The notes under the pieces were generated by a model. The model was not told the origin of the DNA, made no database searches, and was given only the letters and a program-made list of their open reading frames with translations. A program made the position numbers and the translations under genes. This document shows positions 1 through 64,000 of a stretch of 64,000 bases of DNA, piece after piece; within the stretch, counting starts at the first letter, position 1; every line of letters starts with the position of its first letter. The stretch covers positions 1 through 64,000 of IMG/VR virus record IMGVR_UViG_3300032304_000763; one strand, written 5' to 3'. Source of the stretch: a virus.

Positions 1-1
1 C

Positions 2-2083
2 GATCTTATACATACAGGATCAGTATCACACACTGGCGATTATATCCTAAATGGAAATCTCACAGTTAGTTCTTTTGCTCAATTTGAAAATATCCGCATT
101 GATGGAAATCAACTTTCTACTACTGATTCAAACAGCAATTTAGAACTTATTGCCAGCGGCTCTGGCATTGTATCAATACCTAGTAACAATGTAATAGTTG
201 GTCAAGACCTAACTGTTAACGGTTCATTGACTGTTGAAAACTTATCCCTTACTATATTAGAAACTGAAATTGTTCAAACCAGCGATATCCGTATCCAGAA
301 TAATTTTGTAACTACTACGCTGTCTAATTCGGATTTAGAATTACGTGCCAATGGCACTGGTAGAGTATTAATTCCTACAGCAGACTTTGTTGTAGAGAAC
401 GATCTAACAGTTCAAGGCGACACTGAGTTACAAACAACCACAATTACAGGTACATTAACACAAAACGGAAATACTGTTCACACAGGTAATACCACACAAA
501 CCGGCAATTACATTCTTAACGGTAATCTAGATGTCAGCGGCTTTGCTGAAATTGCTGACATACAGATCAATGGCAATCAAATTTCGTCAAAGAGCGGATA
601 TAATCTAGTACTAGACGCACCTGGGTCGGGAATTGTTTATGTTCCTGAGAACGATGTTCTTATTGAAAATGATTTATTTGTTAACGGAACACTATATGCC
701 AATAATATTATTGGTACTTTTGGATCATTACAATCAAACGAAATTGACACAGGTGATATTGTTGTTCGTGGTAACAGGATTACCACAACATTATCTAATT
801 CAGATTTAGAATTACGTGCCAATGGTGCTGGGTCTGTGATAATTGACGGCACAGACTTAATTGTTAACGGCGGCCTGGTAGTAAACCCAAATGCTCAACT
901 TAATAATACACAGATTACAGGAACATTAACCCACACTGGCATAGCTAATCACACAGGTACTGTTAATCAAACCGGTGCGTTTAACCTCACAGGTAATATA
1001 GACATTACCGGAACTGCTCAGTTTAATAATATTCGAGTAGAAGGCAACGTAATTAGCACAACAACTCCGGGCAGTGATTTAACATTTCAAGCAACCGGTG
1101 CTGGAATTATCAATGTTCCGTTTAATGACGTCAGAATTGCCCAAAATCTTTCTGTGACAGGCGATGTAACAACCACAGATATTGTTGCGTCTAATTCCAT
1201 ATCTGCCCCGACTCTTACGCTAGGCTCGGTTACTATCAGTGGTAACTTAATCACAACCAACGTATCTAACAGCAACTTAGAATTACGAGCCAACGGGGTT
1301 GGCGCTGTTGAAATTGAGTCAATTGTTATAAATCAGAATCAAATAACTACCCAAACTGATACCAATTTAGTAATCGCACCAAACGGCACTGGAATAGTTG
1401 ACTTCCAAGGCACACAGGCTGTTCGATTGCCTAGAGGAACAGACGGGCAAAGACCAACTGGCCTAACAGGACAGGTTAGATATAATACTGACCGTAATTA
1501 CTATGAAGGATTTGATGGATCTAACTGGCGCAGATTAGACGGTGTCTACGATCTAGATGAAAACACATACATTACACCAGAAACAACTCCTGGTGCCAAT
1601 GATAATACTATTTCTTTTTACATTAACGGGCTGAATAAAGCCAGTTTAACTGCTACTACTTTTTCTACAAGTAACCTCGATATAGGTAATATAAATATCA
1701 CAGGTAATACAGTTTCTACTACCAATACTGATGGGAATTTAGTACTAGCTCCTAATGGTACTGGTAGCACAGTAATTGGGTTTTTTGCTTTAAGAAATAA
1801 CACAATTACCAACACGCAAGCAGATACTATTACTTCGTTTAATCAAACAGGTACCGGATATTTTAAAATTGCTGGTACTAACGGATTTGTTCTTCCGAGA
1901 GGCAGGGTTGATCAAAGAGGAGCATTAGTTGAAACAGGTATGATGCGTTTTAACACCACAGATAGTCGTGTTGAAGTGTATGATGGGTCACAGTGGGTAT
2001 CAGCAGCAGGTAGTTCAGGAAGCGGCATTACACTTTCTGAAGCAGAAGGACTAGCAATTACTACAGCATTAATTTTTGGATGA
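2..2083 (+). CDS. Repeat-containing tail fibre protein, 5' truncated
   Basis: The reading frame is open from base 2 to the stop at 2083 (693 residues visible) and the true start lies upstream of the window. The protein is low in Lys and Cys, rich in Asn, Thr, Gly and Ile, and made of degenerate repeats of roughly 90-100 residues. Each has an NGNxI-type turn, a SNSDLELRANG-like strand and a VNGxLTV-like strand. Copies of the LELRANG motif occur at about 340, 815 and 1280, with a divergent one near 140. The last 230 residues contain two LPRG...MRFNT/VRYNT...WR/WV segments typical of phage fibre ends. Beta-solenoid or trimeric fibre structure is inferred from this pattern. It is followed after 8 bases by another small virion-like gene. 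Exact fibre position is unknown. Confidence 0.75.
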   Translation, partial: DLIHTGSVSHTGDYILNGNLTVSSFAQFENIRIDGNQLSTTDSNSNLELIASGSGIVSIPSNNVIVGQDLTVNGSLTVENLSLTILETEIVQTSDIRIQNNFVTTTLSNSDLELRANGTGRVLIPTADFVVENDLTVQGDTELQTTTITGTLTQNGNTVHTGNTTQTGNYILNGNLDVSGFAEIADIQINGNQISSKSGYNLVLDAPGSGIVYVPENDVLIENDLFVNGTLYANNIIGTFGSLQSNEIDTGDIVVRGNRITTTLSNSDLELRANGAGSVIIDGTDLIVNGGLVVNPNAQLNNTQITGTLTHTGIANHTGTVNQTGAFNLTGNIDITGTAQFNNIRVEGNVISTTTPGSDLTFQATGAGIINVPFNDVRIAQNLSVTGDVTTTDIVASNSISAPTLTLGSVTISGNLITTNVSNSNLELRANGVGAVEIESIVINQNQITTQTDTNLVIAPNGTGIVDFQGTQAVRLPRGTDGQRPTGLTGQVRYNTDRNYYEGFDGSNWRRLDGVYDLDENTYITPETTPGANDNTISFYINGLNKASLTATTFSTSNLDIGNINITGNTVSTTNTDGNLVLAPNGTGSTVIGFFALRNNTITNTQADTITSFNQTGTGYFKIAGTNGFVLPRGRVDQRGALVETGMMRFNTTDSRVEVYDGSQWVSAAGSSGSGITLSEAEGLAITTALIFG

Positions 2084-2091
2084 TAATATAA

Positions 2092-2421
2092 ATGGCAACG
2101 TTTTTTAGAAATAAAGTAGTTAAAGATTTAGGTACTGCTGCGGTTCATATGATTGAAACCACAGCAACTAGTCGTACTACAATAATTGGTCTTAGTATGA
2201 CCAACCTAACATCAGCCACTATCAAAGTCAGTATTACCTTAACTGATAATACTTCTACCACAGGATATTTCATAAAAGATGTTACCATTCCACCAAATCA
2301 AAGTTTGCGAGTAATTAATGGTGGTGAAAAATTAGTTATGGCAGAGAATAATTTATTAGCAGCATTTGCCGACAGAAACGATGCTGCTGATGTGATAGTT
2401 AGTTATGTTGAGATTGTTTAA
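2092..2421 (+). CDS. Small beta-rich virion-associated protein
   Basis: This 109-residue protein starts at an ATG 8 bases after the fibre stop. Alternating hydrophobic and Thr/Ser residues suggest a small beta-sandwich. The middle reads as strand-turn-strand (TIIGLSMTNL, then TIKVSITLTD), followed by an IPPNQSLRV segment. Its size and strand pattern resemble the 106-residue protein at 14557-14877, so both may be copies of one fold. It sits between two fibre genes, which suggests a fibre tip, adaptor or decoration protein. No enzymatic motif is visible. The function is inferred from context only. Confidence 0.5.
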   Translation: MATFFRNKVVKDLGTAAVHMIETTATSRTTIIGLSMTNLTSATIKVSITLTDNTSTTGYFIKDVTIPPNQSLRVINGGEKLVMAENNLLAAFADRNDAADVIVSYVEIV

Positions 2422-2432
2422 GGAGAGCAACA

Positions 2433-2792
2433 ATGGCCTATTATATTGGTGATTATAACGTAGAAGGAATTTTAGGCGTTGGCGTTCCTAGATTTTTCTA
2501 TGGACTTAGAAAAACAGAAGGTGGCGAATTGTACCTGGGTCGATTAGATCAACTAAGTGCTGATGATGTAATTGAAGTTAATCAGCCCGGAACTCCCGAA
2601 GACAACTATAATGATTTTGAAGTAGGCATTGACTTCTTAGAAGGCCGAGATGTAAACCACGATGTGGTTTATAATAATCTAACCTACGAACAATATCGCT
2701 GGGATAATAGAAATTTATATTATTACATAGACGAAGACGGCCAACTGGTTGTGAGAATCAGTGAAGAGTACGTGTATCCTACAGGAATATAA
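2433..2792 (+). CDS. Hypothetical protein between fibre genes
   Basis: This 119-residue acidic, Tyr- and Asp-rich protein follows the Shine-Dalgarno sequence AGGAGA at a good distance from the ATG. The N-terminus contains a GILGVGVPRFFYGLRK segment and the C-terminal half is aromatic (YRWDNRNLYYYI). I do not recognise a family. There is no signal peptide or membrane segment. Its position directly ahead of the first giant fibre, separated by 10 bases, suggests a structural or fibre-assembly role, but the sequence does not prove it. Confidence 0.5.
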   Translation: MAYYIGDYNVEGILGVGVPRFFYGLRKTEGGELYLGRLDQLSADDVIEVNQPGTPEDNYNDFEVGIDFLEGRDVNHDVVYNNLTYEQYRWDNRNLYYYIDEDGQLVVRISEEYVYPTGI

Positions 2793-2802
2793 GAGATAAG
2801 TT

Positions 2803-5800
2803 ATGGCAGAATTTAAATTAAGTCGATTAAAATTTACCTGGAAAGGTGACTGGACTCCAAATTTTAACTACATCATTGACGATGTTGTTAGATATGGCGG
2901 TAAGAGTTTTGTGTGTATTCAGCGACACACTGCTTCTAATGTGAGTTTCTATTCAGATTTAGAATTTATAAATCAGCAAACTATTCCGGCATCTAGTGAA
3001 CCACGCTGGGAATTGATGTTTGACGGCTACGAGTGGCGTGGCGACTGGACTGAATTTACTGTTTATAACGTTGGCGATATTGTAAAATATAAGGCTATTT
3101 CTTATATCTGTATTGAATCACACACTTCAAACACTAATCTAAATGGCCTAGAAAGCAACCAAGCTAAATGGGTATCGTATGCTAGATCAGACGAATGGAA
3201 AGGAGATTGGCAACCAGCAACTTTGTATTCTGCTAGAGATGTTGTAAAATACGGCGGTATTGTTTATCGGTGTGTTGCTAGAAATATATCAAACGATGTC
3301 ACCGTTGGATTAGAGGGAAGTTCTGCCTCTTGGGAAATTGTTAATCCTGCCCAACAGTGGAGACAGGCATGGGCTACTAACACACGATATAGAATAAACG
3401 ACATTGTAAAATACGGTGGTATTGTTTACAGATGTATCGATGGTCACACTTCTGCTCAAGCAATAGCTGACGGTCTAGAACTCAATCAGGCAGACTGGGA
3501 AATCGTTTTTGAAAATATTGAATATAAAGGCAACTGGGTCCCGCAGGTATTGACTCCTCCGACTAGCCCGGGTGTTCGATACAAACGCAACGATCTTGTC
3601 AAGTATGGTGCTAATCAGTGGATTTGTATTAATCATCACACAAGTACCGATGTCTTTGATCTATCAAACTGGCAATTGTATGTTCCAGGTTTTGAATATG
3701 AAGAAGAATGGAGCACTACAACAGTATATCAACGCGGCGACGTGGTCAAGTACGGTGGCTACTCTTATGAAGCATTAAACAATAACGTAGGGCAAATCCC
3801 GTCAACTTCAGCTGTACTCAACGATGATAGTTCTATCGCTTTTTGGAAATTATTAGTTATCGGATATAGAGTATCCGGTGACTGGGAAAACAATACCGCA
3901 TATTTTGTTGGTGATGTTGTAAGAAGAGGCGGACAAGTTTATACTGCTATCAAAGATACACTAACAGATCCAAACGAAAGTATAACTGATTGGGAACTAG
4001 TTATTCCCGGTGAAACATATAGAAAAGAATGGGAATTAAATGAAACTTATTTAATCGGTGATGTTGTAGTATTTGAGGAAAACACATACCGATGCCTGAC
4101 CAAACACCTCGCTACTAACGTAGATCAGCGTCCCGATAATGACTACGATAATAACTTATGGACACTATTAATTCGAGGAGAACCCACTAACAGTTTAAGA
4201 TACCAAGGTGATATTAAGGTATTTGGACTTACTGAAGACGGTAGTTCTGTTGATCAATCGAGACTGCCAATCGGCGATCCCGGCCAAACTCTCCGAGTGG
4301 TAGATAATGCTCCGTCTTGGGAAACATTTAACCAAACACAAAAAGTTTACTATGTGAGTACTGAGGGAGCAGATACTGCGGACAACGGTACAAGTTTGAA
4401 TAGTGCTTTTAGAACAATAAAATACGCCTGCGATTTTGCTACAGGCCCAGCAACCATATTTGTAAAGGCAGGAGTCTACTCGGAGATTCTACCAATACGT
4501 GTGCCAAGAGACGTTGCTATTGTTGGAGAGGAATTGCGAAGCACGGTTGTTGAACCTTTATATGATCCCAATAACATTTCGTTTGATATAAGCGGAGATC
4601 CGTTTATTGATCCCCTTGATTACAGACTAGATGACATGTTTCACGTTAATAACGGATCAGGACTGAGAAATATGACCTTTAGAGGGTTAAACGGAACCCT
4701 TAGCGGTATTAATCAATACGGTACTCGTAGACCGACAGCAGGGGCGTATGTATCGCTAGACCCCGGCAATGGTCCAACAGACAGTTCTGTATGGATTACT
4801 ACAAAATCATGCTATGTACAAAACGTTACTACATTTGGTAACGGATGTACCGGATTAAAAGTAGACGGTGCTTTACACGGTGGCGGTAATAAATCAATTG
4901 TGGCCAACGACTTTACGCAGGTCCTTAGTGATGGCATCGGAGCTTGGGTAACTAATAACGGATTATCAGAATTAGTTTCAATATTCTCATATTATGGACA
5001 CATGGGATACCTAGCAGAAAACGGTGGTAAGATTCGTGCTACTAACGGTAATAGTTCGTATGGTACATACGGGTGTGTAGCCGAAGGTGTTGATGAATCA
5101 GAAACACCTGCTGAGGGATTTCTTAATAATCGAACTACAGAAGCAGCCGTAGAAAGTGCGTTTTCTGGAGAAGCCAACGATGAAATTTTAAATTTAGAAT
5201 TTTCTAATGCTGGTGAGAATTATACTTCAGCAACATTTACTTTTGTTGGTTCTGGTACTGGAGCTGCTGTGATAGCAGACGAATTCAGAGACCGTGGAGT
5301 ATTTGAGTGGCGACTGTTAGACCCAGATGATGGTGAATTTCTAGGTGGCGGGGGCTTCCAGTCTACGGGTAACAATGCCCAGATTGGTAATACAACCGGA
5401 ATTACTATTGCGTCCAACGACGAAGCATTCGAAACTGATTACATTGGTTGTAGAATTATCATCACCAGCGGCACTGGAACTGGTCAATATGGAACTATCG
5501 GGTCATATGATATTATTTCTAAACGCATTGATGTATACAACGAATACAATGGCGAACTAGGATGGACACACGTAATTGCTGGTTATCCTTTAGCGGCAAT
5601 ACTAGATACTACAACAGTATACAGAATTGAACCACGCCCAATCACAGCCGCTCCAACATACACAACCGCAGAATCAGTCGGTGATAATAGATATTTTGCT
5701 GATTCTGTATATATACCAACATTTAATAGATTCCTAGCAGTAGGTAAAGAACTCCCCCTTTTAACTGGAATAATATATGAAGGCAGCAACGAAACAAATT

Positions 5801-8517
5801 TAGCCAAGGTTAATGCTACTTCTAATACAGACGTTTATACCGCAATTGCCTGGGATGGAGCCGATACTGTACTCGCTGTAACTCTTGGAAGCTCAGCAAT
5901 AGTTGGTGTATGGAACGGATCATCTTTCACTTATTCGTCAATTTTTTCTAACATTGGCATCGCTGGCAGTAGAAACGTTGCCGGCGGCAATGGAAAATTT
6001 GTAGCTACTTCCCCAGCAGCATCTACATCAGTAGCAGTATATACTGTAGCATCTTCAACATGGTCAACAGTGTCTGTTCCGGTCACAGCACCATGGGTAG
6101 CTGTGGCATACGGCAAAAATAAATTTGTAGCAATTGCTCGAGACGGTAAAACTATAACCAGCACCAACGGCTCTTCTTGGACTGCTGGCTCCGATATTCC
6201 AACGTTTGGTGACTCTACACAGCCTATCTGGGTTGATATGTGTTACGGAAATAACAGATTTGTAGCTATATCTAGTAACTCTAACGCAGTGGCCTACAGC
6301 TTTAATGGAGTTGACTGGTATCTGTCAACTCTACCGTTTGATACCGCATGGAATCGAATCAGCTACGCTCAGGGTTTATTCGTTGCTGTTAGTAGCAGTA
6401 ACACTCAGTTCGTAGCAGTATCAGACAGCGGCGGGTTTGCATGGGAATTAAAAGCATTGCCCGCTAGCATTTCAGATAGAACAACCGCAGCATTTATACC
6501 TAACACTGATTCAAGAGGTCGATGGGTAGTGCTATCGTCAGAATTAGGCAGCGGTAATATATCTACCTTCCAGTACGGTGCTACTTTTAGAGGAAGACCG
6601 ATCATTTCTGGAGGAAGAATACGAAGTATGAAAATATGGGAGCCTGGTAGTGGTTACATCGCCCAGCCAGCCTTTACGTTTTCTGACCCGGTCTCTACAT
6701 CTCAGCCTAATTACGAATTTAGAATAGGCAATGGCGTTTTGGCAAATCCTACGTTCTTAAATCGAGGTATAGGTTACAAAACTTCAACCACCCGAGTAAC
6801 TGTGGCCGGCGATGGTTATGCTGATGTCTACGAGCTAGGCGGTAATATTATCGTTGACGGAGCACCAAGAGTAGTTAGAACAGGTGCTAACTTTGAGTTA
6901 AACACTGTAAGTTGGACACCTTCGGTGCTGCCAATATCCGGTCCTTGGGGAGGAGCAACTGTAGGCAGCGATAAATTTGTAGCAATAACCTATCAAGGTA
7001 TTGGTTTATCTCAAATTGTTTATTCAGCCAACGGCACTGGATGGACCTCAACTACAATACCGGTTCAGCGTGATTGGAGAGATATCAAGTATGCCAACGG
7101 TGTGTATATTGCTGTTGCTTACGGAACAGTTTTTGCTAGAAGTACTAACGGAATAAGTTGGACTACGGTCACAGTCCCAACAGCAAACTGGACATCCGTA
7201 GACTTTGTCAACGATAGATGGACAGTGATATCCAACGGATCAGCTAGTGCGTTATATTCTGTTGATAATGGTCTAACATGGTTGTCGTCATCGTTGCCAA
7301 TCAGTGCCAACTGGGTTAAAGTTAAGCACGGTGTAAATAATTTTGTGGCTATTGCTGAAAACAGTGACAAAGTCGCAATTTCGTTAGACGGCCAAACATG
7401 GCTTATCCGTACAATAACAGCAACACAAGAATGGTCAGATTTAGCATATGGCAACGATCATTTGATACTAATTGCGAAAAATACCGATGAGTTTGCTGTA
7501 TCTGAAGATGACGGCAACACATGGGATGTATTAGCAGCACCCGACACTGACGACTGGTCACATATTATTTTTGCCAATAGGAAATTTGTATTGTTTTCAG
7601 GCACAGGATCAGCAACATATTCTTCTAGACTAGGTTTAGATTGGCTAGAAAGAGATCTGCCAATTAGTGATCCAACAGCCGCTGTAGCAGGACTGAACAA
7701 GTATCTTGTACTGTCAGATAACAATGCTGCTGTAGCATCAGACGGCTCAGATAATCGAGTGTACAGAGTGTTAACTGTTGATGTTCTTAGCGGAGCGCCA
7801 GGCAACTATAGATTAGCTGTTAGGGTAGCTCCGGATTTTAGTAGAACAACAAGTCCACCGCATAACACCCCCATTGAAATACGAGAAAAATACAGTCAGG
7901 TACGACTAACTGGTCATGACTTCTTAGATATTGGCACAGGAAACTTTGAACAAACAAATTATCCTGCCTTATATACTCAGGGAACTTTATCAAGAGCACC
8001 AGAAAACGAAGTATATAATAGGGGTGGCGGTCGAGTATTTTATACAAGTACTGACCAAGACGGTAACTTTAGAGTTGGTGAATTGTTTGCTGTTGAACAG
8101 GCCACTGGTGTTGTAACAATTAGTGCTGATTATTTTGATCTAGGCGGCTTATCAGAACTTAGATTGGGTGGTATCCGTGTTGGCGGTACTGGAGTAGTTA
8201 TTAGAGAATTTTCAACAGATGTTACATTTGCTGCTGATTCAAATAATGTTGTCCCAACACAAAGAGCAATTAAAGCATTTGTTTCTAGACGTATTTCGGG
8301 AGGCGGCTCTGAAGCTGCTACGGGTACACTAGTAGCAGGTACTGTTAGAATAGGTGGACCGAATAATATCGGTAGTACAACAAATACCTATGTAAACATA
8401 CCGGTAAATGTTAATATTAGGAAGGGTATTTCGGGAATGATGCTGGCTATGAGCATGTTCTCAGACGGGTTTAATAGCAATCTTGATGGGCAAGAGGTAG
8501 GAAGGGATTTAGGTTAA
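2803..8517 (+). CDS. Giant tail fibre with chitin-binding-like repeats (1904 aa)
   Basis: Residues 1-460 hold about eight repeats of roughly 50-60 residues with the pattern W-x-G-x-W...Y-x-x-x-D-V-V-[KR]-Y-G-G...Y-x-C-x-x-x-H-T-[AS]. This is the signature of CBM5/12-type carbohydrate-binding modules in phage fibres. From about residue 514 a segment starting YYVSTEGAD leads into a helix-like region with FVKAGVYSE, GEELRSTVV and a Gly/Asn-rich core up to about 750, resembling a pectate-lyase-like right-handed beta-helix. Residues about 1000-1230 and 1365-1645 carry BNR/kelch-like repeats (FVAIA...S.DG..W). The C-terminus contains VRLTGHDFLDIGTGNF and FYTSTDQDGNFRVGELF. The gene is paralogous along its length to the next one. 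Likely role: host-surface recognition at the tail or baseplate. Confidence 0.8.
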   Translation: MAEFKLSRLKFTWKGDWTPNFNYIIDDVVRYGGKSFVCIQRHTASNVSFYSDLEFINQQTIPASSEPRWELMFDGYEWRGDWTEFTVYNVGDIVKYKAISYICIESHTSNTNLNGLESNQAKWVSYARSDEWKGDWQPATLYSARDVVKYGGIVYRCVARNISNDVTVGLEGSSASWEIVNPAQQWRQAWATNTRYRINDIVKYGGIVYRCIDGHTSAQAIADGLELNQADWEIVFENIEYKGNWVPQVLTPPTSPGVRYKRNDLVKYGANQWICINHHTSTDVFDLSNWQLYVPGFEYEEEWSTTTVYQRGDVVKYGGYSYEALNNNVGQIPSTSAVLNDDSSIAFWKLLVIGYRVSGDWENNTAYFVGDVVRRGGQVYTAIKDTLTDPNESITDWELVIPGETYRKEWELNETYLIGDVVVFEENTYRCLTKHLATNVDQRPDNDYDNNLWTLLIRGEPTNSLRYQGDIKVFGLTEDGSSVDQSRLPIGDPGQTLRVVDNAPSWETFNQTQKVYYVSTEGADTADNGTSLNSAFRTIKYACDFATGPATIFVKAGVYSEILPIRVPRDVAIVGEELRSTVVEPLYDPNNISFDISGDPFIDPLDYRLDDMFHVNNGSGLRNMTFRGLNGTLSGINQYGTRRPTAGAYVSLDPGNGPTDSSVWITTKSCYVQNVTTFGNGCTGLKVDGALHGGGNKSIVANDFTQVLSDGIGAWVTNNGLSELVSIFSYYGHMGYLAENGGKIRATNGNSSYGTYGCVAEGVDESETPAEGFLNNRTTEAAVESAFSGEANDEILNLEFSNAGENYTSATFTFVGSGTGAAVIADEFRDRGVFEWRLLDPDDGEFLGGGGFQSTGNNAQIGNTTGITIASNDEAFETDYIGCRIIITSGTGTGQYGTIGSYDIISKRIDVYNEYNGELGWTHVIAGYPLAAILDTTTVYRIEPRPITAAPTYTTAESVGDNRYFADSVYIPTFNRFLAVGKELPLLTGIIYEGSNETNLAKVNATSNTDVYTAIAWDGADTVLAVTLGSSAIVGVWNGSSFTYSSIFSNIGIAGSRNVAGGNGKFVATSPAASTSVAVYTVASSTWSTVSVPVTAPWVAVAYGKNKFVAIARDGKTITSTNGSSWTAGSDIPTFGDSTQPIWVDMCYGNNRFVAISSNSNAVAYSFNGVDWYLSTLPFDTAWNRISYAQGLFVAVSSSNTQFVAVSDSGGFAWELKALPASISDRTTAAFIPNTDSRGRWVVLSSELGSGNISTFQYGATFRGRPIISGGRIRSMKIWEPGSGYIAQPAFTFSDPVSTSQPNYEFRIGNGVLANPTFLNRGIGYKTSTTRVTVAGDGYADVYELGGNIIVDGAPRVVRTGANFELNTVSWTPSVLPISGPWGGATVGSDKFVAITYQGIGLSQIVYSANGTGWTSTTIPVQRDWRDIKYANGVYIAVAYGTVFARSTNGISWTTVTVPTANWTSVDFVNDRWTVISNGSASALYSVDNGLTWLSSSLPISANWVKVKHGVNNFVAIAENSDKVAISLDGQTWLIRTITATQEWSDLAYGNDHLILIAKNTDEFAVSEDDGNTWDVLAAPDTDDWSHIIFANRKFVLFSGTGSATYSSRLGLDWLERDLPISDPTAAVAGLNKYLVLSDNNAAVASDGSDNRVYRVLTVDVLSGAPGNYRLAVRVAPDFSRTTSPPHNTPIEIREKYSQVRLTGHDFLDIGTGNFEQTNYPALYTQGTLSRAPENEVYNRGGGRVFYTSTDQDGNFRVGELFAVEQATGVVTISADYFDLGGLSELRLGGIRVGGTGVVIREFSTDVTFAADSNNVVPTQRAIKAFVSRRISGGGSEAATGTLVAGTVRIGGPNNIGSTTNTYVNIPVNVNIRKGISGMMLAMSMFSDGFNSNLDGQEVGRDLG

Positions 8518-8528
8518 AATCATATTAG

Positions 8529-8535
8529 ATAAATA
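8529..8535 (+). promoter_or_regulatory. T4-type late promoter core (ATAAATA)
   Basis: ATAAATA lies 24 bases before the ATG at 8560, with a Shine-Dalgarno-like CGGAGTC between them. It belongs to the class with a normal leader. Confidence 0.6.
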
Positions 8536-8559
8536 TGGTATCGAATATCGGAGTCATCG

Positions 8560-11500
8560 ATGGCAGAGTTTAAATTAGGTAGAATTAGATTTGTATGGAA
8601 AGGTGAGTGGATCTCAGGGACTTCTTACCTTAAAGACGACGTAGTACGTGTAAACGGTCGTGTTTATATCTGCGTTATAGGTCATACAGCAGATCCAGAT
8701 TTTTATGTAGATGCGGATAATTTTCCAGCACGGTGGAATCAGGCCAGTGATGGCCAAACGTGGCGCGGAGATTGGACTCCAGACACACTATATTATGAAA
8801 ACGACATAGTCAAATACGGCGGACAACTATATATTTGTTTAGTTGGACATACTTCAAATGCTGATGTAAGTGTTGGTCTAGAAGTCGACTTAGATCTTGG
8901 TGATAGTACACAGACCAAGTGGGATCAATTTGCTGAAGGATTTGATTGGAAAGGCGATTGGACAACCAACACTAGATACAAATTAAACGACATTGTCAAA
9001 TACGGTGGTAATACGTATTTGTGTAATCTGGGACACACTTCAGCACCAACCGCGGCTATGGGATTAGAAGGTCTTGATAGATTAACACCGGGACAGACAG
9101 AAGATCTTAATAAATGGGATCAATTCTCAGAAGCATTTGATTGGAAAGGTGACTGGACTCCAGGAACTCGATATAAAATCAATGACGTAGTATCTTTTGG
9201 TGGCACATCGTATGTGTGTAACGAAGGACATCCTGCGGCAGCAACATTTGTTCTTGGCCTAGAAGCTGACCAAGGCAAGTGGGATTATTTCAATCAAGGC
9301 ATTGAATATCTTGGTTTATGGGATGCCGAAGACCAGAATTATAAAGTAAACGATCTTGTTAAAAACGGTAACGGCATTTACATCTGTTTACAGAAACATT
9401 CATCATCATTGTCTAGAACATTTGAGCAAGATGAAGACTCCGGTTACTGGGGAGAATTTTTAGAAGGTATTCAGTTTGAAGATAGTTGGAACAGTTCAAC
9501 AATTTATCAACCTGGTGATATTATTACCTATGGTGGTTATGCGTATGTGGCTACAACAAATCATAGCAATATTAAACCTACCCAGGCCGTAACCGGTTCG
9601 CAGAACTGGGATCTGTTTACCACAGCATTTAAATTCCAACAAAACTGGAATTTATCTGCCAATTATAGAGTAGGCGATGTTGTAAGATTAAGCGGCTTTA
9701 CTTATGTTGCCATTGCTGATAATACTAATCAAAAGCCTCCAAACTTAACATACTGGGAACAATTAAATCCTGGTATTCGTTGGCTAGGAGCATGGGCAAA
9801 CGGCTATGGATATGTGTTAGGTGATGCAGTTCGTTATGGACCTAATAGTTATGTCTGCGTAAATGCTCATACATCAGCATCTGCTACAAATAGACCAGAC
9901 ATTGATGTTACTGGAACTGTTTGGAACTTGTTAGCCAACGGCCAAGAATCATCTGTGTTAACCACACAAGGTGACCTTGTCTACTACGGCGGTGCTGGTC
10001 CAACAAGATTACCAATCGGAGCAGACGGCCAAGTATTAGTCGTTGGCAATGCCCAAGCACCCGAGTGGAGATATTGGGGTGAAGTTGATCAGTTATATTA
10101 TGTGAGTTTAGATGGAGTTGATCAAACAGCACCCGCCTACGGTGTTACTCTAGACAAGCCTTGGAGAACAGTACGATACGCTGCTGAGCAGATTGAAAAA
10201 GGTACTAGAAATCCTCAAGCAGCACGTCTACTGGAAATTAATAGACAGTTTGTACAGCGGGAAACAGTACAGTGGATCAACTATCAGATTGCCAACAATA
10301 TCTCACCGTTCGTATCTAGTTTTTCTTACGATACAACCAAGTGTGAACGAGATGTTGGACTAATCATCGATGCTATCCTATGGGATATACGTCATGGTGG
10401 CAATGCTAGATCTAGAAAAGCAGCAGTTGAGTATGTAACTAATGCTTCTACATTTTATGGATTAGGTCAAAAAGAAGAAACTGTAGCAGCAATCAACTAC
10501 GCAATAACCACATTAGTTAACACTGCGGTATTGTTAAACGCTGCCCCAGCTACAAACTATCAAGTTACTAACAGTGTTCCTGTCAATGACAGAATTTTAC
10601 AGATTATTGACACAGATTTTGTAGCAGAAACTCTGTCATTCGCAGAGATAGCTAGTTTAAAATCATTGATCACAGTGGCGATCAGTGGAGGCACACTAGG
10701 CAGCGTTGGAGCAGAAGTAAAACCACAGAGAACAATTCTAGTTAAAACAGGAGTATTCTTTGAAACTCTTCCAATTATTGTGCCAGTGGACACAGCAGTA
10801 GTAGGTGATGAACTACGTTCAACAAATATTAGACCAGCAGCGTCACAAGTTGACATTACCGATGTTCCAAAAAGTTTAGATGCCCTATCACGAATTAGTG
10901 CTATTATCAGCAATATTGTACAAGGCACTACTGTAACAAAAACGACAACGGGTTCAAACCCTAATACGTTGTCTCAGAGTCAAACTAAACCATTTGCCAC
11001 TGCTACTCAGGGAACACTGTTAACTGGGCTAATGACTAACGCAACAGCATACATTAACTTTTACGTTAATAGCACTGGATCTGCTCCAGCAATGACAGGG
11101 TCAAATGCTGCTGCTAGTTTGTATAATGTATATGCTGCTATTAGACAGCTTGAACTTAATAGAGAATTTATTGTAGCAGAAGTTCAAGCATATATCGCAT
11201 TGACATATTCCGGCTATGCTGTTCTCACAGAATATGTCAATGAATACATTGATGCGATGAAATATGATTTAGCCTACACTGGAAATTATAGAACACTAAC
11301 AGCCGCAAAGTGGTATGTAAGAAGTGTAAATGGGTCTATCGCAGAAAACATGTTCTTGGTTAGAAACGCAACAGGCGTTAGAAATCTAACTGTTCAAGGA
11401 TTAACTGGTACACTAGGAGCTCCTAATGCCTACGGTACTCGTAGACCAACAGCAGGTGCCTACACTTCTTTAGATCCGGGATGGGGTCCAAATGACGAAG

Positions 11501-14500
11501 CTGTTTGGATTACCACAAGATCATGCTATGTACAAAACGTTACTACATTTGGTACTGCCTGTATTGGATGTAAAATTGACGGTGATCTACATGCTGGCGG
11601 CAATAAATCTATCGTTAGCAACGACTTTACACAGGTGCTGTCTGATGGTATTGGAGTATGGTGTACTAACCTAGGTAGAACAGAATTAGTTTCAGTATTC
11701 GGATACTATGGACACATCGGTTACCTAGCAGAAAATGGTGGTAAGATTCGAGCTACTAACGGTAACAGTTCCTACGGTGAATTTGGTTGCGTGGCTGAAG
11801 GTGTTGATGCTACTGAAACTCCAATTACTGGTGTTGTTAATAATAGATATGAAGAAGCAATATCATCAAAATCTTTAACTAGCGGACAACAGGTCTATCG
11901 AGTTGAATACTCAAACGCTGGAAATAATTATACATCCGCCGCATTTACATTCAACGGCCCAGGTACTACATTTACCACAGTGGGAGATGAAACCCGCGAC
12001 GGTGGTATATTTGAACTTAGACTATTAGATGTTGACGATAGTTCAGGGCAGTTCGGCGGACTAGATTACCTAAGTTCTGAAAACGTAGCTCAGGGCGGTT
12101 CAACAACAGCAATTACTATTGCTGCCACAGACGACCAAACTAGTTCTGCGTATGTTGGCATGCGAATTTATATCCAATCTGGTGTAGGTGTCGGACAGTA
12201 CGGTTATATTAATACCTATAATGCTGGTAGCAAAATTGCCACAGTACTTAAAGAATCAACAGGTACATCCGGATGGGATCATGTAATTCCAGGTACTACT
12301 ATCGTAGCACCAGATCCATCATCATTGTATATCATTGAACCAAGAGTTAATGTTCCAGCACCGACCGAAGCAACATTGAGTGTTACTGGTGGGCCTGCTG
12401 GCGGATGTAGAGATGCGGTATATGCCAATGTTAGAGAAACATTTATCAACATAGCTGCTACTGGTGGTTCAGGTACCGGTGCTACATTCAACGTGACTAG
12501 AAATGGGTTGACTTATACAGTTACCCTAAATCAAGCTGGTCAAGACTACGAAAATAATGACCTATTGACAATTGCTGGCACATCAGTTGGTGGAGCATCA
12601 CCAGCCAATAATATCAGCATCCGAGTTGAAACTGTAGATTACACAGCAGGTATTATTGTAGGTGAAATATTAACAATATCACATGAAGGTCGAGGCCGCG
12701 GAGGCAATTTTGTATTAGTTCCTGCTGCCTCAAGCAATTTAGCATACTACTCAACAAACGGCACAGCTTGGTCATCATCGACATTACCATCATCTGCTGC
12801 TTGGACTGCTGTAGGTGCCGGAACTATCAGTAACGTAGCCTATGTTGTAGCATTAGGTAGCACAGCAACATCAACTGCGGCATACAGTACTAATGGCGGA
12901 GCATCATGGGCAGTATCAGCATTGCCACAAATTAGTGCTGTTACATCTGTGGCATTTGGTGGCAATAGGTTTGTTGCTGTGCGTTCAGATTCTAATAACT
13001 CGTTGGTGTCCACAGGCGGCACAGTTTGGGCCAATGGTGCTAACATACTACCTGGATCAACTAACTGGCAAAGTATAACCTATGGCAAAGGAAGATTCTT
13101 TGCTGTTGCTGCTGGCGGTACTGCCAGTGCTTACAGCTTAGATGGTATTTCATGGACTGCTGCCGCATTACCTAGTTCTGCTACATGGAACAGCATTGCG
13201 TTTGGTAACAACGTGTTTGTTGCTTTATCAAATGAAGGCAACTTGGCAATCAGCAATAACGGCACATCGTGGACAGCGGTAGTTGGTACTATTAATGCTG
13301 ATGAAGTTGGTTATGGACAAGGTTCATTTATAGCAACTAGCCATGCTTCATCGACCGCCTACTACAGATCACAAGACGGCCTAACATGGACACAGGGCAC
13401 AGCAACCTTTACTACCACAGGACGACCAGTATTTGGCAATCCAAATGAAACACCGGTATGGATAATTCCGCGTACTACTTCAGCTCAGGCAGCGGTGAGT
13501 ATTGGATCTAGAGCTTATGTTAGAGCTCGAGTTGCTGATACTAAGATTGTAGAATTTAGAGTAGTTGAACCAGGTAGCGGTTATATTGCTGGTTCACCGC
13601 CAAGCATTACTATTACTGATCCTAACAACACCTACGAAGTACCGTTTACTGTTAGAGTAGGCAACGGAGTGTTGGCAAATCCAACATTTATTGATCGTGG
13701 TGCTGATTGGGAAGTTGCCACTGCTACAGTATCGGGCGATGGCTATGCTGACCTATTCCAAGACGGTAGTTTGGTCGATGTTAAAGGAATTTACACAGTG
13801 CCGATTCCGGGCTCAAACGTTGAATTTACCAGCATTCCTGGTAAGTTCTATAAACTAGTAAACGTTACCCGATTGTTAGGTACTGGCCCGTATACTGCTC
13901 GTTTACAAGTTAGTCCACCAATTGAAATATCTGAAACGGCTCCGCATGAAGATCCGTTTGAAATTAGAATTAGATATTCACAGGTTCGATTAACAGGACA
14001 TGACTTCTTAGACATTGGTACTGGAAACTTTACCAATACAAACTATCCAGGATTACCGTTGTCAGATCCAATACCAGATAATGAAACTGTAGAAAGCAAC
14101 GGCGGTCGAGTATTCTATACAAGTACCGACCAAGACGGTAACTTTAGAGTTGGCGGGTTGTTTACCGTTGAACAAAGTACTGGTACCGCAACATTAAATG
14201 CTGATGCGTTTAACATTGCAGGTCTACAAGAGCTCAGTTTAGGCTCAGTTGAATTAGGCACAGGGGGTGCTACAGTTACTGAATTTTCAACAGATCCATT
14301 CTTTACACAGGATTCAGATTCAGTTATACCTACTCAAAGAGCTATTAAAGCGTACATATCTTCACAAATTGGCTCGGGCTCGAGCACATTGAACGTAAAT
14401 ACTCTTACAGCAGGTCAGATATTTGTAGCTAATGACTACATTACAACCACTACAGGAGGGCAAATCAATGTCCTTGCTAAGATGAATTTCATCGGTGGTA

Positions 14501-14544
14501 TTAATGGAATCCCAGTGGCTATGAACTTATTTTTACATAGTTAA
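8560..14544 (+). CDS. Second giant tail fibre, paralogue of the preceding gene (1994 aa)
   Basis: The architecture matches the gene at 2803-8517. CBM5/12-like W...D-V-V-[KR]-Y-G-G repeats fill residues 1-470. A YYVSLDGVD segment starts near 512 and leads to a helix-like core with YGTRRPTAGAY and ENGGKIRATNGNSSYG, nearly identical to the paralogue. BNR-like repeats lie at about 1390-1630, and the C-terminal VRLTGHDFLDIGTGNF and FYTSTDQDGNFRVGG motifs are present. Unlike its paralogue it carries an extra helical insert near residues 590-700 with the motif KCERDVGLIIDAI...GGN, which is also repeated in the 2697-aa protein at 23952. A late promoter core lies upstream. It probably forms a second receptor-binding fibre or a hetero-fibre with the first. 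Confidence 0.8.
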   Translation: MAEFKLGRIRFVWKGEWISGTSYLKDDVVRVNGRVYICVIGHTADPDFYVDADNFPARWNQASDGQTWRGDWTPDTLYYENDIVKYGGQLYICLVGHTSNADVSVGLEVDLDLGDSTQTKWDQFAEGFDWKGDWTTNTRYKLNDIVKYGGNTYLCNLGHTSAPTAAMGLEGLDRLTPGQTEDLNKWDQFSEAFDWKGDWTPGTRYKINDVVSFGGTSYVCNEGHPAAATFVLGLEADQGKWDYFNQGIEYLGLWDAEDQNYKVNDLVKNGNGIYICLQKHSSSLSRTFEQDEDSGYWGEFLEGIQFEDSWNSSTIYQPGDIITYGGYAYVATTNHSNIKPTQAVTGSQNWDLFTTAFKFQQNWNLSANYRVGDVVRLSGFTYVAIADNTNQKPPNLTYWEQLNPGIRWLGAWANGYGYVLGDAVRYGPNSYVCVNAHTSASATNRPDIDVTGTVWNLLANGQESSVLTTQGDLVYYGGAGPTRLPIGADGQVLVVGNAQAPEWRYWGEVDQLYYVSLDGVDQTAPAYGVTLDKPWRTVRYAAEQIEKGTRNPQAARLLEINRQFVQRETVQWINYQIANNISPFVSSFSYDTTKCERDVGLIIDAILWDIRHGGNARSRKAAVEYVTNASTFYGLGQKEETVAAINYAITTLVNTAVLLNAAPATNYQVTNSVPVNDRILQIIDTDFVAETLSFAEIASLKSLITVAISGGTLGSVGAEVKPQRTILVKTGVFFETLPIIVPVDTAVVGDELRSTNIRPAASQVDITDVPKSLDALSRISAIISNIVQGTTVTKTTTGSNPNTLSQSQTKPFATATQGTLLTGLMTNATAYINFYVNSTGSAPAMTGSNAAASLYNVYAAIRQLELNREFIVAEVQAYIALTYSGYAVLTEYVNEYIDAMKYDLAYTGNYRTLTAAKWYVRSVNGSIAENMFLVRNATGVRNLTVQGLTGTLGAPNAYGTRRPTAGAYTSLDPGWGPNDEAVWITTRSCYVQNVTTFGTACIGCKIDGDLHAGGNKSIVSNDFTQVLSDGIGVWCTNLGRTELVSVFGYYGHIGYLAENGGKIRATNGNSSYGEFGCVAEGVDATETPITGVVNNRYEEAISSKSLTSGQQVYRVEYSNAGNNYTSAAFTFNGPGTTFTTVGDETRDGGIFELRLLDVDDSSGQFGGLDYLSSENVAQGGSTTAITIAATDDQTSSAYVGMRIYIQSGVGVGQYGYINTYNAGSKIATVLKESTGTSGWDHVIPGTTIVAPDPSSLYIIEPRVNVPAPTEATLSVTGGPAGGCRDAVYANVRETFINIAATGGSGTGATFNVTRNGLTYTVTLNQAGQDYENNDLLTIAGTSVGGASPANNISIRVETVDYTAGIIVGEILTISHEGRGRGGNFVLVPAASSNLAYYSTNGTAWSSSTLPSSAAWTAVGAGTISNVAYVVALGSTATSTAAYSTNGGASWAVSALPQISAVTSVAFGGNRFVAVRSDSNNSLVSTGGTVWANGANILPGSTNWQSITYGKGRFFAVAAGGTASAYSLDGISWTAAALPSSATWNSIAFGNNVFVALSNEGNLAISNNGTSWTAVVGTINADEVGYGQGSFIATSHASSTAYYRSQDGLTWTQGTATFTTTGRPVFGNPNETPVWIIPRTTSAQAAVSIGSRAYVRARVADTKIVEFRVVEPGSGYIAGSPPSITITDPNNTYEVPFTVRVGNGVLANPTFIDRGADWEVATATVSGDGYADLFQDGSLVDVKGIYTVPIPGSNVEFTSIPGKFYKLVNVTRLLGTGPYTARLQVSPPIEISETAPHEDPFEIRIRYSQVRLTGHDFLDIGTGNFTNTNYPGLPLSDPIPDNETVESNGGRVFYTSTDQDGNFRVGGLFTVEQSTGTATLNADAFNIAGLQELSLGSVELGTGGATVTEFSTDPFFTQDSDSVIPTQRAIKAYISSQIGSGSSTLNVNTLTAGQIFVANDYITTTTGGQINVLAKMNFIGGINGIPVAMNLFLHS

Positions 14545-14556
14545 CGGAGAAATTAA

Positions 14557-14877
14557 ATGGCAACAGGTAGATTAGGAGCAAGCGATCTAGCACAGGCTAC
14601 AAATACATCGGTTTACACCGTACCATCGGATACTTTTTCGGTGGTTACGTTGTCAATTTGTAATAGAAACAATCAAGCATGTTCTATTAGAGTAGCTATC
14701 TCAGCAGCTGCAACACCCACAGCAGCTGAGTGGATCGAATTTGACACAGAAGTATTGGGTAAGGGCGTTCTAGAACGTACAGGTATCGTTATGGATGCTG
14801 GTAGACTATTAGTAGTGTATTCCAGTGCCGCAAACGTCAGTGCCGTAGCGTTTGGCATAGAAACGCCTACAGCATAA
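14557..14877 (+). CDS. Small beta-rich virion-associated protein
   Basis: This 106-residue protein follows the giant fibre by 12 bases with the Shine-Dalgarno CGGAGA. It consists of short beta strands (VYTVPSDTFSVVTLSICN, then SIRVAISAA) with a LEYT-poor, Gly-rich C-terminus. Length and strand order resemble the protein at 2092-2421, and both follow a large fibre, so a shared accessory role such as tip or connector is likely. No catalytic motif is seen. I cannot name a family. Confidence 0.5.
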   Translation: MATGRLGASDLAQATNTSVYTVPSDTFSVVTLSICNRNNQACSIRVAISAAATPTAAEWIEFDTEVLGKGVLERTGIVMDAGRLLVVYSSAANVSAVAFGIETPTA

Positions 14878-14880
14878 ATA
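14874..14880 (+). promoter_or_regulatory. T4-type late promoter core (ATAAATA)
   Basis: ATAAATA overlaps the stop codon of the preceding gene and lies 20 bases before the ATG at 14901. AGGGGAA serves as the ribosome site. It probably drives the small protein and the three Cys-rich genes. Confidence 0.6.
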
Positions 14881-14900
14881 TACATTGACAGGGGAAATAC

Positions 14901-15233
14901 ATGGGAAGATATATCACAACAACTGGCACAGCAAATAACGTTATTCGCGAAGTTTCTACTGCGTTCAACGCTTCAGTCAATGATCGAATTTTAGCTAATA
15001 GTACATCAGCAGCTTTTACTATTACATTGCCAAATGCTTCTACACTTTTACTCAATGACACTATTCAGATCATTGATATCGGTGGAGTAGCAGCTACCAA
15101 CAATATTACGATTGGTCGAAATGGGGCTAAAATTCAAAACATTAGCGACGATTTAACCATCGACGTTAACGGTTCGATTATTACTTTGATTTATAGCGGA
15201 GCAACATACGGCTGGGTCGTAGCATCTGCTTAA
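14901..15233 (+). CDS. Small fibre-like beta protein
   Basis: This 110-residue protein has its own late promoter and a strong ribosome site (AGGGGAA). The pattern FTITLPNAS..LLNDTIQIID and a C-terminal GSIITLIYSGATYGWVV match short beta modules found at the ends of phage fibre and tail-spike proteins. There are no Cys residues and no catalytic motif. It lies directly before the Cys-rich triplet and may be a fibre accessory or chaperone-like tip. The fold is inferred from strand pattern only. Confidence 0.5.
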   Translation: MGRYITTTGTANNVIREVSTAFNASVNDRILANSTSAAFTITLPNASTLLLNDTIQIIDIGGVAATNNITIGRNGAKIQNISDDLTIDVNGSIITLIYSGATYGWVVASA

Positions 15234-15254
15234 TGAGTTAACACAGGAAGAGAC

Positions 15255-16223
15255 ATGCCAACATCATTTAAAAACCTGGTAAAGATCAAGGGTGACGGAA
15301 TATACGCTACTGAAGAACATTTAGAGCGTGGCCGAATCCATGTGTTTACGCCAGGTAACAACTATACCAACTACGGTATATGCTGGCGGGCACCTGCCAA
15401 GGGTACCGCAGTTATAGAAATTTGGGGTGCTGGCGGAAGTGGTGCTCGTATGTGCTGCTGCGGCGGCGGACTTCCTGGTAACGCAGGAGCGTATTCAAAG
15501 AAAACTGTTCAGGTAAACTCGGGATGTTTCATCTGTGGTTCAGTGGGATTTAGCTGCGGTAACGCAGACGCAATATGTTTTAGAGGCTGTTCAGATCCAA
15601 CCGGAGTATGTTGGACTGGAAATTGCGGAGCATCGGGTTGCTTGTGTGCTCAAGGTGGAGCAGGTGGTAGAAGTTTTTGTACAACAGGCACTTCGTTATA
15701 TTGCTGTTTTGCCGCCAACGGCTACTGTGCTCGCGGTCCGTACAATGATAACTGCGGCACAATCTGTAACTACTTTGGTGGTATTTGGATTGCCTGTGCC
15801 TACGGTGGCGATATTAATCGCTGTGGCGGATTCTCGTGTACGGCATTCCTAGGATGTCAAGGTCCGTGTATTTGCTCTACTACATTTCACGTAGCAACAC
15901 CTCCGGGATATGTTTCTAAATGCGGCGGAGTTACTATTTTTGGTAATGAAAATAATAATGAATTTTCAAATTGGTCAGGTCAGGGTGCTCACCAACATCA
16001 ATCAGCACTAAACGCACAATCTCGTCAACCGACACACGGTATTCCTTGGTCCTACTGCTGGGGTTTTGGTGGTGGTTGCGGCTGTTACGAAAACGAAGGC
16101 TGTTATACAGGTGTAGGCCCCGGATATCCAGGTACTCCACCATTCCCATGCGGTGATGTTAGAGACCATGGAAGACGAGGTGGCCACGGTGCTATCCGTA
16201 TTAGATTTATAGAGGGACAATAA
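15255..16223 (+). CDS. Gly/Cys-rich putative adhesin, copy 1
   Basis: This 322-residue protein contains about 31 Cys by my count, which is exceptional for a phage protein. The N-terminal 40 residues (MPTSFKNL...) are charged. They are followed by a strand and glycine motif IEIWGAGGSGAR and then a CCCGGG stretch. Cys is spread through the centre as CGN, CFRGC, CWTG, CAQGG and CCF motifs. The C-terminus is GGHGAIRIRFI. The WGAGGSG and terminal strand are the hallmarks of glycine-rich phage tail domains, and T-even gp38 adhesins use glycine-rich motifs in a comparable way. It is the first of three tandem paralogues. The Cys residues could form disulfides or bind metal. Adhesin function is inferred. 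Confidence 0.6.
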   Translation: MPTSFKNLVKIKGDGIYATEEHLERGRIHVFTPGNNYTNYGICWRAPAKGTAVIEIWGAGGSGARMCCCGGGLPGNAGAYSKKTVQVNSGCFICGSVGFSCGNADAICFRGCSDPTGVCWTGNCGASGCLCAQGGAGGRSFCTTGTSLYCCFAANGYCARGPYNDNCGTICNYFGGIWIACAYGGDINRCGGFSCTAFLGCQGPCICSTTFHVATPPGYVSKCGGVTIFGNENNNEFSNWSGQGAHQHQSALNAQSRQPTHGIPWSYCWGFGGGCGCYENEGCYTGVGPGYPGTPPFPCGDVRDHGRRGGHGAIRIRFIEGQ

Positions 16224-16224
16224 T

Positions 16225-17220
16225 ATGCCTACATCATTTAAAGGTCTTGTCCAAGCAAAACAACCGTTTATTGCCTTTGAAGAAGAAAATTTAGAGCAAG
16301 GTAGAATTTGGGCTTACACCCACGGCAATGTCCGTACAAAAATGTGTGGAGAAGTTTGCTGGATAGCACCTGCCAACGGCGTTGCTACAATTGAAATTTG
16401 GGGTGCTGGTGGTAGTGGTGCTCGTATGTGCTGTTGCGGTGGCGGCATTCCAGGAAACCCTGGTGCGTATTCTAGAAGAACCATTTGCGTAGCTACTGGA
16501 TGTTTGGTTACCGGATCAATTGGTTTTAGCTGCGGTAATGCTGACGGTCTTTGTTTTAGAGGTTGCTCAGAAGCAACAGGAGTTTGTTGGAGATCAACAA
16601 CTTCAAACGGCTGTATGTGTGCTCAAGGTGGTCGTGGAGGCACAGCATATTGCTCAACAGGCACATCAATGTGGTGCTGTTTCCAAGCAGGCAGCTTCTG
16701 CGGCACAGGTCCGTTTAATGCAAACTGCGGTATTATTTGTAATTATGGCGGCGGTACTGCCAGCTGTTGTGCTGATGCGTTTGGCGGAGATGTAAACGCA
16801 AGAGGCGGATTTAGTCGTGCTTCATTCTTCGGCTGTACACCAAGTTGTCCGTGTTCGACTATCTATCACATAGCAACACCTCCAGGATACTATTCGGACT
16901 GCGGTGGTGAAATTACCTATACTAATGAAGGCGACAGCGGACACTCTAACTGGAGCGGGATGGCTCTAAACGGATTCCTTTACGGTTTAAACGTAGCAGG
17001 ACGTCAACCAGGACGTGGAGTTGACGGTGCTCATAGATGTTGGACCGGTGGTAGAACTTGCGGATGTTACGAAGGTAACGGATGTATTCCGTTTGTTCCG
17101 CCTGGATTCCCCGGACCACCTCCGTTTCCTTGCCCAGATGTGCGTGATGTTGGTTATCGTGGCGGTCATGGTGCTATCCGTATCCGATTCATTCAAGATG
17201 GTACAGTCCAAGAACTATAA
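16225..17220 (+). CDS. Gly/Cys-rich putative adhesin, copy 2
   Basis: This 331-residue paralogue of the preceding gene starts one base after that gene's stop. It has about 30 Cys, the same WGAGGSGARMCCCGGG core and the same GGHGAIRIRF terminus, followed by eight extra residues. The region around residues 180-200 (TASCCADAFGGDVNARGGF) and the segment after the conserved CGGE differ most from copy 1, which suggests that those loops are variable. The role is inferred to be receptor binding or fibre decoration. No secretion signal or enzyme motif is visible. Confidence 0.6.
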   Translation: MPTSFKGLVQAKQPFIAFEEENLEQGRIWAYTHGNVRTKMCGEVCWIAPANGVATIEIWGAGGSGARMCCCGGGIPGNPGAYSRRTICVATGCLVTGSIGFSCGNADGLCFRGCSEATGVCWRSTTSNGCMCAQGGRGGTAYCSTGTSMWCCFQAGSFCGTGPFNANCGIICNYGGGTASCCADAFGGDVNARGGFSRASFFGCTPSCPCSTIYHIATPPGYYSDCGGEITYTNEGDSGHSNWSGMALNGFLYGLNVAGRQPGRGVDGAHRCWTGGRTCGCYEGNGCIPFVPPGFPGPPPFPCPDVRDVGYRGGHGAIRIRFIQDGTVQEL

Positions 17221-17232
17221 GAGAAAAATATA

Positions 17233-18201
17233 ATGCCTACATCGTTTCAAAATTTAATTAGATCTAGAGTTACTGGAAGGGTTGAAGAAAACCTAGAAAC
17301 TGGTAAGATCTATGTGTTTACTCCCGGTACAATGTACACAAACTTCTGTACTGGATTTTGTTGGAACCCACCAGGAACTGGCCGAGCAGTTATTGAAGTT
17401 TGGGGTGCTGGCGGTAGTGGTGGCCAGATGTGTTGCTGCGGTGGAGGTACGCCAGGCAACGCAGGAGCATACGCAAGACGCACTATCCAAGTAACTGCCA
17501 GCAACTTTGTTCGCGGAACAATTGGTAATAGTTGCGGAAACTCATCGACTTTATGTTTTAGAGGTTGCTCTGAGCCAACAGAAGTGTGTTGGACTTCCAG
17601 CGGTACACCATCAAACGGCTGTATATGTGCCCAAGGTGGAGCAGGCGGACGCGGCATGTGTTCAACAGGTACTTCGATGTTCTGTTGTTTTGTAAACCAA
17701 AGTCATTGCTTTACAGGCCCATTTAACGACAACTGCGGTATTATCTGTAACTACTTTCCAGGTATTTGGATTGCCTGTGCCTATGGCGGCGATGTTAACT
17801 GCTGCGGTCAATTTAGTTGTACAGTGTTCTTTGGCTGTCAACCGGCATGTCCGTGTTGTACTCAATTCCACGTGGCATCCCCAGCAGGATTTTATAGCTG
17901 CGGAGCTGGTAACGTAGCAGCATTTGGTGCTGAAGATGAAAATAGATACGGGCAATGGACAGGACAAACACAAATGGCCGAGACTAACGCATTCTCAGCA
18001 ATGCGTAGATCACCTACAGCAGGTATTCCGATGAACTACTGCTGGAGATCGGATAGAGCGTGTGGCTGTTATGAGATGCACGGATGTATGCACTATGCTA
18101 CTCCCGCAACCGGCGGCCACGCACCTACACCGTGTCCGGGTGTTAGAGATCACGCAGGCCGAGGCGGCTGGGGTGCTGTTAGAATTAGATTCTTTACATA
18201 A
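17233..18201 (+). CDS. Gly/Cys-rich putative adhesin, copy 3
   Basis: This 322-residue protein is the third member of the triplet, with about 31 Cys. It keeps IEVWGAGGSG, CCCGGG, CFRGCSEPT, CAQGGAGG, a CAYGGDV segment and the C-terminal GGWGAVRIRF. It differs from the other two in the first 30 residues and in the stretch following the VASPAGFYSC segment, which is more acidic. Copies 1 and 3 share the NYF.GIWIACAYGGD segment that copy 2 has lost. Role inferred as for its paralogues. Confidence 0.6.
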   Translation: MPTSFQNLIRSRVTGRVEENLETGKIYVFTPGTMYTNFCTGFCWNPPGTGRAVIEVWGAGGSGGQMCCCGGGTPGNAGAYARRTIQVTASNFVRGTIGNSCGNSSTLCFRGCSEPTEVCWTSSGTPSNGCICAQGGAGGRGMCSTGTSMFCCFVNQSHCFTGPFNDNCGIICNYFPGIWIACAYGGDVNCCGQFSCTVFFGCQPACPCCTQFHVASPAGFYSCGAGNVAAFGAEDENRYGQWTGQTQMAETNAFSAMRRSPTAGIPMNYCWRSDRACGCYEMHGCMHYATPATGGHAPTPCPGVRDHAGRGGWGAVRIRFFT

Positions 18202-18204
18202 ATA
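18198..18204 (+). promoter_or_regulatory. T4-type late promoter core (ATAAATA)
   Basis: ATAAATA overlaps the stop codon of the third Cys-rich gene and lies 16 bases before the ATG at 18221. The leader carries the ribosome site GAGGAAA. Confidence 0.6.
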
Positions 18205-18220
18205 TTGTTAGAGGAAAATT

Positions 18221-18868
18221 ATGAGAAAAAATTTTACATTTTTATTACCAGACGAGCCGTATAAAAACACTACAGCTCTAAACAAGGTACAGAATGCTGT
18301 ATACACAGGTCCAAGATATTTGGCAATCTGTGTGATCGACGGCACCGGCGAAATCAAGTATATTGCTAGAAAAGGCGAATCTTTAGCAGAGATTAATTTT
18401 GAATTGCTAGTCGATGATGATCCAGCAACTACATTTTATTTGATTGATGCCAACGAGCATCCGGCTGCTTGTGCGTATTTGACACACTCCTATGAAACTG
18501 GACCTGTTGCTGATTACTCAACAGATTTAGTTGATGCCGACGGTAATGAGTGGAATTACACATATCATTATGATGACGGTACTGGAGCAATGGGACAATG
18601 CTACTTTGGGCAATCATTAAAATACATCAACAATCAGTTTGTTGGTCCAGAATATAGACTTCACGCTATTACCAAAGCAAGTATGATTGAAAATTATCTT
18701 CGAATCGCAACAATGATTGAACAGAGTCTATTAGCCAACGACTACGAGCCGGCAGATGCTGAAGCACTAACTGAGCACGTGGCATGGTTGCGTGATTTAG
18801 AAAGACGCTATGCCGGAATCGATCACTGGAAAATTCCATTCCCTAACGATTTACCAAATTATTATTAA
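18221..18868 (+). CDS. Conserved-looking hypothetical, possible adhesin assembly factor
   Basis: This 215-residue soluble protein has a late promoter and the ribosome site GAGGAAA. The N-terminal half is beta-rich (YLAICVIDGTGEIKYIARKGESL), the middle contains an acidic Tyr-rich stretch (NYTYHYDDGTGAMG), and the C-terminal third is helical and ends in a Pro/Tyr-rich tail. I do not recognise a family. It follows the Cys-rich triplet directly and, unlike it, has only two Cys. A chaperone or attachment protein for those products is a possible role based on position alone. Confidence 0.5.
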   Translation: MRKNFTFLLPDEPYKNTTALNKVQNAVYTGPRYLAICVIDGTGEIKYIARKGESLAEINFELLVDDDPATTFYLIDANEHPAACAYLTHSYETGPVADYSTDLVDADGNEWNYTYHYDDGTGAMGQCYFGQSLKYINNQFVGPEYRLHAITKASMIENYLRIATMIEQSLLANDYEPADAEALTEHVAWLRDLERRYAGIDHWKIPFPNDLPNYY

Positions 18869-18879
18869 AATCTCTTGAA

Positions 18880-18942
18880 CCAAGAATAGGTTCTGTGTTA
18901 TTATTGTAGTGATACATAGTAGAACAGAACCTATTTTCTTGG
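18880..18942 (+). promoter_or_regulatory. Long imperfect hairpin covering the Shine-Dalgarno of the GT9-like gene
   Basis: The left arm 18880-18896 (CCAAGAA then TAGGTTCTGT) pairs with the right arm 18925-18942, with a two-base bulge, giving about 17 base pairs. The right arm ends in the first bases of the ribosome site TTGGAG (18939-18944) of the gene at 18950. A sigma70-like promoter, TTGAAC (18875-18880) and TATTAT (18899-18904) with an 18-base spacer, would start transcripts inside the loop and omit the left arm. Read-through transcripts would hide the ribosome site; internally started ones would not. This resembles known RBS-sequestering hairpins of T4 genes such as e and soc. Regulation is inferred. 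Confidence 0.5.
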
Positions 18943-18949
18943 AGTTTAA

Positions 18950-19891
18950 ATGGAACAACGCTCTAGAGCATTTTTTTTAAACGGCGGTGCGGGCCGTATG
19001 ATTTCAGCAATACCCGCATTTGAAAAATATGAACAGGAATCCGGTGACAGGGATTTCATCATTATTTGCGAAGGCGGTACAGATGTTTTTAAAGGACATC
19101 CAACACTTGATGCCAGAACCTACGATGTTTGGCATAAAAATCTTTTTATTGAAAAACTCAAAGATCGAGACATTGTAAGTACCGAACCTTACAGAGTATG
19201 GGAATATTATAATCAACGATGTTCCATAGCACAGGCATTTGATATTGAAATCAATAAAAAAGGTATTAGACCTTTGCCAAAGCCTACATTAATTCTTAGT
19301 AAAGATGAATTATTAACAGGTCGTAAACTAATTTCTGATGTAAAAAAACAATTAAAGAAAAGTAAAATTGTTGTGTTCCAACCTTTCGGTAGAGGCATAC
19401 AGGTTGTCGACGATACGCCAGTTGATTCAACATCTCGTAGTATTGAATTCAAAGACGTCAAAGCCCTTATTAAAAAATTACAAGAAAAAGACTTTGGTGT
19501 AATTTTAATGAGTGAGTTTAAAATTGATTTTACAGATGAAAAATTCAAAGATGAAATTGCCATGCCTGAAAACGTATCTATGCGTCAGTGGGCAGCTATC
19601 ATCAAATACTGTGATCACTTTTTAGGATGTGACAGTTTAGGACAGCATTTAGCACACTGTTTAGACAAACCGGCTACTGTATTATTCGGGTCAACTTACC
19701 CAATTAATGTATCCTATCCAGAAAACAAGTTGTTTACTATCCTAGACATGGGCGAAGACACTAGAGAATATAGTCCTATCCGTATAACCCAAGACGAAAG
19801 AGTTGACAGAAAGCACGAAACAATTATGACAATGACTCCAGAAATTCACACATACATTGTAGACGCAGTTCAAGGAAAAAATAAAAAATGA
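18950..19891 (+). CDS. Heptosyltransferase-like glycosyltransferase (GT9 fold)
   Basis: This 313-residue protein has two Rossmann-like halves as in GT-B enzymes. The N-terminus reads FFLNGGAGRMISAIPAF, matching the acceptor-side loop of the GT9 ADP-heptose LPS heptosyltransferases (usual form G..GD.....). In the C-terminal half IVVFQPFGRG and, near residues 225-247, GCDSLGQHLAHCLDKPATVLFG match the nucleotide-sugar binding segment of GT9 (usual form D....HLAAAL..P.v.LFG). The following carbamoyltransferase overlaps it by four bases (ATGA), so the two are translationally coupled. A heptose pathway lies at 32-34.7 kb. The acceptor is unknown: virion protein and host glycan are both possible. 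Confidence 0.65.
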   Translation: MEQRSRAFFLNGGAGRMISAIPAFEKYEQESGDRDFIIICEGGTDVFKGHPTLDARTYDVWHKNLFIEKLKDRDIVSTEPYRVWEYYNQRCSIAQAFDIEINKKGIRPLPKPTLILSKDELLTGRKLISDVKKQLKKSKIVVFQPFGRGIQVVDDTPVDSTSRSIEFKDVKALIKKLQEKDFGVILMSEFKIDFTDEKFKDEIAMPENVSMRQWAAIIKYCDHFLGCDSLGQHLAHCLDKPATVLFGSTYPINVSYPENKLFTILDMGEDTREYSPIRITQDERVDRKHETIMTMTPEIHTYIVDAVQGKNKK

Positions 19892-21696
19892 CAGAACCTA
19901 AGATTAATTCAGGCTGGATAGCAGCCATAGCACGTGGACACAACGCAGGTGTGTGCCTTTTTAAAGACGGTGAAATTGTTTTTTCTATCGAAGAAGAAAG
20001 ACTGACTCGTCAAAAATATGACGGCGGACCTCTTGCTTCGATGGTAAAGATTTTAGAGTATACCGACAAGTTAGATTATCTTGTGGTAGCACATACGCAA
20101 AAGTTATCTGATACCGCAGGTAAAATTGACTACAGTGGCGATGATGTATATACAGGACTAGCACGAAAGTTAGGTCTTATCAGCCGCAAAGAAAATAATC
20201 ATAATCATCCGCAGGTTGTTGATTTAAGTTTTATGCATCACAAACTTCATGCGGCCTGTGCGTTTTATCGCAGCGGCTTTGATGACGCAGTGTCTTTGAT
20301 TGTTGATGGTGCTGGTACATTCATTCAGTTAATGTACGGCAATGAACCTTTATGGGTTTGGGAAGTTGAGTCGATTGTCGACTGTAGCTATCCTTCAAGT
20401 TTTAAAACATTGTATAAAAATTATGGTGCTCGTGAACCAATTGCTGGCACATACATGGATAAATGCCCTTCGGACCAATTTGGTGAAGCAGGCGAATTCC
20501 ATGAAGCATGGCTTTCGGATAGAGCGGGTATAGTGAAGACCTATGAGGCTGTCACCGAATATTGCGGTTTTTCATCTATCGAAGCAGGAAAGACTATGGG
20601 GTTATTCCCATACGGTACTCCAAACGATCAAATTCCTAGGCTGTTTGATTCCACTTCAAAGGTTCCGTTATCTAATAGAAACTTGATCGTTCCTGCCTAT
20701 CCATCCTCTTCTATTGTTAACTCAGCATTGTTTGATTACTTAGATGAGCTGCCAGAAGAAGGACAAGATCCAACAACACTTCAAAGCCGTAGAGATCTTG
20801 CCTACGCTTGTCAAACACAGACTCAAGAACAAGTTGTGCGTTTGATAAAGAAAGCAGTAGAAATCAGTGGTAAGAAAAATGTAGTGATCAGTGGCGGATA
20901 TGGTTTAAACTGTGTTGCCAACTACCATTACCTAGAAGCTCTAAAAGATCAAGGTATTAACATCTATGTAGAGCCTATTTCTAACGATGCTGGTACTGCT
21001 ATGGGTGCTGGACTAATGTTTTGGCATGCGTTATCTGACAGCAAAGAAAAACAAAAACTCGATACCTTGTATCTAGGACCCGAACATAGCTATACAGAAA
21101 AAGAAATCTTAGAAAAAGTCAGCTATGCCGGCGGCGAAGCAGTTGATGCCACTAATAAAGAAGTAGTAGAGTTGTTAAGAAAGAAAAACATTGTTACAAT
21201 TTTCCAAGGCCGTTCAGAAAACGGACCACGTGCCCTAGGAAATCGTTCAGTGTTATTTGATCCCACATTTGAAGACGGCAAAGATTTTGTAAACGCAGTT
21301 AAGCGTCGTGAATATTTCCGTCCATTTGCTGGCAGTATTTTACACGATTATGTACACGAGTGGTTTGATCTACGCGGTATGGACGAAACTCCGCACATGA
21401 TGTATGCGGTAAATTGTCAGCCGGGTATCGCTGAAAAAATCCCGTCAATTATTCACGTTGACGGCACTTGTCGTATTCAAACTGTCAAGCGTGAGCAAAA
21501 TCCTCACTACTACGATCTAATCAAAGAGTTCCATAGTCAAACTGGTATTCCTATTATTTTTAATACCAGCTTTAATTTAGGTGGCGATCCGTTAGTTGAA
21601 ACCCTAGACGATGCTATCGAAACCCTAGTTAAAAGTGATATTGAATATCTATTTTTACCCGAATACGGTAAATTAATAAAGATAGCAAATACCTAA
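19888..21696 (+). CDS. O-carbamoyltransferase (NodU/CmcH family)
   Basis: This 602-residue protein has the full length of the NodU/CmcH/TobZ family, which transfers a carbamoyl group from carbamoyl phosphate to a hydroxyl via carbamoyl-AMP. The N-terminal YrdC/Kae1-like domain shows GHNAGVCLFKDG (residues 17-28), EEERLTRQK, the metal-binding HHKLHAA (117-123) and VDGAGT. The C-terminal domain has GRSENGPRALGNRS (about 441-454), FRPFAGSIL, HVDGTCR and FNTSFN (559-564). All key motifs seem intact. Substrates in the family are sugars or antibiotics. With the preceding GT, a carbamoylated sugar on virion or envelope is a reasonable inference. A strong terminator follows. Confidence 0.85.
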   Translation: MTEPKINSGWIAAIARGHNAGVCLFKDGEIVFSIEEERLTRQKYDGGPLASMVKILEYTDKLDYLVVAHTQKLSDTAGKIDYSGDDVYTGLARKLGLISRKENNHNHPQVVDLSFMHHKLHAACAFYRSGFDDAVSLIVDGAGTFIQLMYGNEPLWVWEVESIVDCSYPSSFKTLYKNYGAREPIAGTYMDKCPSDQFGEAGEFHEAWLSDRAGIVKTYEAVTEYCGFSSIEAGKTMGLFPYGTPNDQIPRLFDSTSKVPLSNRNLIVPAYPSSSIVNSALFDYLDELPEEGQDPTTLQSRRDLAYACQTQTQEQVVRLIKKAVEISGKKNVVISGGYGLNCVANYHYLEALKDQGINIYVEPISNDAGTAMGAGLMFWHALSDSKEKQKLDTLYLGPEHSYTEKEILEKVSYAGGEAVDATNKEVVELLRKKNIVTIFQGRSENGPRALGNRSVLFDPTFEDGKDFVNAVKRREYFRPFAGSILHDYVHEWFDLRGMDETPHMMYAVNCQPGIAEKIPSIIHVDGTCRIQTVKREQNPHYYDLIKEFHSQTGIPIIFNTSFNLGGDPLVETLDDAIETLVKSDIEYLFLPEYGKLIKIANT

Positions 21697-21698
21697 TT

Positions 21699-21722
21699 AA
21701 AACCCCCATTACGGGGGTTTTT
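21699..21722 (+). terminator. Rho-independent terminator
   Basis: A nine-base stem AAAACCCCC / GGGGGTTTT with the five-base loop ATTAC is followed by T residues. It lies just after the carbamoyltransferase stop and closes the GT/carbamoyltransferase unit. Confidence 0.85.
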
Positions 21723-21740
21723 ACTTTCCGTTTAAATCAG

Positions 21741-21747
21741 TTAAATA
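21741..21747 (+). promoter_or_regulatory. T4-type late promoter core (TTAAATA)
   Basis: TTAAATA lies 21 bases before the ATG at 21769 and directly after a terminator. The leader contains the weak ribosome site GCGGA. Confidence 0.5.
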
Positions 21748-21768
21748 TATGATACAAAGAGCGGACCC

Positions 21769-23343
21769 ATGACAGATTTTACAAGATATTTTGCCCCGGG
21801 AGTTAAGAACACACTGTTCCTTAAGAACGGTGTAAATTTCTATAATAGAGGACCGTGGCGACAAGTATATGATGATACAGAAATAGATCGCTGGTATGTA
21901 GGCGATTTTACTGCCGCCCAGTATATTATTTCTGTAGAATATAACTCACAAAAGAAAGAAACAATGTCTGTGCTAGTAGTTGCTAGACCAGATCAAGCTA
22001 GTTATTCTATTTCTGGTCGAGCTTCTATTGACGACCCGTTGATTACTATTTCAGCAACAGTAAATGACAGCTATCTTAGTTTAAAATTATCACCAATAAT
22101 CCCAGCATACGCTGGGGTTCGTGTAATCTATTTTGCTCAATACTTTGCTACCTTAACTGATTTAGATAGACCAATTCCGTTATCATATCTAGTCCCACAA
22201 GATAGTATAGGCGATGGCAGCGGTGGCGGCAGTATACCTACACCCGGAGACGGAGGCAGCAGCGGAAATGCTGATCTTTCAGCAATTGATCGATCACTGA
22301 CACCAACAATAACTGGTACCTATGACGTTGGTATCTCTTTAAAAAGATTTAGAGATCTGTATCTTAAAAATACTATAAATCTTGACGGTGCTATTATTTC
22401 TAAAAATCTTAACGGCGGCATTGAATTACCAATAGGCAGTACTGTAGATGGAAATGGATTAGTATCGTTTGGAACTATATCAGTAGCAGGTGAGCCTGAT
22501 ATTGAAAGTATTTCATTAAATGATACATTGACATTGATTGCTGGTGCTGGAATGACCATAACGTCAAACCCATCAGCTAGAACAATTACATTAACTAGTT
22601 CTGGTGGAGGTGGAGATGGAGGTGCTACAGCAGCCAACGCTTTTGGAGTTATTAGTGTGTCTGGCCAATCAACTATTAGAGCCGACACAGCAGCCGATAC
22701 GTTGACATTTGTAGCAGGCGCCGGCATTTCTATTACAACAAATTCTACCAGCGATAGAATTACAATTACCAACACAGGAACCGGTGGTGGCGGTGGCGGC
22801 ACAAGTGGTACTGCTTCGGAAATTATTGTAACAGAGATATTAGAAGGTATATTTCCAATGGTCATTGCCGAAGGCACTGATCCATTAACCGGACAGAGTT
22901 TATATGCTAGTTCAGGTGTAACACTAGAGGTAGCTACTAGTACTCTTAATGTTACCGCAACAACAGCACGTTGGGCTGACTTGGCAGAAAAATATCTAGC
23001 AGATCAAGCCTACGAACCCGGAACAGTTTTAGAGTTTGGTGGCGATAAAGAAGTAACTATGGCCCAAGACGGGTCAAAAAGGATTGCTGGTATTGTATCT
23101 ACAGATCCAGCGTTTGTAATGAATAATGATCTCAGCGGCGACACTGTTATACGGTTAGCGTTACAGGGCAGAGTTCCTTGTAAAGTAAGAGGAAAAATTC
23201 GCAAGGGCGACATGTTAATCAGCGGCGGCAGCGGTTATGCGAGGCCGTCGAGTGACCCATCAATCGGAACGGTGATTGGTAAAGCATTAGAAAATTTTGA
23301 CGGCGTTGAAGGAATTATTGAAGTTGTTGTAGGCCGTCTGTGA
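21769..23343 (+). CDS. Tail fibre protein with C-terminal fibre-end domain
   Basis: This 524-residue protein has an N-terminal globular part (residues 1-145), a Gly/Ser linker (GDGSGGGS, near 150), then beta repeats with DTLTLIAGAGMTITSNP and a similar DTLTFVAGAGISITTNS, separated by poly-Gly. The C-terminal 130 residues contain ARWADLAEKYLAD, PGTVLEFGG, AGIVSTDPAFVMN, ALQGRVPCKVRG, KGDMLISGG and GKALEN. This ordered set is the recurrent C-terminal domain of many phage fibres and structural proteins. It is expressed from its own late promoter. It is probably a fibre, with the attachment partner unknown. Confidence 0.75.
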   Translation: MTDFTRYFAPGVKNTLFLKNGVNFYNRGPWRQVYDDTEIDRWYVGDFTAAQYIISVEYNSQKKETMSVLVVARPDQASYSISGRASIDDPLITISATVNDSYLSLKLSPIIPAYAGVRVIYFAQYFATLTDLDRPIPLSYLVPQDSIGDGSGGGSIPTPGDGGSSGNADLSAIDRSLTPTITGTYDVGISLKRFRDLYLKNTINLDGAIISKNLNGGIELPIGSTVDGNGLVSFGTISVAGEPDIESISLNDTLTLIAGAGMTITSNPSARTITLTSSGGGGDGGATAANAFGVISVSGQSTIRADTAADTLTFVAGAGISITTNSTSDRITITNTGTGGGGGGTSGTASEIIVTEILEGIFPMVIAEGTDPLTGQSLYASSGVTLEVATSTLNVTATTARWADLAEKYLADQAYEPGTVLEFGGDKEVTMAQDGSKRIAGIVSTDPAFVMNNDLSGDTVIRLALQGRVPCKVRGKIRKGDMLISGGSGYARPSSDPSIGTVIGKALENFDGVEGIIEVVVGRL

Positions 23344-23349
23344 CAACCA

Positions 23350-23356
23350 ATAAATA
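23350..23356 (+). promoter_or_regulatory. T4-type late promoter core (ATAAATA)
   Basis: ATAAATA lies 10 bases before the ATG at 23367, with AGG in the short leader. It is intermediate between the leaderless and leadered classes. Confidence 0.55.
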
Positions 23357-23366
23357 CTAGGTAAAA

Positions 23367-23942
23367 ATGACTGTACAACAAAAACAATTTAGATCAGAAT
23401 TTGGATTTAGAAGTCCAAAATTTTCAGTAGATGCTGACGGTAATCTAACGGCAGATACCTTAACCACTGCTAATGTAAACTCAACTACAGTTAGCATATC
23501 CGGTGCTACTGTTTTAGAATCTAATAGAATAACAGAAAACATTGTTAACAGTAGTTTAGAAACACTGGGAATATTAGAAAGTTTAACAGTCAACGGTGAT
23601 GTTTTACTAAGAAAAAATAATATTACTCGATTGTCGATAGTAAATGGCAGAGTAGTGATTAGCAGTTTAACAACAGGTGCTGTTGATAACGTAGATCTCG
23701 GACAGATTAGTCCAGGAAAGGTCAACACTTATCAATTAAATGTTGTAGAACGAAACGGAGTTAACGGGGAATTTGTAGCAAACGGAGCAAATATTTCGTT
23801 TGATGCAGCTACAATAGCAGGAACTGTAACTTATACAGATAATATATCAGTTAGTGTGCCACCTACATCGGGGGTACACTTAGCCCGTAAAGATTATGTT
23901 GACAATTCAGTGATTGCGTTCGCTGTGGCATTTGGAGCCTAA
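23367..23942 (+). CDS. Fibre-related protein
   Basis: This 191-residue protein has an N-terminal segment RSEFGFRSPKFSVDADGNLTAD like those that begin fibre beta regions in marine phages. It is followed by short repeating strands (NSTTVSISGATVLESNRI) comparable to the repeat fibre at the start of the window. The C-terminus is GVHLARKDYVDN, a motif common before a trimerisation end in phage fibres. It lies nine bases before the 2697-aa giant gene and may form its base or cap. Fibre role inferred from composition and position. Confidence 0.6.
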   Translation: MTVQQKQFRSEFGFRSPKFSVDADGNLTADTLTTANVNSTTVSISGATVLESNRITENIVNSSLETLGILESLTVNGDVLLRKNNITRLSIVNGRVVISSLTTGAVDNVDLGQISPGKVNTYQLNVVERNGVNGEFVANGANISFDAATIAGTVTYTDNISVSVPPTSGVHLARKDYVDNSVIAFAVAFGA

Positions 23943-23951
23943 GGATCAAAG

Positions 23952-26900
23952 ATGGCAAAGAAAAAGATAGACAATTATACATTTAGACCAGGAATTAGTT
24001 TTTTAGGGAATCTTTATCCCGACGAATGGCAGAGTTTTACTGATAACGTTCCGTTTATCAAATCAGAACTGACTGCGTATCTCAATTACAGAATTAGTGT
24101 TGATACCGAAGTAAACTTATACCCTAATGCTGTCCGCTTGCTACAGAACAACGTGGCATTTATACAAGAAGAAGCCACTGCTTGGATTCAAACACAAGTG
24201 GCTGGTAATTTTTCAGGCTTTGTAGGCTACACCTATGATGTAGCTAAATGTAAACGAGATATTGGCTATGTGCTAGATGCTTATCTACATGATTTACGCT
24301 ACGGTGGCAACGAAGAAACTAGAATTGTAGTTGGCAAATATTGGATCAATGACGAGCCACAAGTTGACGGAGATCGTACTCCGGAAGTTAAAACACACGA
24401 ATTTATACGAGATTTAATAACGGATTATATATTTCCTAGAGCAGCATATACTCCAATTCAAACGTCAGTAGTTCGATATACTATTGCTCCATCAGCAGAA
24501 ACTACAGCAGCAGCTCGCATTGATACATTGTCAGCGGTTGTGACTACGGTCATTGCTGGCGGACTAGATGTAATGCCTGCGATTGTTTATAAATCTGCTA
24601 CCTATGAAAATTATACATTTAATTCAGAAAAATGTCAGCGAGATTTAGGTTATGTGTTAACAGCTTACCTTCATGATTTACGCTATGGCGGCAATGAAGA
24701 AACGCTCTTTACTATTCAGAAATACTACGACAACGGTGTTCTTCAAGTTGACGGAAGCGGCCAAGCTGAAGTAGAAGGCCATACATTTATTAGAAATTTA
24801 ATCATTAACAACATCATGCAGAATGAACAGGGTGTTACACTATACCCCGAAGCTGTGAGATTGTTGACACTAAACAAAGCCTATCTTCAAAATGAAATAG
24901 CTGGGTGGATTGAAAATGAAGTGTTAGATGCTGTTAAATGTGAACGAGACATTGGGTATCTTATCGATGGAGCAAAATTTGATATTGCTCTTGGTACTAA
25001 CTACAATGCCCTCTTTCTTGGTCTAGCTGAATTTAATTCAGTAGACAATGATTTTTTTGTCATTGACACAATTAACAGAACTAAAACAGCCATTGCTGAA
25101 CTGGCCAATGTGGCAGCAAGTTCAGCAGCCGTGGCTAGAAACAACGCATTCTTTAATGAAGTAGTTGACATTGCCGAAGGCGGTCGAAGTGAAGCAGATG
25201 CTTTGGTATTGGTAGAACCATCTAATGCTACAGCTAGTCGAATAGCAGCAAAAAATCAATTAGTAGCTAATAAAAATTTCCTAGCAACAGAAGTTAATGC
25301 TTGGGTAGCTGCTCAATATCCTAATGCTGATCACGATCCTGTAAAGTGTGAACGAGATGTAAAATATGCCATAGATGCTCTCTGCTATGATATGCTGTAT
25401 GGCGGTAACTCGGCAACATATGATCAAGCTAGATTTTTCTTCTACAGTTTTGACAACGGCGCAACAGGAATTGATCCTACTCATAGACTACAAACAGTAG
25501 CAGCCTATGTACATTTAAAAACAGTCATTGGCCAAGTGCTACAGGGCCAATTTGTTACAAGAACAACAGGCAATACAGTAACACAAAATCTAACGTTTCC
25601 GGCTGCTTCACCGAGCGATACAACAATTTGTCAAGGCTTGGTTCAGTTAACTGCTGATGTAGTTGCTGCCACAAATCAAACACAAGCTAACAGTATATTA
25701 TCAGGATTTACTAGAACTGTCCCAAGTATAACATTTGCCACTGCTCCGTTACAAACAGCATTTGCCGCAATTACAACAAATAAAACTGCTGTAATAGATC
25801 AAGTGGTTGTATTCAAAGGTTATACCTACGACGAGGCTAAGTGTATTAGAGATTCCGGATATGTCATTGATGCGTTAATCTATGACTTGGAATATAATGG
25901 TAACGAAGAGTCGAGAAGAATTGCTCAAAAATATTATATTGACGGTGTGTTTCAAGTTGACGGATCAAGAATTCCAGAAATCGCAGCATATACATTCTTA
26001 CAAGAATTATTAACAACATACATCTTTCCAAGAGCAACTGCGGACTCATACCAACAGGTATATCCTCAAATTAAAACAGCACCTAACGCTGAAACTGGTT
26101 CGTACGCTCGAATCACAGAGTTAACTAATATTTTTATTAATTTCTTAAAAACTGGTCCTGCGGCATTGCCTGCGGTATCGGTAAGAACAGTTCCATATCA
26201 AACAGTTGAAGAACAAGTAGTTGATACAACTAAATCATACGATCCTGAAACTGGCGAAATAATTACCACATTGTCAAATAATCTTATTAATATTATTCAG
26301 CAAGGTGTAGGTAGTCTTCCAGTTAAAGAAAGTGCCGGATATGGATTAGTTAAATTTCAAGGTGCTATTAAGTTAGAAGATATTCTTTTAATTACTAACA
26401 CCAGCAAAAACGTTGTTATCTATAACTTCTCAACAAATACCGCAGGTGGCCAACTGATAGCGGAATTTGATGGCGATGATGAATTTGTAGCATTCAAACA
26501 AACCACTGACAGAGTAAATTTTTTAAGATTACATTTTGATACGTCATCAATGGACGAAACTGATGACTTACAAATATTTGTTGAAGGTGCTGAACTAAAA
26601 GTTAGACCTTATGACTTTGGTACAGATGCTATTGAGCGTCATAGAGTAGCGGCACCACAGTCAATGCTTGATGCTGACTTCGAATACGGATTACAGCCAA
26701 CTAAATGGCAGGCTATTGGTATTGCAAGAGGTTATCCTTCGATATACGAAGTACCGGGATCAGATTTTGAAGTTGCGTCGATTATCACAGACGCATCATT
26801 TCCAACTAACGGTGTTGGTGCTTCAATAATTACAGTGGTTACATCTGCCCCGCACGGGTTAGTTCCCGGCAATCCAATCACTGTAGCTGGATTAGACACT

Positions 26901-29900
26901 AGTGTATCAGGAGTTAGTAGAGCAGAAGGAGCATTTGTTGTAGTAACAGTACCAACAACATCTTCATTTACATTCTTTTCAAAATCTAGAGTTGGTGTTA
27001 CATCAGGTACAACTTTAAAAACTACATATTCTCAAATTAGAAAAGGCGGATTCTATACCGGAGCATCAATTGGAACTCCAACATTAAACTTATTATCTAA
27101 CGGAACATCCGGATCGTTTTTAACTGAATTTGGCACACCGACTGGTACTACTAGATTTACCGTTGCTAGCGGAAGCATTCCTGCTGTCGGATCACCAATG
27201 TCGGCTGCTATTGGCATAGGATTTGGATCACAGGTAACTGCCACAGTCGGTTCGGGAGGCATAGTAACTGTGCCAACAGTTGTTGGAGATTATACTCCTA
27301 CACTACTAGGACTAACAACTCTTACCGTTCAAGATGCTACAGGCGTTGTTAACGGACTCGGCGCCGATGACCAAACTGGATTCTCCACATTTGTAGAATC
27401 GGTCGTTGGAAACAACATTACATTTACTAGACCATTCAGCGGAAATGTTATTGGTAATACTACTACATATACTGCTCTTAGCGGAACCAACGAACTATCG
27501 ATAGGTTCCTCTGCTACTTTTAACGTTGTTGGCAGTTCAGCAGGATATATTTCAGTAGCGGTTAATACCGGCGGCAGTGACTATCAAGTTGGTGATGTAC
27601 TAAGAGTGCTTGGTACTGATCTTGGAGGCGGAACGAGTCCTGCTAACGATTTGTTAATAAAAGTAGCTACAGTGTCAAGCGGTTCAATACTAACTGCCGA
27701 TGTTATTTCAGGCACCAGCATTATTTCCGCGGGCAATCAAACAGTCAACGGTATTAACAACACTTCATACACAGCTACTAGTCCAGACAGTACATTAGGA
27801 TCGGGTGCGGTTTTTGATATTACAAGAACGGGCATAGGCTTCTCTTCAGCTATTAACACTGCTGGTTCTGGATATATCATAGGCACTGAATTTTTAGTTC
27901 TTGGAAGCGTATTTACAAATAATACCAGTCCAGCCAATGATGTTACTGTTACAGTAACTAGGACATCCGCTGCGTTTACAGGTTTGTTACAAGATACAAC
28001 CACACTATCAGGATCGTCGGCACAGTTTAATGTCACAAGGTCGGGTGATGTGTATACCAGTTTAGTAGTAGCATTTGCTGGTAGTGGATACGCTGTAAAT
28101 GAAATTGTAACCATATATGGACTACAGTTAGGTGGAAATACTCCTAGTCATGATCTTCGAATCCAAGTTGATAACGTGGGCGGCAGCGGTCAAATTATTG
28201 CAGCGTCGATTGTGGCAGGAGTGACTGCGAATGCTGAGGCTCCTGGCAGTTTATCGTTGGTCACAACCGCAGGTACGGGTGATGACAGAGCCACTGTTAC
28301 CAATGTGCCAACAGTGGTTGTTCCGGGTTCAGGCATAAACGCAGAATTTACTTTAACACGTATTGCTAGCGGATACACAACTATTATTGCTACAAGTGGC
28401 GGAACTGGCTATATTCCGGGGAATCGAATTAGAATATTAGGCAGTAGTCTAGGCGGTGTTGATGTAACCAACGATGCAGTGGTAGCAATTACATCAGTTA
28501 ATCCAGGAGGACAAGTTACTGCGGCAACTGTTACAGGTACTGGTGTGGCTGGTATTGACTTATCATTGTATTCTTCAGTGACTGTTAGTGAATTTACCAC
28601 AGGTGTTATTGCTTCGGGTGAAACTCTCGGATTTGGATCTTTGGCAACACTACAGGTTATATTCCAACAACCGCACGGTATACCACCGGGTGGTTCGTTT
28701 ATTGTAGTTGTTACTTCTGACAACGGTTCAAATAATCATGCGTTGGCCAACGGTTCATTTACAGCTACACAGATTCCAACCAGAACAACTATCACTTTCC
28801 AAGCAAGAGCTCCTGGTATTATTACAGGTGCTCCGATTACCGCTACTATCTATCCAAGACCAGACAGCTTCTTTACGCACAGACCGTTTGACGGCGGTGT
28901 ACAGCTGGGCACAGGTGGCCCGCAACACGGTGTTCAGGCAATTCGTCAAAGTAAAAAGTATATTCGTTACCAGTCTGGTAAGGGTGTTATGTATACCACT
29001 GGTGCGTTATTTGCTCCAAGCTATGATGTATTGTCAATTATATCAACAGGTGTTGAAGTTGGATCTACTATCGAAATTACTCTAGGCGACAACGATCACG
29101 GTTTACAACGAGGGTGTACCATTAGATTAGAAGGTGTAACCACAGGCGGATATGACGGCGACTTTGTAGTCGATGAAATTGTTTCAGAAAGAACATTTAG
29201 AGTTATTGCTACGAGACGAGTAGGTTCAAGAAAACCCGCATTGAGTTTTAATTGTCAGGTGTCAACAGTAAGTTGGCAAGGTGCTGTGGTACGTGCTGGA
29301 GTATTTGATGACCAAAATGGAATATTTTGGGAATATGACGGACAGTTTCTGTCAGCAGTTCAAAGAACATCAACAAAACAGCTAGCAGGAACGGTGACAA
29401 TTACACCGGGATCGAATAGGATTACTGGGCTTAACACCAGATTTATAGATCAATTAAAAGCAGGCGATACAGTGGTGCTTAGGGGAATGACACACGTAGT
29501 AACCTATGTTGATAGTCAAACTACTATGTCAGTCACACCTGATTATCGCGGTGTTAATACAGCGTCAAATGCTAAGATTAGCTTAGTCTCAGAAGTTCGA
29601 GTAAAGCAACAGAATTTTAACAAAGATACATTAGACGGAAACGGACCTAGTGGATATAATCTAGACATTACAAAAATGCAGATGATTGGTATTCAGTATT
29701 CATGGTACGGTGCTGGTTTTATTGACTTCATGCTTAGAGGGTCAGACGGCAATTACGTGTTTGCTCATCGCATGAGAAACAGTAACATTAATACCGAAGC
29801 TTATATGAGAACTGGTAACTTGCCTGTTCGTTACGAAGTATCAAACTACGGTGCTGTAACTAGATTGATGGGTGATATTTCCAACACATCAACTGAGCTA

Positions 29901-32045
29901 ATGTTGGAAGACTCGTCAGCATTTCCATCTGTTGGCACGGTATATATTGAAAACGAATTAATTTCATATACTGGCAAAGATGATACTCTTAATAAACTCA
30001 CTGGATGTACACGATCAGCACAGTTGGAATTATTCTTGTCAGGTGCTAACAGAAACTTTACAGCAGGAGTCGCGGCTAATCACTCAGATAGAACTGGTGT
30101 TATATTATTGAGTAATACTACAACTCCTTTAATCAGTCATTGGGGTTCAGCGTTCTTAACAGACGGATTATTTGACAGTGATCGTGGTTACATTTTTAAC
30201 TATGCGTCTACTGGTATTGCTATTAGCACTGTCAAAACCACAGCGTTCTTAATACGACTTGCTCCTAGTGTTTCAAACGCAGTAGTAGGCGATCTAGGCG
30301 ACAGAGAATTATTAAATCGTGCTCAATTATTGCTAAAAGGTATTGCTATTACTTCCGACACAGGAAGTACTGGTGGTATCGTTGTTGAAGGTGTGTTAAA
30401 TCCTCAAAACTATCCAACAAATCCCAGCGATGTTGTTTGGTCTTCATTAGCAGGTCTAGCAGCAGGCGGACAGCCAAGTTTTGCTCAAGTTGCTCCTGGC
30501 GGATCTATTAACTGGGCCGGTGGTGCTAGCCAGATAACTGCTAACGCTACAGCATTGAATACCATTACCGCAAACATCACTGTACCTAACAATGCTGCCT
30601 TTAATCGAGTAGCTGGATCTTCGTTTGTGTACACTACGCAAGCAAGTTGGAACTCGTCAGGTGCCACAACAGGCTTTTCTATAGCAGCAGCTGATACTAA
30701 ATTCCAAAGTGGTACAACTATTGGTACAGTGGTAGCAAGTCCTAGTCCTGTGGCCAACACCCGAAACACTTTGACTTCGTCGATGACCACGTTTTATAGA
30801 CAGGTTAATACTACAGGAGCATCGGGTAACGGTATAACTGCTACAATATTTTTTAATAACGTTGGGTACACACCATTTCCGATAAACTCTAGAATTACAA
30901 TATTCAGTATTCAACCAAGCGGATATCAGGGAACGCACATTGTTACTGGGGCAGGTAATAACTTTGTCCAGTTTAACTCAACAGCATTTGGTGGTCAAAG
31001 TGTTCAGGGTACTATAGTAACTGCCTATGCAGCAGGACAAACAGCTCTCAATATTACAAAAGAAAGTTGGGAAGCAATGACAAACCCTGTGACTATTACT
31101 GGGTTTAGGGTTACCTCTGCGTTCCCAGGAGGTACTACAGTATCAGCAGTATCAGCACTCCAAGGAACAGCAGGAAACCAATATTATAGCGTGACAATGA
31201 GTCAGGGATTATCAAATAATCTACCGGCTACAGCCACAGTAATTTCTACTAGTTTTGGCGGAGCAGCGACCACTACCAACACGTTGTCGTTCACAGCAGC
31301 TAGTTGGACAGCATTGCCGATAGATGTTCCTCAAAATGGAACAACAACCAATGATCCTACTAAGTTTGCAAACGGTACTACAATAACTAGCGTTAGTACT
31401 CTACGAACTTTTGGTTCTACAGGCTATTACACAGTGACATTTAGTAATCCTTGTATCGGAACTATTGATGGTGATGCCACAGTGACATTTACAACTATTC
31501 CATATTTTACACTATTTCTAAGTAGAACCACAGCACAGGCAGTGAATGCCAACGCAACTATTACGTTATCATTGTCTCAGAATACTAGTCTTACTAACTT
31601 TGTGTACCTTACACAAGCAAGTTGGGAAACTTTGGTAACAAACAACGGGGCGGGTTCGGGTTCTGAGATAAATGATGCCAAATATCCAGCCGGTACTCGC
31701 GTAGCTTCAGTGACTCCGTTGAGAACATTCGGCGGTACTAACTACTACACAGTAACATTTACACAGACATCGAGTGCGGTAGTAGTTGGCGGCAATACAA
31801 TTACGTTTAGATTTGGACAACCACCATTTGCGTTACCAGGTGAACAGGTATTCTCATTCATCAGCTTACCGGGTAGTTCGGATAATTTGGATCTTTCGGA
31901 ATTAAAAGAGTTAACCAATACTACCTTAGGTGGTAGAGGCACTTTTCCAAACGGTCCCGACGTACTAGCTATCAACGTGTATAAGGTAACAGGGGCAGCG
32001 ACCACAGGTAACCTTATCATACGTTGGGGCGAAGCACAAGCCTAA
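23952..32045 (+). CDS. Giant virion protein, 2697 aa, with KCxRDxGY repeats
   Basis: This is the largest gene in the window. Residues 1-760 contain five copies of a helical module centred on K-C-x-R-D-x-[GK]-Y-x-[LI]-D-[AG]...[YG]-G-[GT]-N, at about residues 98, 225, 327, 462 and 629. Several are followed by a W/YxxGxxQVDG and FIRDLI...IFPRA segment. The middle (about 1000-1650) is made of Gly/Ser/Thr beta repeats (GSGYxxGxxxxxxG). It is followed by a receptor-like region with WQGAVVRAGVFDDQNG and YSWYGAGFIDFMLRG, and a C-terminal series of xYxTxAxWxxL...VxxLRTFGGTNYYTVTF repeats. The helical module recurs in the fibre at 8560. It is probably a very long fibre or tail appendage. Confidence 0.7.
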   Translation: MAKKKIDNYTFRPGISFLGNLYPDEWQSFTDNVPFIKSELTAYLNYRISVDTEVNLYPNAVRLLQNNVAFIQEEATAWIQTQVAGNFSGFVGYTYDVAKCKRDIGYVLDAYLHDLRYGGNEETRIVVGKYWINDEPQVDGDRTPEVKTHEFIRDLITDYIFPRAAYTPIQTSVVRYTIAPSAETTAAARIDTLSAVVTTVIAGGLDVMPAIVYKSATYENYTFNSEKCQRDLGYVLTAYLHDLRYGGNEETLFTIQKYYDNGVLQVDGSGQAEVEGHTFIRNLIINNIMQNEQGVTLYPEAVRLLTLNKAYLQNEIAGWIENEVLDAVKCERDIGYLIDGAKFDIALGTNYNALFLGLAEFNSVDNDFFVIDTINRTKTAIAELANVAASSAAVARNNAFFNEVVDIAEGGRSEADALVLVEPSNATASRIAAKNQLVANKNFLATEVNAWVAAQYPNADHDPVKCERDVKYAIDALCYDMLYGGNSATYDQARFFFYSFDNGATGIDPTHRLQTVAAYVHLKTVIGQVLQGQFVTRTTGNTVTQNLTFPAASPSDTTICQGLVQLTADVVAATNQTQANSILSGFTRTVPSITFATAPLQTAFAAITTNKTAVIDQVVVFKGYTYDEAKCIRDSGYVIDALIYDLEYNGNEESRRIAQKYYIDGVFQVDGSRIPEIAAYTFLQELLTTYIFPRATADSYQQVYPQIKTAPNAETGSYARITELTNIFINFLKTGPAALPAVSVRTVPYQTVEEQVVDTTKSYDPETGEIITTLSNNLINIIQQGVGSLPVKESAGYGLVKFQGAIKLEDILLITNTSKNVVIYNFSTNTAGGQLIAEFDGDDEFVAFKQTTDRVNFLRLHFDTSSMDETDDLQIFVEGAELKVRPYDFGTDAIERHRVAAPQSMLDADFEYGLQPTKWQAIGIARGYPSIYEVPGSDFEVASIITDASFPTNGVGASIITVVTSAPHGLVPGNPITVAGLDTSVSGVSRAEGAFVVVTVPTTSSFTFFSKSRVGVTSGTTLKTTYSQIRKGGFYTGASIGTPTLNLLSNGTSGSFLTEFGTPTGTTRFTVASGSIPAVGSPMSAAIGIGFGSQVTATVGSGGIVTVPTVVGDYTPTLLGLTTLTVQDATGVVNGLGADDQTGFSTFVESVVGNNITFTRPFSGNVIGNTTTYTALSGTNELSIGSSATFNVVGSSAGYISVAVNTGGSDYQVGDVLRVLGTDLGGGTSPANDLLIKVATVSSGSILTADVISGTSIISAGNQTVNGINNTSYTATSPDSTLGSGAVFDITRTGIGFSSAINTAGSGYIIGTEFLVLGSVFTNNTSPANDVTVTVTRTSAAFTGLLQDTTTLSGSSAQFNVTRSGDVYTSLVVAFAGSGYAVNEIVTIYGLQLGGNTPSHDLRIQVDNVGGSGQIIAASIVAGVTANAEAPGSLSLVTTAGTGDDRATVTNVPTVVVPGSGINAEFTLTRIASGYTTIIATSGGTGYIPGNRIRILGSSLGGVDVTNDAVVAITSVNPGGQVTAATVTGTGVAGIDLSLYSSVTVSEFTTGVIASGETLGFGSLATLQVIFQQPHGIPPGGSFIVVVTSDNGSNNHALANGSFTATQIPTRTTITFQARAPGIITGAPITATIYPRPDSFFTHRPFDGGVQLGTGGPQHGVQAIRQSKKYIRYQSGKGVMYTTGALFAPSYDVLSIISTGVEVGSTIEITLGDNDHGLQRGCTIRLEGVTTGGYDGDFVVDEIVSERTFRVIATRRVGSRKPALSFNCQVSTVSWQGAVVRAGVFDDQNGIFWEYDGQFLSAVQRTSTKQLAGTVTITPGSNRITGLNTRFIDQLKAGDTVVLRGMTHVVTYVDSQTTMSVTPDYRGVNTASNAKISLVSEVRVKQQNFNKDTLDGNGPSGYNLDITKMQMIGIQYSWYGAGFIDFMLRGSDGNYVFAHRMRNSNINTEAYMRTGNLPVRYEVSNYGAVTRLMGDISNTSTELMLEDSSAFPSVGTVYIENELISYTGKDDTLNKLTGCTRSAQLELFLSGANRNFTAGVAANHSDRTGVILLSNTTTPLISHWGSAFLTDGLFDSDRGYIFNYASTGIAISTVKTTAFLIRLAPSVSNAVVGDLGDRELLNRAQLLLKGIAITSDTGSTGGIVVEGVLNPQNYPTNPSDVVWSSLAGLAAGGQPSFAQVAPGGSINWAGGASQITANATALNTITANITVPNNAAFNRVAGSSFVYTTQASWNSSGATTGFSIAAADTKFQSGTTIGTVVASPSPVANTRNTLTSSMTTFYRQVNTTGASGNGITATIFFNNVGYTPFPINSRITIFSIQPSGYQGTHIVTGAGNNFVQFNSTAFGGQSVQGTIVTAYAAGQTALNITKESWEAMTNPVTITGFRVTSAFPGGTTVSAVSALQGTAGNQYYSVTMSQGLSNNLPATATVISTSFGGAATTTNTLSFTAASWTALPIDVPQNGTTTNDPTKFANGTTITSVSTLRTFGSTGYYTVTFSNPCIGTIDGDATVTFTTIPYFTLFLSRTTAQAVNANATITLSLSQNTSLTNFVYLTQASWETLVTNNGAGSGSEINDAKYPAGTRVASVTPLRTFGGTNYYTVTFTQTSSAVVVGGNTITFRFGQPPFALPGEQVFSFISLPGSSDNLDLSELKELTNTTLGGRGTFPNGPDVLAINVYKVTGAATTGNLIIRWGEAQA

Positions 32046-32049
32046 AAGG

Positions 32050-32077
32050 TTGACAAACAGGCTCAATGCTGTATAAT
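32050..32077 (+). promoter_or_regulatory. Consensus sigma70 promoter of the heptose operon
   Basis: TTGACA (32050-32055) and TATAAT (32072-32077) both match the bacterial consensus exactly, with a 16-base spacer. The predicted start of transcription, seven bases after the last T, is 32084. That is the A of the ATG of the first operon gene, so the message would be leaderless. Host RNA polymerase use, and therefore early expression, is inferred. Confidence 0.8.
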
Positions 32078-32083
32078 TACAGC

Positions 32084-32479
32084 ATGAGTCTGATTTTTGT
32101 TAATGGTACATTTGATATTCTCCACCCGGGACATATTGAACTCCTAAACTATGCTAAGAGTTTAGGCAATCACCTCATGATCGGAATTGACTCTGACGAG
32201 CGTGTTACACAACTCAAAGGACCCGAGCGTCCAATCAACAATCAACGCTATAGAGCATTTATGCTTAAAAATTTAAAGGCCGTTGACGAAGTTGTGATTT
32301 TTAATACTGACGTAGAACTTATTAATTTAGTTGCTGCCTGTGATATTATGGTCAAAGGCAGCGATTACATGGGCAAGCCTATTGTAGGCGAAGCAGTCTG
32401 CGACGAACTAATATTTTTTGACAAGTTACATGATTATTCAACAACCAAAATTATACAAGATATTATTGCTGGGAGATGA
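32084..32479 (+). CDS. HldE C-domain-like nucleotidyltransferase
   Basis: The 131-residue product starting at ATG 32084 matches the nucleotidyltransferase (cytidylyltransferase-like) domain of HldE/RfaE, which activates heptose 1-phosphate with ATP to give ADP-heptose. Visible are NGTFDILHPGHIELL (residues 7-21, with the HxGH signature), GIDSDERV, KGPERPINNQRYR (46-57), KGSDY and YSTTKII (118-124). Length fits a single domain. An upstream ATG at 32066 lies inside the promoter, so I use 32084. The last 50 bases overlap the kinase gene. A glycerol-3-phosphate cytidylyltransferase is the main alternative, but the operon favours heptose. Confidence 0.75.
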   Translation: MSLIFVNGTFDILHPGHIELLNYAKSLGNHLMIGIDSDERVTQLKGPERPINNQRYRAFMLKNLKAVDEVVIFNTDVELINLVAACDIMVKGSDYMGKPIVGEAVCDELIFFDKLHDYSTTKIIQDIIAGR

Positions 32480-33185
32480 CTGTCACGACATTTACACTTA
32501 TGGCTATGTAAATCGTATCAGTCCTGAAGCACCTGTTCCTGTTTTTGAACCACACTATACTATTCACAAAGATGGCATGGCTGGCAATGTGTGTAAGAAT
32601 CTAGAAGCATTGGGGTGTACAGTTAACTTTCTACACGGCAAAACCAGCGAGAAGAATAGATTAATTGATGAACGCACCAAGCAACAATTATTGCGTATGG
32701 ATAAAGATGCCAAGTGCGATCCAATCACGTTTGAAACCGCAATACTGCCCGGGTATGATGCTATTGTGATCAGTGACTACAACAAAGGCACAGTGACTTA
32801 CGAATTGATAGAAGAGCTGGTTAAAGAAGTAAATGTGCCTGTCTTCGTTGACACAAAGAAAACAGACCTAGCAAGACTCTCAGGTTGCTATGTCAAGATC
32901 AATGCCCTAGAAAAAAGTCGAGCAACAAGTTTACCCGACTCAGAACATTTGATTGTCACACACGGCGGAGACGGTGCAGTATGGAATGGTTGGGTCTATT
33001 CCGCTGAAATTGTAGGTGATGTAACTGATGTATGCGGAGCAGGAGATACATTTTTAGCAGCACTAGTATATAAGTTTTTAGAAACAAAACACATGCCCGA
33101 GGCAATAAAGTTTGCTAACAAAGCAGCAGCAGTGACAGTACAACACGTGGGAGTGTATACTCCGAGATTAGAGGAAATAAAATGA
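32430..33185 (+). CDS. HldE N-domain-like PfkB kinase (heptose 7-phosphate kinase-like)
   Basis: The 251-residue product belongs to the PfkB/ribokinase family and resembles the kinase half of HldE/RfaE, which phosphorylates heptose 7-phosphate at position 1. Visible are GDDCHDIYTYGYVNRISPEAPVPVF (residues 15-39; HldE has GD..LD.Y..G...RISPEAPVPV), GMAGNV instead of the usual GGAGNV (49-54), DYNKG (116-120), DTKK (141-144) and the catalytic GAGDTF (203-208). In bacteria this domain is N-terminal and fused to the nucleotidyltransferase; here it is a separate gene placed second. The start at ATG 32430 lies inside the preceding gene and has no clear ribosome site, so the exact start is uncertain. 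Confidence 0.75.
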   Translation: MIIQQPKLYKILLLGDDCHDIYTYGYVNRISPEAPVPVFEPHYTIHKDGMAGNVCKNLEALGCTVNFLHGKTSEKNRLIDERTKQQLLRMDKDAKCDPITFETAILPGYDAIVISDYNKGTVTYELIEELVKEVNVPVFVDTKKTDLARLSGCYVKINALEKSRATSLPDSEHLIVTHGGDGAVWNGWVYSAEIVGDVTDVCGAGDTFLAALVYKFLETKHMPEAIKFANKAAAVTVQHVGVYTPRLEEIK

Positions 33186-33550
33186 CACAAAGACTAACAG
33201 GTAAAGTTGATAAAGGATGGGGCTACGAAATTATTTGGGCTACCACTGACCAGTATTGCGGGAAAATCTTAGTTTTTGAAAAGGCTGGAAATAAATTTTC
33301 TATGCACTTTCACAAAAACAAAGACGAAACATGGTTTGTAAATTCAGGCAAATTTAAGTTACGTTGGATTGATACTAAAGATGCTAAAATTTATGAACAA
33401 GAATTAAACGAAGGCGACACATGGCACAATCCTCCGCTACAGCCGCATCAATTAGAAGCAATGACGGACGGTGCTATGATATTCGAAGTGAGCACTGCAG
33501 ACTCTGTTGAAGATAATCACAGACTAATTCCGGGAGATAGTCAAAAATGA
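33182..33550 (+). CDS. Cupin-domain protein of the heptose operon
   Basis: This 122-residue single cupin is coupled to its neighbours by ATGA overlaps on both sides. The pattern GWGYEIIWATTDQYCGKILVF, then MHFHKNKDETWFV (metal-binding His and Glu) and HNPPLQPHQLEA matches cupins related to the type II mannose-6-phosphate isomerase C-terminus and sugar-modifying cupins. It could be a sugar phosphate isomerase or epimerase. Its place between kinase and phosphatase suggests it acts on the same sugar phosphate. The sequence does not establish whether it replaces the missing GmhA step, so I give no gene symbol. Confidence 0.65.
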   Translation: MTQRLTGKVDKGWGYEIIWATTDQYCGKILVFEKAGNKFSMHFHKNKDETWFVNSGKFKLRWIDTKDAKIYEQELNEGDTWHNPPLQPHQLEAMTDGAMIFEVSTADSVEDNHRLIPGDSQK

Positions 33551-33855
33551 TTTATATTATCGACATTGACGGTACTATATGTTCTATGGAATTTGACAGC
33601 GACGGCAACGCCGATTATTCTAAGAGCAAGCCCTATATGGACAGAATTGCTAAACTCAATCAGATGTACGATGAGGGCCACGAAATCCATTACTACACTG
33701 CTAGAGGTAGTAGGTCGGGCATTGACAGGACTGAAATAACTCATAAACAGATGGAAGAGTGGGGTGCTAAATTTGACAGTCTTCAGCTAAAAAAGCCTCA
33801 TTATGATTTGTGGATCGATGACAAATCAGTTCACCCGGATCAATTTTTCAAATGA
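33547..33855 (+). CDS. Small HAD-family phosphatase
   Basis: This 102-residue protein begins IYIIDIDGTIC with the HAD nucleophile pair D6 and D8 (DxDGT). It has YYTARG (motif II Thr, residue 51) and LWIDDKS (D91-D92, motif IV). Lys82 or Lys83 may serve as motif III. It lacks a cap domain and is about half the length of GmhB (about 190 residues). In the bacterial ADP-heptose pathway GmhB removes the 7-phosphate between the kinase and nucleotidyltransferase steps, and this gene's position suggests it plays that part. The assignment as a functional GmhB analogue is inference. It overlaps both neighbours by four bases. Confidence 0.7.
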   Translation: MIYIIDIDGTICSMEFDSDGNADYSKSKPYMDRIAKLNQMYDEGHEIHYYTARGSRSGIDRTEITHKQMEEWGAKFDSLQLKKPHYDLWIDDKSVHPDQFFK

Positions 33856-34742
33856 TTATAGTAACTGGCGGTGCTGGATTTATTGGATCTAATTTAATCA
33901 AAGAATTAAATCGTAGATCTATTACAAACATACTAGTTGTTGACAATGTCAACACAGATAACGAACACAACTTAAACAACTTAGTGTTTGCGGATCTAGT
34001 ACCAACTAATAAATTTTACGGAAGTTTTGACAGTTGGTATAAAATAGATGCGGTGTTTCACGAAGGTGCTATTTCTTCTACAACAGAAACAAATCAAAGT
34101 CTCATAGATCAGTATAACTTACAGCCAAGCTACTGGCTTATAGACAAAGCAGATCAATATGGATTTAAGCTGTCGTATGCTAGTTCAGCATCAGTATACG
34201 GCGATGTTATGACATTTAAAGAAACACAGCCGTTAACTCCAAAGTCGTTGTATGCTATTGGTAAGATGCGAGTTGATCAATATGCTCAATCAATGTTGTT
34301 AGATAATCCTAATTGTATTATACAGGGGTGGAGATATTTCAATGTCTACGGCAATAACGAAACTCATAAAAAAGATCAAGCAAGTCCAATAACTAAATTT
34401 TGTTCGCAGGCAAAAACCACTGGCGAAATTAAAGTGTTTAAAGGCAGTGAAAATTTTCTTAGAGATTTCATCTGTGTTGACGATATTGTGAATATTAAAT
34501 TATCAATATTAGAAAAAGAATTTAAGGGAATTGTAAATCTAGGCACAGGTACTGCTAGATCTTTCTTGTCAATAGCAGAAGCTGTAGCAAAAAAATATTC
34601 TAGTCAAATTGTAGAAATTGATTTCCCACAAAATCTGTTGGCACAATATCAAAAATACACCTGTGCCAATACAGATACGTTGTCAACACTTGTTGGGGAT
34701 TATAAATTTAAGACTATTGAGTCTTTTCTTTTAGATCAATAA
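33852..34742 (+). CDS. hldD: ADP-heptose 6-epimerase, HldD-like
   Basis: This 296-residue short-chain dehydrogenase/reductase is close in pattern to E. coli HldD/RfaD, which epimerises ADP-D-glycero-D-manno-heptose at C6. Visible are MIIVTGGAGFIGSN (1-14, NADP-binding), VVDN, FHEGAISSTTE (69-79; HldD has FHEGACSSTTE), SSASVYGD (111-118), the catalytic YAIGK (134-138), RYFNVYG (161-167), the second HldD-type Lys region THKKDQAS (171-178) and FKGSENFLRDFICVDD (196-211; HldD has FEGSENFKRDFVYVGD). FHEGA and SENFxRDF separate HldD from other epimerases. It is the last gene of the operon and overlaps a minus-strand gene by 29 bases. Confidence 0.85.
   Translation: MIIVTGGAGFIGSNLIKELNRRSITNILVVDNVNTDNEHNLNNLVFADLVPTNKFYGSFDSWYKIDAVFHEGAISSTTETNQSLIDQYNLQPSYWLIDKADQYGFKLSYASSASVYGDVMTFKETQPLTPKSLYAIGKMRVDQYAQSMLLDNPNCIIQGWRYFNVYGNNETHKKDQASPITKFCSQAKTTGEIKVFKGSENFLRDFICVDDIVNIKLSILEKEFKGIVNLGTGTARSFLSIAEAVAKKYSSQIVEIDFPQNLLAQYQKYTCANTDTLSTLVGDYKFKTIESFLLDQ
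34710..34730 (+). terminator. Possible intrinsic terminator inside the end of hldD
   Basis: AAGACT (34710-34715), loop ATTG and AGTCTT (34720-34725) form a six-base stem followed by TTCTT. It lies in the last codons of hldD. The stem is short and the T run interrupted. Confidence 0.35.
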
Positions 34743-34968
34743 TCTTTTTTTCTAAAGAAACTCTTAGAGATTTTAGTCTATTTCTTGCTTCGATCTGTGT
34801 AGAAAAATTAGAAGAAATAAATTCAACGCTGGTATCCAACATATTTGCCTGAGAAAGAAATTGTTTATACATATTTTCTATCTCGGTATTTTTTGTCTCT
34901 TTTATTATTTCTTCGTATCTACGGCAATCGTTGATAAAATTTTTACTTTTGGTAATAGATAGTTTCAT
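34714..34968 (-). CDS. Small helical hypothetical protein
   Basis: This 84-residue protein is rich in Lys, Glu, Asn and Ile and looks mostly alpha-helical, with a likely coiled coil over the C-terminal 40 residues (heptad-like I/L spacing in IEARNRLKSLRVSLEKKIID). It is coupled by an ATGA overlap to the Nudix-like gene upstream, so it is the last gene of the gp14-gp15 minus-strand operon. I do not recognise the family. Its 3' end overlaps hldD tail to tail. Confidence 0.5.
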   Translation of the reverse strand: MKLSITKSKNFINDCRRYEEIIKETKNTEIENMYKQFLSQANMLDTSVEFISSNFSTQIEARNRLKSLRVSLEKKIIDLKEKTQ

Positions 34969-35366
34969 TGTGAATTCTCCATTAATAAAATTGTATCTAT
35001 TTTAGTTTTGATAATTTTATTCGTTAATGTAGTTTTTAATCCAGTATGAAGACCTTTAGGCAGGGTATTAAGTGTAGTCCAACAAAATGTTTGATCATTA
35101 GATGGTACAAATTCCGAGTCTACTAAACAGATATAAGTTGAAAATTCAAACCCGCTGTCTTGACTAACGTATAGTTCAACTGGCACCAGCCTAGCATCCT
35201 TACCGTGGTATTCGTGGATTATAGCCTGGGCATCTTCGACAACTGAGTGGTATCTAGCAAAGCTAGGCACAGTCCATTTGAGGTTTTCTAAGATCAATAA
35301 AACCCTAGAAGATTTTTTGGAAATAAAAAGAATACCGGCATGTTTCTGCATGCTAGTATGTATCAT
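34965..35366 (-). CDS. Nudix-like protein with degenerate Nudix box
   Basis: This 133-residue protein has the strand order of a Nudix fold: HAGILFISKKSSRVLLIL, then LKWTVPSF where Nudix hydrolases usually have W.LPGG, then VVEDAQAIIHEYHG where the catalytic GX5EX7REUXEEXGU box should be. The C-terminal LPKGLHTGLKTTL segment is also typical of MutT-like proteins. The REUXEE glutamates are missing, so hydrolase activity is doubtful and a binding role is more likely. It is coupled by ATGA overlaps to gp15 and to the next small gene, which suggests a tail-related rather than a metabolic role. Confidence 0.5.
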   Translation of the reverse strand: MIHTSMQKHAGILFISKKSSRVLLILENLKWTVPSFARYHSVVEDAQAIIHEYHGKDARLVPVELYVSQDSGFEFSTYICLVDSEFVPSNDQTFCWTTLNTLPKGLHTGLKTTLTNKIIKTKIDTILLMENSQ

Positions 35367-36793
35367 CCTTCTAGATCAAAGCTCCAATATCCGGCAGTGT
35401 ATTCGCCTTCAAAAGATTTGAGCCATTGATCAGTTTCCCACTTATATTGAACACCTGTTTTAAGATTTTTAATATAGTATGGACTTACAGTTTGGGCCGC
35501 TGGATCAAAGATCACTGTCCACTGTGTTCCGCTCCATTCAATAATAGAATTAGCTGCGGCAACAAAGTCTGATCCGTTGGAATTCTTCCAAGCATCCGCA
35601 CCGTCGGTGTTGTTTGTTGAACCAATATCATCTAAGATTAGATATTTTATACCAGCTACTCGTGTAGCTAGGGGATTAAATGTCTGTGGATTAATGATAG
35701 CATTAATGATTAAATCAGTTTGTGGTTCGGAATCAGTATCAAAATCTACCACAAGAAATTGTGAATCAACTTCGTTAACTGAGAAAGTTCCTATTAACTC
35801 GTAACCGCTTGGTTGTAAAAATCTAATACGACTAATTCCCGGACGATACTTGCCATACTGTGGAATTATTTTGTTCCAATCAATCACAGCACCTGTTTTC
35901 TTAGGAATATCTAATCCGCTTTCTACAATAGCTTCGTTAGGATCTAAGGCACTGACATAATACGATCCAGTTTCTACATCAGTAACTGTTTTAGATGACA
36001 GCATTAATACTCCAAAGTTTCCTGGTGTTGTAACCACTGAGGTTGTTTTAACATCTGTATTATCAATAGGACTGTTAAATGCCAGTTCAGATAATGGTTT
36101 CAATTGACCATCATCGTCAAACATGTTCATGATAATTTTTTGTACCACACCAAGTTTCTTAACTTTCACTGGCGGGCTAATATATATTGGCAATTCAAAA
36201 TCTAATGTACAGATGTCAATGTCTGTTTCAGTGCCTTGAGGAATTGATCTAGAGCTAAAGTTAGAGGCTGTTAGTTCAACAACACTTAAACTGGTCCAGT
36301 CGATGTAGTTGTCTGTGGTCTGTACTTCTAAACTTGGGTTGAATAAAACTAAAATTTGTTCAAGTAACTGTAATTTTTGATCAGTGTTAGAAGTCCAAAT
36401 ATCTGCTCGCATACTTAATTTAAATGGCGTTGGCATCAATCTTTCAACGGTATATCCGCCACCTTGAGTATTATCGTAAATTGGCTCACCGGTTTCATCG
36501 TCAAATGATTCGTATGACCTGCCACGCACACTAACCTTGCTGACAAAACTAGCATCAGCTAATCGAGATCGATCAAGCTCTAGGCCTGTAATATAGCAAG
36601 AAATTTTAGGCACACTGGCCATTTTATTCTCAGAGTTTTCCTTGATAATCTGAGCAACTTGTTTGGTTAGGTCGCCGTACATCACCGGCACTTGTTTCAA
36701 CGCACCGTCATTGGATTGAAACTTAAAACCAATAAAGATTCTCATGAACTGTGTAACGTATCGTCTTATTTGACCATCATAGAAAAAATCCAT
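35363..36793 (-). CDS. 15: Tail sheath stabiliser/terminator gp15-like
   Basis: This 476-residue protein matches T4 gp15 (272 residues) over its N-terminal 230 residues. They share FYDGQIRRYVTQFMRIFIGF (T4 has FYNSSFRRYATLMGDLF), a following VPVMYGD (T4 VPITYAS), the segment with PKISCYITGLELDR, the PTPFKLSMRADIWTSN strand (T4 PSPIKMIYELSIFTR), LLEQILVLFNPSL and ELPIYISPPV. T4 gp15 caps the sheath and tube end and binds the neck. The C-terminal 240 residues (beta-rich, with a WKNSNGSDFVAAANS and GVQYKWETD end) have no T4 counterpart that I know. It follows gp14 with a TAATG overlap. Confidence 0.75.
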   Translation of the reverse strand: MDFFYDGQIRRYVTQFMRIFIGFKFQSNDGALKQVPVMYGDLTKQVAQIIKENSENKMASVPKISCYITGLELDRSRLADASFVSKVSVRGRSYESFDDETGEPIYDNTQGGGYTVERLMPTPFKLSMRADIWTSNTDQKLQLLEQILVLFNPSLEVQTTDNYIDWTSLSVVELTASNFSSRSIPQGTETDIDICTLDFELPIYISPPVKVKKLGVVQKIIMNMFDDDGQLKPLSELAFNSPIDNTDVKTTSVVTTPGNFGVLMLSSKTVTDVETGSYYVSALDPNEAIVESGLDIPKKTGAVIDWNKIIPQYGKYRPGISRIRFLQPSGYELIGTFSVNEVDSQFLVVDFDTDSEPQTDLIINAIINPQTFNPLATRVAGIKYLILDDIGSTNNTDGADAWKNSNGSDFVAAANSIIEWSGTQWTVIFDPAAQTVSPYYIKNLKTGVQYKWETDQWLKSFEGEYTAGYWSFDLEG

Positions 36794-38007
36794 TATTCAT
36801 CTGCCTTTGGTTTTAGTGCTTTGCTCAAGCTCTGTTTTTCTTTAACTAGTTTACCGTCGATCATTCGTTCGTTGGTGTTGTTAATAAATGTTCCTTTCTG
36901 ATTCTGTTTGATATCTCTACCTTCAAATCTTTCACCTGAATCAGTATCAGAAGTTCCTAGGTTGCTCATCGTCATGCGTACATTGTCTTCGTACTTGATC
37001 CAACGATTGCTGTTGAATCTAAACAGTCTCTTCGGAAAATAATCTGTACGTAGACAAAATTGACCTTCGACTGGATTTGTAGGAAAAGTAATACCGCTGG
37101 TAAACGGAGCACCGTTTGGTGTAACAGCATCTTCGTGATAATTCTGATATCCATCTTTAACCGGAGTAGCAATAATAACACTGGCATCCACACCAGACCC
37201 GTCATTGCTAGCTTCAATTGTGTCGAGGTCAGTAGTGACTAATTTTACATTGCCGTTTTCGTCAACAGGCACTGTATAATACATTGATGTGTCGTACCCG
37301 CTTCTAGGAGCATCTGCTTCTGCTTGATCCAATACTGCTTCAGTAATCCTCATCTCAGTATTGTAAGTACTCATGAGATCGCGGAGTGTAGTATTAGAAT
37401 CCTCCCCAGTGTCATCTGCTAGGCCATCTAATATTTGTTTAAATTCTTGACTATCGACTAGCGGTGTACATTTAGCTCTATATAGATGTGGATACCATGT
37501 TGATGAAAATCCTTCGGCAGCACGAGTTACTTCTTCAATTACATAAAATCTACGTAGAGCAAATTTAAGATCATTAAGAGCATGATAGTCTTTAAGATGC
37601 GGCAGTTCAATAACATCGCCGCCAATTAGTTTTCTTCCTATTTTTTCCACGGTATCGTTAATATGGAATGTGATAAAAATTGTATCGTTTTGTAAAAATA
37701 ATCCAAACTGCGATAGATTAAAATCTAAATCTTGTATGTTGTATACGCCTCTAAGAACAAACACATCTGGATCATATTTTCTATCTCTATTTTCTAAAAA
37801 TAGCAGATCCTGGATGTGTAACTCTGGAATTCCGCCTGTGTAAACAGGAGTTGTGGGTGTGCTTGTACCAGGTGAAGAATCACCCGGTCCAACGTATTTG
37901 TGGACTAGAACGTCAGTCCCGCCCACTTGGAACATTTCCCAGATGTTTCTATCAATGAATTTAAAGTCATTGCCGCGTTCTGGTTTATAAAGGCTTAATC
38001 TTGGCAT
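36793..38007 (-). CDS. 14: Neck protein gp14-like
   Basis: This protein of 404 residues (from ATG 38007) fits the marine T4-like gp14 neck protein. It shows IDRNIWEMFQVGGTDVLVHKYVGP, HIQDLLFLENRDRKYDPDVFVLRG, FNLSQFGLFLQNDTIFITFH, GRKLIGGDVIELPHLKDYH (T4 has EGDLIYFPM at this point), FYVIEEV and FSSTWYPHLYRAKC. T4 gp14 has 256 residues, and the extra C-terminal 180 residues here are Asp/Thr-rich. The neck joins head to tail after packaging. In-frame ATGs exist at 38013 and 38007. The minus-strand late promoter predicts a transcript starting at 38009, so I use 38007. Confidence 0.75.
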   Translation of the reverse strand: MPRLSLYKPERGNDFKFIDRNIWEMFQVGGTDVLVHKYVGPGDSSPGTSTPTTPVYTGGIPELHIQDLLFLENRDRKYDPDVFVLRGVYNIQDLDFNLSQFGLFLQNDTIFITFHINDTVEKIGRKLIGGDVIELPHLKDYHALNDLKFALRRFYVIEEVTRAAEGFSSTWYPHLYRAKCTPLVDSQEFKQILDGLADDTGEDSNTTLRDLMSTYNTEMRITEAVLDQAEADAPRSGYDTSMYYTVPVDENGNVKLVTTDLDTIEASNDGSGVDASVIIATPVKDGYQNYHEDAVTPNGAPFTSGITFPTNPVEGQFCLRTDYFPKRLFRFNSNRWIKYEDNVRMTMSNLGTSDTDSGERFEGRDIKQNQKGTFINNTNERMIDGKLVKEKQSLSKALKPKADE

Positions 38008-38014
38008 AGTCATA

Positions 38015-38021
38015 TATTTAC
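38015..38021 (-). promoter_or_regulatory. Late promoter core for gp14-gp15 operon (GTAAATA, minus strand)
   Basis: GTAAATA on the minus strand ends at 38015. By the T4 late promoter geometry, transcription would start at 38009, two bases ahead of ATG 38007. It is back to back with the plus-strand promoter at 38029-38035. Confidence 0.6.
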
Positions 38022-38028
38022 CGCTACG

Positions 38029-38035
38029 ATAAATA
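38029..38035 (+). promoter_or_regulatory. Late promoter core, leaderless geometry (ATAAATA, N5, ATG)
   Basis: ATAAATA is followed by exactly five bases and the ATG of gp13 at 38041. With the T4 late element at -13 to -6, transcription would start on the A of the start codon. No Shine-Dalgarno is present. Confidence 0.65.
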
Positions 38036-38040
38036 CTAGC

Positions 38041-38805
38041 ATGAGCCAACTTGACCAAGAAAAACAAAAAGTCTTTGATTACTGCCGTCTAATGCTGGGC
38101 GATGGCATGATTGATGTTGAATTAGACCCGCAACACTATGAAACTGCGTTACAGCGTAGTTTAGCAGTGTTTCGTCAACGTGCTGATAATTCAGTAGAAG
38201 AATCGTTTGCTTTTTTGACATTGTCAGAAGATCAAAACGAATATATTTTACCGGACAACATACAAACAGTACGTGAAATTTATAGAAGATCTATAGGTTC
38301 ACGCAGCGGTGGAGGAAACGGCGGCACTGTGTTTGAACCGTTTAATTTGGCCTATACAAACACCTATTTGTTATCATCAACTAACATGGGTGGATTATTA
38401 ACCTATGAATTATTTGCTGGTTATCAAGAGCGTGTGGGTAAAATGTTTGGTAGTTTTATTCAATTTACCTGGCATGCTCAGAGTCATAAACTCACAATAC
38501 ACCAAAGACCCAGAACTGACGAAGAAGTTATGTTATGGTGCTATAATACTAGACCAGATGTTGCTATGCTCGTAGATACTTACGCAGGCATTTGGATCAA
38601 AGACTACACCTTGGCCAATTGTAAGATGATGCTAGGACAGGCCCGTGAAAAGTTCGGCCAAATAGCAGGTCCACAGGGCGGCACACAGTTGAACGGTGCC
38701 ACACTCAAGCAAGAAGCTCAAGCGGATATTGATCGCTTAACAGCTGAATTAGTTAATTACGTACCTGGCCATGCTAACGCAGGTTATACTTTTGTAATTG
38801 GTTAA
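38041..38805 (+). CDS. 13: Neck protein gp13-like
   Basis: This 254-residue protein has the marine T4-like gp13 pattern: FDYCRLMLGDGMIDVELDPQHYETAL near residues 12-37, FRQRADNSVEESFAFL, DQNEYILPDNIQTVREIYRR, later LTIHQRPRTDEEVMLWCYNTRPD and a helical C-terminus beginning GIWIKDYTLANCKMMLGQAREKFG. T4 gp13 (309 residues) forms the neck collar with gp14 and closes the filled head. gp14 lies next to it but on the opposite strand, so the two neck genes are driven by back-to-back late promoters. No ribosome site precedes the ATG. Confidence 0.8.
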   Translation: MSQLDQEKQKVFDYCRLMLGDGMIDVELDPQHYETALQRSLAVFRQRADNSVEESFAFLTLSEDQNEYILPDNIQTVREIYRRSIGSRSGGGNGGTVFEPFNLAYTNTYLLSSTNMGGLLTYELFAGYQERVGKMFGSFIQFTWHAQSHKLTIHQRPRTDEEVMLWCYNTRPDVAMLVDTYAGIWIKDYTLANCKMMLGQAREKFGQIAGPQGGTQLNGATLKQEAQADIDRLTAELVNYVPGHANAGYTFVIG

Positions 38806-38812
38806 AAATATA

Positions 38813-38841
38813 TTGATTTAAAACTACAACTCATGTATAAT
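38813..38841 (+). promoter_or_regulatory. Sigma70-like promoter for the dNMP kinase
   Basis: TTGATT (38813-38818) and TATAAT (38836-38841) are separated by 17 bases. The predicted start is near 38848, leaving a leader of about 14 bases that contains the strong ribosome site TGGAGGA (38851-38857). Confidence 0.65.
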
Positions 38842-38861
38842 ATTCTTAATTGGAGGATATT

Positions 38862-39551
38862 ATGATTGTAGGTATTTGCGGATTTATTGGCAGCGGTAAA
38901 GATACTATCGCTGACTATCTAGTTAACTTTCACGAATTTAGAAGAGAATCTTTTGCCAGCACCCTTAAAGATGCTGTGGCAAGTGTATTTGGTTGGGACC
39001 GTACTATGCTTGAAGGCCGGACCAAAGAAGCCCGCGAGTGGCGAGAACAAGTTGATCCGTGGTGGGCAGACCGATTAGCTATGCCCACACTTACTCCAAG
39101 ATGGGTTTTACAATACTGGGGTACAGAAGTATGCCGCAAAGGCTTCCATGATGATATCTGGATTGCTTCTTTAGAAAACAAACTTCGCAATAGTAAAGAT
39201 AATGTAGTAATTTCTGACTGCCGATTTCCTAACGAAATTAAATCAATCAAAGATGCAGGTGGCCAAATTGTATGGGTACAGCGTGGTGATCTTCCTAACT
39301 GGTATGATACAGCTATTGATGCTAACAGCGGTAGTAATGTAGCAGCCAATGAACTAAAACGCTTAAAGATTCATGCGTCCGAAACTGCTTGGGTAGGTAC
39401 TGATTTTGATCTAATACTTGACAACAACGGTAGCATTGATGACCTATATAAGAATGCCAAATCACTAGTAGTCGGCAACAAGATCGCCTTGCCGCCAAGT
39501 AATTCCTTCCTTAGCCAACACATTAGCACAGTTACAGCAGATAGTTTTTAA
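38862..39551 (+). CDS. 1: Deoxynucleoside monophosphate kinase, T4 gp1-like
   Basis: This 229-residue P-loop kinase has ICGFIGSGKDTIADYL at the N-terminus (the phage dNMP kinase form GxxxSGKDT), FASTLKDAVASVFGWDR, WVLQYWGTEVCRKGFHDDIWI (T4 gp1 has LMQALGTDLIVNNFDRMYWV), VISDCRFPNEIKSIKDAGGQIVWVQRG (T4 VPDTRQDHEMDAARAMGATVIHVVRPG) and a DLILDNNGSIDDLY end. T4 gp1 phosphorylates dGMP, dTMP and hydroxymethyl-dCMP, feeding DNA synthesis. The start is ATG 38862, supported by GGAGG six bases upstream. A sigma70-like promoter fits early expression, unlike its structural neighbours. Confidence 0.8.
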   Translation: MIVGICGFIGSGKDTIADYLVNFHEFRRESFASTLKDAVASVFGWDRTMLEGRTKEAREWREQVDPWWADRLAMPTLTPRWVLQYWGTEVCRKGFHDDIWIASLENKLRNSKDNVVISDCRFPNEIKSIKDAGGQIVWVQRGDLPNWYDTAIDANSGSNVAANELKRLKIHASETAWVGTDFDLILDNNGSIDDLYKNAKSLVVGNKIALPPSNSFLSQHISTVTADSF

Positions 39552-39800
39552 ATTAGCAGGGCGGCAATTGTCTAAGTTGCCGTCTATGTGAAACACTCTA
39601 AACACTTCTCGATGCGGGCTTTTATGTCCGCATTTTTCGCATTGCGATTTCATTTTATACCCTGCTCTGACCCAGCGGGGTATTCTATGACCTAAACCGT
39701 GGGCTAGGCATATTTCACATAGTTTGCGATAGTATGTTCTATCATTCTTTTTATAGTTAACAGCACGGGGTCTTTGTCCGCACTTACACAGTGGTCTCAT
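39465..39800 (-). CDS. Zinc-binding protein, HNH endonuclease-like
   Basis: This 111-residue basic protein (from ATG 39800) begins MRPLCKCGQRPRAVNYKK and has two apparent metal sites: an N-terminal CxC with a later CxxC (LCEICLAHG), and CEKCG...VFHIDGNLDNCRPANLKTICCNCAN. The second region resembles an HNH/beta-beta-alpha metal fold, where N-xx-N-L-x-x-x-C-xx-C is typical. The classical HH dyad is reduced to FHIDGN, so nuclease activity is likely but unproven. It overlaps the dNMP kinase gene tail to tail by 87 bases and sits opposite the sheath leader. Its start is supported by a TTTAAATA element exactly five bases upstream. Confidence 0.65.
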   Translation of the reverse strand: MRPLCKCGQRPRAVNYKKNDRTYYRKLCEICLAHGLGHRIPRWVRAGYKMKSQCEKCGHKSPHREVFRVFHIDGNLDNCRPANLKTICCNCANVLAKEGITWRQGDLVADY

Positions 39801-39805
39801 ATTAA

Positions 39806-39813
39806 TATTTAAA
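39806..39813 (-). promoter_or_regulatory. Late promoter core, leaderless geometry (TTTAAATA, minus strand)
   Basis: On the minus strand TTTAAATA ends at 39806 and is followed by five bases and the ATG at 39800. This places the predicted transcript start on the A of ATG and favours this internal start over longer versions of the frame. Confidence 0.55.
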
Positions 39814-39875
39814 AGAATTGGACCTTTTTCTTCCCTTTTCTGATGGTTTAAACGCTGTGTTTTTTGATCCTGCGA

Positions 39876-39882
39876 ATAAATA
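39876..39882 (+). promoter_or_regulatory. T4-type late promoter core for the sheath gene (ATAAATA)
   Basis: ATAAATA lies 34 bases before ATG 39917. The leader carries CAGGAGA at 39903-39909. This is the leadered class. Confidence 0.65.
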
Positions 39883-39916
39883 TTATACAAGGTTCAACCC
39901 ATCAGGAGATAACGGA

Positions 39917-42900
39917 ATGGCACTAACATCACCAGGCGTAGAAGTTACGGTAATTGACGAGAGTTTTTATACACCAGCTGAAAGCAGCACAACTCCCCTC
40001 ATCGTAATTGCTACAGCAGACAACAAATCAAATGCCAGCGGAACAGGTACAGCACAAGGTACATTAGCTTCCAACGCAGGCAAAGTTTACAAAGTTTCCA
40101 GCCAAAGAGAGCTTATTGACTTCTTTGGTGTACCATCATTTAAGCGAACAATTTCTGGAGCACCTAGACACGGTGACGAGCAGAACGAATACGGCCTACA
40201 AGCCGCATATAGTTTCTTAGGTTCAGCTAACACTGCTTACATTGTTAGAGCAGGTGTTAACCTAGACGACCTAACTGCTAGATCAGAAGTTCCTGGTTCT
40301 GAGGCCACAGACGGCCAATGGTGGTTAGATACTCAAAGTACTAACTGGGGTATTTTTGAGTGGGATTCAGCTCCTGCCAGTTTAGCAGGACAAAAATTTA
40401 CAAATAAAGTGCCGGTTGTTATCACAGCAGACGATACAGAAAGCCTAGACGGAACAGAACCAGCAAGTGGTGTTGGCCGCGTTGGTGACTATGCTGTAGT
40501 TGCTGCTTCTGATGTGATTAGAATGTATTACAAAGGCAGAGATTACACAACAGTTGGTGAGCCGATTTCTTGGCAGTTGATCGGCACTAAAGAGTGGCGT
40601 AAGTTTTGGCCAGCGTTTACCGCAGAAAATGATGGGCATTCAGCTCAAACAACATCAACAACATTCTTAATCAACGGTGTCCAGATTAACGTACCTGCTT
40701 ACACAACTGTAACTAATATGGTTACATTGATCAACAATGCGTTGATTCAAGGTGTTAGAGCAGCATCAGTAAACGGATTTGTGACTTTGTTTATCACTGA
40801 CACAACCGACGATATGGTTGGCGATTCATCTGGCAGTAATGCTATTGTTTTAGAAAACGGATCAGCAACTATTCAAGTGTTATTTGGTATCGCAGCTGGA
40901 ACATATTATGGTCCAGAACTTAACATTGCTCCCCATACACAAGTACCACAGTGGAAAACAGCAGCTTCTGGCCCAAGACCATCTGGATCTATCTGGGTTA
41001 AGAGTACTGATCCTAATCTTGGTGCTCGTTGGAGAGTCAAGCGTTGGAACGGTGCTGCTAAATCGTGGTTAGAAGTCGCTGCTCCATTGTATGCTAACGC
41101 ACAATCAGCAATCTACGGTGTTAACAGATCAGCTGGCGGACTTGGCATAGAAAAAGACACCCTATATGTTCAATACAACTATAGTGAAGATACTGGTTAC
41201 GATAATACACCGCAAACAGCCAGCTTCAAAACATTTGCTAGAAGAACCAAAGGCCAATCATCTGTAACATCAGATACAATTGGTACTGGAACATTTAGCG
41301 GTAGCTATTCGATTAGCCTAAGAGAAAGTTTAATTAACAGTGCTGCTTTATCAAGTTCAGTGACAGTGTCGTTTACATCAGCAGGAACAGCAGCTGATGC
41401 TAATACACTACGTCAAGCTATTAATAACTCTGGACTTATTAACGTAGAAGCAACTGTAATTGATGGAAAAATCACCATCAACCACAAACTAGGTGGCGAA
41501 ATTAGAATTGTTGACACTAACGGTTTATTTGGTGACGCTGGATTTGTTGAATACAATGTCAACGACGCAACTGGAACTCCGAACTTCTATGGCTCTCCAA
41601 GTGTAGACAGCGATTACGATTATGTAGTCAGCAATTATATCCCATTGAGTGGCACAGCAACTGGTTATGTAGCAGCCAAAGACGCTCCATTAAACGACCC
41701 AGCTGACGGTCAACGTTGGTATTCTAGTCTAGTTGACGAAGTTGACATTATGGTACATAATGGCGATGCTTGGGTTGGTTACAAGTACAATGGTTCGTCT
41801 GGTAATGCTACTGGAGCATCACCATACTTTGCCAACGGTACAGATTCCGCTGGTCCGCTAGTTACACCAACTCGTCCGCTATTACAGCGTGATGGAACTG
41901 CTCTTGTAACAGGCGACCTATGGATTGACACTAGCGATTTAGAAAACTATCCTGTGATTTACAGATATCAATCAGGGCTAACAGATCAAATCGCCAACAA
42001 CTGGGTACTGCTTGACAAAGGCGATCAAAACTCAGAAGACGGTATTGTATTTGCTGATGTTCGTTGGGATCTCAACGGTGAAAGCAAAGAAGCTGCTTCG
42101 ATTGTTGAACTACTTGCCAGCGACTTTGTTGACTTTGACGCACCAGATCCAACACTATATCCAAGAGGTATTTTGTTGTTTAACACTCGTAGAAGCGGAT
42201 TCAATGTTAAGAAATATGTAAGAAACTATGTTGATACATCTGCTGACAACGATCAATATGGTGGCGAGTCTATGATAGACTACGAATCAGCACGTTGGGT
42301 TTCTGATTCTGCTGATACATTTGGTAGAAAATCACAACGTCAAGTGATCGTTACTGCGTTAAAAGCACTAATTAATTCTAATACAGAAATTAGAGAAGAC
42401 GAAATCCGCAACTTCAACATTATTTCTTGCCCAGGCTATCCTGAGCTAATTCAAAATATGATTGAACTAAACGTTGATCGCGGAACAACAGCATTTGTTG
42501 TTGGTGACACTCCATTTAGATTGTTGCCAGATACAAATTCGTTAACAAGCTGGGGACAGAATTTAAACGCTGCCACTGACAACGGTGATCAAGGCCTTGT
42601 TAGTGCTGATGCTTACTCGTCAGTGTTTTATCCAAGCGGTTTAACTTCTGACAATAGCGGTAACACTGTTATGGTTCCAGCAAGTCACATGATGCTACGT
42701 ACTATTGCTCTAAGCGACCAAGTTAGTTATCCATGGTTTGCTCCGGCCGGTATTAGAAGAGGTGGTGTTACTAATGCTACTGCAGCAGGATACTTAGATT
42801 CAAGAACTAGCGAATTTAGACCAGTTGCGTTAACAGAAGGACAGCGTGATGCGTTGTATAATGTTAAAGTTAATCCAATTACATTCTTCAACGGTGTTGG

Positions 42901-43276
42901 ACTTGTAAACTACGGTCAAAAGACATTGAGTTCTGGTTCATCAGCACTTGACAGAATCAATGTTGCTAGATTGGTAATTTATCTACGTACTCAACTAAAC
43001 AAACTAGCTAAACCGTTTGTGTTTGAGCCTAACGATAAGTTAACAAGAGATGAAATTAGACAAGCAGTTGAAAGCCTATTATTAGAGCTTGTAGGCCTAC
43101 GTGCTATCTATGACTACGCTGTGGTTTGTGATGAAACAAACAATACTCCAGCAAGAATTGATCGAAATGAACTGTATGTTGATATCGCAATTGAGCCAGT
43201 TAAAGCAATTGAGTTCATCTACATTCCATTAAGATTAAAGAATACAGGAGAGATCCAGGCTTCTAGAGCAGCGTAA
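39917..43276 (+). CDS. 18: Tail sheath protein gp18-like, enlarged
   Basis: This protein of 1119 residues from ATG 39917 (ribosome site CAGGAGA) compares with 659 in T4. The N-terminus ALTSPGVEVTVIDESFY and the C-terminal 340 residues match contractile sheath proteins: KSQRQVIVTALKALINSN, ISCPGYPELIQNMIELN, YPWFAPAGIRRGG, ALYNVKVNPITFFNGVGLVNYGQKT and INVARLVIYLRTQLNKL. The middle (about residues 125-750) is an outward-type insertion with several copies of a D-G-x-x-W-x-[DS]-[TS]...[GN]-x-W module, for example ATDGQWWLDT, SGSIWVKST, ADGQRWYSS and TGDLWIDTS. The sheath contracts to drive the tube into the cell. The longer frame start at 39818 is rejected. Confidence 0.9.
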   Translation: MALTSPGVEVTVIDESFYTPAESSTTPLIVIATADNKSNASGTGTAQGTLASNAGKVYKVSSQRELIDFFGVPSFKRTISGAPRHGDEQNEYGLQAAYSFLGSANTAYIVRAGVNLDDLTARSEVPGSEATDGQWWLDTQSTNWGIFEWDSAPASLAGQKFTNKVPVVITADDTESLDGTEPASGVGRVGDYAVVAASDVIRMYYKGRDYTTVGEPISWQLIGTKEWRKFWPAFTAENDGHSAQTTSTTFLINGVQINVPAYTTVTNMVTLINNALIQGVRAASVNGFVTLFITDTTDDMVGDSSGSNAIVLENGSATIQVLFGIAAGTYYGPELNIAPHTQVPQWKTAASGPRPSGSIWVKSTDPNLGARWRVKRWNGAAKSWLEVAAPLYANAQSAIYGVNRSAGGLGIEKDTLYVQYNYSEDTGYDNTPQTASFKTFARRTKGQSSVTSDTIGTGTFSGSYSISLRESLINSAALSSSVTVSFTSAGTAADANTLRQAINNSGLINVEATVIDGKITINHKLGGEIRIVDTNGLFGDAGFVEYNVNDATGTPNFYGSPSVDSDYDYVVSNYIPLSGTATGYVAAKDAPLNDPADGQRWYSSLVDEVDIMVHNGDAWVGYKYNGSSGNATGASPYFANGTDSAGPLVTPTRPLLQRDGTALVTGDLWIDTSDLENYPVIYRYQSGLTDQIANNWVLLDKGDQNSEDGIVFADVRWDLNGESKEAASIVELLASDFVDFDAPDPTLYPRGILLFNTRRSGFNVKKYVRNYVDTSADNDQYGGESMIDYESARWVSDSADTFGRKSQRQVIVTALKALINSNTEIREDEIRNFNIISCPGYPELIQNMIELNVDRGTTAFVVGDTPFRLLPDTNSLTSWGQNLNAATDNGDQGLVSADAYSSVFYPSGLTSDNSGNTVMVPASHMMLRTIALSDQVSYPWFAPAGIRRGGVTNATAAGYLDSRTSEFRPVALTEGQRDALYNVKVNPITFFNGVGLVNYGQKTLSSGSSALDRINVARLVIYLRTQLNKLAKPFVFEPNDKLTRDEIRQAVESLLLELVGLRAIYDYAVVCDETNNTPARIDRNELYVDIAIEPVKAIEFIYIPLRLKNTGEIQASRAA

Positions 43277-43280
43277 CGCG

Positions 43281-43298
43281 AGGGGGAGAAATCCCCCT
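43281..43298 (+). other. GAAA-capped hairpin between gp18 and gp19
   Basis: AGGGGGA (43281-43287) and TCCCCCT (43292-43298) enclose a GAAA tetraloop. No T run follows, so it is more likely an RNA stability or processing element, or a weak terminator, limiting sheath-to-tube read-through. Confidence 0.5.
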
Positions 43299-43308
43299 TC
43301 AATAGAAG

Positions 43309-43315
43309 ATAAATA
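43309..43315 (+). promoter_or_regulatory. T4-type late promoter core for gp19 (ATAAATA)
   Basis: ATAAATA lies 23 bases before the gp19 ATG at 43339, with CCGGAGC in the leader. This is the leadered class. Confidence 0.65.
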
Positions 43316-43338
43316 ACATTATCCGGAGCATAAAGAAT

Positions 43339-43968
43339 ATGGCAATTTCAACACTATCAAAATTAACAGTACCTTTAGCAACTGACGCTTCGTCAAGTAC
43401 TCAAGGCTTGTTAATGCCCAAGCTAAAGTACAGATTTAGGGTAGTCTTACAAGGCTTCGGGGCAAATGGCACAGTATCAACAGAATTAACTAAACAAGTA
43501 AACGATATCACCCGACCAAAGATTAACTTTGAAGAGATCGAACTACCAGTTTATAACTCAAGAGTATATCTAGCAGGTAGACATAATTGGGAACCAGTTA
43601 CCTTAAACGTAAGAGACGATGCTACGGGATCTATCCAACGTTTGTGCGGTGAGCAAATTCAGAAACAGTTTGATTTCTTTGAACAGTCCGGAGCAGCATC
43701 TGGCCAAGATTACAAGTTTACTACACTGATTGAATTACTTGATGGCGGTAACGGAGCACAAACTCCAAACGTTTTAGAAACATTTGAATTGTATGGTTGT
43801 TTTGTTCAGAACATCGATTACGGTGATTTGAACTACACATCAAACGAGCCAGCGATGATTGCTCTAGCTATTCGTTATGATAATGCTATCCAGTACAAAG
43901 GCGGCGGCATTGATGGTATCGGTAGAAATATTGGTGCTAGAGCAGCAGGCAGCTTATCAACAGGTTAA
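43339..43968 (+). CDS. 19: Tail tube protein gp19-like
   Basis: This 209-residue protein is slightly longer than T4 gp19 (163). It shows KLKYRFRVVLQGFG, LTKQVNDITRPKINFEEIELPVYNS, VYLAGRHNWEPVTLNVRDDATGS and a C-terminal TFELYGCFVQNIDYGDLNYTSNEPAMIALAIRYDNA, the usual order of the T4 gp19 family. It builds the inner tube through which DNA passes. It lies directly after the sheath gene as in T4, but with its own late promoter and a strong terminator behind it, which allows high, independent expression. Confidence 0.9.
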   Translation: MAISTLSKLTVPLATDASSSTQGLLMPKLKYRFRVVLQGFGANGTVSTELTKQVNDITRPKINFEEIELPVYNSRVYLAGRHNWEPVTLNVRDDATGSIQRLCGEQIQKQFDFFEQSGAASGQDYKFTTLIELLDGGNGAQTPNVLETFELYGCFVQNIDYGDLNYTSNEPAMIALAIRYDNAIQYKGGGIDGIGRNIGARAAGSLSTG

Positions 43969-43984
43969 TCAACGATTAACATTT

Positions 43985-44014
43985 AAAAGCCCGATTTTAT
44001 ATCGGGCTTTTTTT
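43985..44014 (+). terminator. Rho-independent terminator after gp19
   Basis: An 11-base stem AAAAGCCCGAT / ATCGGGCTTTT with a five-base loop is followed by a T run to 44014. It is the strongest terminator in the window by stem length. Confidence 0.9.
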
Positions 44015-44018
44015 ATCA

Positions 44019-44025
44019 CTAAATA
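44019..44025 (+). promoter_or_regulatory. Late promoter core, leaderless geometry (CTAAATA, N5, ATG)
   Basis: CTAAATA follows the gp19 terminator by four bases and precedes the ATG at 44031 by exactly five. No ribosome site is present. Confidence 0.65.
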
Positions 44026-44030
44026 ATAGT

Positions 44031-45170
44031 ATGGCAGATAAATTTACACGATTCATATCAGGAGTTGGACAAGGGCTCCTAAATCCCAAAGGAAACCTTG
44101 GCGATGCTAGACATGCCGCACGACTGTACGTCGACAATCAGTTTGCTCGAGCACCTAGAACAAAATTTTTATATCACGTAGCATTTGATATTGCCGAACC
44201 AGCATTACTGTCAAAAAAATTCAGTGACAAACGTAAAGAAGTAAGCATGTTAGTAAAAGGTGCTGACCTTCCTAGAATTACCATTGACCACGATATTAAA
44301 AATCAATATAATCGAAAACGAGTTATCTACAAAGAATTAAAATACGAACCGCTTAACATTAGCTTTCACGATGACAATATTGGTATTGTAAATGCCTTAT
44401 GGGCACAGTATTTGAGTTATTATTCACCTGAGCGACTAAACCCAGTCGAAGCTTGGACCGACACCTCATTTGGTCCGTATAAAAGTATTGACGGCGAAAA
44501 GTCTAAATGGAATTATGGTCTAGATAGATCTAAGGGAACATCGAGTACATATTATGGTCCGGACGCTACTGCGTATACAAAACCGTTTTTTAGATCAATC
44601 ACTTTGTATACATTGAGTAGAAAAAAATTCAACAGCTATACTTTAATTAATCCGCACATTGTTAGTTGGAACCACGGTAATCTTGATCAAAATTCAAACA
44701 ACGGTACGGTTGAAGCTCAGATGAGTCTTGTGTATGAATCTATTTTATACGGTACAGGATCAGTCATCAAAGGCAAAGAACCAACAGGGTTTGCTGATCT
44801 GTTCTATGACAAAACTCCTAGCCCGTTATCAATTGGGGGCGGAACATTATCTAGTGTATTTGGCCCAGGCGGCTTATTAGCAGCCGGTAGTAGTATTATC
44901 GAAGATGCTCAAACAATTTATGGAGAAGGAAATGTACAAGAAGCTGGCATAGGACCACTAGGCTTAGGAACCATAATATCAGCAGCTAATTTTTATAAGA
45001 GTATTAGATCGATAAGCAAAGAAAGTCTTATCGCTGAAGCTACAAATTTAATTACCAGTCCGGGAGCATTTTCAAATGCGGTTAGTGGTTTACAAGGTGT
45101 GTCGTTTGGCGCACAGCAGTCTGCTAGAGAGGCTGGATTTTTTAGAACTACACCGAACGTTCCACTTTAA
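44031..45170 (+). CDS. Second tail-tube-like protein (possible gp54/gp48-type tube initiator)
   Basis: This 379-residue protein has an N-terminal two thirds that looks like a tube-fold protein: TKFLYHVAFDIAEPALL, VSMLVKGADLPRITIDHDIKNQYNRKRVIYKELKYEPLNISFHDDN, a helix ALWAQYLSYYSP and FNSYTLINPHIVSWNHGNLDQNS...EAQMSLVYESI. This parallels the strand order of gp19 and of the T4 baseplate tube proteins gp54 and gp48. The C-terminal 110 residues are Gly/Ala/Ser-rich and helical. It might start tube growth on the baseplate. The choice between gp54, gp48 or another tube relative cannot be made by eye. Confidence 0.5.
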   Translation: MADKFTRFISGVGQGLLNPKGNLGDARHAARLYVDNQFARAPRTKFLYHVAFDIAEPALLSKKFSDKRKEVSMLVKGADLPRITIDHDIKNQYNRKRVIYKELKYEPLNISFHDDNIGIVNALWAQYLSYYSPERLNPVEAWTDTSFGPYKSIDGEKSKWNYGLDRSKGTSSTYYGPDATAYTKPFFRSITLYTLSRKKFNSYTLINPHIVSWNHGNLDQNSNNGTVEAQMSLVYESILYGTGSVIKGKEPTGFADLFYDKTPSPLSIGGGTLSSVFGPGGLLAAGSSIIEDAQTIYGEGNVQEAGIGPLGLGTIISAANFYKSIRSISKESLIAEATNLITSPGAFSNAVSGLQGVSFGAQQSAREAGFFRTTPNVPL

Positions 45171-45177
45171 TTAATAT

Positions 45178-45558
45178 ATGAACAACACCCTATCTAATTT
45201 ACCAACAACACAGGCTGCTCCTGATAGTGCTGATAAGAGCAGAGTATATCTAAATAACTTTGGGCAGTCCGGTGAAGAATATTCAGGTGCTGATGTCGAC
45301 GCTACTGTTGGATTTCTATCTAAACGTGGATTTGGTCTCGAAGCTGCTACTGTTACCGCTATGGTGTTGTTAAGGCAAGCCAAACAGGATAACATATCCG
45401 TGTTTAAGTTGTTAGATACTTTAGATACTTTACAAACCTTAGAGCTGTCGGCTCTTGTTAGCGAAATATTAAATCAAAACAGATCTCAAACATCTAGATT
45501 AGGATTCAAGGTACCAGTATCTGCTAATCAGCAAAAGATAAGAAACATCAAAGCATAA
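45178..45558 (+). CDS. Conserved-looking tail-region hypothetical
   Basis: This 126-residue, mostly helical protein starts seven bases after the tube-like gene and overlaps gp4 by one base (TAATG). The centre reads DVDATVGFLSKRGFGLEAATVTAMVLLRQAKQDN and the C-terminus LNQNRSQTSRLGFKVPV. I believe similar proteins recur at this place in marine T4-like phages, but I cannot name a function. No membrane segment or catalytic motif is visible. Its position between tube and head completion genes suggests an assembly role. Confidence 0.55.
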   Translation: MNNTLSNLPTTQAAPDSADKSRVYLNNFGQSGEEYSGADVDATVGFLSKRGFGLEAATVTAMVLLRQAKQDNISVFKLLDTLDTLQTLELSALVSEILNQNRSQTSRLGFKVPVSANQQKIRNIKA

Positions 45559-45998
45559 TGGCCAAGTTTGCTCAAGGGAGATTCACTATGAAGAATCCCG
45601 AAAAATATATTGGAAAGAAAATACCGTTGGCCCGCAGCTCATGGGAATTTGTTTTTATGCGGATGCTCGATGAACACGAAGGTGTCGAAAAGTGGGCTAG
45701 TGAAAGTATACAAATACCCTACAGAGATCCCTTAACAGGCAAGTATACCATATACGTTCCTGATTTCTTTATTGTCTACAACGATAAGTCTGGTAAAAAG
45801 CATGCCGAAGTTGTTGAAGTAAAACCCAGCAATCATACCTTTTTAGAAAAAGTAGGCAAGAGCCAATATAATCAACAGCAATATGTTAAAAATATGGCAA
45901 AGTGGGAAGCTGCTCACGCATGGTGTAAACAACAGGGTATTAAGTTTAGAGTAGTAAATGAAGATGATATTTTCCACAAAGGCTCTAAACGTAGATAA
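45558..45998 (+). CDS. 4: Head completion protein gp4-like
   Basis: This 146-residue basic protein is equal in length to T4 gp4 (150). It shows GRFTMKNPEKYIGKKIPLARSSWEFVFMRMLDEHEGVEKWASE, IPYRDPLTGKYTIYVPDFFIVY, AEVVEVKPSNH and a C-terminal AWCKQQGIKFRVVNEDD. The E...P-D-F...E-V-K-P pattern is that of a TnsA-like nuclease core (Asp, Glu and Lys of a PD-(D/E)XK site), which is known for the gp4 family. T4 gp4 completes the head after packaging. It lies one gene ahead of the small terminase. Confidence 0.85.
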   Translation: MAKFAQGRFTMKNPEKYIGKKIPLARSSWEFVFMRMLDEHEGVEKWASESIQIPYRDPLTGKYTIYVPDFFIVYNDKSGKKHAEVVEVKPSNHTFLEKVGKSQYNQQQYVKNMAKWEAAHAWCKQQGIKFRVVNEDDIFHKGSKRR

Positions 45999-46001
45999 GT
46001 A
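45995..46001 (+). promoter_or_regulatory. Late promoter variant, leaderless geometry (ATAAGTA, N5, ATG)
   Basis: ATAAGTA differs by one base from the late core and lies exactly five bases before the gp16 ATG at 46007. It overlaps the gp4 stop codon. Confidence 0.45.
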
Positions 46002-46006
46002 GATAT

Positions 46007-46489
46007 ATGACCAAAAAGTTAGAAGAACTGTTTAATTTAGAAGAGTCTACTACTGTAGAGCCAGCAATCCCTGTGATAGAAGAATCTAAAGAAGAAGTAC
46101 GTGATCTCGAAAGAAGTTACAGAGAAGTTGACACTATTGCTGGACAATTACCTGCTATTGCTGACTTAGATTCCTTAGGTGAAAACGAACTAGATGCCCT
46201 TGCTAAAAAAGCAGAGGATGCCTATGACGATCTAATGGATCTAGGCATGAACGTTGAAGTACGCTATAGTGGTCGTATTTTTGAAGTAGCAGGCACAATG
46301 CTGCGTAATGCTATTGATGCTAAGTCTGCTAAAATTGACAAAAAGCTAAAGGCTATTGACGCTAAACTTAAGAAGTTAAAAATAGACAGAGATGCTGGCG
46401 ACGAAGATCCAAATAATATGCTAAACGGACAGGCATTTGTAATTACAGATCGCAACGAGCTCTTGAAAAAACTGCAAGGAAAGGAATAA
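46007..46489 (+). CDS. 16: Terminase small subunit gp16-like
   Basis: This 160-residue protein is close to T4 gp16 (164). The N-terminal 40 residues are acidic and flexible. The core contains REVDTIAGQLPAIADLDSLGENELDALAKKAEDAYDDLMDLGMNVEVRYSGRIFEVAGTMLRNAIDAKSAKIDKKLKAIDAKLKKLKI, which is two long helices forming the ring coiled coil, as in marine T4-like gp16. A C-terminal GQAFVITDRNELLKKL tail may contact the large subunit. It recognises DNA and regulates gp17. Unlike T4, two genes separate it from gp17. Confidence 0.8.
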   Translation: MTKKLEELFNLEESTTVEPAIPVIEESKEEVRDLERSYREVDTIAGQLPAIADLDSLGENELDALAKKAEDAYDDLMDLGMNVEVRYSGRIFEVAGTMLRNAIDAKSAKIDKKLKAIDAKLKKLKIDRDAGDEDPNNMLNGQAFVITDRNELLKKLQGKE

Positions 46490-46492
46490 ATA
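46486..46492 (+). promoter_or_regulatory. Late promoter core, leaderless geometry (ATAAATA, N5, ATG)
   Basis: ATAAATA overlaps the gp16 stop codon and precedes the ATG at 46498 by exactly five bases. No ribosome site lies between. Confidence 0.65.
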
Positions 46493-46497
46493 CTGAT

Positions 46498-47061
46498 ATG
46501 AAAACATTTAAAGATTATCTTGCTGAAAGTAAAAAAACCTACGGTTTCCGTATTAAAGTTGCGGGTCCATTGCCTGAAGGATTTGAAGAAAAAGCCAAAT
46601 CAAAGATGGGCAAATACGGGTGCGGTAAGTTTGAAAAAGTTGCCACTACACCTATTCAAAAAACCGCATTGGAATTTTTAGATCTTTCAAACATTGAAGT
46701 TACAATATTTGAGTGCGAATGTGCTTATCCTGTAACACCACAACAAATTCAAATCGATGTTCACGAATCAACAGGAACACCGAATACCCACCTTCGTGTA
46801 AGAAACGTTAACGATCCGCTTGAGCAAGCATTACCAGTTGAAGCTCCAGATGGAAAGTCTATTTTAAATGACAGCGATTTAAAATCTGCTGAAAAGATCA
46901 AACACAAAGAATTTTTTGGCAACGAGCACAATGCTTCTTTTATCAAAGAACTTGCTAAGACCAGCAAAGAAAGAGCCAAAGACAAGAATCAAGGCGAATA
47001 TAAAATGCCTAAATCACCAAAACAAGACAAAGCCGGCACCAAGAGTGCCCTAGGGAGTTAA
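46498..47061 (+). CDS. Putative internal head protein with capsid-targeting-like N-terminus
   Basis: This 187-residue protein begins MKTFKDYLAES, which closely resembles the T4 capsid targeting sequence (MKTYQEFIAEA in internal proteins). The prohead protease gp21 cuts that sequence after (L/I)xE; LAE at residues 8-10 would be the cut site here. Residues 15-90 read as a ferredoxin-like beta-alpha-beta fold (TYGFRIKVAGPLP...IEVTIFECECAYPVTPQQIQIDV). The C-terminal third is Lys-rich and disordered. It lies between the terminase subunits. An ejected or packaged DNA-binding protein is inferred; the enzymatic role, if any, is unknown. Confidence 0.6.
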   Translation: MKTFKDYLAESKKTYGFRIKVAGPLPEGFEEKAKSKMGKYGCGKFEKVATTPIQKTALEFLDLSNIEVTIFECECAYPVTPQQIQIDVHESTGTPNTHLRVRNVNDPLEQALPVEAPDGKSILNDSDLKSAEKIKHKEFFGNEHNASFIKELAKTSKERAKDKNQGEYKMPKSPKQDKAGTKSALGS

Positions 47062-47062
47062 T

Positions 47063-47608
47063 ATGGATTTTAAAGCTATACTAGAAAAGATGGCCGAACT
47101 AGAAGCTAGTAAGGTATCAGAGGAGTGTGGCATGTCCATGACTCCATCAACACCAAACGCACCACCTGCTACTCCACCATCGATGAGCATCAATCTAAAT
47201 GCTCAAGGTTTGGACAGCATTGAATCTTTAATGAAATTGATCAGCAAAGTCAATCCAGATTCTCTTGGCGGTAATGTAAAAGAACCAACATTACCAATGA
47301 TGACCACTGAGCCATCAATGGCTTCGTTGAGAGATAAGGTAATGGCTGCTCCGACAATTGGTATTTCTGATGGCGACATTGATCCTACTGATAACGACAT
47401 TGATCCAGAACAAGAAGCGTTTGGTAATTCTCCAGAAGGTGCTTCGGGTCCAGAGATCAAACCATTGAGTGCTGCTATTCCAAACGGCGATGATCTACAT
47501 CGCAAGAAAGGTCAGTATCCAGCAACACAACCAGGCGATAATCCAATGGCTGTGGAAAGCATCAAAGCACAATTAGAAGCATTGTTGGCTGAGATCAAAT
47601 CTAAATAA
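47063..47608 (+). CDS. Hypothetical acidic, Pro/Ser-rich protein between terminase genes
   Basis: This 181-residue, mostly disordered protein has helical ends. The N-terminus MDFKAILEKMAELEAS is amphipathic and contains ILE (residues 6-8), a weak match to the gp21 cleavage consensus. The centre has STPNAPPATPPS, an IESLMKLISKVNP helix and an acidic stretch with IDPTDNDIDPEQEAF. The C-terminus AVESIKAQLEALLAEIKSK is a short coiled coil. This composition resembles scaffold-like or internal head proteins. It starts two bases after the preceding stop and ends in a strong terminator. Function unknown. Confidence 0.5.
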   Translation: MDFKAILEKMAELEASKVSEECGMSMTPSTPNAPPATPPSMSINLNAQGLDSIESLMKLISKVNPDSLGGNVKEPTLPMMTTEPSMASLRDKVMAAPTIGISDGDIDPTDNDIDPEQEAFGNSPEGASGPEIKPLSAAIPNGDDLHRKKGQYPATQPGDNPMAVESIKAQLEALLAEIKSK

Positions 47609-47623
47609 TAATCAAAACGCTCA

Positions 47624-47650
47624 AATAGGCTCTTCGGAGCCTATTTTTTT
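47624..47650 (+). terminator. Rho-independent terminator with TTCG loop
   Basis: A nine-base stem AATAGGCTC / GAGCCTATT closed by a TTCG tetraloop is followed by seven T residues. It separates the gp16 group from gp17. Confidence 0.9.
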
Positions 47651-47652
47651 CA

Positions 47653-47659
47653 GTAAATA
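47653..47659 (+). promoter_or_regulatory. Late promoter core, leaderless geometry (GTAAATA, N5, ATG)
   Basis: GTAAATA follows the terminator by three bases and precedes the gp17 ATG at 47665 by exactly five. No ribosome site is present. Confidence 0.65.
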
Positions 47660-47664
47660 ACAGT

Positions 47665-49251
47665 ATGGCAAAATCACTAGACGGTAATTTAATCAAGAAG
47701 GCCCATGCTCAAATCAAGTATACTCTTGAGGAAGTTAAGCACCTTGAAGCATGTATGGATCCAGTAACTGGTCCTCTCTATTTTGCTAGAAACTTTGTAA
47801 AAATTCAGCACCCTGTACGTGGTAGTATTCCTTTTGATATGTATGATTATCAAGAAAAATTAATTGAATCATATCACGGTAACAAACAATGTATCGCAAT
47901 GTTGCCTCGTCAGATGGGCAAGACAACCTGTGCCTGTGCGTATCTATTATGGTACACTATGTTTGTGCCAGAAGCACAGGTGTTAATTGCTGCTCACAAA
48001 TACGAAGGTGCTCAAGATATTATGAATCGTTATCGATTCGGCTACGAGAACTTGCCAGACTTTATTCGTGCTGGTGTTTATTCTTACAACAGAAACACCA
48101 TTGAGTATGATAATGGTGCTCGTATACAGGCAGTAACAACAACAGAAAATACCGGTCGTGGTAAATCTCTTTCATTGATCTATTGCGATGAGTTTGCCTT
48201 CGTACAGCCACCAGAGAAAGCCAAAGAGTTCTGGACTGCGTTATCACCAACACTATCAACTGGTGGTAAGTGTATTATTACATCAACACCAAACTCAGAC
48301 GAAGACCAGTTTGCGTTAATCTGGACTGAAGCCAATAAAAAGTTTGACGAACACGGCAACGAGCAACCACTAGGTCAAAACGGATTCTATTCATATTTTG
48401 CTCATTGGTCAGAACATCCAGACCGTGACGAAGCATGGGCAGCACAAGAAAGAAGTAAGATTGGCGAAGAACGCTTCCGCCGCGAGTTTGATTGCGAATT
48501 CTTGATCTTTGATGAAACTCTAATTAACGCTGTTAAACTAGCAGAACTTAAAGGTGTTGAACCCACAATGACCATGGGTCAAACACGTTGGTACAAGGAA
48601 ATTAATCCGCAGGCAACATATCTAGTAGCATTAGATCCTTCATTAGGTACAGGTGGTGACTACGGTGCTATTCAAGTTTTTGAAATGCCTAGTATGACAC
48701 AGGTAGCAGAATGGCGACATAATTTAACGCCTATTCAAGCACAGGTCAAGCACATGCGAGAGATATTAAGATACATTGCTGAACGTGCTGCAGAATTAGG
48801 CGGAAATCCGCAGATTTATTATTCAGTAGAAAACAACACCCTAGGCGAGGCCGCACTAATAACAATCAGCGACCTAGGCGAAGAAAACTTCGCAGGATTA
48901 TTCTTAAGTGAACCTATACGTAAAGGGCATGTACGTAAATTTCGCAAAGGATTTAACACCACGCACCGTAGTAAAGTCACTGCTTGTAGTCAACTTAAGA
49001 ATATGATAGAGCAACATAAAATGGTAATTAAGTCTAAACCCTTAATTTCCGAACTAAAAACATTTGTAGCACACGGTGTTGGTTTTGGTGCTAAAACAGG
49101 TGAGCATGACGATTTGGTGTCGTCGACCCTACTAGTTATACGCATGGCTAGTGTTCTGGCAGATTGGGATCCGCAGATATATGAAAAAATGACGGAACGA
49201 TTAACCGAAGATCAAATGCCCATGCCAATATACGTAACTTCAATATTCTAA
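47665..49251 (+). CDS. 17: Terminase large subunit gp17-like
   Basis: This 528-residue protein (T4 610) packs DNA using ATP and cuts it. The ATPase domain has PRQMGKTT (residues 81-88, Walker A; T4 has SRQLGKTT), LIYCDEFAFV (171-180, Walker B with D175 and E176) and the coupling motif ITSTPN (205-210). The nuclease domain has VALDPSLGTGGDYGAI (321-336, Asp324), SVENN (387-391, Glu389) and HDDLVSS (481-487), matching the T4 nuclease triad D401, E458 and D542 in order and spacing. All key residues are present. It is expressed alone from its own late promoter behind a terminator. Confidence 0.95.
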   Translation: MAKSLDGNLIKKAHAQIKYTLEEVKHLEACMDPVTGPLYFARNFVKIQHPVRGSIPFDMYDYQEKLIESYHGNKQCIAMLPRQMGKTTCACAYLLWYTMFVPEAQVLIAAHKYEGAQDIMNRYRFGYENLPDFIRAGVYSYNRNTIEYDNGARIQAVTTTENTGRGKSLSLIYCDEFAFVQPPEKAKEFWTALSPTLSTGGKCIITSTPNSDEDQFALIWTEANKKFDEHGNEQPLGQNGFYSYFAHWSEHPDRDEAWAAQERSKIGEERFRREFDCEFLIFDETLINAVKLAELKGVEPTMTMGQTRWYKEINPQATYLVALDPSLGTGGDYGAIQVFEMPSMTQVAEWRHNLTPIQAQVKHMREILRYIAERAAELGGNPQIYYSVENNTLGEAALITISDLGEENFAGLFLSEPIRKGHVRKFRKGFNTTHRSKVTACSQLKNMIEQHKMVIKSKPLISELKTFVAHGVGFGAKTGEHDDLVSSTLLVIRMASVLADWDPQIYEKMTERLTEDQMPMPIYVTSIF

Positions 49252-49252
49252 G

Positions 49253-49259
49253 ATAAATA
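49253..49259 (+). promoter_or_regulatory. Late promoter core, leaderless geometry (ATAAATA, N5, ATG)
   Basis: ATAAATA starts two bases after the gp17 stop codon and precedes the ATG at 49265 by exactly five bases. No ribosome site lies between. Confidence 0.65.
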
Positions 49260-49264
49260 TAAAC

Positions 49265-51151
49265 ATGGAAGATAATATTAAAAGTGTTAGCACTGACCTA
49301 TTCTACAAAGTTAGAAGCCGTTTTTCTGGCCTTAAATTAGGTACAGAAACTGGTGAAGTAACTATCAATCCCGAAGAAGCTGTATTCTTTGACTTTGACT
49401 ACATGGAAGGACAAACTCCGGTTGGTCACGTAAGCATTAGTCTAGCAGAACCAGGAAACATGAAAGTTTACTACAGTACAGGGATCGCAGAAGATATGGA
49501 TCCTGTACAAAAAGATACATGGTATGATTTTTTAAGAGGTCTTAGAGAATTTGCCAAACGTAGGTTAATGAGTTTTGATACACGCGATATTACTAAAGAC
49601 AATCTAGATCAAAGAGACTTTGGTTTCTTAAGTCAATATGCTACTACAACACCCGTTGGAGAGGGAATTATGAAAGAAGGAATAGGAATGTATGGTACTG
49701 CTAAAACCAGTTACCAAAAATTAGAAAATACTAGATTGATTATCAAACATAATCAACAAGTAGATGAAACTAGCCCAGGTGCTAGAACTAGACATATCAA
49801 TGCTATGTTTATTGAAAATGGCCAAGGCGAACGTTTTAAATATCCGTTCATCCATCTAGCAGGTGCTCGTGCTATGCAGAGACACGTTCAAGAAGGCGGG
49901 TTACCCTATGACGATATTGGCAAACACATTATTGGCATCAGTGAAAAAATTGCTCATCTAAAGAATTTTGGAAACTATGTTGTACGCAACGATCTTATGA
50001 ATTCTGAAACAAATGAGATTGTTGGTCGTGCTCACGAGACATTAGACAGTCTAAGAGAAACTATTAAAAAACTAGCTAAAAGATCACACTACGAACAATT
50101 TAAATCAGAGTTCCAGGCAGAAAATTTATCAGAAGTTCCTCAAGATTTTATCGAAGACCTAACTAACAAATTTACAGTTAAGAATTTCAAAGAAGACATT
50201 AAGGGAGTATTTCCTATCATTTATAGCTTAATGCAGGCCAACGAAGAAATACATTATGACGACATAGTCGCAATGACCCACTCGACTAACGAAGACGTTG
50301 AAATCGATTTAGACACCACAGACGAATTCGTAGATCCATTTAGTAAATTTGAAGCATGGGCTATGAACCTAGGCGAAGACAATGCTATTACTAGTCAAGA
50401 TGAAGAAGAAAAGGCAGCAGCCGTCGAAAAGTTACAGACATTAGTAGGACAGCATTTTCCAGCAGGCATAGACGGCCAAAACGCTATTGAAAGTTTAAAA
50501 GGCATTATTGATGATCCAAGACTAGCTCAGGAAATTAAAGCTACTGCTAACGAAGATGCTGATACCTGTGTGCGTCCGTTAGTTTATCAATGGTTACAAG
50601 ATAACGCACCCGAAGTAGTTAATGAATTAGATTTCGGTGACATGGATATGCCTGATGCTGAATATGATGACGAAGGTGGCGACACTGATGACTCATATGC
50701 TCTAGCATCAGCAGGTCACGGATCTGATGAGGACTACGGTGATTATGGCAACGAATACGAAGCTAACGATCCTAATCATCCAGAATATAATAAAAAAGAT
50801 GACTACGATTTACCGCCAAGCATGAGAGGCAAAGGTACAGACAAATATCGTTTACCAGATACTGATAAACACGATGACAGACATGCTCGCGATTTCCGCA
50901 AGCGTACTGGACAAGAAGAATCTGTAAATATTCAAGAAGTAGCAGAATTTATGTTTAGTTGTTACGACAAGGATTCTAGAACATTCCCTAGAGGTCCAGA
51001 AGGCGTTGTAACAATGGTAGGCAAAAAGTTTGGTGAACAGGCAGAACAAGTAGCTCGTCAATTTGTAGAAAGAATGGCACCGCAACAAAATACACAAGTA
51101 CCGCAGGTCAATGAACTAGCACGTATTAGAGAATTATCAGGCTTACAATAA
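49265..51151 (+). CDS. Large conserved-looking structural or scaffold-like protein
   Basis: This 628-residue protein has a folded N-terminal 300 residues (FYKVRSRFSGLKLGTETGEVT, EAVFFDFDYMEG, VKVYYSTGI-like strands and helices around RHINAMFIENGQGERFKYPFIHLAGARAMQRH). A helical part follows, then a highly acidic low-complexity stretch with DFGDMDMPDAEYDDEGGDTDD near residues 460-480. The C-terminus is NIQEVAEFMFSCYDKDSRTFP...KKFGEQAEQVARQFVERM ending ELARIRELSGLQ, a tail I associate with virion or scaffold proteins of marine T4-like phages. No catalytic motif is seen. It lies directly behind gp17 with its own late promoter. Function unknown; structural role inferred. Confidence 0.55.
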   Translation: MEDNIKSVSTDLFYKVRSRFSGLKLGTETGEVTINPEEAVFFDFDYMEGQTPVGHVSISLAEPGNMKVYYSTGIAEDMDPVQKDTWYDFLRGLREFAKRRLMSFDTRDITKDNLDQRDFGFLSQYATTTPVGEGIMKEGIGMYGTAKTSYQKLENTRLIIKHNQQVDETSPGARTRHINAMFIENGQGERFKYPFIHLAGARAMQRHVQEGGLPYDDIGKHIIGISEKIAHLKNFGNYVVRNDLMNSETNEIVGRAHETLDSLRETIKKLAKRSHYEQFKSEFQAENLSEVPQDFIEDLTNKFTVKNFKEDIKGVFPIIYSLMQANEEIHYDDIVAMTHSTNEDVEIDLDTTDEFVDPFSKFEAWAMNLGEDNAITSQDEEEKAAAVEKLQTLVGQHFPAGIDGQNAIESLKGIIDDPRLAQEIKATANEDADTCVRPLVYQWLQDNAPEVVNELDFGDMDMPDAEYDDEGGDTDDSYALASAGHGSDEDYGDYGNEYEANDPNHPEYNKKDDYDLPPSMRGKGTDKYRLPDTDKHDDRHARDFRKRTGQEESVNIQEVAEFMFSCYDKDSRTFPRGPEGVVTMVGKKFGEQAEQVARQFVERMAPQQNTQVPQVNELARIRELSGLQ

Positions 51152-51172
51152 ACAATTTTAGAGTAAAGATTT

Positions 51173-51196
51173 GGACACTTCGGTGTCCTTTCTTTT
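51173..51196 (+). terminator. Rho-independent terminator with TTCG loop
   Basis: GGACAC (51173-51178), TTCG and GTGTCC (51183-51188) are followed by TTTCTTTT. It closes the late packaging block ahead of the recombination genes. Confidence 0.85.
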
Positions 51197-51228
51197 GGTA
51201 AAAATATTTTAGAAAGAGGTTGCTCTTA

Positions 51229-51235
51229 CTAAATA
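51229..51235 (+). promoter_or_regulatory. T4-type late promoter core for gp32 (CTAAATA)
   Basis: CTAAATA predicts a transcript start near 51241, so the message would begin exactly with the hairpin at 51240-51261. The ATG lies 70 bases downstream. Confidence 0.6.
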
Positions 51236-51239
51236 AATC

Positions 51240-51289
51240 ACGCATAATAGTTGTTATGCGTAAGGCATATTACATTTTAAGGCATATTA
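51240..51289 (+). promoter_or_regulatory. gp32 leader: 5' hairpin plus tandem 12-base repeat
   Basis: ACGCATAA (51240-51247) and TTATGCGT (51254-51261) form a perfect eight-base stem with the loop TAGTTG. Directly behind it TAAGGCATATTA occurs twice, at 51261-51272 and 51278-51289, with a 17-base period. The ribosome site AGGAGG follows at 51291-51296. T4 gp32 represses its own translation by binding a leader with a 5' pseudoknot and an unstructured A/U-rich stretch, so this leader is a plausible autogenous operator. Confidence 0.6.
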
Positions 51290-51305
51290 TAGGAGGCAAT
51301 TTAAA

Positions 51306-52271
51306 ATGGCTACACTAGCAGAAATCCGAGCAAAACTTCAAGAATCACAAGCAGGTCAAGGCGGCAAAACAAGCGGCGGCGACAACGCAATTTATCCCCA
51401 CTGGAACATGGCAGAAGGTAAAGAAGCAACTATTCGTTTCTTACCAGATGGAGATTCTAACAACACTTTCTTCTGGATTGAACGAGCAATGATCAAATTA
51501 CCGTTCGCTGGAATCAAAGGTGATACCTCAAGCAAGCCAGTTCAAGTACAAGTTCCATGTATGGAAATGTGGAACGAAACATGTCCAGTACTTTCTGAAG
51601 TACGTGGTTGGTTCAAGGATAAGAGTCTTGAAGACATGGGTCGTAAGTATTGGAAGAAGCGTTCATACCTTTTCCAAGGTTACGTTGTAAAGAATCCTAT
51701 CTCGGAAGATACAACTCCAGAAAATCCAATCCGTAGATTTATCATCGGACCTCAGATTTATCAGATTATTAAATCTGCTTTGATGGATCCTGAGCTTAAT
51801 GAGTTGCCAACAGATTTCAACCACGGTGTTGATTTCCGTATCGCAAAAACATCCAAGGGCGGTTACGCAGACTATTCTACTTCAAAGTGGAGCCGTGTTG
51901 AACGTGCTCTAAGCGATGAAGAACGCACAGCAGTTGAAACACATGGTCTCTTTAGTCTAAAAGATTTCCTTCCAAAGAAACCTACAGACGTAGAACTTAA
52001 AGTTATCAAAGAGATGTTCGAAGCATCTGTTGATGGCGAAGCCTACGACATGGATCGTTGGGGTCAATACTTCAAACCAGCAGGTATGAGTCAAGCTACA
52101 GGTGATCCTGCCGCAAGACGTACTGAAGCTGTCGTTGATGAAGACGAACCAGCGATAGTAGCAGCCCCAGTGGCATCATCTGCTCCTAAAGCAGAAGAAC
52201 CAGCGGCTGCTGGCAATAACAGTAGAGCACAAGACATCCTAGCGATGATCCGCTCACGTCAAAGCCAGTAA
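51306..52271 (+). CDS. 32: Single-stranded DNA-binding protein gp32-like
   Basis: This 321-residue protein compares with 301 in T4. It shows ATLAEIRAKLQE (N-terminal cooperativity region), IYPHWNMAEGKEATIRFLPDGDSNNTFFWIER (OB-fold entry; T4 has FKLRFLPSK), VQVPCMEMWNETCPV, YWKKRSYLFQGYVVKNP, RFIIGPQIYQII and a strongly acidic C-terminal tail after residue 270. T4 gp32 binds zinc through one His and three Cys; here only C85 and C93 remain in that region, so the zinc site appears lost or altered. It covers replication and recombination intermediates. It has a strong ribosome site and a structured leader. Confidence 0.9.
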   Translation: MATLAEIRAKLQESQAGQGGKTSGGDNAIYPHWNMAEGKEATIRFLPDGDSNNTFFWIERAMIKLPFAGIKGDTSSKPVQVQVPCMEMWNETCPVLSEVRGWFKDKSLEDMGRKYWKKRSYLFQGYVVKNPISEDTTPENPIRRFIIGPQIYQIIKSALMDPELNELPTDFNHGVDFRIAKTSKGGYADYSTSKWSRVERALSDEERTAVETHGLFSLKDFLPKKPTDVELKVIKEMFEASVDGEAYDMDRWGQYFKPAGMSQATGDPAARRTEAVVDEDEPAIVAAPVASSAPKAEEPAAAGNNSRAQDILAMIRSRQSQ

Positions 52272-52332
52272 AAACTAGCTTAGAGAGGTGCTCCGGCATC
52301 TCTCTAATTTCATTTCTGTAAGGACTATAATA

Positions 52333-53412
52333 ATGACAAAAGCATTTGATATATCAAAATTTAGAAAGTCTATTACTAAATCAATTGACGGTTTAAGTAT
52401 TGGCTTTAATGACCCAACTGATTGGGTTAGTACAAACAACTACGCATTAAACTATCTTATCAGCGGCGATTTTAATCGTGGTATTCCGTTGGGTAAGGTT
52501 ACAGTATTCGCAGGTGAATCTGGAGCGGGCAAATCATTTATCTGTTCAGGTAACCTAGTTAAGAACGCACAAGCACAGGGCATTTTTCCAATCTTAATTG
52601 ATACAGAAAACGCACTTGACGAAAAGTGGCTACACGCACTTGATGTTGATACAAGTCCAGATAAGTTGTTAAAACTTAACATGGCAATGATTGACGATGT
52701 GGCAAAAACTATTACAGAATTTGTTGCTGAATATAAAACAATGCCCGAAGATGAACGTCCAAAAATATTGTTCATTATTGACTCATTAGGCATGTTGCTA
52801 ACCCCAACAGACGTTAATCAATTCCAAGCAGGTGATTTGAAAGGTGACATGGGCCGTAAGCCTAAAGCATTAACAGCACTTGTACGTAATTGCGTTAACA
52901 TGTTTGGTTCATTAGGTATTGGCTTAGTAGCAACTAATCACACATACGCTTCACAAGATATGTTTGATCCAGATGACAAGATCAGCGGCGGCCAGGGTTT
53001 TATCTACGCCAGCTCTATTGTGGTTGCTATGCGTAAGTTAAAGTTAAAAACAGACGCAGATGGCAATAAGACCACAACAGTTAACGGTATTCGTGCTGCT
53101 TGTAAGATCATGAAAACTCGTTACGCAAAGCCATTTGAATCAGTACAGGTTGAGATTCCTTATGAAACAGGTATGAGTCCACATAGCGGATTAGTCGACC
53201 TGTTCGAAGCCAAAGGGCTGCTCAAGAAAGAAGGAAACAGCCTTGTCTATACTACCAAAGATGGCGAGATTATCAAACAGTTCCGCAAAGCCTGGGAACG
53301 AAATGAAAAAGATGGTCTTACTATCATGATGGAAGATATTTCAAAACATGGCGAAATCACCGCTTCAGAGATAACTAATAATGTTGAACCTGAAACGGAG
53401 ACCCAAGAATGA
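52333..53412 (+). CDS. uvsX: RecA-like recombinase UvsX
   Basis: This protein of 359 residues starts at ATG 52333 (ribosome site AAGGA); the longer frame start at 52288 is rejected. It shows GKVTVFAGESGAGKSFIC with Walker A GESGAGKS (61-68), ILIDTENALDEKWL (87-100), KILFIIDSLGMLL with Walker B Asp150, DLKGDMGRKPKALTALVRNCV, IGLVATNHTYASQDMFDPDDKISGGQGFIYASSIVV (DNA-binding loop region) and a C-terminal acidic tail. T4 UvsX (391 residues) catalyses strand exchange together with UvsY and gp32. All three genes lie in a row here. It overlaps the next gene by four bases. Confidence 0.95.
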   Translation: MTKAFDISKFRKSITKSIDGLSIGFNDPTDWVSTNNYALNYLISGDFNRGIPLGKVTVFAGESGAGKSFICSGNLVKNAQAQGIFPILIDTENALDEKWLHALDVDTSPDKLLKLNMAMIDDVAKTITEFVAEYKTMPEDERPKILFIIDSLGMLLTPTDVNQFQAGDLKGDMGRKPKALTALVRNCVNMFGSLGIGLVATNHTYASQDMFDPDDKISGGQGFIYASSIVVAMRKLKLKTDADGNKTTTVNGIRAACKIMKTRYAKPFESVQVEIPYETGMSPHSGLVDLFEAKGLLKKEGNSLVYTTKDGEIIKQFRKAWERNEKDGLTIMMEDISKHGEITASEITNNVEPETETQE

Positions 53413-53648
53413 AAGAAGATTTAATTGCCGACCTGTGGAATGTAACTAGCGAGCATATTACAGAGAAACAAAAGAAAGACGTAGCGTTTGATTTTATTAA
53501 TGTCTTACTGGATTACGGCATCAAGGAGACAGTACTGAGCAATATGCTAGGTATAGATCCATTTTTAGACGAAGCCATTGAGTATGCGTTAGACGCTGAA
53601 GATGAAGCAGAATACGAAGATAATGATTACTCAGAGGATGACGAGTGA
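53409..53648 (+). CDS. Small acidic hypothetical between uvsX and uvsY
   Basis: This 79-residue protein is coupled to both neighbours by overlaps (ATGA at its start, GAGTGA/ATG four bases at its end). The helical core KKDVAFDFINVLLDYGIKETVLSNMLGIDPFLDEAIEYALD is followed by an acidic tail of Asp, Glu and Tyr. I recall similar small proteins next to uvsX in cyanophages, without known function. The tight coupling to UvsX and UvsY suggests a role in recombination or DNA-mimicry. That is inference from position. Confidence 0.6.
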   Translation: MKEDLIADLWNVTSEHITEKQKKDVAFDFINVLLDYGIKETVLSNMLGIDPFLDEAIEYALDAEDEAEYEDNDYSEDDE

Positions 53649-54100
53649 ATTGGTACGACAAGGTTAGTAAAGATATTTCAAACATTCCCGATGCTGCTGT
53701 TTTTTACGAAAGTGAACTTCAAGCAGCAAAGATTGAGTGTAAAATATTTGGTAACATTGAAAAAGTATCAGCGGCAATGCCTGGTATTGTAGAGAATCGT
53801 TTTAATCAACTTCAAGAGATTGAAGCGATTCTCGAATATCTTAACATTGAACTGCGTCGACTTAAGAGTCAGCATTTTCGTAAGTATTTAGAAAACTATC
53901 AACGAGCTTTATCTTCCAGAGACTGTGAAAAGTTTGTAGACGGTGAAGCCGACGTTGTAGACTTTGAAAAAATTATCAACGAATTTGCTTTACTTAGAAA
54001 TAAATGGTTAGGTGTTATTAAAGCACTGGATCAAAAACAATGGCAACTTACCAATATTGTAAAATTGCGTGTTGCTGGATTGGATGATGCTAATTTATGA
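53645..54100 (+). CDS. uvsY: Recombination mediator UvsY-like
   Basis: This 151-residue, mostly helical protein compares with T4 UvsY (137 residues). It shows AAKIECKIFGNIEKVSAAMPGIVENRFNQLQEIEAILEYLNIELRRLKSQHFRKYLE, then DVVDFEKIINEFALLRNKWLGVIKALDQKQWQLTNIVKLR. The second part parallels T4 UvsY (KDVLKVDTSLQYWGILLDF...IKSRGFAIKHIQDMRAF). UvsY loads UvsX onto gp32-covered DNA. The assignment rests on this alignment, the length and the place two genes after uvsX. It overlaps the next gene by four bases. Confidence 0.7.
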   Translation: MNWYDKVSKDISNIPDAAVFYESELQAAKIECKIFGNIEKVSAAMPGIVENRFNQLQEIEAILEYLNIELRRLKSQHFRKYLENYQRALSSRDCEKFVDGEADVVDFEKIINEFALLRNKWLGVIKALDQKQWQLTNIVKLRVAGLDDANL

Positions 54101-55074
54101 ACATTTTAGTTACAGGTGGGTTGGGACTAATTGGTCACAACATTGTTAGAAAATTAAAAGATCAAGGACATGCTGTAATTGTCTATGATAATATGTCTAA
54201 CTACGGTATTATCCCGCAAGCTGAATTAGATTATCTGTTAGATGAAAGAATCAAACTAATCGGTGATGTGCCAATTTTTAACAATGACATTGTTGACGAA
54301 GAAATGTTTGATTGGATATTGCCCAACTACAATATTGAAGCAATTATTCATCTTGCTAGTTTTCCTAGACAGAAAGTAGTCAATGCTGATCCGGTATGGG
54401 GCAGTAATGTTATGAGTACTGGGCTATTGGTGCTATTGGAAAAAGCTGTAAAACACGGTGTAAAACGATTCACCTATGCTAGTTCCAGTATGGTCTACGG
54501 CGATTTTAAAGATTACGTAACAGAAGATGCCGTGTGCTGTCCACAAGGGCAATACGGTATTCTAAAACTAGCAGGCGAGTGGTTGGTTAAAGACTATACT
54601 CGCAAGCATGGTATTGAACATACTATTCTAAGACCCAGTGCTGTCTATGGTCCATTGGATGTAGAAGATCGTGTTATTTCAAAATTCTTACTTACAGCTA
54701 TGCGAGGCGAAACTCTCAAAGTCAACGGCAGCAGTGAGACATTAGACTTTACCTACGTAGACGACGCCGCTAACGGATTTGTAGATGCTACTCTGTCGCC
54801 TGCCGCAGCCAACGGCACGTATAATATAACAAAAAGTCACAGTAAGACTCTATTGTCGGCTGCTGAATTAGCTGTAAAGTTAGCGGGCAAAGGCAATATT
54901 GAAGTAAAAGAAAAAGACGTAGACTTTCCTAGTCGCGGAGCATTAGATATCACTCGAGCACGTAGAGACTTTAATTTTAGCCCTAAAATAGATATCGACG
55001 AAGGGTTTGAAATCTATTATAATTGGCTGTTAACATCAGAATACTGGCAAGCCAATCTAAATCAATCACAATAA
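54097..55074 (+). CDS. NAD-dependent sugar epimerase/dehydratase
   Basis: This 325-residue extended short-chain dehydrogenase/reductase has the NAD-binding loop TGGLGLIGHN (residues 6-15), IVYDNMS, IIHLAS (84-88), the active-site YASSSMVYGD (127-136) and the catalytic YGILK (153-157). LRPSAVYGP and FTYVDDAANGFVDA are typical of UDP/GDP/dTDP-sugar epimerases. It lies at the start of the plus-strand sugar genes and is coupled to uvsY by an ATGA overlap, so recombination and sugar genes share one transcript. Substrate cannot be fixed by eye; a galactose- or GlcNAc-type 4-epimerase is possible. Confidence 0.8.
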   Translation: MNILVTGGLGLIGHNIVRKLKDQGHAVIVYDNMSNYGIIPQAELDYLLDERIKLIGDVPIFNNDIVDEEMFDWILPNYNIEAIIHLASFPRQKVVNADPVWGSNVMSTGLLVLLEKAVKHGVKRFTYASSSMVYGDFKDYVTEDAVCCPQGQYGILKLAGEWLVKDYTRKHGIEHTILRPSAVYGPLDVEDRVISKFLLTAMRGETLKVNGSSETLDFTYVDDAANGFVDATLSPAAANGTYNITKSHSKTLLSAAELAVKLAGKGNIEVKEKDVDFPSRGALDITRARRDFNFSPKIDIDEGFEIYYNWLLTSEYWQANLNQSQ

Positions 55075-55083
55075 AGTTAGCAT

Positions 55084-55090
55084 ATAAATA
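55084..55090 (+). promoter_or_regulatory. Late promoter core, leaderless geometry (ATAAATA, N5, ATG)
   Basis: ATAAATA precedes the ATG at 55096 by exactly five bases. It lies 10 bases after the epimerase stop. No ribosome site is present. Confidence 0.65.
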
Positions 55091-55095
55091 GTGCT

Positions 55096-55854
55096 ATGAA
55101 AATAGTACTTGTCACTGGCGGATTTGATCCCCTTCATTCTGGGCACATTGCCTACTTCAAAGCAGCACGAACATTAGGCGATATGTTGATCGTAGGCCTA
55201 AATAGTGATGAATGGCTTATACGCAAAAAGGGTGCGGCGTTTATGCCCTGGAACGAACGTTTGTGTATTGTCAACAACTTAGCAATGGTAGATGAAGTCT
55301 TTACCTTTGATGATGAAGATGGCAGTGCCCGTCATTTTATCCAACAGGTGCGAGCACACTATCCTACAGCAGAATTAGTTTTTGCCAACGGTGGTGATCG
55401 CACACAAGACAACATACCCGAGATGGATGTTATAGATTCTAACTTAACATTTGTGTTCGGTATCGGTGGTTTTAATAAAGCAAATTCTAGTTCTTGGATT
55501 CTACAAGAATGGAAAGCACCAAAGACAGAACGACCATGGGGTTACTATCGAATACTTCACGATGTACCGGGAATGAAAGTCAAAGAACTTACCGTTGATC
55601 CAGGGAAGAGTCTAAGTATGCAACGGCATTGGATCAGATCCGAATATTGGATAGTACAGGAAGGAACAGCAGTAGTTAATAGTCAAACGCCCAACGGTTA
55701 TGCGTTACCTCCAAAAACATTAAACAAGTACGACGAATATCATGTACCTACACTAGAATGGCACCAGTTAACAAATCCGTTGTCTGTGCCTTTACGAATA
55801 GTAGAAATACAATACGGTGAACGATGCGTCGAAGAGGATATAGAAAGAAAATGA
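55096..55854 (+). CDS. Fusion of nucleotidyltransferase and cupin (sugar phosphate) domains
   Basis: This 252-residue two-domain protein has residues 1-125 forming a cytidylyltransferase-like domain: VTGGFDPLHSGHIAYFKAAR (HxGH signature at 13-16), IVGLNSDEWLIRKKG, PWNERLCIVNNLAMVDEVF. This is the family of TagD and the HldE C-domain. Residues 145-250 form a cupin like the C-terminal part of type II mannose-6-phosphate isomerase/GMP: ERPWGYYRIL, VKELTVDPGKSLSMQRHWIRSEYWIVQEG, EYHVPTLEWHQL. The pairing suggests activation and isomerisation of a sugar phosphate in one protein. Compare the separate nucleotidyltransferase and cupin genes of the heptose operon. Overlaps the next gene by four bases. 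Confidence 0.75.
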   Translation: MKIVLVTGGFDPLHSGHIAYFKAARTLGDMLIVGLNSDEWLIRKKGAAFMPWNERLCIVNNLAMVDEVFTFDDEDGSARHFIQQVRAHYPTAELVFANGGDRTQDNIPEMDVIDSNLTFVFGIGGFNKANSSSWILQEWKAPKTERPWGYYRILHDVPGMKVKELTVDPGKSLSMQRHWIRSEYWIVQEGTAVVNSQTPNGYALPPKTLNKYDEYHVPTLEWHQLTNPLSVPLRIVEIQYGERCVEEDIERK

Positions 55855-56531
55855 TTAAAGTATTCATAGGATACGATCCTAGAGAAGCGATTGCGTTTCA
55901 TGTATGTTCAAATAGTATTATTAGACATGCCACTAGGCCAGTTAGTATTACTCCACTAGCTCTTAATAATTTTAAAGATTATAAAGAAACACACATGGAT
56001 GGAAGTAACCAGTTTATCTATTCTAGATTTTTAACGCCCGTACTATCTGACTATATGGGATGGACATTATTTATAGATGGCGATATGATTTTACGTGAGG
56101 ATATTGTAAAACTTTGGGAATTACGAGACGACTCTAAAGCAGTTATGGTTGTCAAGCACGATTATAAAACTAAGATGACAGAAAAATATCTTGGTAGTAA
56201 GAATGAAGATTACCCACGCAAGAATTGGTCAAGTGTTATTATGTGGAACTGTAGTCACCCTAAAAATAGAGTACTTACTCCGGAGTTTGTTGAACAGGCA
56301 ACCGGAGCACAGTTACATAGATTTACATGGTTAGATGATTCTGACATTGGCCAATTACCCACCGAATGGAATTGGTTAGATGTTGAATATGAACACAATA
56401 CAAACGCAAAACTAGTTCATTACACACTTGGTACACCGTGCTTTCATGAATTTGCCGATCAAGGTAGCTTTGCTAATGAATGGCACAGAGAAAGAATACT
56501 GACCGAGCATTGCCAACAGAAAGATATATGA
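55851..56531 (+). CDS. GT8-like glycosyltransferase
   Basis: This GT-A-type protein is 226 residues from ATG 55851, chosen because it gives the ATGA overlap used by its neighbours. It shows IKVFIGYDPREAIAFHVCSNSI, ITPLALN, FIYSRFLTPVL, WTLFIDGDMILREDI with the metal-binding DGD (76-78), VMWNCSHPKNRVLTPEFV and a C-terminal LVHYTLGTPCFHEF containing the second metal His. This order matches the GT8 family (glycogenin/LgtC-type). Donor and acceptor are unknown. Confidence 0.75.
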   Translation: MIKVFIGYDPREAIAFHVCSNSIIRHATRPVSITPLALNNFKDYKETHMDGSNQFIYSRFLTPVLSDYMGWTLFIDGDMILREDIVKLWELRDDSKAVMVVKHDYKTKMTEKYLGSKNEDYPRKNWSSVIMWNCSHPKNRVLTPEFVEQATGAQLHRFTWLDDSDIGQLPTEWNWLDVEYEHNTNAKLVHYTLGTPCFHEFADQGSFANEWHRERILTEHCQQKDI

Positions 56532-57313
56532 TATTTTTAAGTAAAAACGGCCAAGACGGCTACATTAATCAATTTTGTCGAGGCAGTAATGGACAATTAG
56601 TTAATACTAACAATTTTGTCTACGATGAGTCTACTGATCCTATTGTATTACGAGGAATTCTCAAAGACAGTATTATGAAAAAATGTTGGAGAGATGGTAG
56701 AGATTTTTATTACGTAGACACTGGGTATTTTGGCAATGAAAAAACACCAGCTAACCCTAATGGCTGGAAGTATTGGCATCGTATTGTAAAAAATAATTTA
56801 CAACACGGAGAAATTATTCCTAGGCCAGATGACAGATTTAAACAGTTTAACAAAAAATTTAATCCATGGAAAAAACAAGGACGTAAGATTTTAATTGCCG
56901 CACCTGACGAAAAACCTTGTAAATTCTACGGTATTGACAAAGATACATGGGTTAACGAAACTATAGAAACAATTAAAAAACATACAGATAGACCTATTGA
57001 AGTTCGTGAACGTGCTAAATTAAGAGCAGATAGATTAACTACAAATACTTTACAACAAGCCTTAGACGATGATGTATTTGCTCTAGTAACATTTAACAGT
57101 GTTGCTGCTGTTGAAAGTATATTTCATGGTATTCCTGTGTTTACACTAGCACCCACAAATGCTGCTAGTCCTGTAAGTTTACAAGATTTAAGTCTTATAG
57201 ATTCGCCTTACTATGTAGATGGCGATAAATTATATGCGTGGGGTTGCCACTTAGCCTACGGACAATTTCACGTTGACGAAATGAAAAATGGCAAAGTCTG
57301 GACCTTATTATGA
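56528..57313 (+). CDS. Putative glycosyltransferase, capsule-synthesis (GT-B) like, copy A
   Basis: This protein has 261 residues from ATG 56528 (ATGA overlap). The C-terminal half contains ILIAAPDEKPCKFYGIDKDTWVNETIETIKKHTDRPIEVRER, followed by ALVTFNSVAAVESIFHGIPVFTL and LSLIDSPYYVDGD. This is the same order as in the gene at 57965. The TFNSxxxxExxxxGIPVF motif resembles the nucleotide-sugar site of capsular polysaccharide transferases. The N-terminal 90 residues are unlike known families to me. It is part of a chain of coupled genes. Transferase function is inferred. Confidence 0.5.
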   Translation: MIFLSKNGQDGYINQFCRGSNGQLVNTNNFVYDESTDPIVLRGILKDSIMKKCWRDGRDFYYVDTGYFGNEKTPANPNGWKYWHRIVKNNLQHGEIIPRPDDRFKQFNKKFNPWKKQGRKILIAAPDEKPCKFYGIDKDTWVNETIETIKKHTDRPIEVRERAKLRADRLTTNTLQQALDDDVFALVTFNSVAAVESIFHGIPVFTLAPTNAASPVSLQDLSLIDSPYYVDGDKLYAWGCHLAYGQFHVDEMKNGKVWTLL

Positions 57314-57978
57314 AATTACATTTTATTACTAGCATCTCAAAAGAGTATTGGTTTGACACAGCAAAGAAGTGTATATCGACCTGGAATTTGCCAGGCGATG
57401 TAACTATCTTTATCGATCAGCAATACGGTGATTTAGACTGGATTAAAGAAATTCCGTATCACACACGTCTATTATCAGTGCCGCCATTGAGAGTTGACGA
57501 ATTTACTAATACTGCTAAAGTTAGAAAATTTTGGGGCAAGACTTGTTCTCAGATCGTAGCAGTTAGAAATCGCGACGAAAATGAGCGAGTCGTATGGATT
57601 GACGGAGACGTTGAACAGATTAGCGAAGTGCCCAGAGAACTGTTTGATTTTGATTTTGAAGAACCCTTAGCTATGCTGAACAGCAATAACAATCAAGATT
57701 GTTGGGAAACTGGCATTGTTATTTTTAATCAGCAAAATGGAAAATTAAATCAGGTAATGAAACGATATGAGAACGCATGGCAAGATGAAGAAATACTTAC
57801 TAGTCTCTGGAAACCATATGACGCCCAGGTATTAGGGTATGTTGCTGGCGATCGTTTTAAAAACTTATGTAATGAATCTTGTAAGAATGCCGATGCGTTA
57901 AAACACAGTGCCTTAGGGGCATATTTTATACATTGGATTAATAAAACAAACAAATCAAAGTTAAATGAACAAGATTAA
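57310..57978 (+). CDS. GT-A-type glycosyltransferase
   Basis: This 222-residue protein has the start KLHFITSISKEYWFDTAKKCISTW, typical of small phage and bacterial transferases. VVWIDGDVEQI carries the DGD metal motif (98-100), and CWETGIVIFNQQNGKLNQ resembles the region after the metal site in GT8/GT32-like enzymes. The C-terminal AYFIHWIN supplies a conserved His. The start overlaps the previous gene by four bases and the end overlaps the next by 14. Sugar specificity unknown. Confidence 0.65.
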   Translation: MKLHFITSISKEYWFDTAKKCISTWNLPGDVTIFIDQQYGDLDWIKEIPYHTRLLSVPPLRVDEFTNTAKVRKFWGKTCSQIVAVRNRDENERVVWIDGDVEQISEVPRELFDFDFEEPLAMLNSNNNQDCWETGIVIFNQQNGKLNQVMKRYENAWQDEEILTSLWKPYDAQVLGYVAGDRFKNLCNESCKNADALKHSALGAYFIHWINKTNKSKLNEQD

Positions 57979-58906
57979 AGTAGTTGGTTATCTTTCAGGA
58001 ATACCTCCTGGCATTAAAAATCAACACAAGCGTGATATCATTCTACGGTTCATTGAAGGCGTAAACAAATCTGGCGATGTTGGTATATTACAAAATAGTA
58101 GAGATACTATGCCCGCAGACATTGCTTTTATTCAGGGGTGGGTCCATGCTGGTAGCGGAGACTCTGCTCACCTAAACATAAGAAAACAAGTAATTCAACA
58201 ACAAAAAACACTAGGCAAGCATACGTTAGTAGTTGACAGTAATTTGTTTAATTACGCAGATCCTGACAACAAAGATAGATATTTAAGATATAGTTTTGAC
58301 GGAGTATTTCCGACTACAGGTAATTATTTTTCTAGCAAAGTTGATCCTAGTCGTTGGCAACAAATTAGCAAAGATCAAAATATTACTCTTAAGCCTTGGA
58401 GAACATCTGGTAATCATATACTGATATGTACACAGCGTCCTGGCGGCTGGAGCATGGGCGGGCTAGACGTTAATCAATGGCTGAACTACACTATTGCCGA
58501 ATTAAGAAAATATACTAATCGGCCAATAGTTGTTAGGTCTCATCCCGGCGCCAAGGGATCTAAAGAAAGTGTATCTGTAAATAATCGACAAGGATTGTAT
58601 ACTGTTAGTTCAAATAAATTTATCACAGATGATTTAAAAAATTCCCATGCTGTGATTACATTTAATAGTTCGCCAGGTGTTGCCGCAGCGATAGAAGGAA
58701 TTCCCGTGTTTGTCACAGACCCTAATCCTCGTATGAGTCAAGCCTACGAAGTTAGTAATCATTCTTTATCGTTGATAGAAAATCCACGTATGCCTGAAAG
58801 ACAAGAATGGATAGAACGTTTATCAATGAGTCATTGGAACAACGAAGAATCACGCAGCGGAGCAGCGTGGCAACATATAAAACAGTTTATCGCCAATGTT
58901 GTTTAA
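57965..58906 (+). CDS. Putative glycosyltransferase, capsule-synthesis (GT-B) like, copy B
   Basis: This 313-residue protein has a C-terminal half with ILICTQRPGGWSMGGLDVNQWLNYTIAELRKYTNRPIVVRSHPGAKGS, then HAVITFNSSPGVAAAIEGIPVFVTDPN and LSLIENPRMPERQEWIERLSMSHWN. This resembles the capsular Kdo transferase family (KpsC/KpsS-like) in the HPxxK-type and TFNSSxxxxAxxxGIPVF motifs. The gene at 56528 is a divergent paralogue. The N-terminal half has an FIQGWVHAGS segment seen in such proteins. It ends tail to tail with the minus-strand cluster. Confidence 0.6.
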   Translation: MNKIKVVGYLSGIPPGIKNQHKRDIILRFIEGVNKSGDVGILQNSRDTMPADIAFIQGWVHAGSGDSAHLNIRKQVIQQQKTLGKHTLVVDSNLFNYADPDNKDRYLRYSFDGVFPTTGNYFSSKVDPSRWQQISKDQNITLKPWRTSGNHILICTQRPGGWSMGGLDVNQWLNYTIAELRKYTNRPIVVRSHPGAKGSKESVSVNNRQGLYTVSSNKFITDDLKNSHAVITFNSSPGVAAAIEGIPVFVTDPNPRMSQAYEVSNHSLSLIENPRMPERQEWIERLSMSHWNNEESRSGAAWQHIKQFIANVV

Positions 58907-59528
58907 CTAACGGGTGGTTGGGCAAGGTTGACGGTTTAGTATGAATTTTTCTAAAATGTAAAATTTTTACATTAGACAAATCTAACAAGTGATCTTTTTT
59001 GTTTACTATATGGAACCATTTAGAAGGTATGTGATCAGTGAACAGCGTATGGCTAACATTCTCACTAATTAGTGCCTGGTCGCCGTACAAAGGCGGAGTG
59101 CTATATAGTTCTTTCCAGTGTGCTAACGGCTTTGACAGATACAACTCCCATAAAAAACCGTAGTCGCCCTGCCACCACATCATAGCACTAGAATGAATTT
59201 GTTTGTCGGCCTCTAGCCACATTACAAATTTTTTATCCATTACGGATTTTATTATTTCATCTATATTATCGCATATCACAGTGTCTAGGTCTAGATATAA
59301 CACCGGACCGTCAAAAAGTTTTGGTTTGAATAATTGAAGTTTTGCCCAAAACCCATCACCGTCGGTATCCAAAGGAATGCGTTCGCATGGAACATCACAG
59401 TCACTAAGGCAAATAAATCTATGAGGTAATGTAAGATTCCTAGCCACTGAGTTTTTAAGTTTTTCAACCCAAGTAGCATCGTAGCCTACTTTGCCGCCTT
59501 CTCTTAAAACACAAACTACGTTAATCAT
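58887..59528 (-). CDS. GT-A-type glycosyltransferase
   Basis: This 213-residue protein has VVCVLREGGKVGYDATWVEKLKNSVARNLTLPHRFICLSD at the N-terminus, GFWAKLQLFKPKLFDGPVLYLDLDTVICDNID with the DxD metal motif (80-82), MMWWQGDYGFLW and a C-terminal FHIVNK...ILHFRKIHTKP supplying a metal His. The pattern is shared with many phage and bacterial transferases of unassigned specificity. It overlaps the methyltransferase upstream by eight bases and the plus-strand cluster by 20 bases. Last gene of the minus-strand sugar operon. Confidence 0.7.
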   Translation of the reverse strand: MINVVCVLREGGKVGYDATWVEKLKNSVARNLTLPHRFICLSDCDVPCERIPLDTDGDGFWAKLQLFKPKLFDGPVLYLDLDTVICDNIDEIIKSVMDKKFVMWLEADKQIHSSAMMWWQGDYGFLWELYLSKPLAHWKELYSTPPLYGDQALISENVSHTLFTDHIPSKWFHIVNKKDHLLDLSNVKILHFRKIHTKPSTLPNHPLVKQHWR

Positions 59529-60063
59529 GATATCTCTGTAAAACTAATAAGCCAGATTCTCTATTACAATGTTCTACGATACGCCAGTTGTTATTATTCA
59601 TTAAGAATTCAGCAGCGGCCTCGAATACTCCAGGCCACGCAGTAGTATCATGAAATATAATAAACTTTTTTATTTTATCTGCGTGAAGACGAAGCTCTTC
59701 TTGGGTGTGCTTTTTTTTATGTACAGTATCTATAAACAAAAGATCAGCTTCTTCAATATCAATAGCTAAACTATCACCAATAATAAATTGAAAATCAATA
59801 TTTTTAGAAACGGCATGAAATTCTAAATCAGGTAATACCGATAAGTATTTGTCAGTGATGTCATAACTCCTCAGTTTCTTTGGAGCTCCGGTTAAAAAGG
59901 CAGCAGTGCTTAAACCAGTATAGACACCAAATTCTACAATGCTATCAACTTGGCTGGCATATCTTGCGTAGGTGTCAAATCTACTAGGGCTATCGCCTAA
60001 CCATTCTGTTGGTTTTATTTTTAGTTCTAAAAATTCTGATTTTAATTGTTCAATAGTTCTCAT
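59521..60063 (-). CDS. SAM-dependent methyltransferase (Methyltransf_24 type)
   Basis: This protein has 180 residues from ATG 60063. It shows DSIVEFGVYTGLSTAAFL (residues 40-57, SAM-binding loop with E44 and G46), IGDSLAIDIEEADLLFIDTVHKKKHTQEEL and KKFIIFHDTTAWPGVFEAA. These match the class I methyltransferases that modify sugars or glycans and are common next to glycosyltransferases. A TTG 12 bases upstream could also start the frame, but the ATG is preferred. It overlaps the FkbM-like gene by 14 bases. Confidence 0.7.
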   Translation of the reverse strand: MRTIEQLKSEFLELKIKPTEWLGDSPSRFDTYARYASQVDSIVEFGVYTGLSTAAFLTGAPKKLRSYDITDKYLSVLPDLEFHAVSKNIDFQFIIGDSLAIDIEEADLLFIDTVHKKKHTQEELRLHADKIKKFIIFHDTTAWPGVFEAAAEFLMNNNNWRIVEHCNRESGLLVLQRYHD

Positions 60064-60700
60064 GTTTATACACAATATCGTGTCCCCAATTTAGATAAAC
60101 CGAATAACCCCAACTTTTTAATAAGTTGTCAATTTTTAGTTGAGGCCATCCGTACTCGTCACCACTGCCATTTGTTTCTAAAACAATTAACGGTGTGTAA
60201 CTTTTTATTGTTGCTTCGGCTCCTTCTAGTGCCGGTCCTTCGAATCCTTCAATGTCTAGATGAATTAAATCTGGTTGGACATTGAGAGAATCAATAGTAA
60301 CTTGTTTAATATTACCAGAATCTTTTATTTTTAAAGCTCCGCTATTTTGTATATCCCATAGCGGATTAGTTGTTAGCCCTACCAATCTAATGTCACTGCC
60401 AAGGGCATACGGATACTTAACAACATTGTCGGATGGTGCGTTTTGTGTTAAACAATAATAATTATCAGGATCAGGTTCACATGTTATAACGGTATTGAAA
60501 ATCTTACTATATAACAACGGATATAATCCAGCATTGCCGCCTGCTTGAATCACTGTTTCTTTATTTTTACAAAGAGTTGAGATCTTATTGGGCAAATCCC
60601 AATGCTCTTTTTTATTCAACCACTTCCATGCCCACACATCATCCTTTGGCCATAGAAATGTAGAATCGTGCCGTTTGCTATATCGATTTTCAAATTGCAT
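60050..60700 (-). CDS. FkbM-family methyltransferase
   Basis: This 216-residue protein has ETVIQAGGNAGLYPLLYSKIF (residues 48-68, the FkbM form of the SAM loop), VITCEPDPDNYYCLTQN (71-87), VTIDSLNVQPDLIHLDIEGFEGPALEGAEATIKSYTPLIVLE, which is the diagnostic FkbM segment. The family methylates hydroxyl groups of sugars and polyketides. It lies between two GT25-like genes and a second methyltransferase. The likely target is a sugar put on by the neighbouring transferases. Confidence 0.8.
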   Translation of the reverse strand: MQFENRYSKRHDSTFLWPKDDVWAWKWLNKKEHWDLPNKISTLCKNKETVIQAGGNAGLYPLLYSKIFNTVITCEPDPDNYYCLTQNAPSDNVVKYPYALGSDIRLVGLTTNPLWDIQNSGALKIKDSGNIKQVTIDSLNVQPDLIHLDIEGFEGPALEGAEATIKSYTPLIVLETNGSGDEYGWPQLKIDNLLKSWGYSVYLNWGHDIVYKHENY

Positions 60701-60704
60701 TATT

Positions 60705-61391
60705 TCAATTTCCCCAAAAATGTGTTCTTATTAACGACGACTTACCATCTGTGGGGTTTCTATCTTCGGCTTTGCCCATCATATAACTATGTATTTGAAT
60801 TTTTACCAGGTGTTGATTAATAGCATTGTCTGCTGGTAAAAACGTATTTTTGTATTCTTCAACTAAAATTTTAGCAGCATGAGGTTTGATCAAGTATCCT
60901 GCGTTACCGGGCATTGATGACTGATAATATACCTCAGCAATAGGCTCGCCTTCCGGAGTAAGCAAATACTGCCAATATTTTCTCATCTTTTTCTCATGAC
61001 TAGACGCAACTGATAACACGTCAATCCATTCTACTGGCTCGTATTTTCTTATAACTCTAGCATCGTCTTCCCAAATAAAAATTGTTTCGTTAAGTTCAAC
61101 ACATTTTTGCCATAGTCTGTAATGGCTGGAAAAACACCCAATTTCTCCGGGTTTTTTATGCTCTTCTCTATCTCTATATTCGTCAGGAAATAAATCTGAA
61201 GGCCCACCTTTGAATCCCCATGGATGATATCGCTTGCCTTCTTTTAAAAATTGTTCTTTAACTTCGTTGCCGTAGGAACCTTCGAACAACTCGACCGGCA
61301 TTTTAAAATTTTCCAGTTGAGATTTCAAAATTAACGCAGATTCTAAACTACTTTGTATTTTTGAAAGATGTATGATGAATGATTTATACAT
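60705..61391 (-). CDS. GT25-like glycosyltransferase
   Basis: This 228-residue protein has the LPS-type GT25 pattern: FIIHLSKIQSSLESA, FEGSYGNEV, GEIGCFSSHYRLWQKCVELNETIFIWEDDARV with the acidic EDD (108-110) and GNAGYLIKPHAAKILVEEY. GT25 enzymes include LgtB/LgtE-type galactosyltransferases and collagen galactosyltransferases. It overlaps a paralogue upstream by eight bases. Signature residues appear intact. Confidence 0.75.
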   Translation of the reverse strand: MYKSFIIHLSKIQSSLESALILKSQLENFKMPVELFEGSYGNEVKEQFLKEGKRYHPWGFKGGPSDLFPDEYRDREEHKKPGEIGCFSSHYRLWQKCVELNETIFIWEDDARVIRKYEPVEWIDVLSVASSHEKKMRKYWQYLLTPEGEPIAEVYYQSSMPGNAGYLIKPHAAKILVEEYKNTFLPADNAINQHLVKIQIHSYMMGKAEDRNPTDGKSSLIRTHFWGN

Positions 61392-62061
61392 TAAATTTCT
61401 CTAAATTTTTAGTAAGACTAAATTTTCTTAAATTTTTCATATTAAAAAAATCATGTAGTCTAATAATAGGTACAGTGGTGGTTTTTAAATTAATTATGTC
61501 AACACCAATGTGTTTGTCAGTGGGCAATGCCCCTTTGTCGAGAGCAAATTTTATCAAACGCCTTGCTCCTTCCGGTTTTATCAAATAGCCATATGCTCCG
61601 GGGAGATAGCCTCCTGCCTTGTCTTTGTATTTTATATCAGCTGGTTGATAATTTATGGGTAGTGTTAGGCTTTTTTCAACTTTTTCGTTGTACGATTCGT
61701 TAAAGTGATCATAGGGATCTAAATTTAATACATGCTCAAAATGATTTTCAACATCTTCTGGTAATTTTCTAATAAAAATTCCATCGTGTTCACAAATTAA
61801 AAATGTTTCGGTTTGTTCGGCACATTTTTTCCATATTTCGTAATGACTTAAGAAGCATCCTTGGACACCTGGCAGTTTTTCTATCTTGTCTTGAAGAAAC
61901 TTTTTAATTCCGTACTCTTGAAATTTGTGCTGATCCTTAGTGCCGTCACAGCCAATCCAGCCTCGAAGATCAACTCCAAATTTTTCTGCTTCAGCAACCG
62001 CTTCTTGAGCAAATTTCACACTCATGTCTATGCGATCTTGATAAATTACAAAACTTTTCAT
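61384..62061 (-). CDS. GT25-like glycosyltransferase, variant metal motif
   Basis: This 225-residue paralogue of the next gene downstream has GVQGCFLSHYEIWKKCAEQTETFLICEHDGIFI, GAYGYLIKPEGARRLIKF and a C-terminal VDIINLKTTTVPIIRLHDF. The usual EDD acidic triplet is EHD (91-93), so activity or donor may differ. It is coupled to the upstream transferase by an ATGA overlap. The pair probably arose by duplication. Confidence 0.7.
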   Translation of the reverse strand: MKSFVIYQDRIDMSVKFAQEAVAEAEKFGVDLRGWIGCDGTKDQHKFQEYGIKKFLQDKIEKLPGVQGCFLSHYEIWKKCAEQTETFLICEHDGIFIRKLPEDVENHFEHVLNLDPYDHFNESYNEKVEKSLTLPINYQPADIKYKDKAGGYLPGAYGYLIKPEGARRLIKFALDKGALPTDKHIGVDIINLKTTTVPIIRLHDFFNMKNLRKFSLTKNLEKFNV

Positions 62062-62873
62062 CGCCAGTACGCTTCGGTCCTTTGAATTTTTAGATCTTTT
62101 TTAAGACTTTTGCCGGCGACTTTTCTTTCGCCTTTGAGGTGGTCTAAGTAGGCACCCCACTCACAATTAATCAACGGATGACCTTCGCCTTTTATCACCC
62201 CCTTACTCCAATTTAGCTGTTTTAGGGATGGGAATTGTCTACGTACAGCATCGAACACATAACTGTCGTGCCACTCGTCTAAGGTAAAAATTCCAGTTTC
62301 TGCCTGGTCGTACATTCTTTGAAACTCGGATAAAAATGCCTGAGTTGCTTGGGATTTTAAATTCATCGAATACAGTCCGCACTCGGAAAATTTGCCATCT
62401 CTGCCAAGAAAACACAGGTCCATGTCTTGTGGTATGAGACTGTTGATTTTTTCTACAGTAATTGGACTGTGACAAATCATGTCGGCGTCCATCCAAATTA
62501 ATACGTCAGCATCACAGTTCTTAGCACAGTGAAAAATTGAATAAACCTTGTGAGCAAATCTCACAGCATCCCATTTAAAAGGCTTGTGACTGTCTTTTCT
62601 TGCGGCTAATTTTGGAAATGATGAAATGTCTCCGTTGGCGTGTGGCACATCTTTCCAACGAGTCTTAAATGCTATTAGATCAGGTACACCTGTGTCTAAA
62701 TCGATAAGAGCAGTGCGTGAATGATCATGTACCAGCGGATTAACTTTTTCTGGATACAGGTATAAAGTAACTTCTTTAGGCCAGTTTTTTACGTAAGTTT
62801 CAATCATCTTACGACCGTACTTATTGTACCCTGATTCATTAAAGGTTGTGACTACCGCAAATTTTCTACTCAT
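62058..62873 (-). CDS. GT-A-type glycosyltransferase, first gene of minus cluster
   Basis: This protein has 271 residues from ATG 62873, which is preceded by the ribosome site GGAGGGG. It shows KFAVVTTFNESGYNKYGRKMIETYVKNWP, FKWDAVRFAHKVYSIFHCA, DVLIWMDADMICHSP with the metal motif DAD (129-131), LGRDGKFSECGLYSMN and EWHDSYVFDAVRRQF. This order is typical of small transferases next to phage glycan genes. A longer frame with a TTG start is rejected because that would place the ribosome site inside the gene. A late promoter lies upstream. Confidence 0.75.
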   Translation of the reverse strand: MSRKFAVVTTFNESGYNKYGRKMIETYVKNWPKEVTLYLYPEKVNPLVHDHSRTALIDLDTGVPDLIAFKTRWKDVPHANGDISSFPKLAARKDSHKPFKWDAVRFAHKVYSIFHCAKNCDADVLIWMDADMICHSPITVEKINSLIPQDMDLCFLGRDGKFSECGLYSMNLKSQATQAFLSEFQRMYDQAETGIFTLDEWHDSYVFDAVRRQFPSLKQLNWSKGVIKGEGHPLINCEWGAYLDHLKGERKVAGKSLKKDLKIQRTEAYWR

Positions 62874-62889
62874 AAACCCCTCCAATTGT

Positions 62890-62896
62890 TATTTAT
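62890..62896 (-). promoter_or_regulatory. T4-type late promoter core for the minus-strand sugar cluster (ATAAATA)
   Basis: On the minus strand ATAAATA lies 16 bases before ATG 62873 with GGAGGGG in the leader. It is divergent from the sigma70-like promoter at 62911-62939. Confidence 0.6.
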
Positions 62897-62910
62897 TGGC
62901 TGGAAAAGAC

Positions 62911-62939
62911 TTGTGTTTTTTATTTGTTTCTGTTATTAT
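62911..62939 (+). promoter_or_regulatory. Sigma70-like promoter, leaderless geometry
   Basis: TTGTGT (62911-62916) and TATTAT (62934-62939) have a 17-base spacer. The predicted start, seven bases after the last T, is 62946, the A of the ATG. A TATAAT also exists at 62937-62942 but with a 20-base spacer. Confidence 0.5.
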
Positions 62940-62945
62940 AATACA

Positions 62946-64000
62946 ATGTCAAACAACCCCTTCATTGAAGACATTTTTATTGATTTAGCTGATACGATCA
63001 TGGCTGGGTCTATCATTGTTCCGCAAGTTGACTACGACCCAATAATTAGTTTTTATAACACAATCTTAAGTGGCAAACAGCTGACTAAGAAGCAAGCCGA
63101 CTACCTTATAAGACTATTGATCAAGTATCAAACAGTCTACGAGTCTATTGTAAATATCAGCATTGCTAATGTAATTACAAATCCAGTGTGGAGACAGCCG
63201 TTTAGAATCTTAGATTATTCTAAGAGTGTTTCTGTGGCTCCTAGCGAGGCAGGTATTGATTACATACATTTAAAATTTCCGTTCGCTCTTAAAGATACGT
63301 TTATCGCAGAATTTGCCACTTCTCGTGGAAAATCTCCAGCTACGTGGGACGCAGAAGAAAAAGTTCAAAAAATAAAAATACACGATATTAATATTATCCA
63401 GTTGTATGAGTTTGTTAAGAAAAATAATTTTGACATAACCGATGATTTTTTATCAGTGGTATCTCAAGTTGAAGAAATTTGGGCCAGTGGAGAAGAATTG
63501 TTGCCGAGGTCTTGCGTGGTCGATAGCAACGTTGAAATAGTCAATTATACCGATTCGGCAAAAGAGTATTTTAATCAAAACAAATCTAACTCCGTAATTA
63601 AAGATCTATTCTTAGCTAGGAGCATGGGATACCCTTTGGCTAATTCAGATAAAACAAACAGACTGGATCGACTATTTTCATCAATGGACACAAACTTTTG
63701 GATTCGAGATCTCGAAGACTGTTTTAAATTTATCAAAGACATTGACTTATTTCCAATTGTGGTATTTTTAGATCGTGCTAGTAATGTAATGGAAGATATT
63801 AACACCTATTATTCAGCATTTAAAACCACCGGGTTTGATGAAAAAACTATAAGAGTATGTTTTAGATTTAGCAACGACGAAGAAGGTGGTAAAAAGTTTA
63901 ATCGATGGATAAAAGAAGTTGGGTTAGGCGGATCAATGTTATCGGGTAAGATTTTTATCTGTCAACACAAGCCGCCAAAATGGATGCTCTCACCTAATTT
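62946..64000 (+). CDS. Unrecognised protein, 3' truncated by window end
   Basis: The frame is open from ATG 62946 to the end of the window (351 complete codons). The N-terminus MSNNPFIEDIFIDLADTIMAG is followed by helical and mixed segments (KQLTKKQADYLIRLLIKYQTVYESI, AGIDYIHLKFPF, ATWDAEEKVQKIKIHDINI). A later Rossmann-like part (DIDLFPIVVFLDRASNVMEDI, IRVCFRFSN) could suggest a helicase- or nuclease-like protein, but I see no Walker motif in the visible part. No Shine-Dalgarno precedes the ATG and the sigma70-like promoter predicts a start on the ATG. Function unknown. Confidence 0.65.
   Translation, partial: MSNNPFIEDIFIDLADTIMAGSIIVPQVDYDPIISFYNTILSGKQLTKKQADYLIRLLIKYQTVYESIVNISIANVITNPVWRQPFRILDYSKSVSVAPSEAGIDYIHLKFPFALKDTFIAEFATSRGKSPATWDAEEKVQKIKIHDINIIQLYEFVKKNNFDITDDFLSVVSQVEEIWASGEELLPRSCVVDSNVEIVNYTDSAKEYFNQNKSNSVIKDLFLARSMGYPLANSDKTNRLDRLFSSMDTNFWIRDLEDCFKFIKDIDLFPIVVFLDRASNVMEDINTYYSAFKTTGFDEKTIRVCFRFSNDEEGGKKFNRWIKEVGLGGSMLSGKIFICQHKPPKWMLSPN

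Follow-up and report, generated by a model that had tools for sequence, protein, structure and literature searches.

Tandem cysteine-rich genes encode predicted tail-fibre adhesins in aquatic phages

Pam3 gp24, a tail fibre protein, is a homotrimer that has been detected in virions, and Pam3 gp25 has been described as having a beta layout that turns helical towards its end (PMC9608196). The gp24 protein combines a long N-terminal helical shaft with a TNF-like stem and a glycine-rich loop domain, its gene is followed by a small companion gene, and it contains a single cysteine in 280 residues. The Gly_rich_2 domain (PF21722), known from syn9 gp38 and from the fibres of Sinorhizobium phage Phosso, belongs to cysteine-poor proteins in the cases inspected there (2 cysteines in 266 residues of syn9 gp38 and 2 in 3162 of a Phosso open reading frame). 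TNF-like plus glycine-rich (TG) domains are further found in the extracellular part of ALK and LTK, which are animal receptor kinases. A functional disulfide network has been reported for the virions of Agrobacterium phages Milano and 7-7-1 (PMC10811340, PMC12796354), in which the structural proteins are made in the cytoplasm, and this serves as a precedent for a cross-linked tip. However, cysteine makes up 2-2.6% of the structural proteins in these phages and is distributed among sheath, baseplate, and capsid. A search of the open literature yielded no account of a phage tail-tip protein in which about 10% of the residues are conserved cysteines.

Here, we describe genes for putative proteins of this kind from an aquatic jumbo phage, in a stretch of 64,000 nucleotides (hereafter, the window), which comprises positions 1 to 64,000 of a 71.5-kb virus contig (IMG/VR record IMGVR_UViG_3300032304_000763). 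The fibre cassette of the window and its flanking genes are arranged as follows.

8560..14544, + strand: giant tail fibre protein of 1994 aa, immediately 5' of the cassette; phrog_9851 (tail fiber protein), E 4.8e-204; four CBM_5/12 repeats
14557..14877, + strand: small fibre-locus protein, 106 aa; phrog_11338 (tail fiber protein), E 4.4e-10
14901..15233, + strand: small fibre-locus protein, 110 aa; partial likeness to the PHROGs tail families phrog_972 (tail fiber proximal subunit, E 5.9e-7) and phrog_9648 (tail protein, E 8e-8)
15255..16223, + strand: predicted cysteine-rich tail-tip adhesin, copy 1, 322 aa, 31 Cys; AlphaFold2 model; Pam3 fibre 7YPX, Z 15.7; phrog_4205, E 6.2e-9; clade c1
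16225..17220, + strand: predicted cysteine-rich tail-tip adhesin, copy 2, 331 aa, 30 Cys; 59% identity to copy 1; phrog_4205, E 9.6e-7; clade c2
17233..18201, + strand: predicted cysteine-rich tail-tip adhesin, copy 3, 322 aa, 31 Cys; 58% identity to copy 1; phrog_4205, E 6.8e-7; clade c3
18221..18868, + strand: 215-aa companion protein, candidate tip assembly chaperone; beta N-terminal part and helical C-terminal part; AlphaFold2 pLDDT 95.1

The initial annotation had noted three tandem reading frames of 322-331 residues with about 30 cysteines each at 15255-18201, and both the coordinates and the counts (31, 30, and 31) proved exact. Of the two motifs it listed, WGAGGSG is invariant in all three proteins, whereas the terminal GGHGAIRIRF occurs unaltered in copies 1 and 2 and takes the form GGWGAVRIRF in copy 3. 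Cysteine accounts for 9.1-9.6% of these putative tip proteins; a virion part made in the bacterial cytoplasm would very rarely be expected to contain some 30 conserved cysteines.

We consider that the three proteins are probably paralogous distal tail-fibre adhesins and that, as judged from structure prediction, they represent a new cysteine-rich variant, widespread in aquatic phages, of a known tail-fibre adhesin fold. The AlphaFold2 model of copy 1 (mean pLDDT 81.8, pTM 0.80) adopts a predicted TNF-like plus glycine-rich fold, and its best match in the PDB is the Pam3 tail fibre (7YPX/7YFW; VIA, Z 15.7/15.3, 194 aa aligned, rmsd 3.1), with scores far higher than those of unrelated entries. 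The matched portion of the Pam3 fibre is the part that recognises the receptor. Foldseek returned the same fibre with a probability of 1.00 (E 2.6e-6) and a modest TM of 0.44-0.55. The next fold matches were the Bxb1 tail tip (Z 12.1) and the glycine-rich domains of ALK/LTK (Z 7.7-9.6), the latter implying no functional link to the window proteins, while S-CAM3 and P-SSM2 proteins ranked highest among the predicted viral structures of BFVD, with syn9 Gp38 at rank 9. The S16-type gp38 adhesin with its polyglycine sandwich (6F45) was not among the fold matches listed. This predicted fold agrees with the earlier proposals of polyglycine-type packing and of a tail-tip role, while the knottin-like packing suggested alongside them is not seen in the predicted structure. 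A sequence search against solved structures gave no match, and hhalign detected no homology between a profile of 94 family members and the single gp24 sequence (prob 0.3), so the link to Pam3 is one of fold only and not of membership in the gp24 family.

Each window protein would be built like Pam3 gp24: an N-terminal segment, short when compared with the Pam3 shaft, would lead into a beta-sandwich stem of the TNF-like type and a lobe in which long loops are rich in glycine. The genes are also followed by a small companion gene, as in Pam3, and this companion and the giant tail fibre gene flank the three genes in an order conserved in cultured cyanophages, which argues for a position at the tail tip.

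All three copies match the profile of PHROG 4205, a family with no assigned function in PHROGs. The window proteins themselves have no match to Gly_rich_2, although the domain does occur among their relatives: at E <= 0.01 it is recognised in 4 of the 94 close relatives, and the curated cut-off of 24.3 bits is exceeded by the relative L083 (28.5 bits) and by the homologues in S-CAM1, S-SSM7, and Sf-FS3. Relatives are common among uncultured viruses, being encoded at 90 or more places in IMG/VR, on contigs that in some cases reach 364 kb. When the count is restricted to the 74 loci in which the cluster is not cut by the locus end, exactly three copies are present in 58, one in 14, and four in 2. 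When 148 members are placed on a tree, the genes group by their position in the cluster into clades c1, c2, and c3, with 8 label changes as compared with about 70 in shuffles. On these sequence grounds, the three genes are an old triplication maintained as distinct orthologues.

The existence of separate orthologues in fixed order makes a heterotrimer of one c1, one c2, and one c3 chain the most likely assembly, and we give this arrangement about an even chance. Such a tip, with about 90 cysteines, would be mounted on the fibre encoded upstream. It is also possible, and a credible minority reading, that the same adhesin fold is used differently and that the copies serve as alternatives to one another or are mounted separately, either as one homotrimer per fibre or as a repertoire. 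Pam3 gp24 is a single gene whose product is homotrimeric (PMC9608196), and the loci with one or four copies, together with the two copies of P-SSM2, indicate that three copies are not obligatory. However, most complete loci hold exactly three copies with strict orthology by position, and purifying selection is similarly strong on all of them, which fits obligatory partners better than a repertoire that can be swapped. In comparisons with close relatives, gene-wide dN/dS has a median of 0.04-0.06, and cysteine codons over the three copies vary synonymously only in 54 cases and change the amino acid in 2; the reading frames are therefore real genes. The same gene-wide values reveal no hypervariability among near relatives and give no support to the earlier idea that the loops vary for receptor binding.

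Cysteine richness sets the family apart from its surroundings. The 32 other long open reading frames of the window contain 0.80% cysteine, giving a binomial P of about 1.7e-23 for 31 in 322, and across the family cysteine reaches 9.6% when compared with 0.66% in the neighbouring genes of the same loci, so this richness is not a genome-wide bias. Conservation of the cysteine positions, which had been proposed as a check, holds in an alignment of 94 nonredundant members, where 22 cysteine columns are conserved at 90% or more and 9 at 99% or more; in an independent alignment of 93 representatives, cysteine is the most conserved residue type. In copy 1, residues 67-299 contain 30 of the 31 cysteines. 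This stretch is the loop-rich region of the model that runs from the first stem strands to the last, and it takes in neither the 42 N-terminal residues nor the C-terminal strand. The cysteines include clusters of the type CCC (67-69), CC (150-151), and CxC (129/131, 205/207, and 275/277). The highest counts, 46-48 cysteines, were seen in the first copies of a clade formed by loci L018, L019, and L020.

We lean slightly towards disulfides, rather than metal sites or free thiols, as the state of these cysteines in the predicted adhesins. Cysteine would partly take the place of glycine in the lobe, with thiol chemistry substituting in part for the main-chain hydrogen-bond lattice, and the host-binding loops would be held by disulfides that close after lysis, upon release into oxic water. 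The loops might alternatively be held by metal bound at the CCC, CC, and CxC clusters. Cysteine totals are odd as often as even: 48 proteins have an odd number and 46 an even one, and the corresponding count for triplets is 25 odd and 18 even. An intrachain disulfide is therefore not needed for every cysteine, and the reading in which every cysteine is cross-linked within its own chain is weakened, although the conserved core of 22 is itself even. A tree-aware test of paired cysteine gains and losses for disulfide partners yielded no significant pair, as there were too few independent changes. A search of the phages for the sulfhydryl oxidase Erv/Alr gave no match, nor did the control genomes, and thioredoxin (1 of 15 records) and glutaredoxin (7 of 15) are not specific partners.

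Because of these clusters, and because even totals are not favoured, metal is a serious rival, in which zinc, iron, or copper would load the tip and disulfides would be absent. The 22 invariant or nearly invariant cysteine positions are compatible with this, as is the reducing state of the cytoplasm at the time of synthesis. However, the window proteins match no metal-binding family in Pfam, and we rate a metal-loaded tip as less likely than not. A further proposal, that redox state or metal (iron/zinc) at the host surface gates binding by a heterotrimeric adhesin in which some 90 thiols per tip form a dense network holding the host-binding lobe, through disulfides closed on release or through bound metal, and that this is common in aquatic T4-like phages, is doubtful at present. 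It is improbable that cysteine acts as a mere small packing residue with no thiol chemistry. Glycine-rich lattices require small side chains, and the cysteines do sit in the loop-rich part of the model, but substitutes at the conserved columns are mostly Arg (42), Thr (31), Lys (17), and Tyr (17) and seldom Ala (7), Ser (5), or Gly (3), which makes a packing role unlikely, and the Pam3 fibre manages the same fold with its single cysteine. Finally, secreted or regulatory non-virion proteins lying in the tail region by chance are a highly improbable explanation: virion proteomics covering any family member was not found in the literature searched and PHROG 4205 lacks a function, but the fold matches a fibre detected in virions and the position beside a giant tail fibre gene is conserved in several phage lineages.

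Returning to the predicted tail-tip adhesins, the 215-aa companion lies directly 3' of the last cysteine-rich copy wherever a triplet locus extends far enough to show it, and its family has 81 matches in the fetched loci. Homology links it to SXBG_00223 of S-CAM1 (hhalign E 1.5e-15) and to the N-terminal part of PSSM2_305 of P-SSM2 (E 1e-5), both of which adjoin the cysteine-rich genes of those phages. The fold search returned no convincing PDB match and no chaperone match, Caudo_TAP matched only 3 of 52 family members weakly (best E 0.018), and Pam3 gp25 was matched neither by sequence nor in the fold search. The model of the companion is similar in layout to gp25, and a role as an assembly chaperone assisting the folding of the tip, which it may have, thus rests on gene order and this layout. 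Two tandem copies of the companion gene are present in some loci (L040, at 8993-10381, L044, L058, and L061). A second T4-like lineage, with a major head protein nearby, carries one cysteine-rich copy at L060 (5977-6954) and similar single-copy loci; in this type the gene adjoins a 1639-aa baseplate/fibre protein and the companion is absent.

Relatives in cultured phages were reached only via synteny and a divergent query, as tblastn with the window proteins against 50,697 phage records gave nothing useful and missed all of them. The window gene at 18950-19891, located 3' of the cassette, led to Synechococcus and Prochlorococcus phages with tandem cysteine-rich genes, three each in S-CAM1 (SXBG_00224-226), S-SSM7 (SSSM7_114-116), and Sf-FS3 (97-99) and two in P-SSM2 (PSSM2_304/306). 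All are annotated as hypothetical and contain about 8-12% cysteine (25-36 per protein). Their neighbours are a tail fibre gene and genes for a GT9-like protein and a carbamoyltransferase, in the same order as in the window, and the tail fiber gene holds the position of the window gene at 8560..14544. The 106-aa gene has a counterpart at the matching position in S-CAM1, P-SSM2, and locus L071, and the 110-aa protein has one of similar size and position in the same three (109, 91, and 110 aa, respectively). The S-CAM1 genes match PHROG 4205 at E of about 1e-95 to 1e-104, and the window-family profile matches two of the three S-CAM1 proteins (E 7.5e-12 and 4.8e-11); PHROG 4205 spans the cultured and window sets. 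The two sets are alike in cysteine richness, tandem layout, and genomic place, but their sequences have largely diverged.

As the same kind of gene occurs in cultured P-SSM2, S-SSM7, and S-CAM1, experiments can now address whether the proteins are in virions, whether they contain disulfides or metal, and whether they act in receptor recognition. Such work would reveal how a protein from a reducing cytoplasm employs many thiols outside the cell and would supply host-recognition candidates for abundant aquatic phages. The family is absent from S-CREM2, for which a virion proteome has been published (PMC10665884), and from S-TIM5 and S-PM2, and the main text of the S-SM1 proteome paper (PMC3037559) does not mention these clusters.

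The terminase and tail sheath of this virus have their closest counterparts in jumbo T4-like phages, for example Sinorhizobium phage Phosso, Agrobacterium phage Atu_ph07, and Pseudomonas phage PA5oct. The core virion genes at 39818-51151 are likewise nearest to Sinorhizobium, Agrobacterium, and Pseudomonas jumbo phages, whereas the fibre and sugar cassette at 8560-34742 is shared with marine cyanophages, and exchange of modules is therefore possible. The sugar-related genes at 18950-34742 encode a GT9-like protein, a Nol-like carbamoyltransferase, a heptose adenyltransferase-like protein, a PfkB kinase, a cupin, and an epimerase. This set also lies downstream of the cysteine-rich genes in P-SSM2, S-CAM1, and S-SSM7. 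In these phages, the cupin carries the label cysteine dioxygenase, possibly a misannotation. As a test for a cyanobacterial host, psbA was sought in 19 related records of up to 364 kb and found in none, so that such a host for the window phage and its relatives is not supported by the sequences at hand. One relative (L100, PAOW01000006.1) is encoded by a contig of 15 kb assigned to a Euryarchaeota MAG; viral contigs are common in MAGs, and this one is probably viral and was binned with the archaeal sequences.

In S-SSM7, Sf-FS3, and syn9, genes for 2OG-Fe(II) oxygenases or prolyl-4-hydroxylase-like proteins and for tryptophan halogenases adjoin glycine-rich tip genes (L088, 8311-8970 and 12043-12510; L090, 8305-8937; L097, 4466-6001), and these enzymes might modify the tip proteins. 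The 392-aa glycine-rich gp39 of syn9 (L097, 2650-3828) resembles a pair of almost identical domains with an out-of-frame stretch between them, possibly reflecting a frameshift or a sequencing error.
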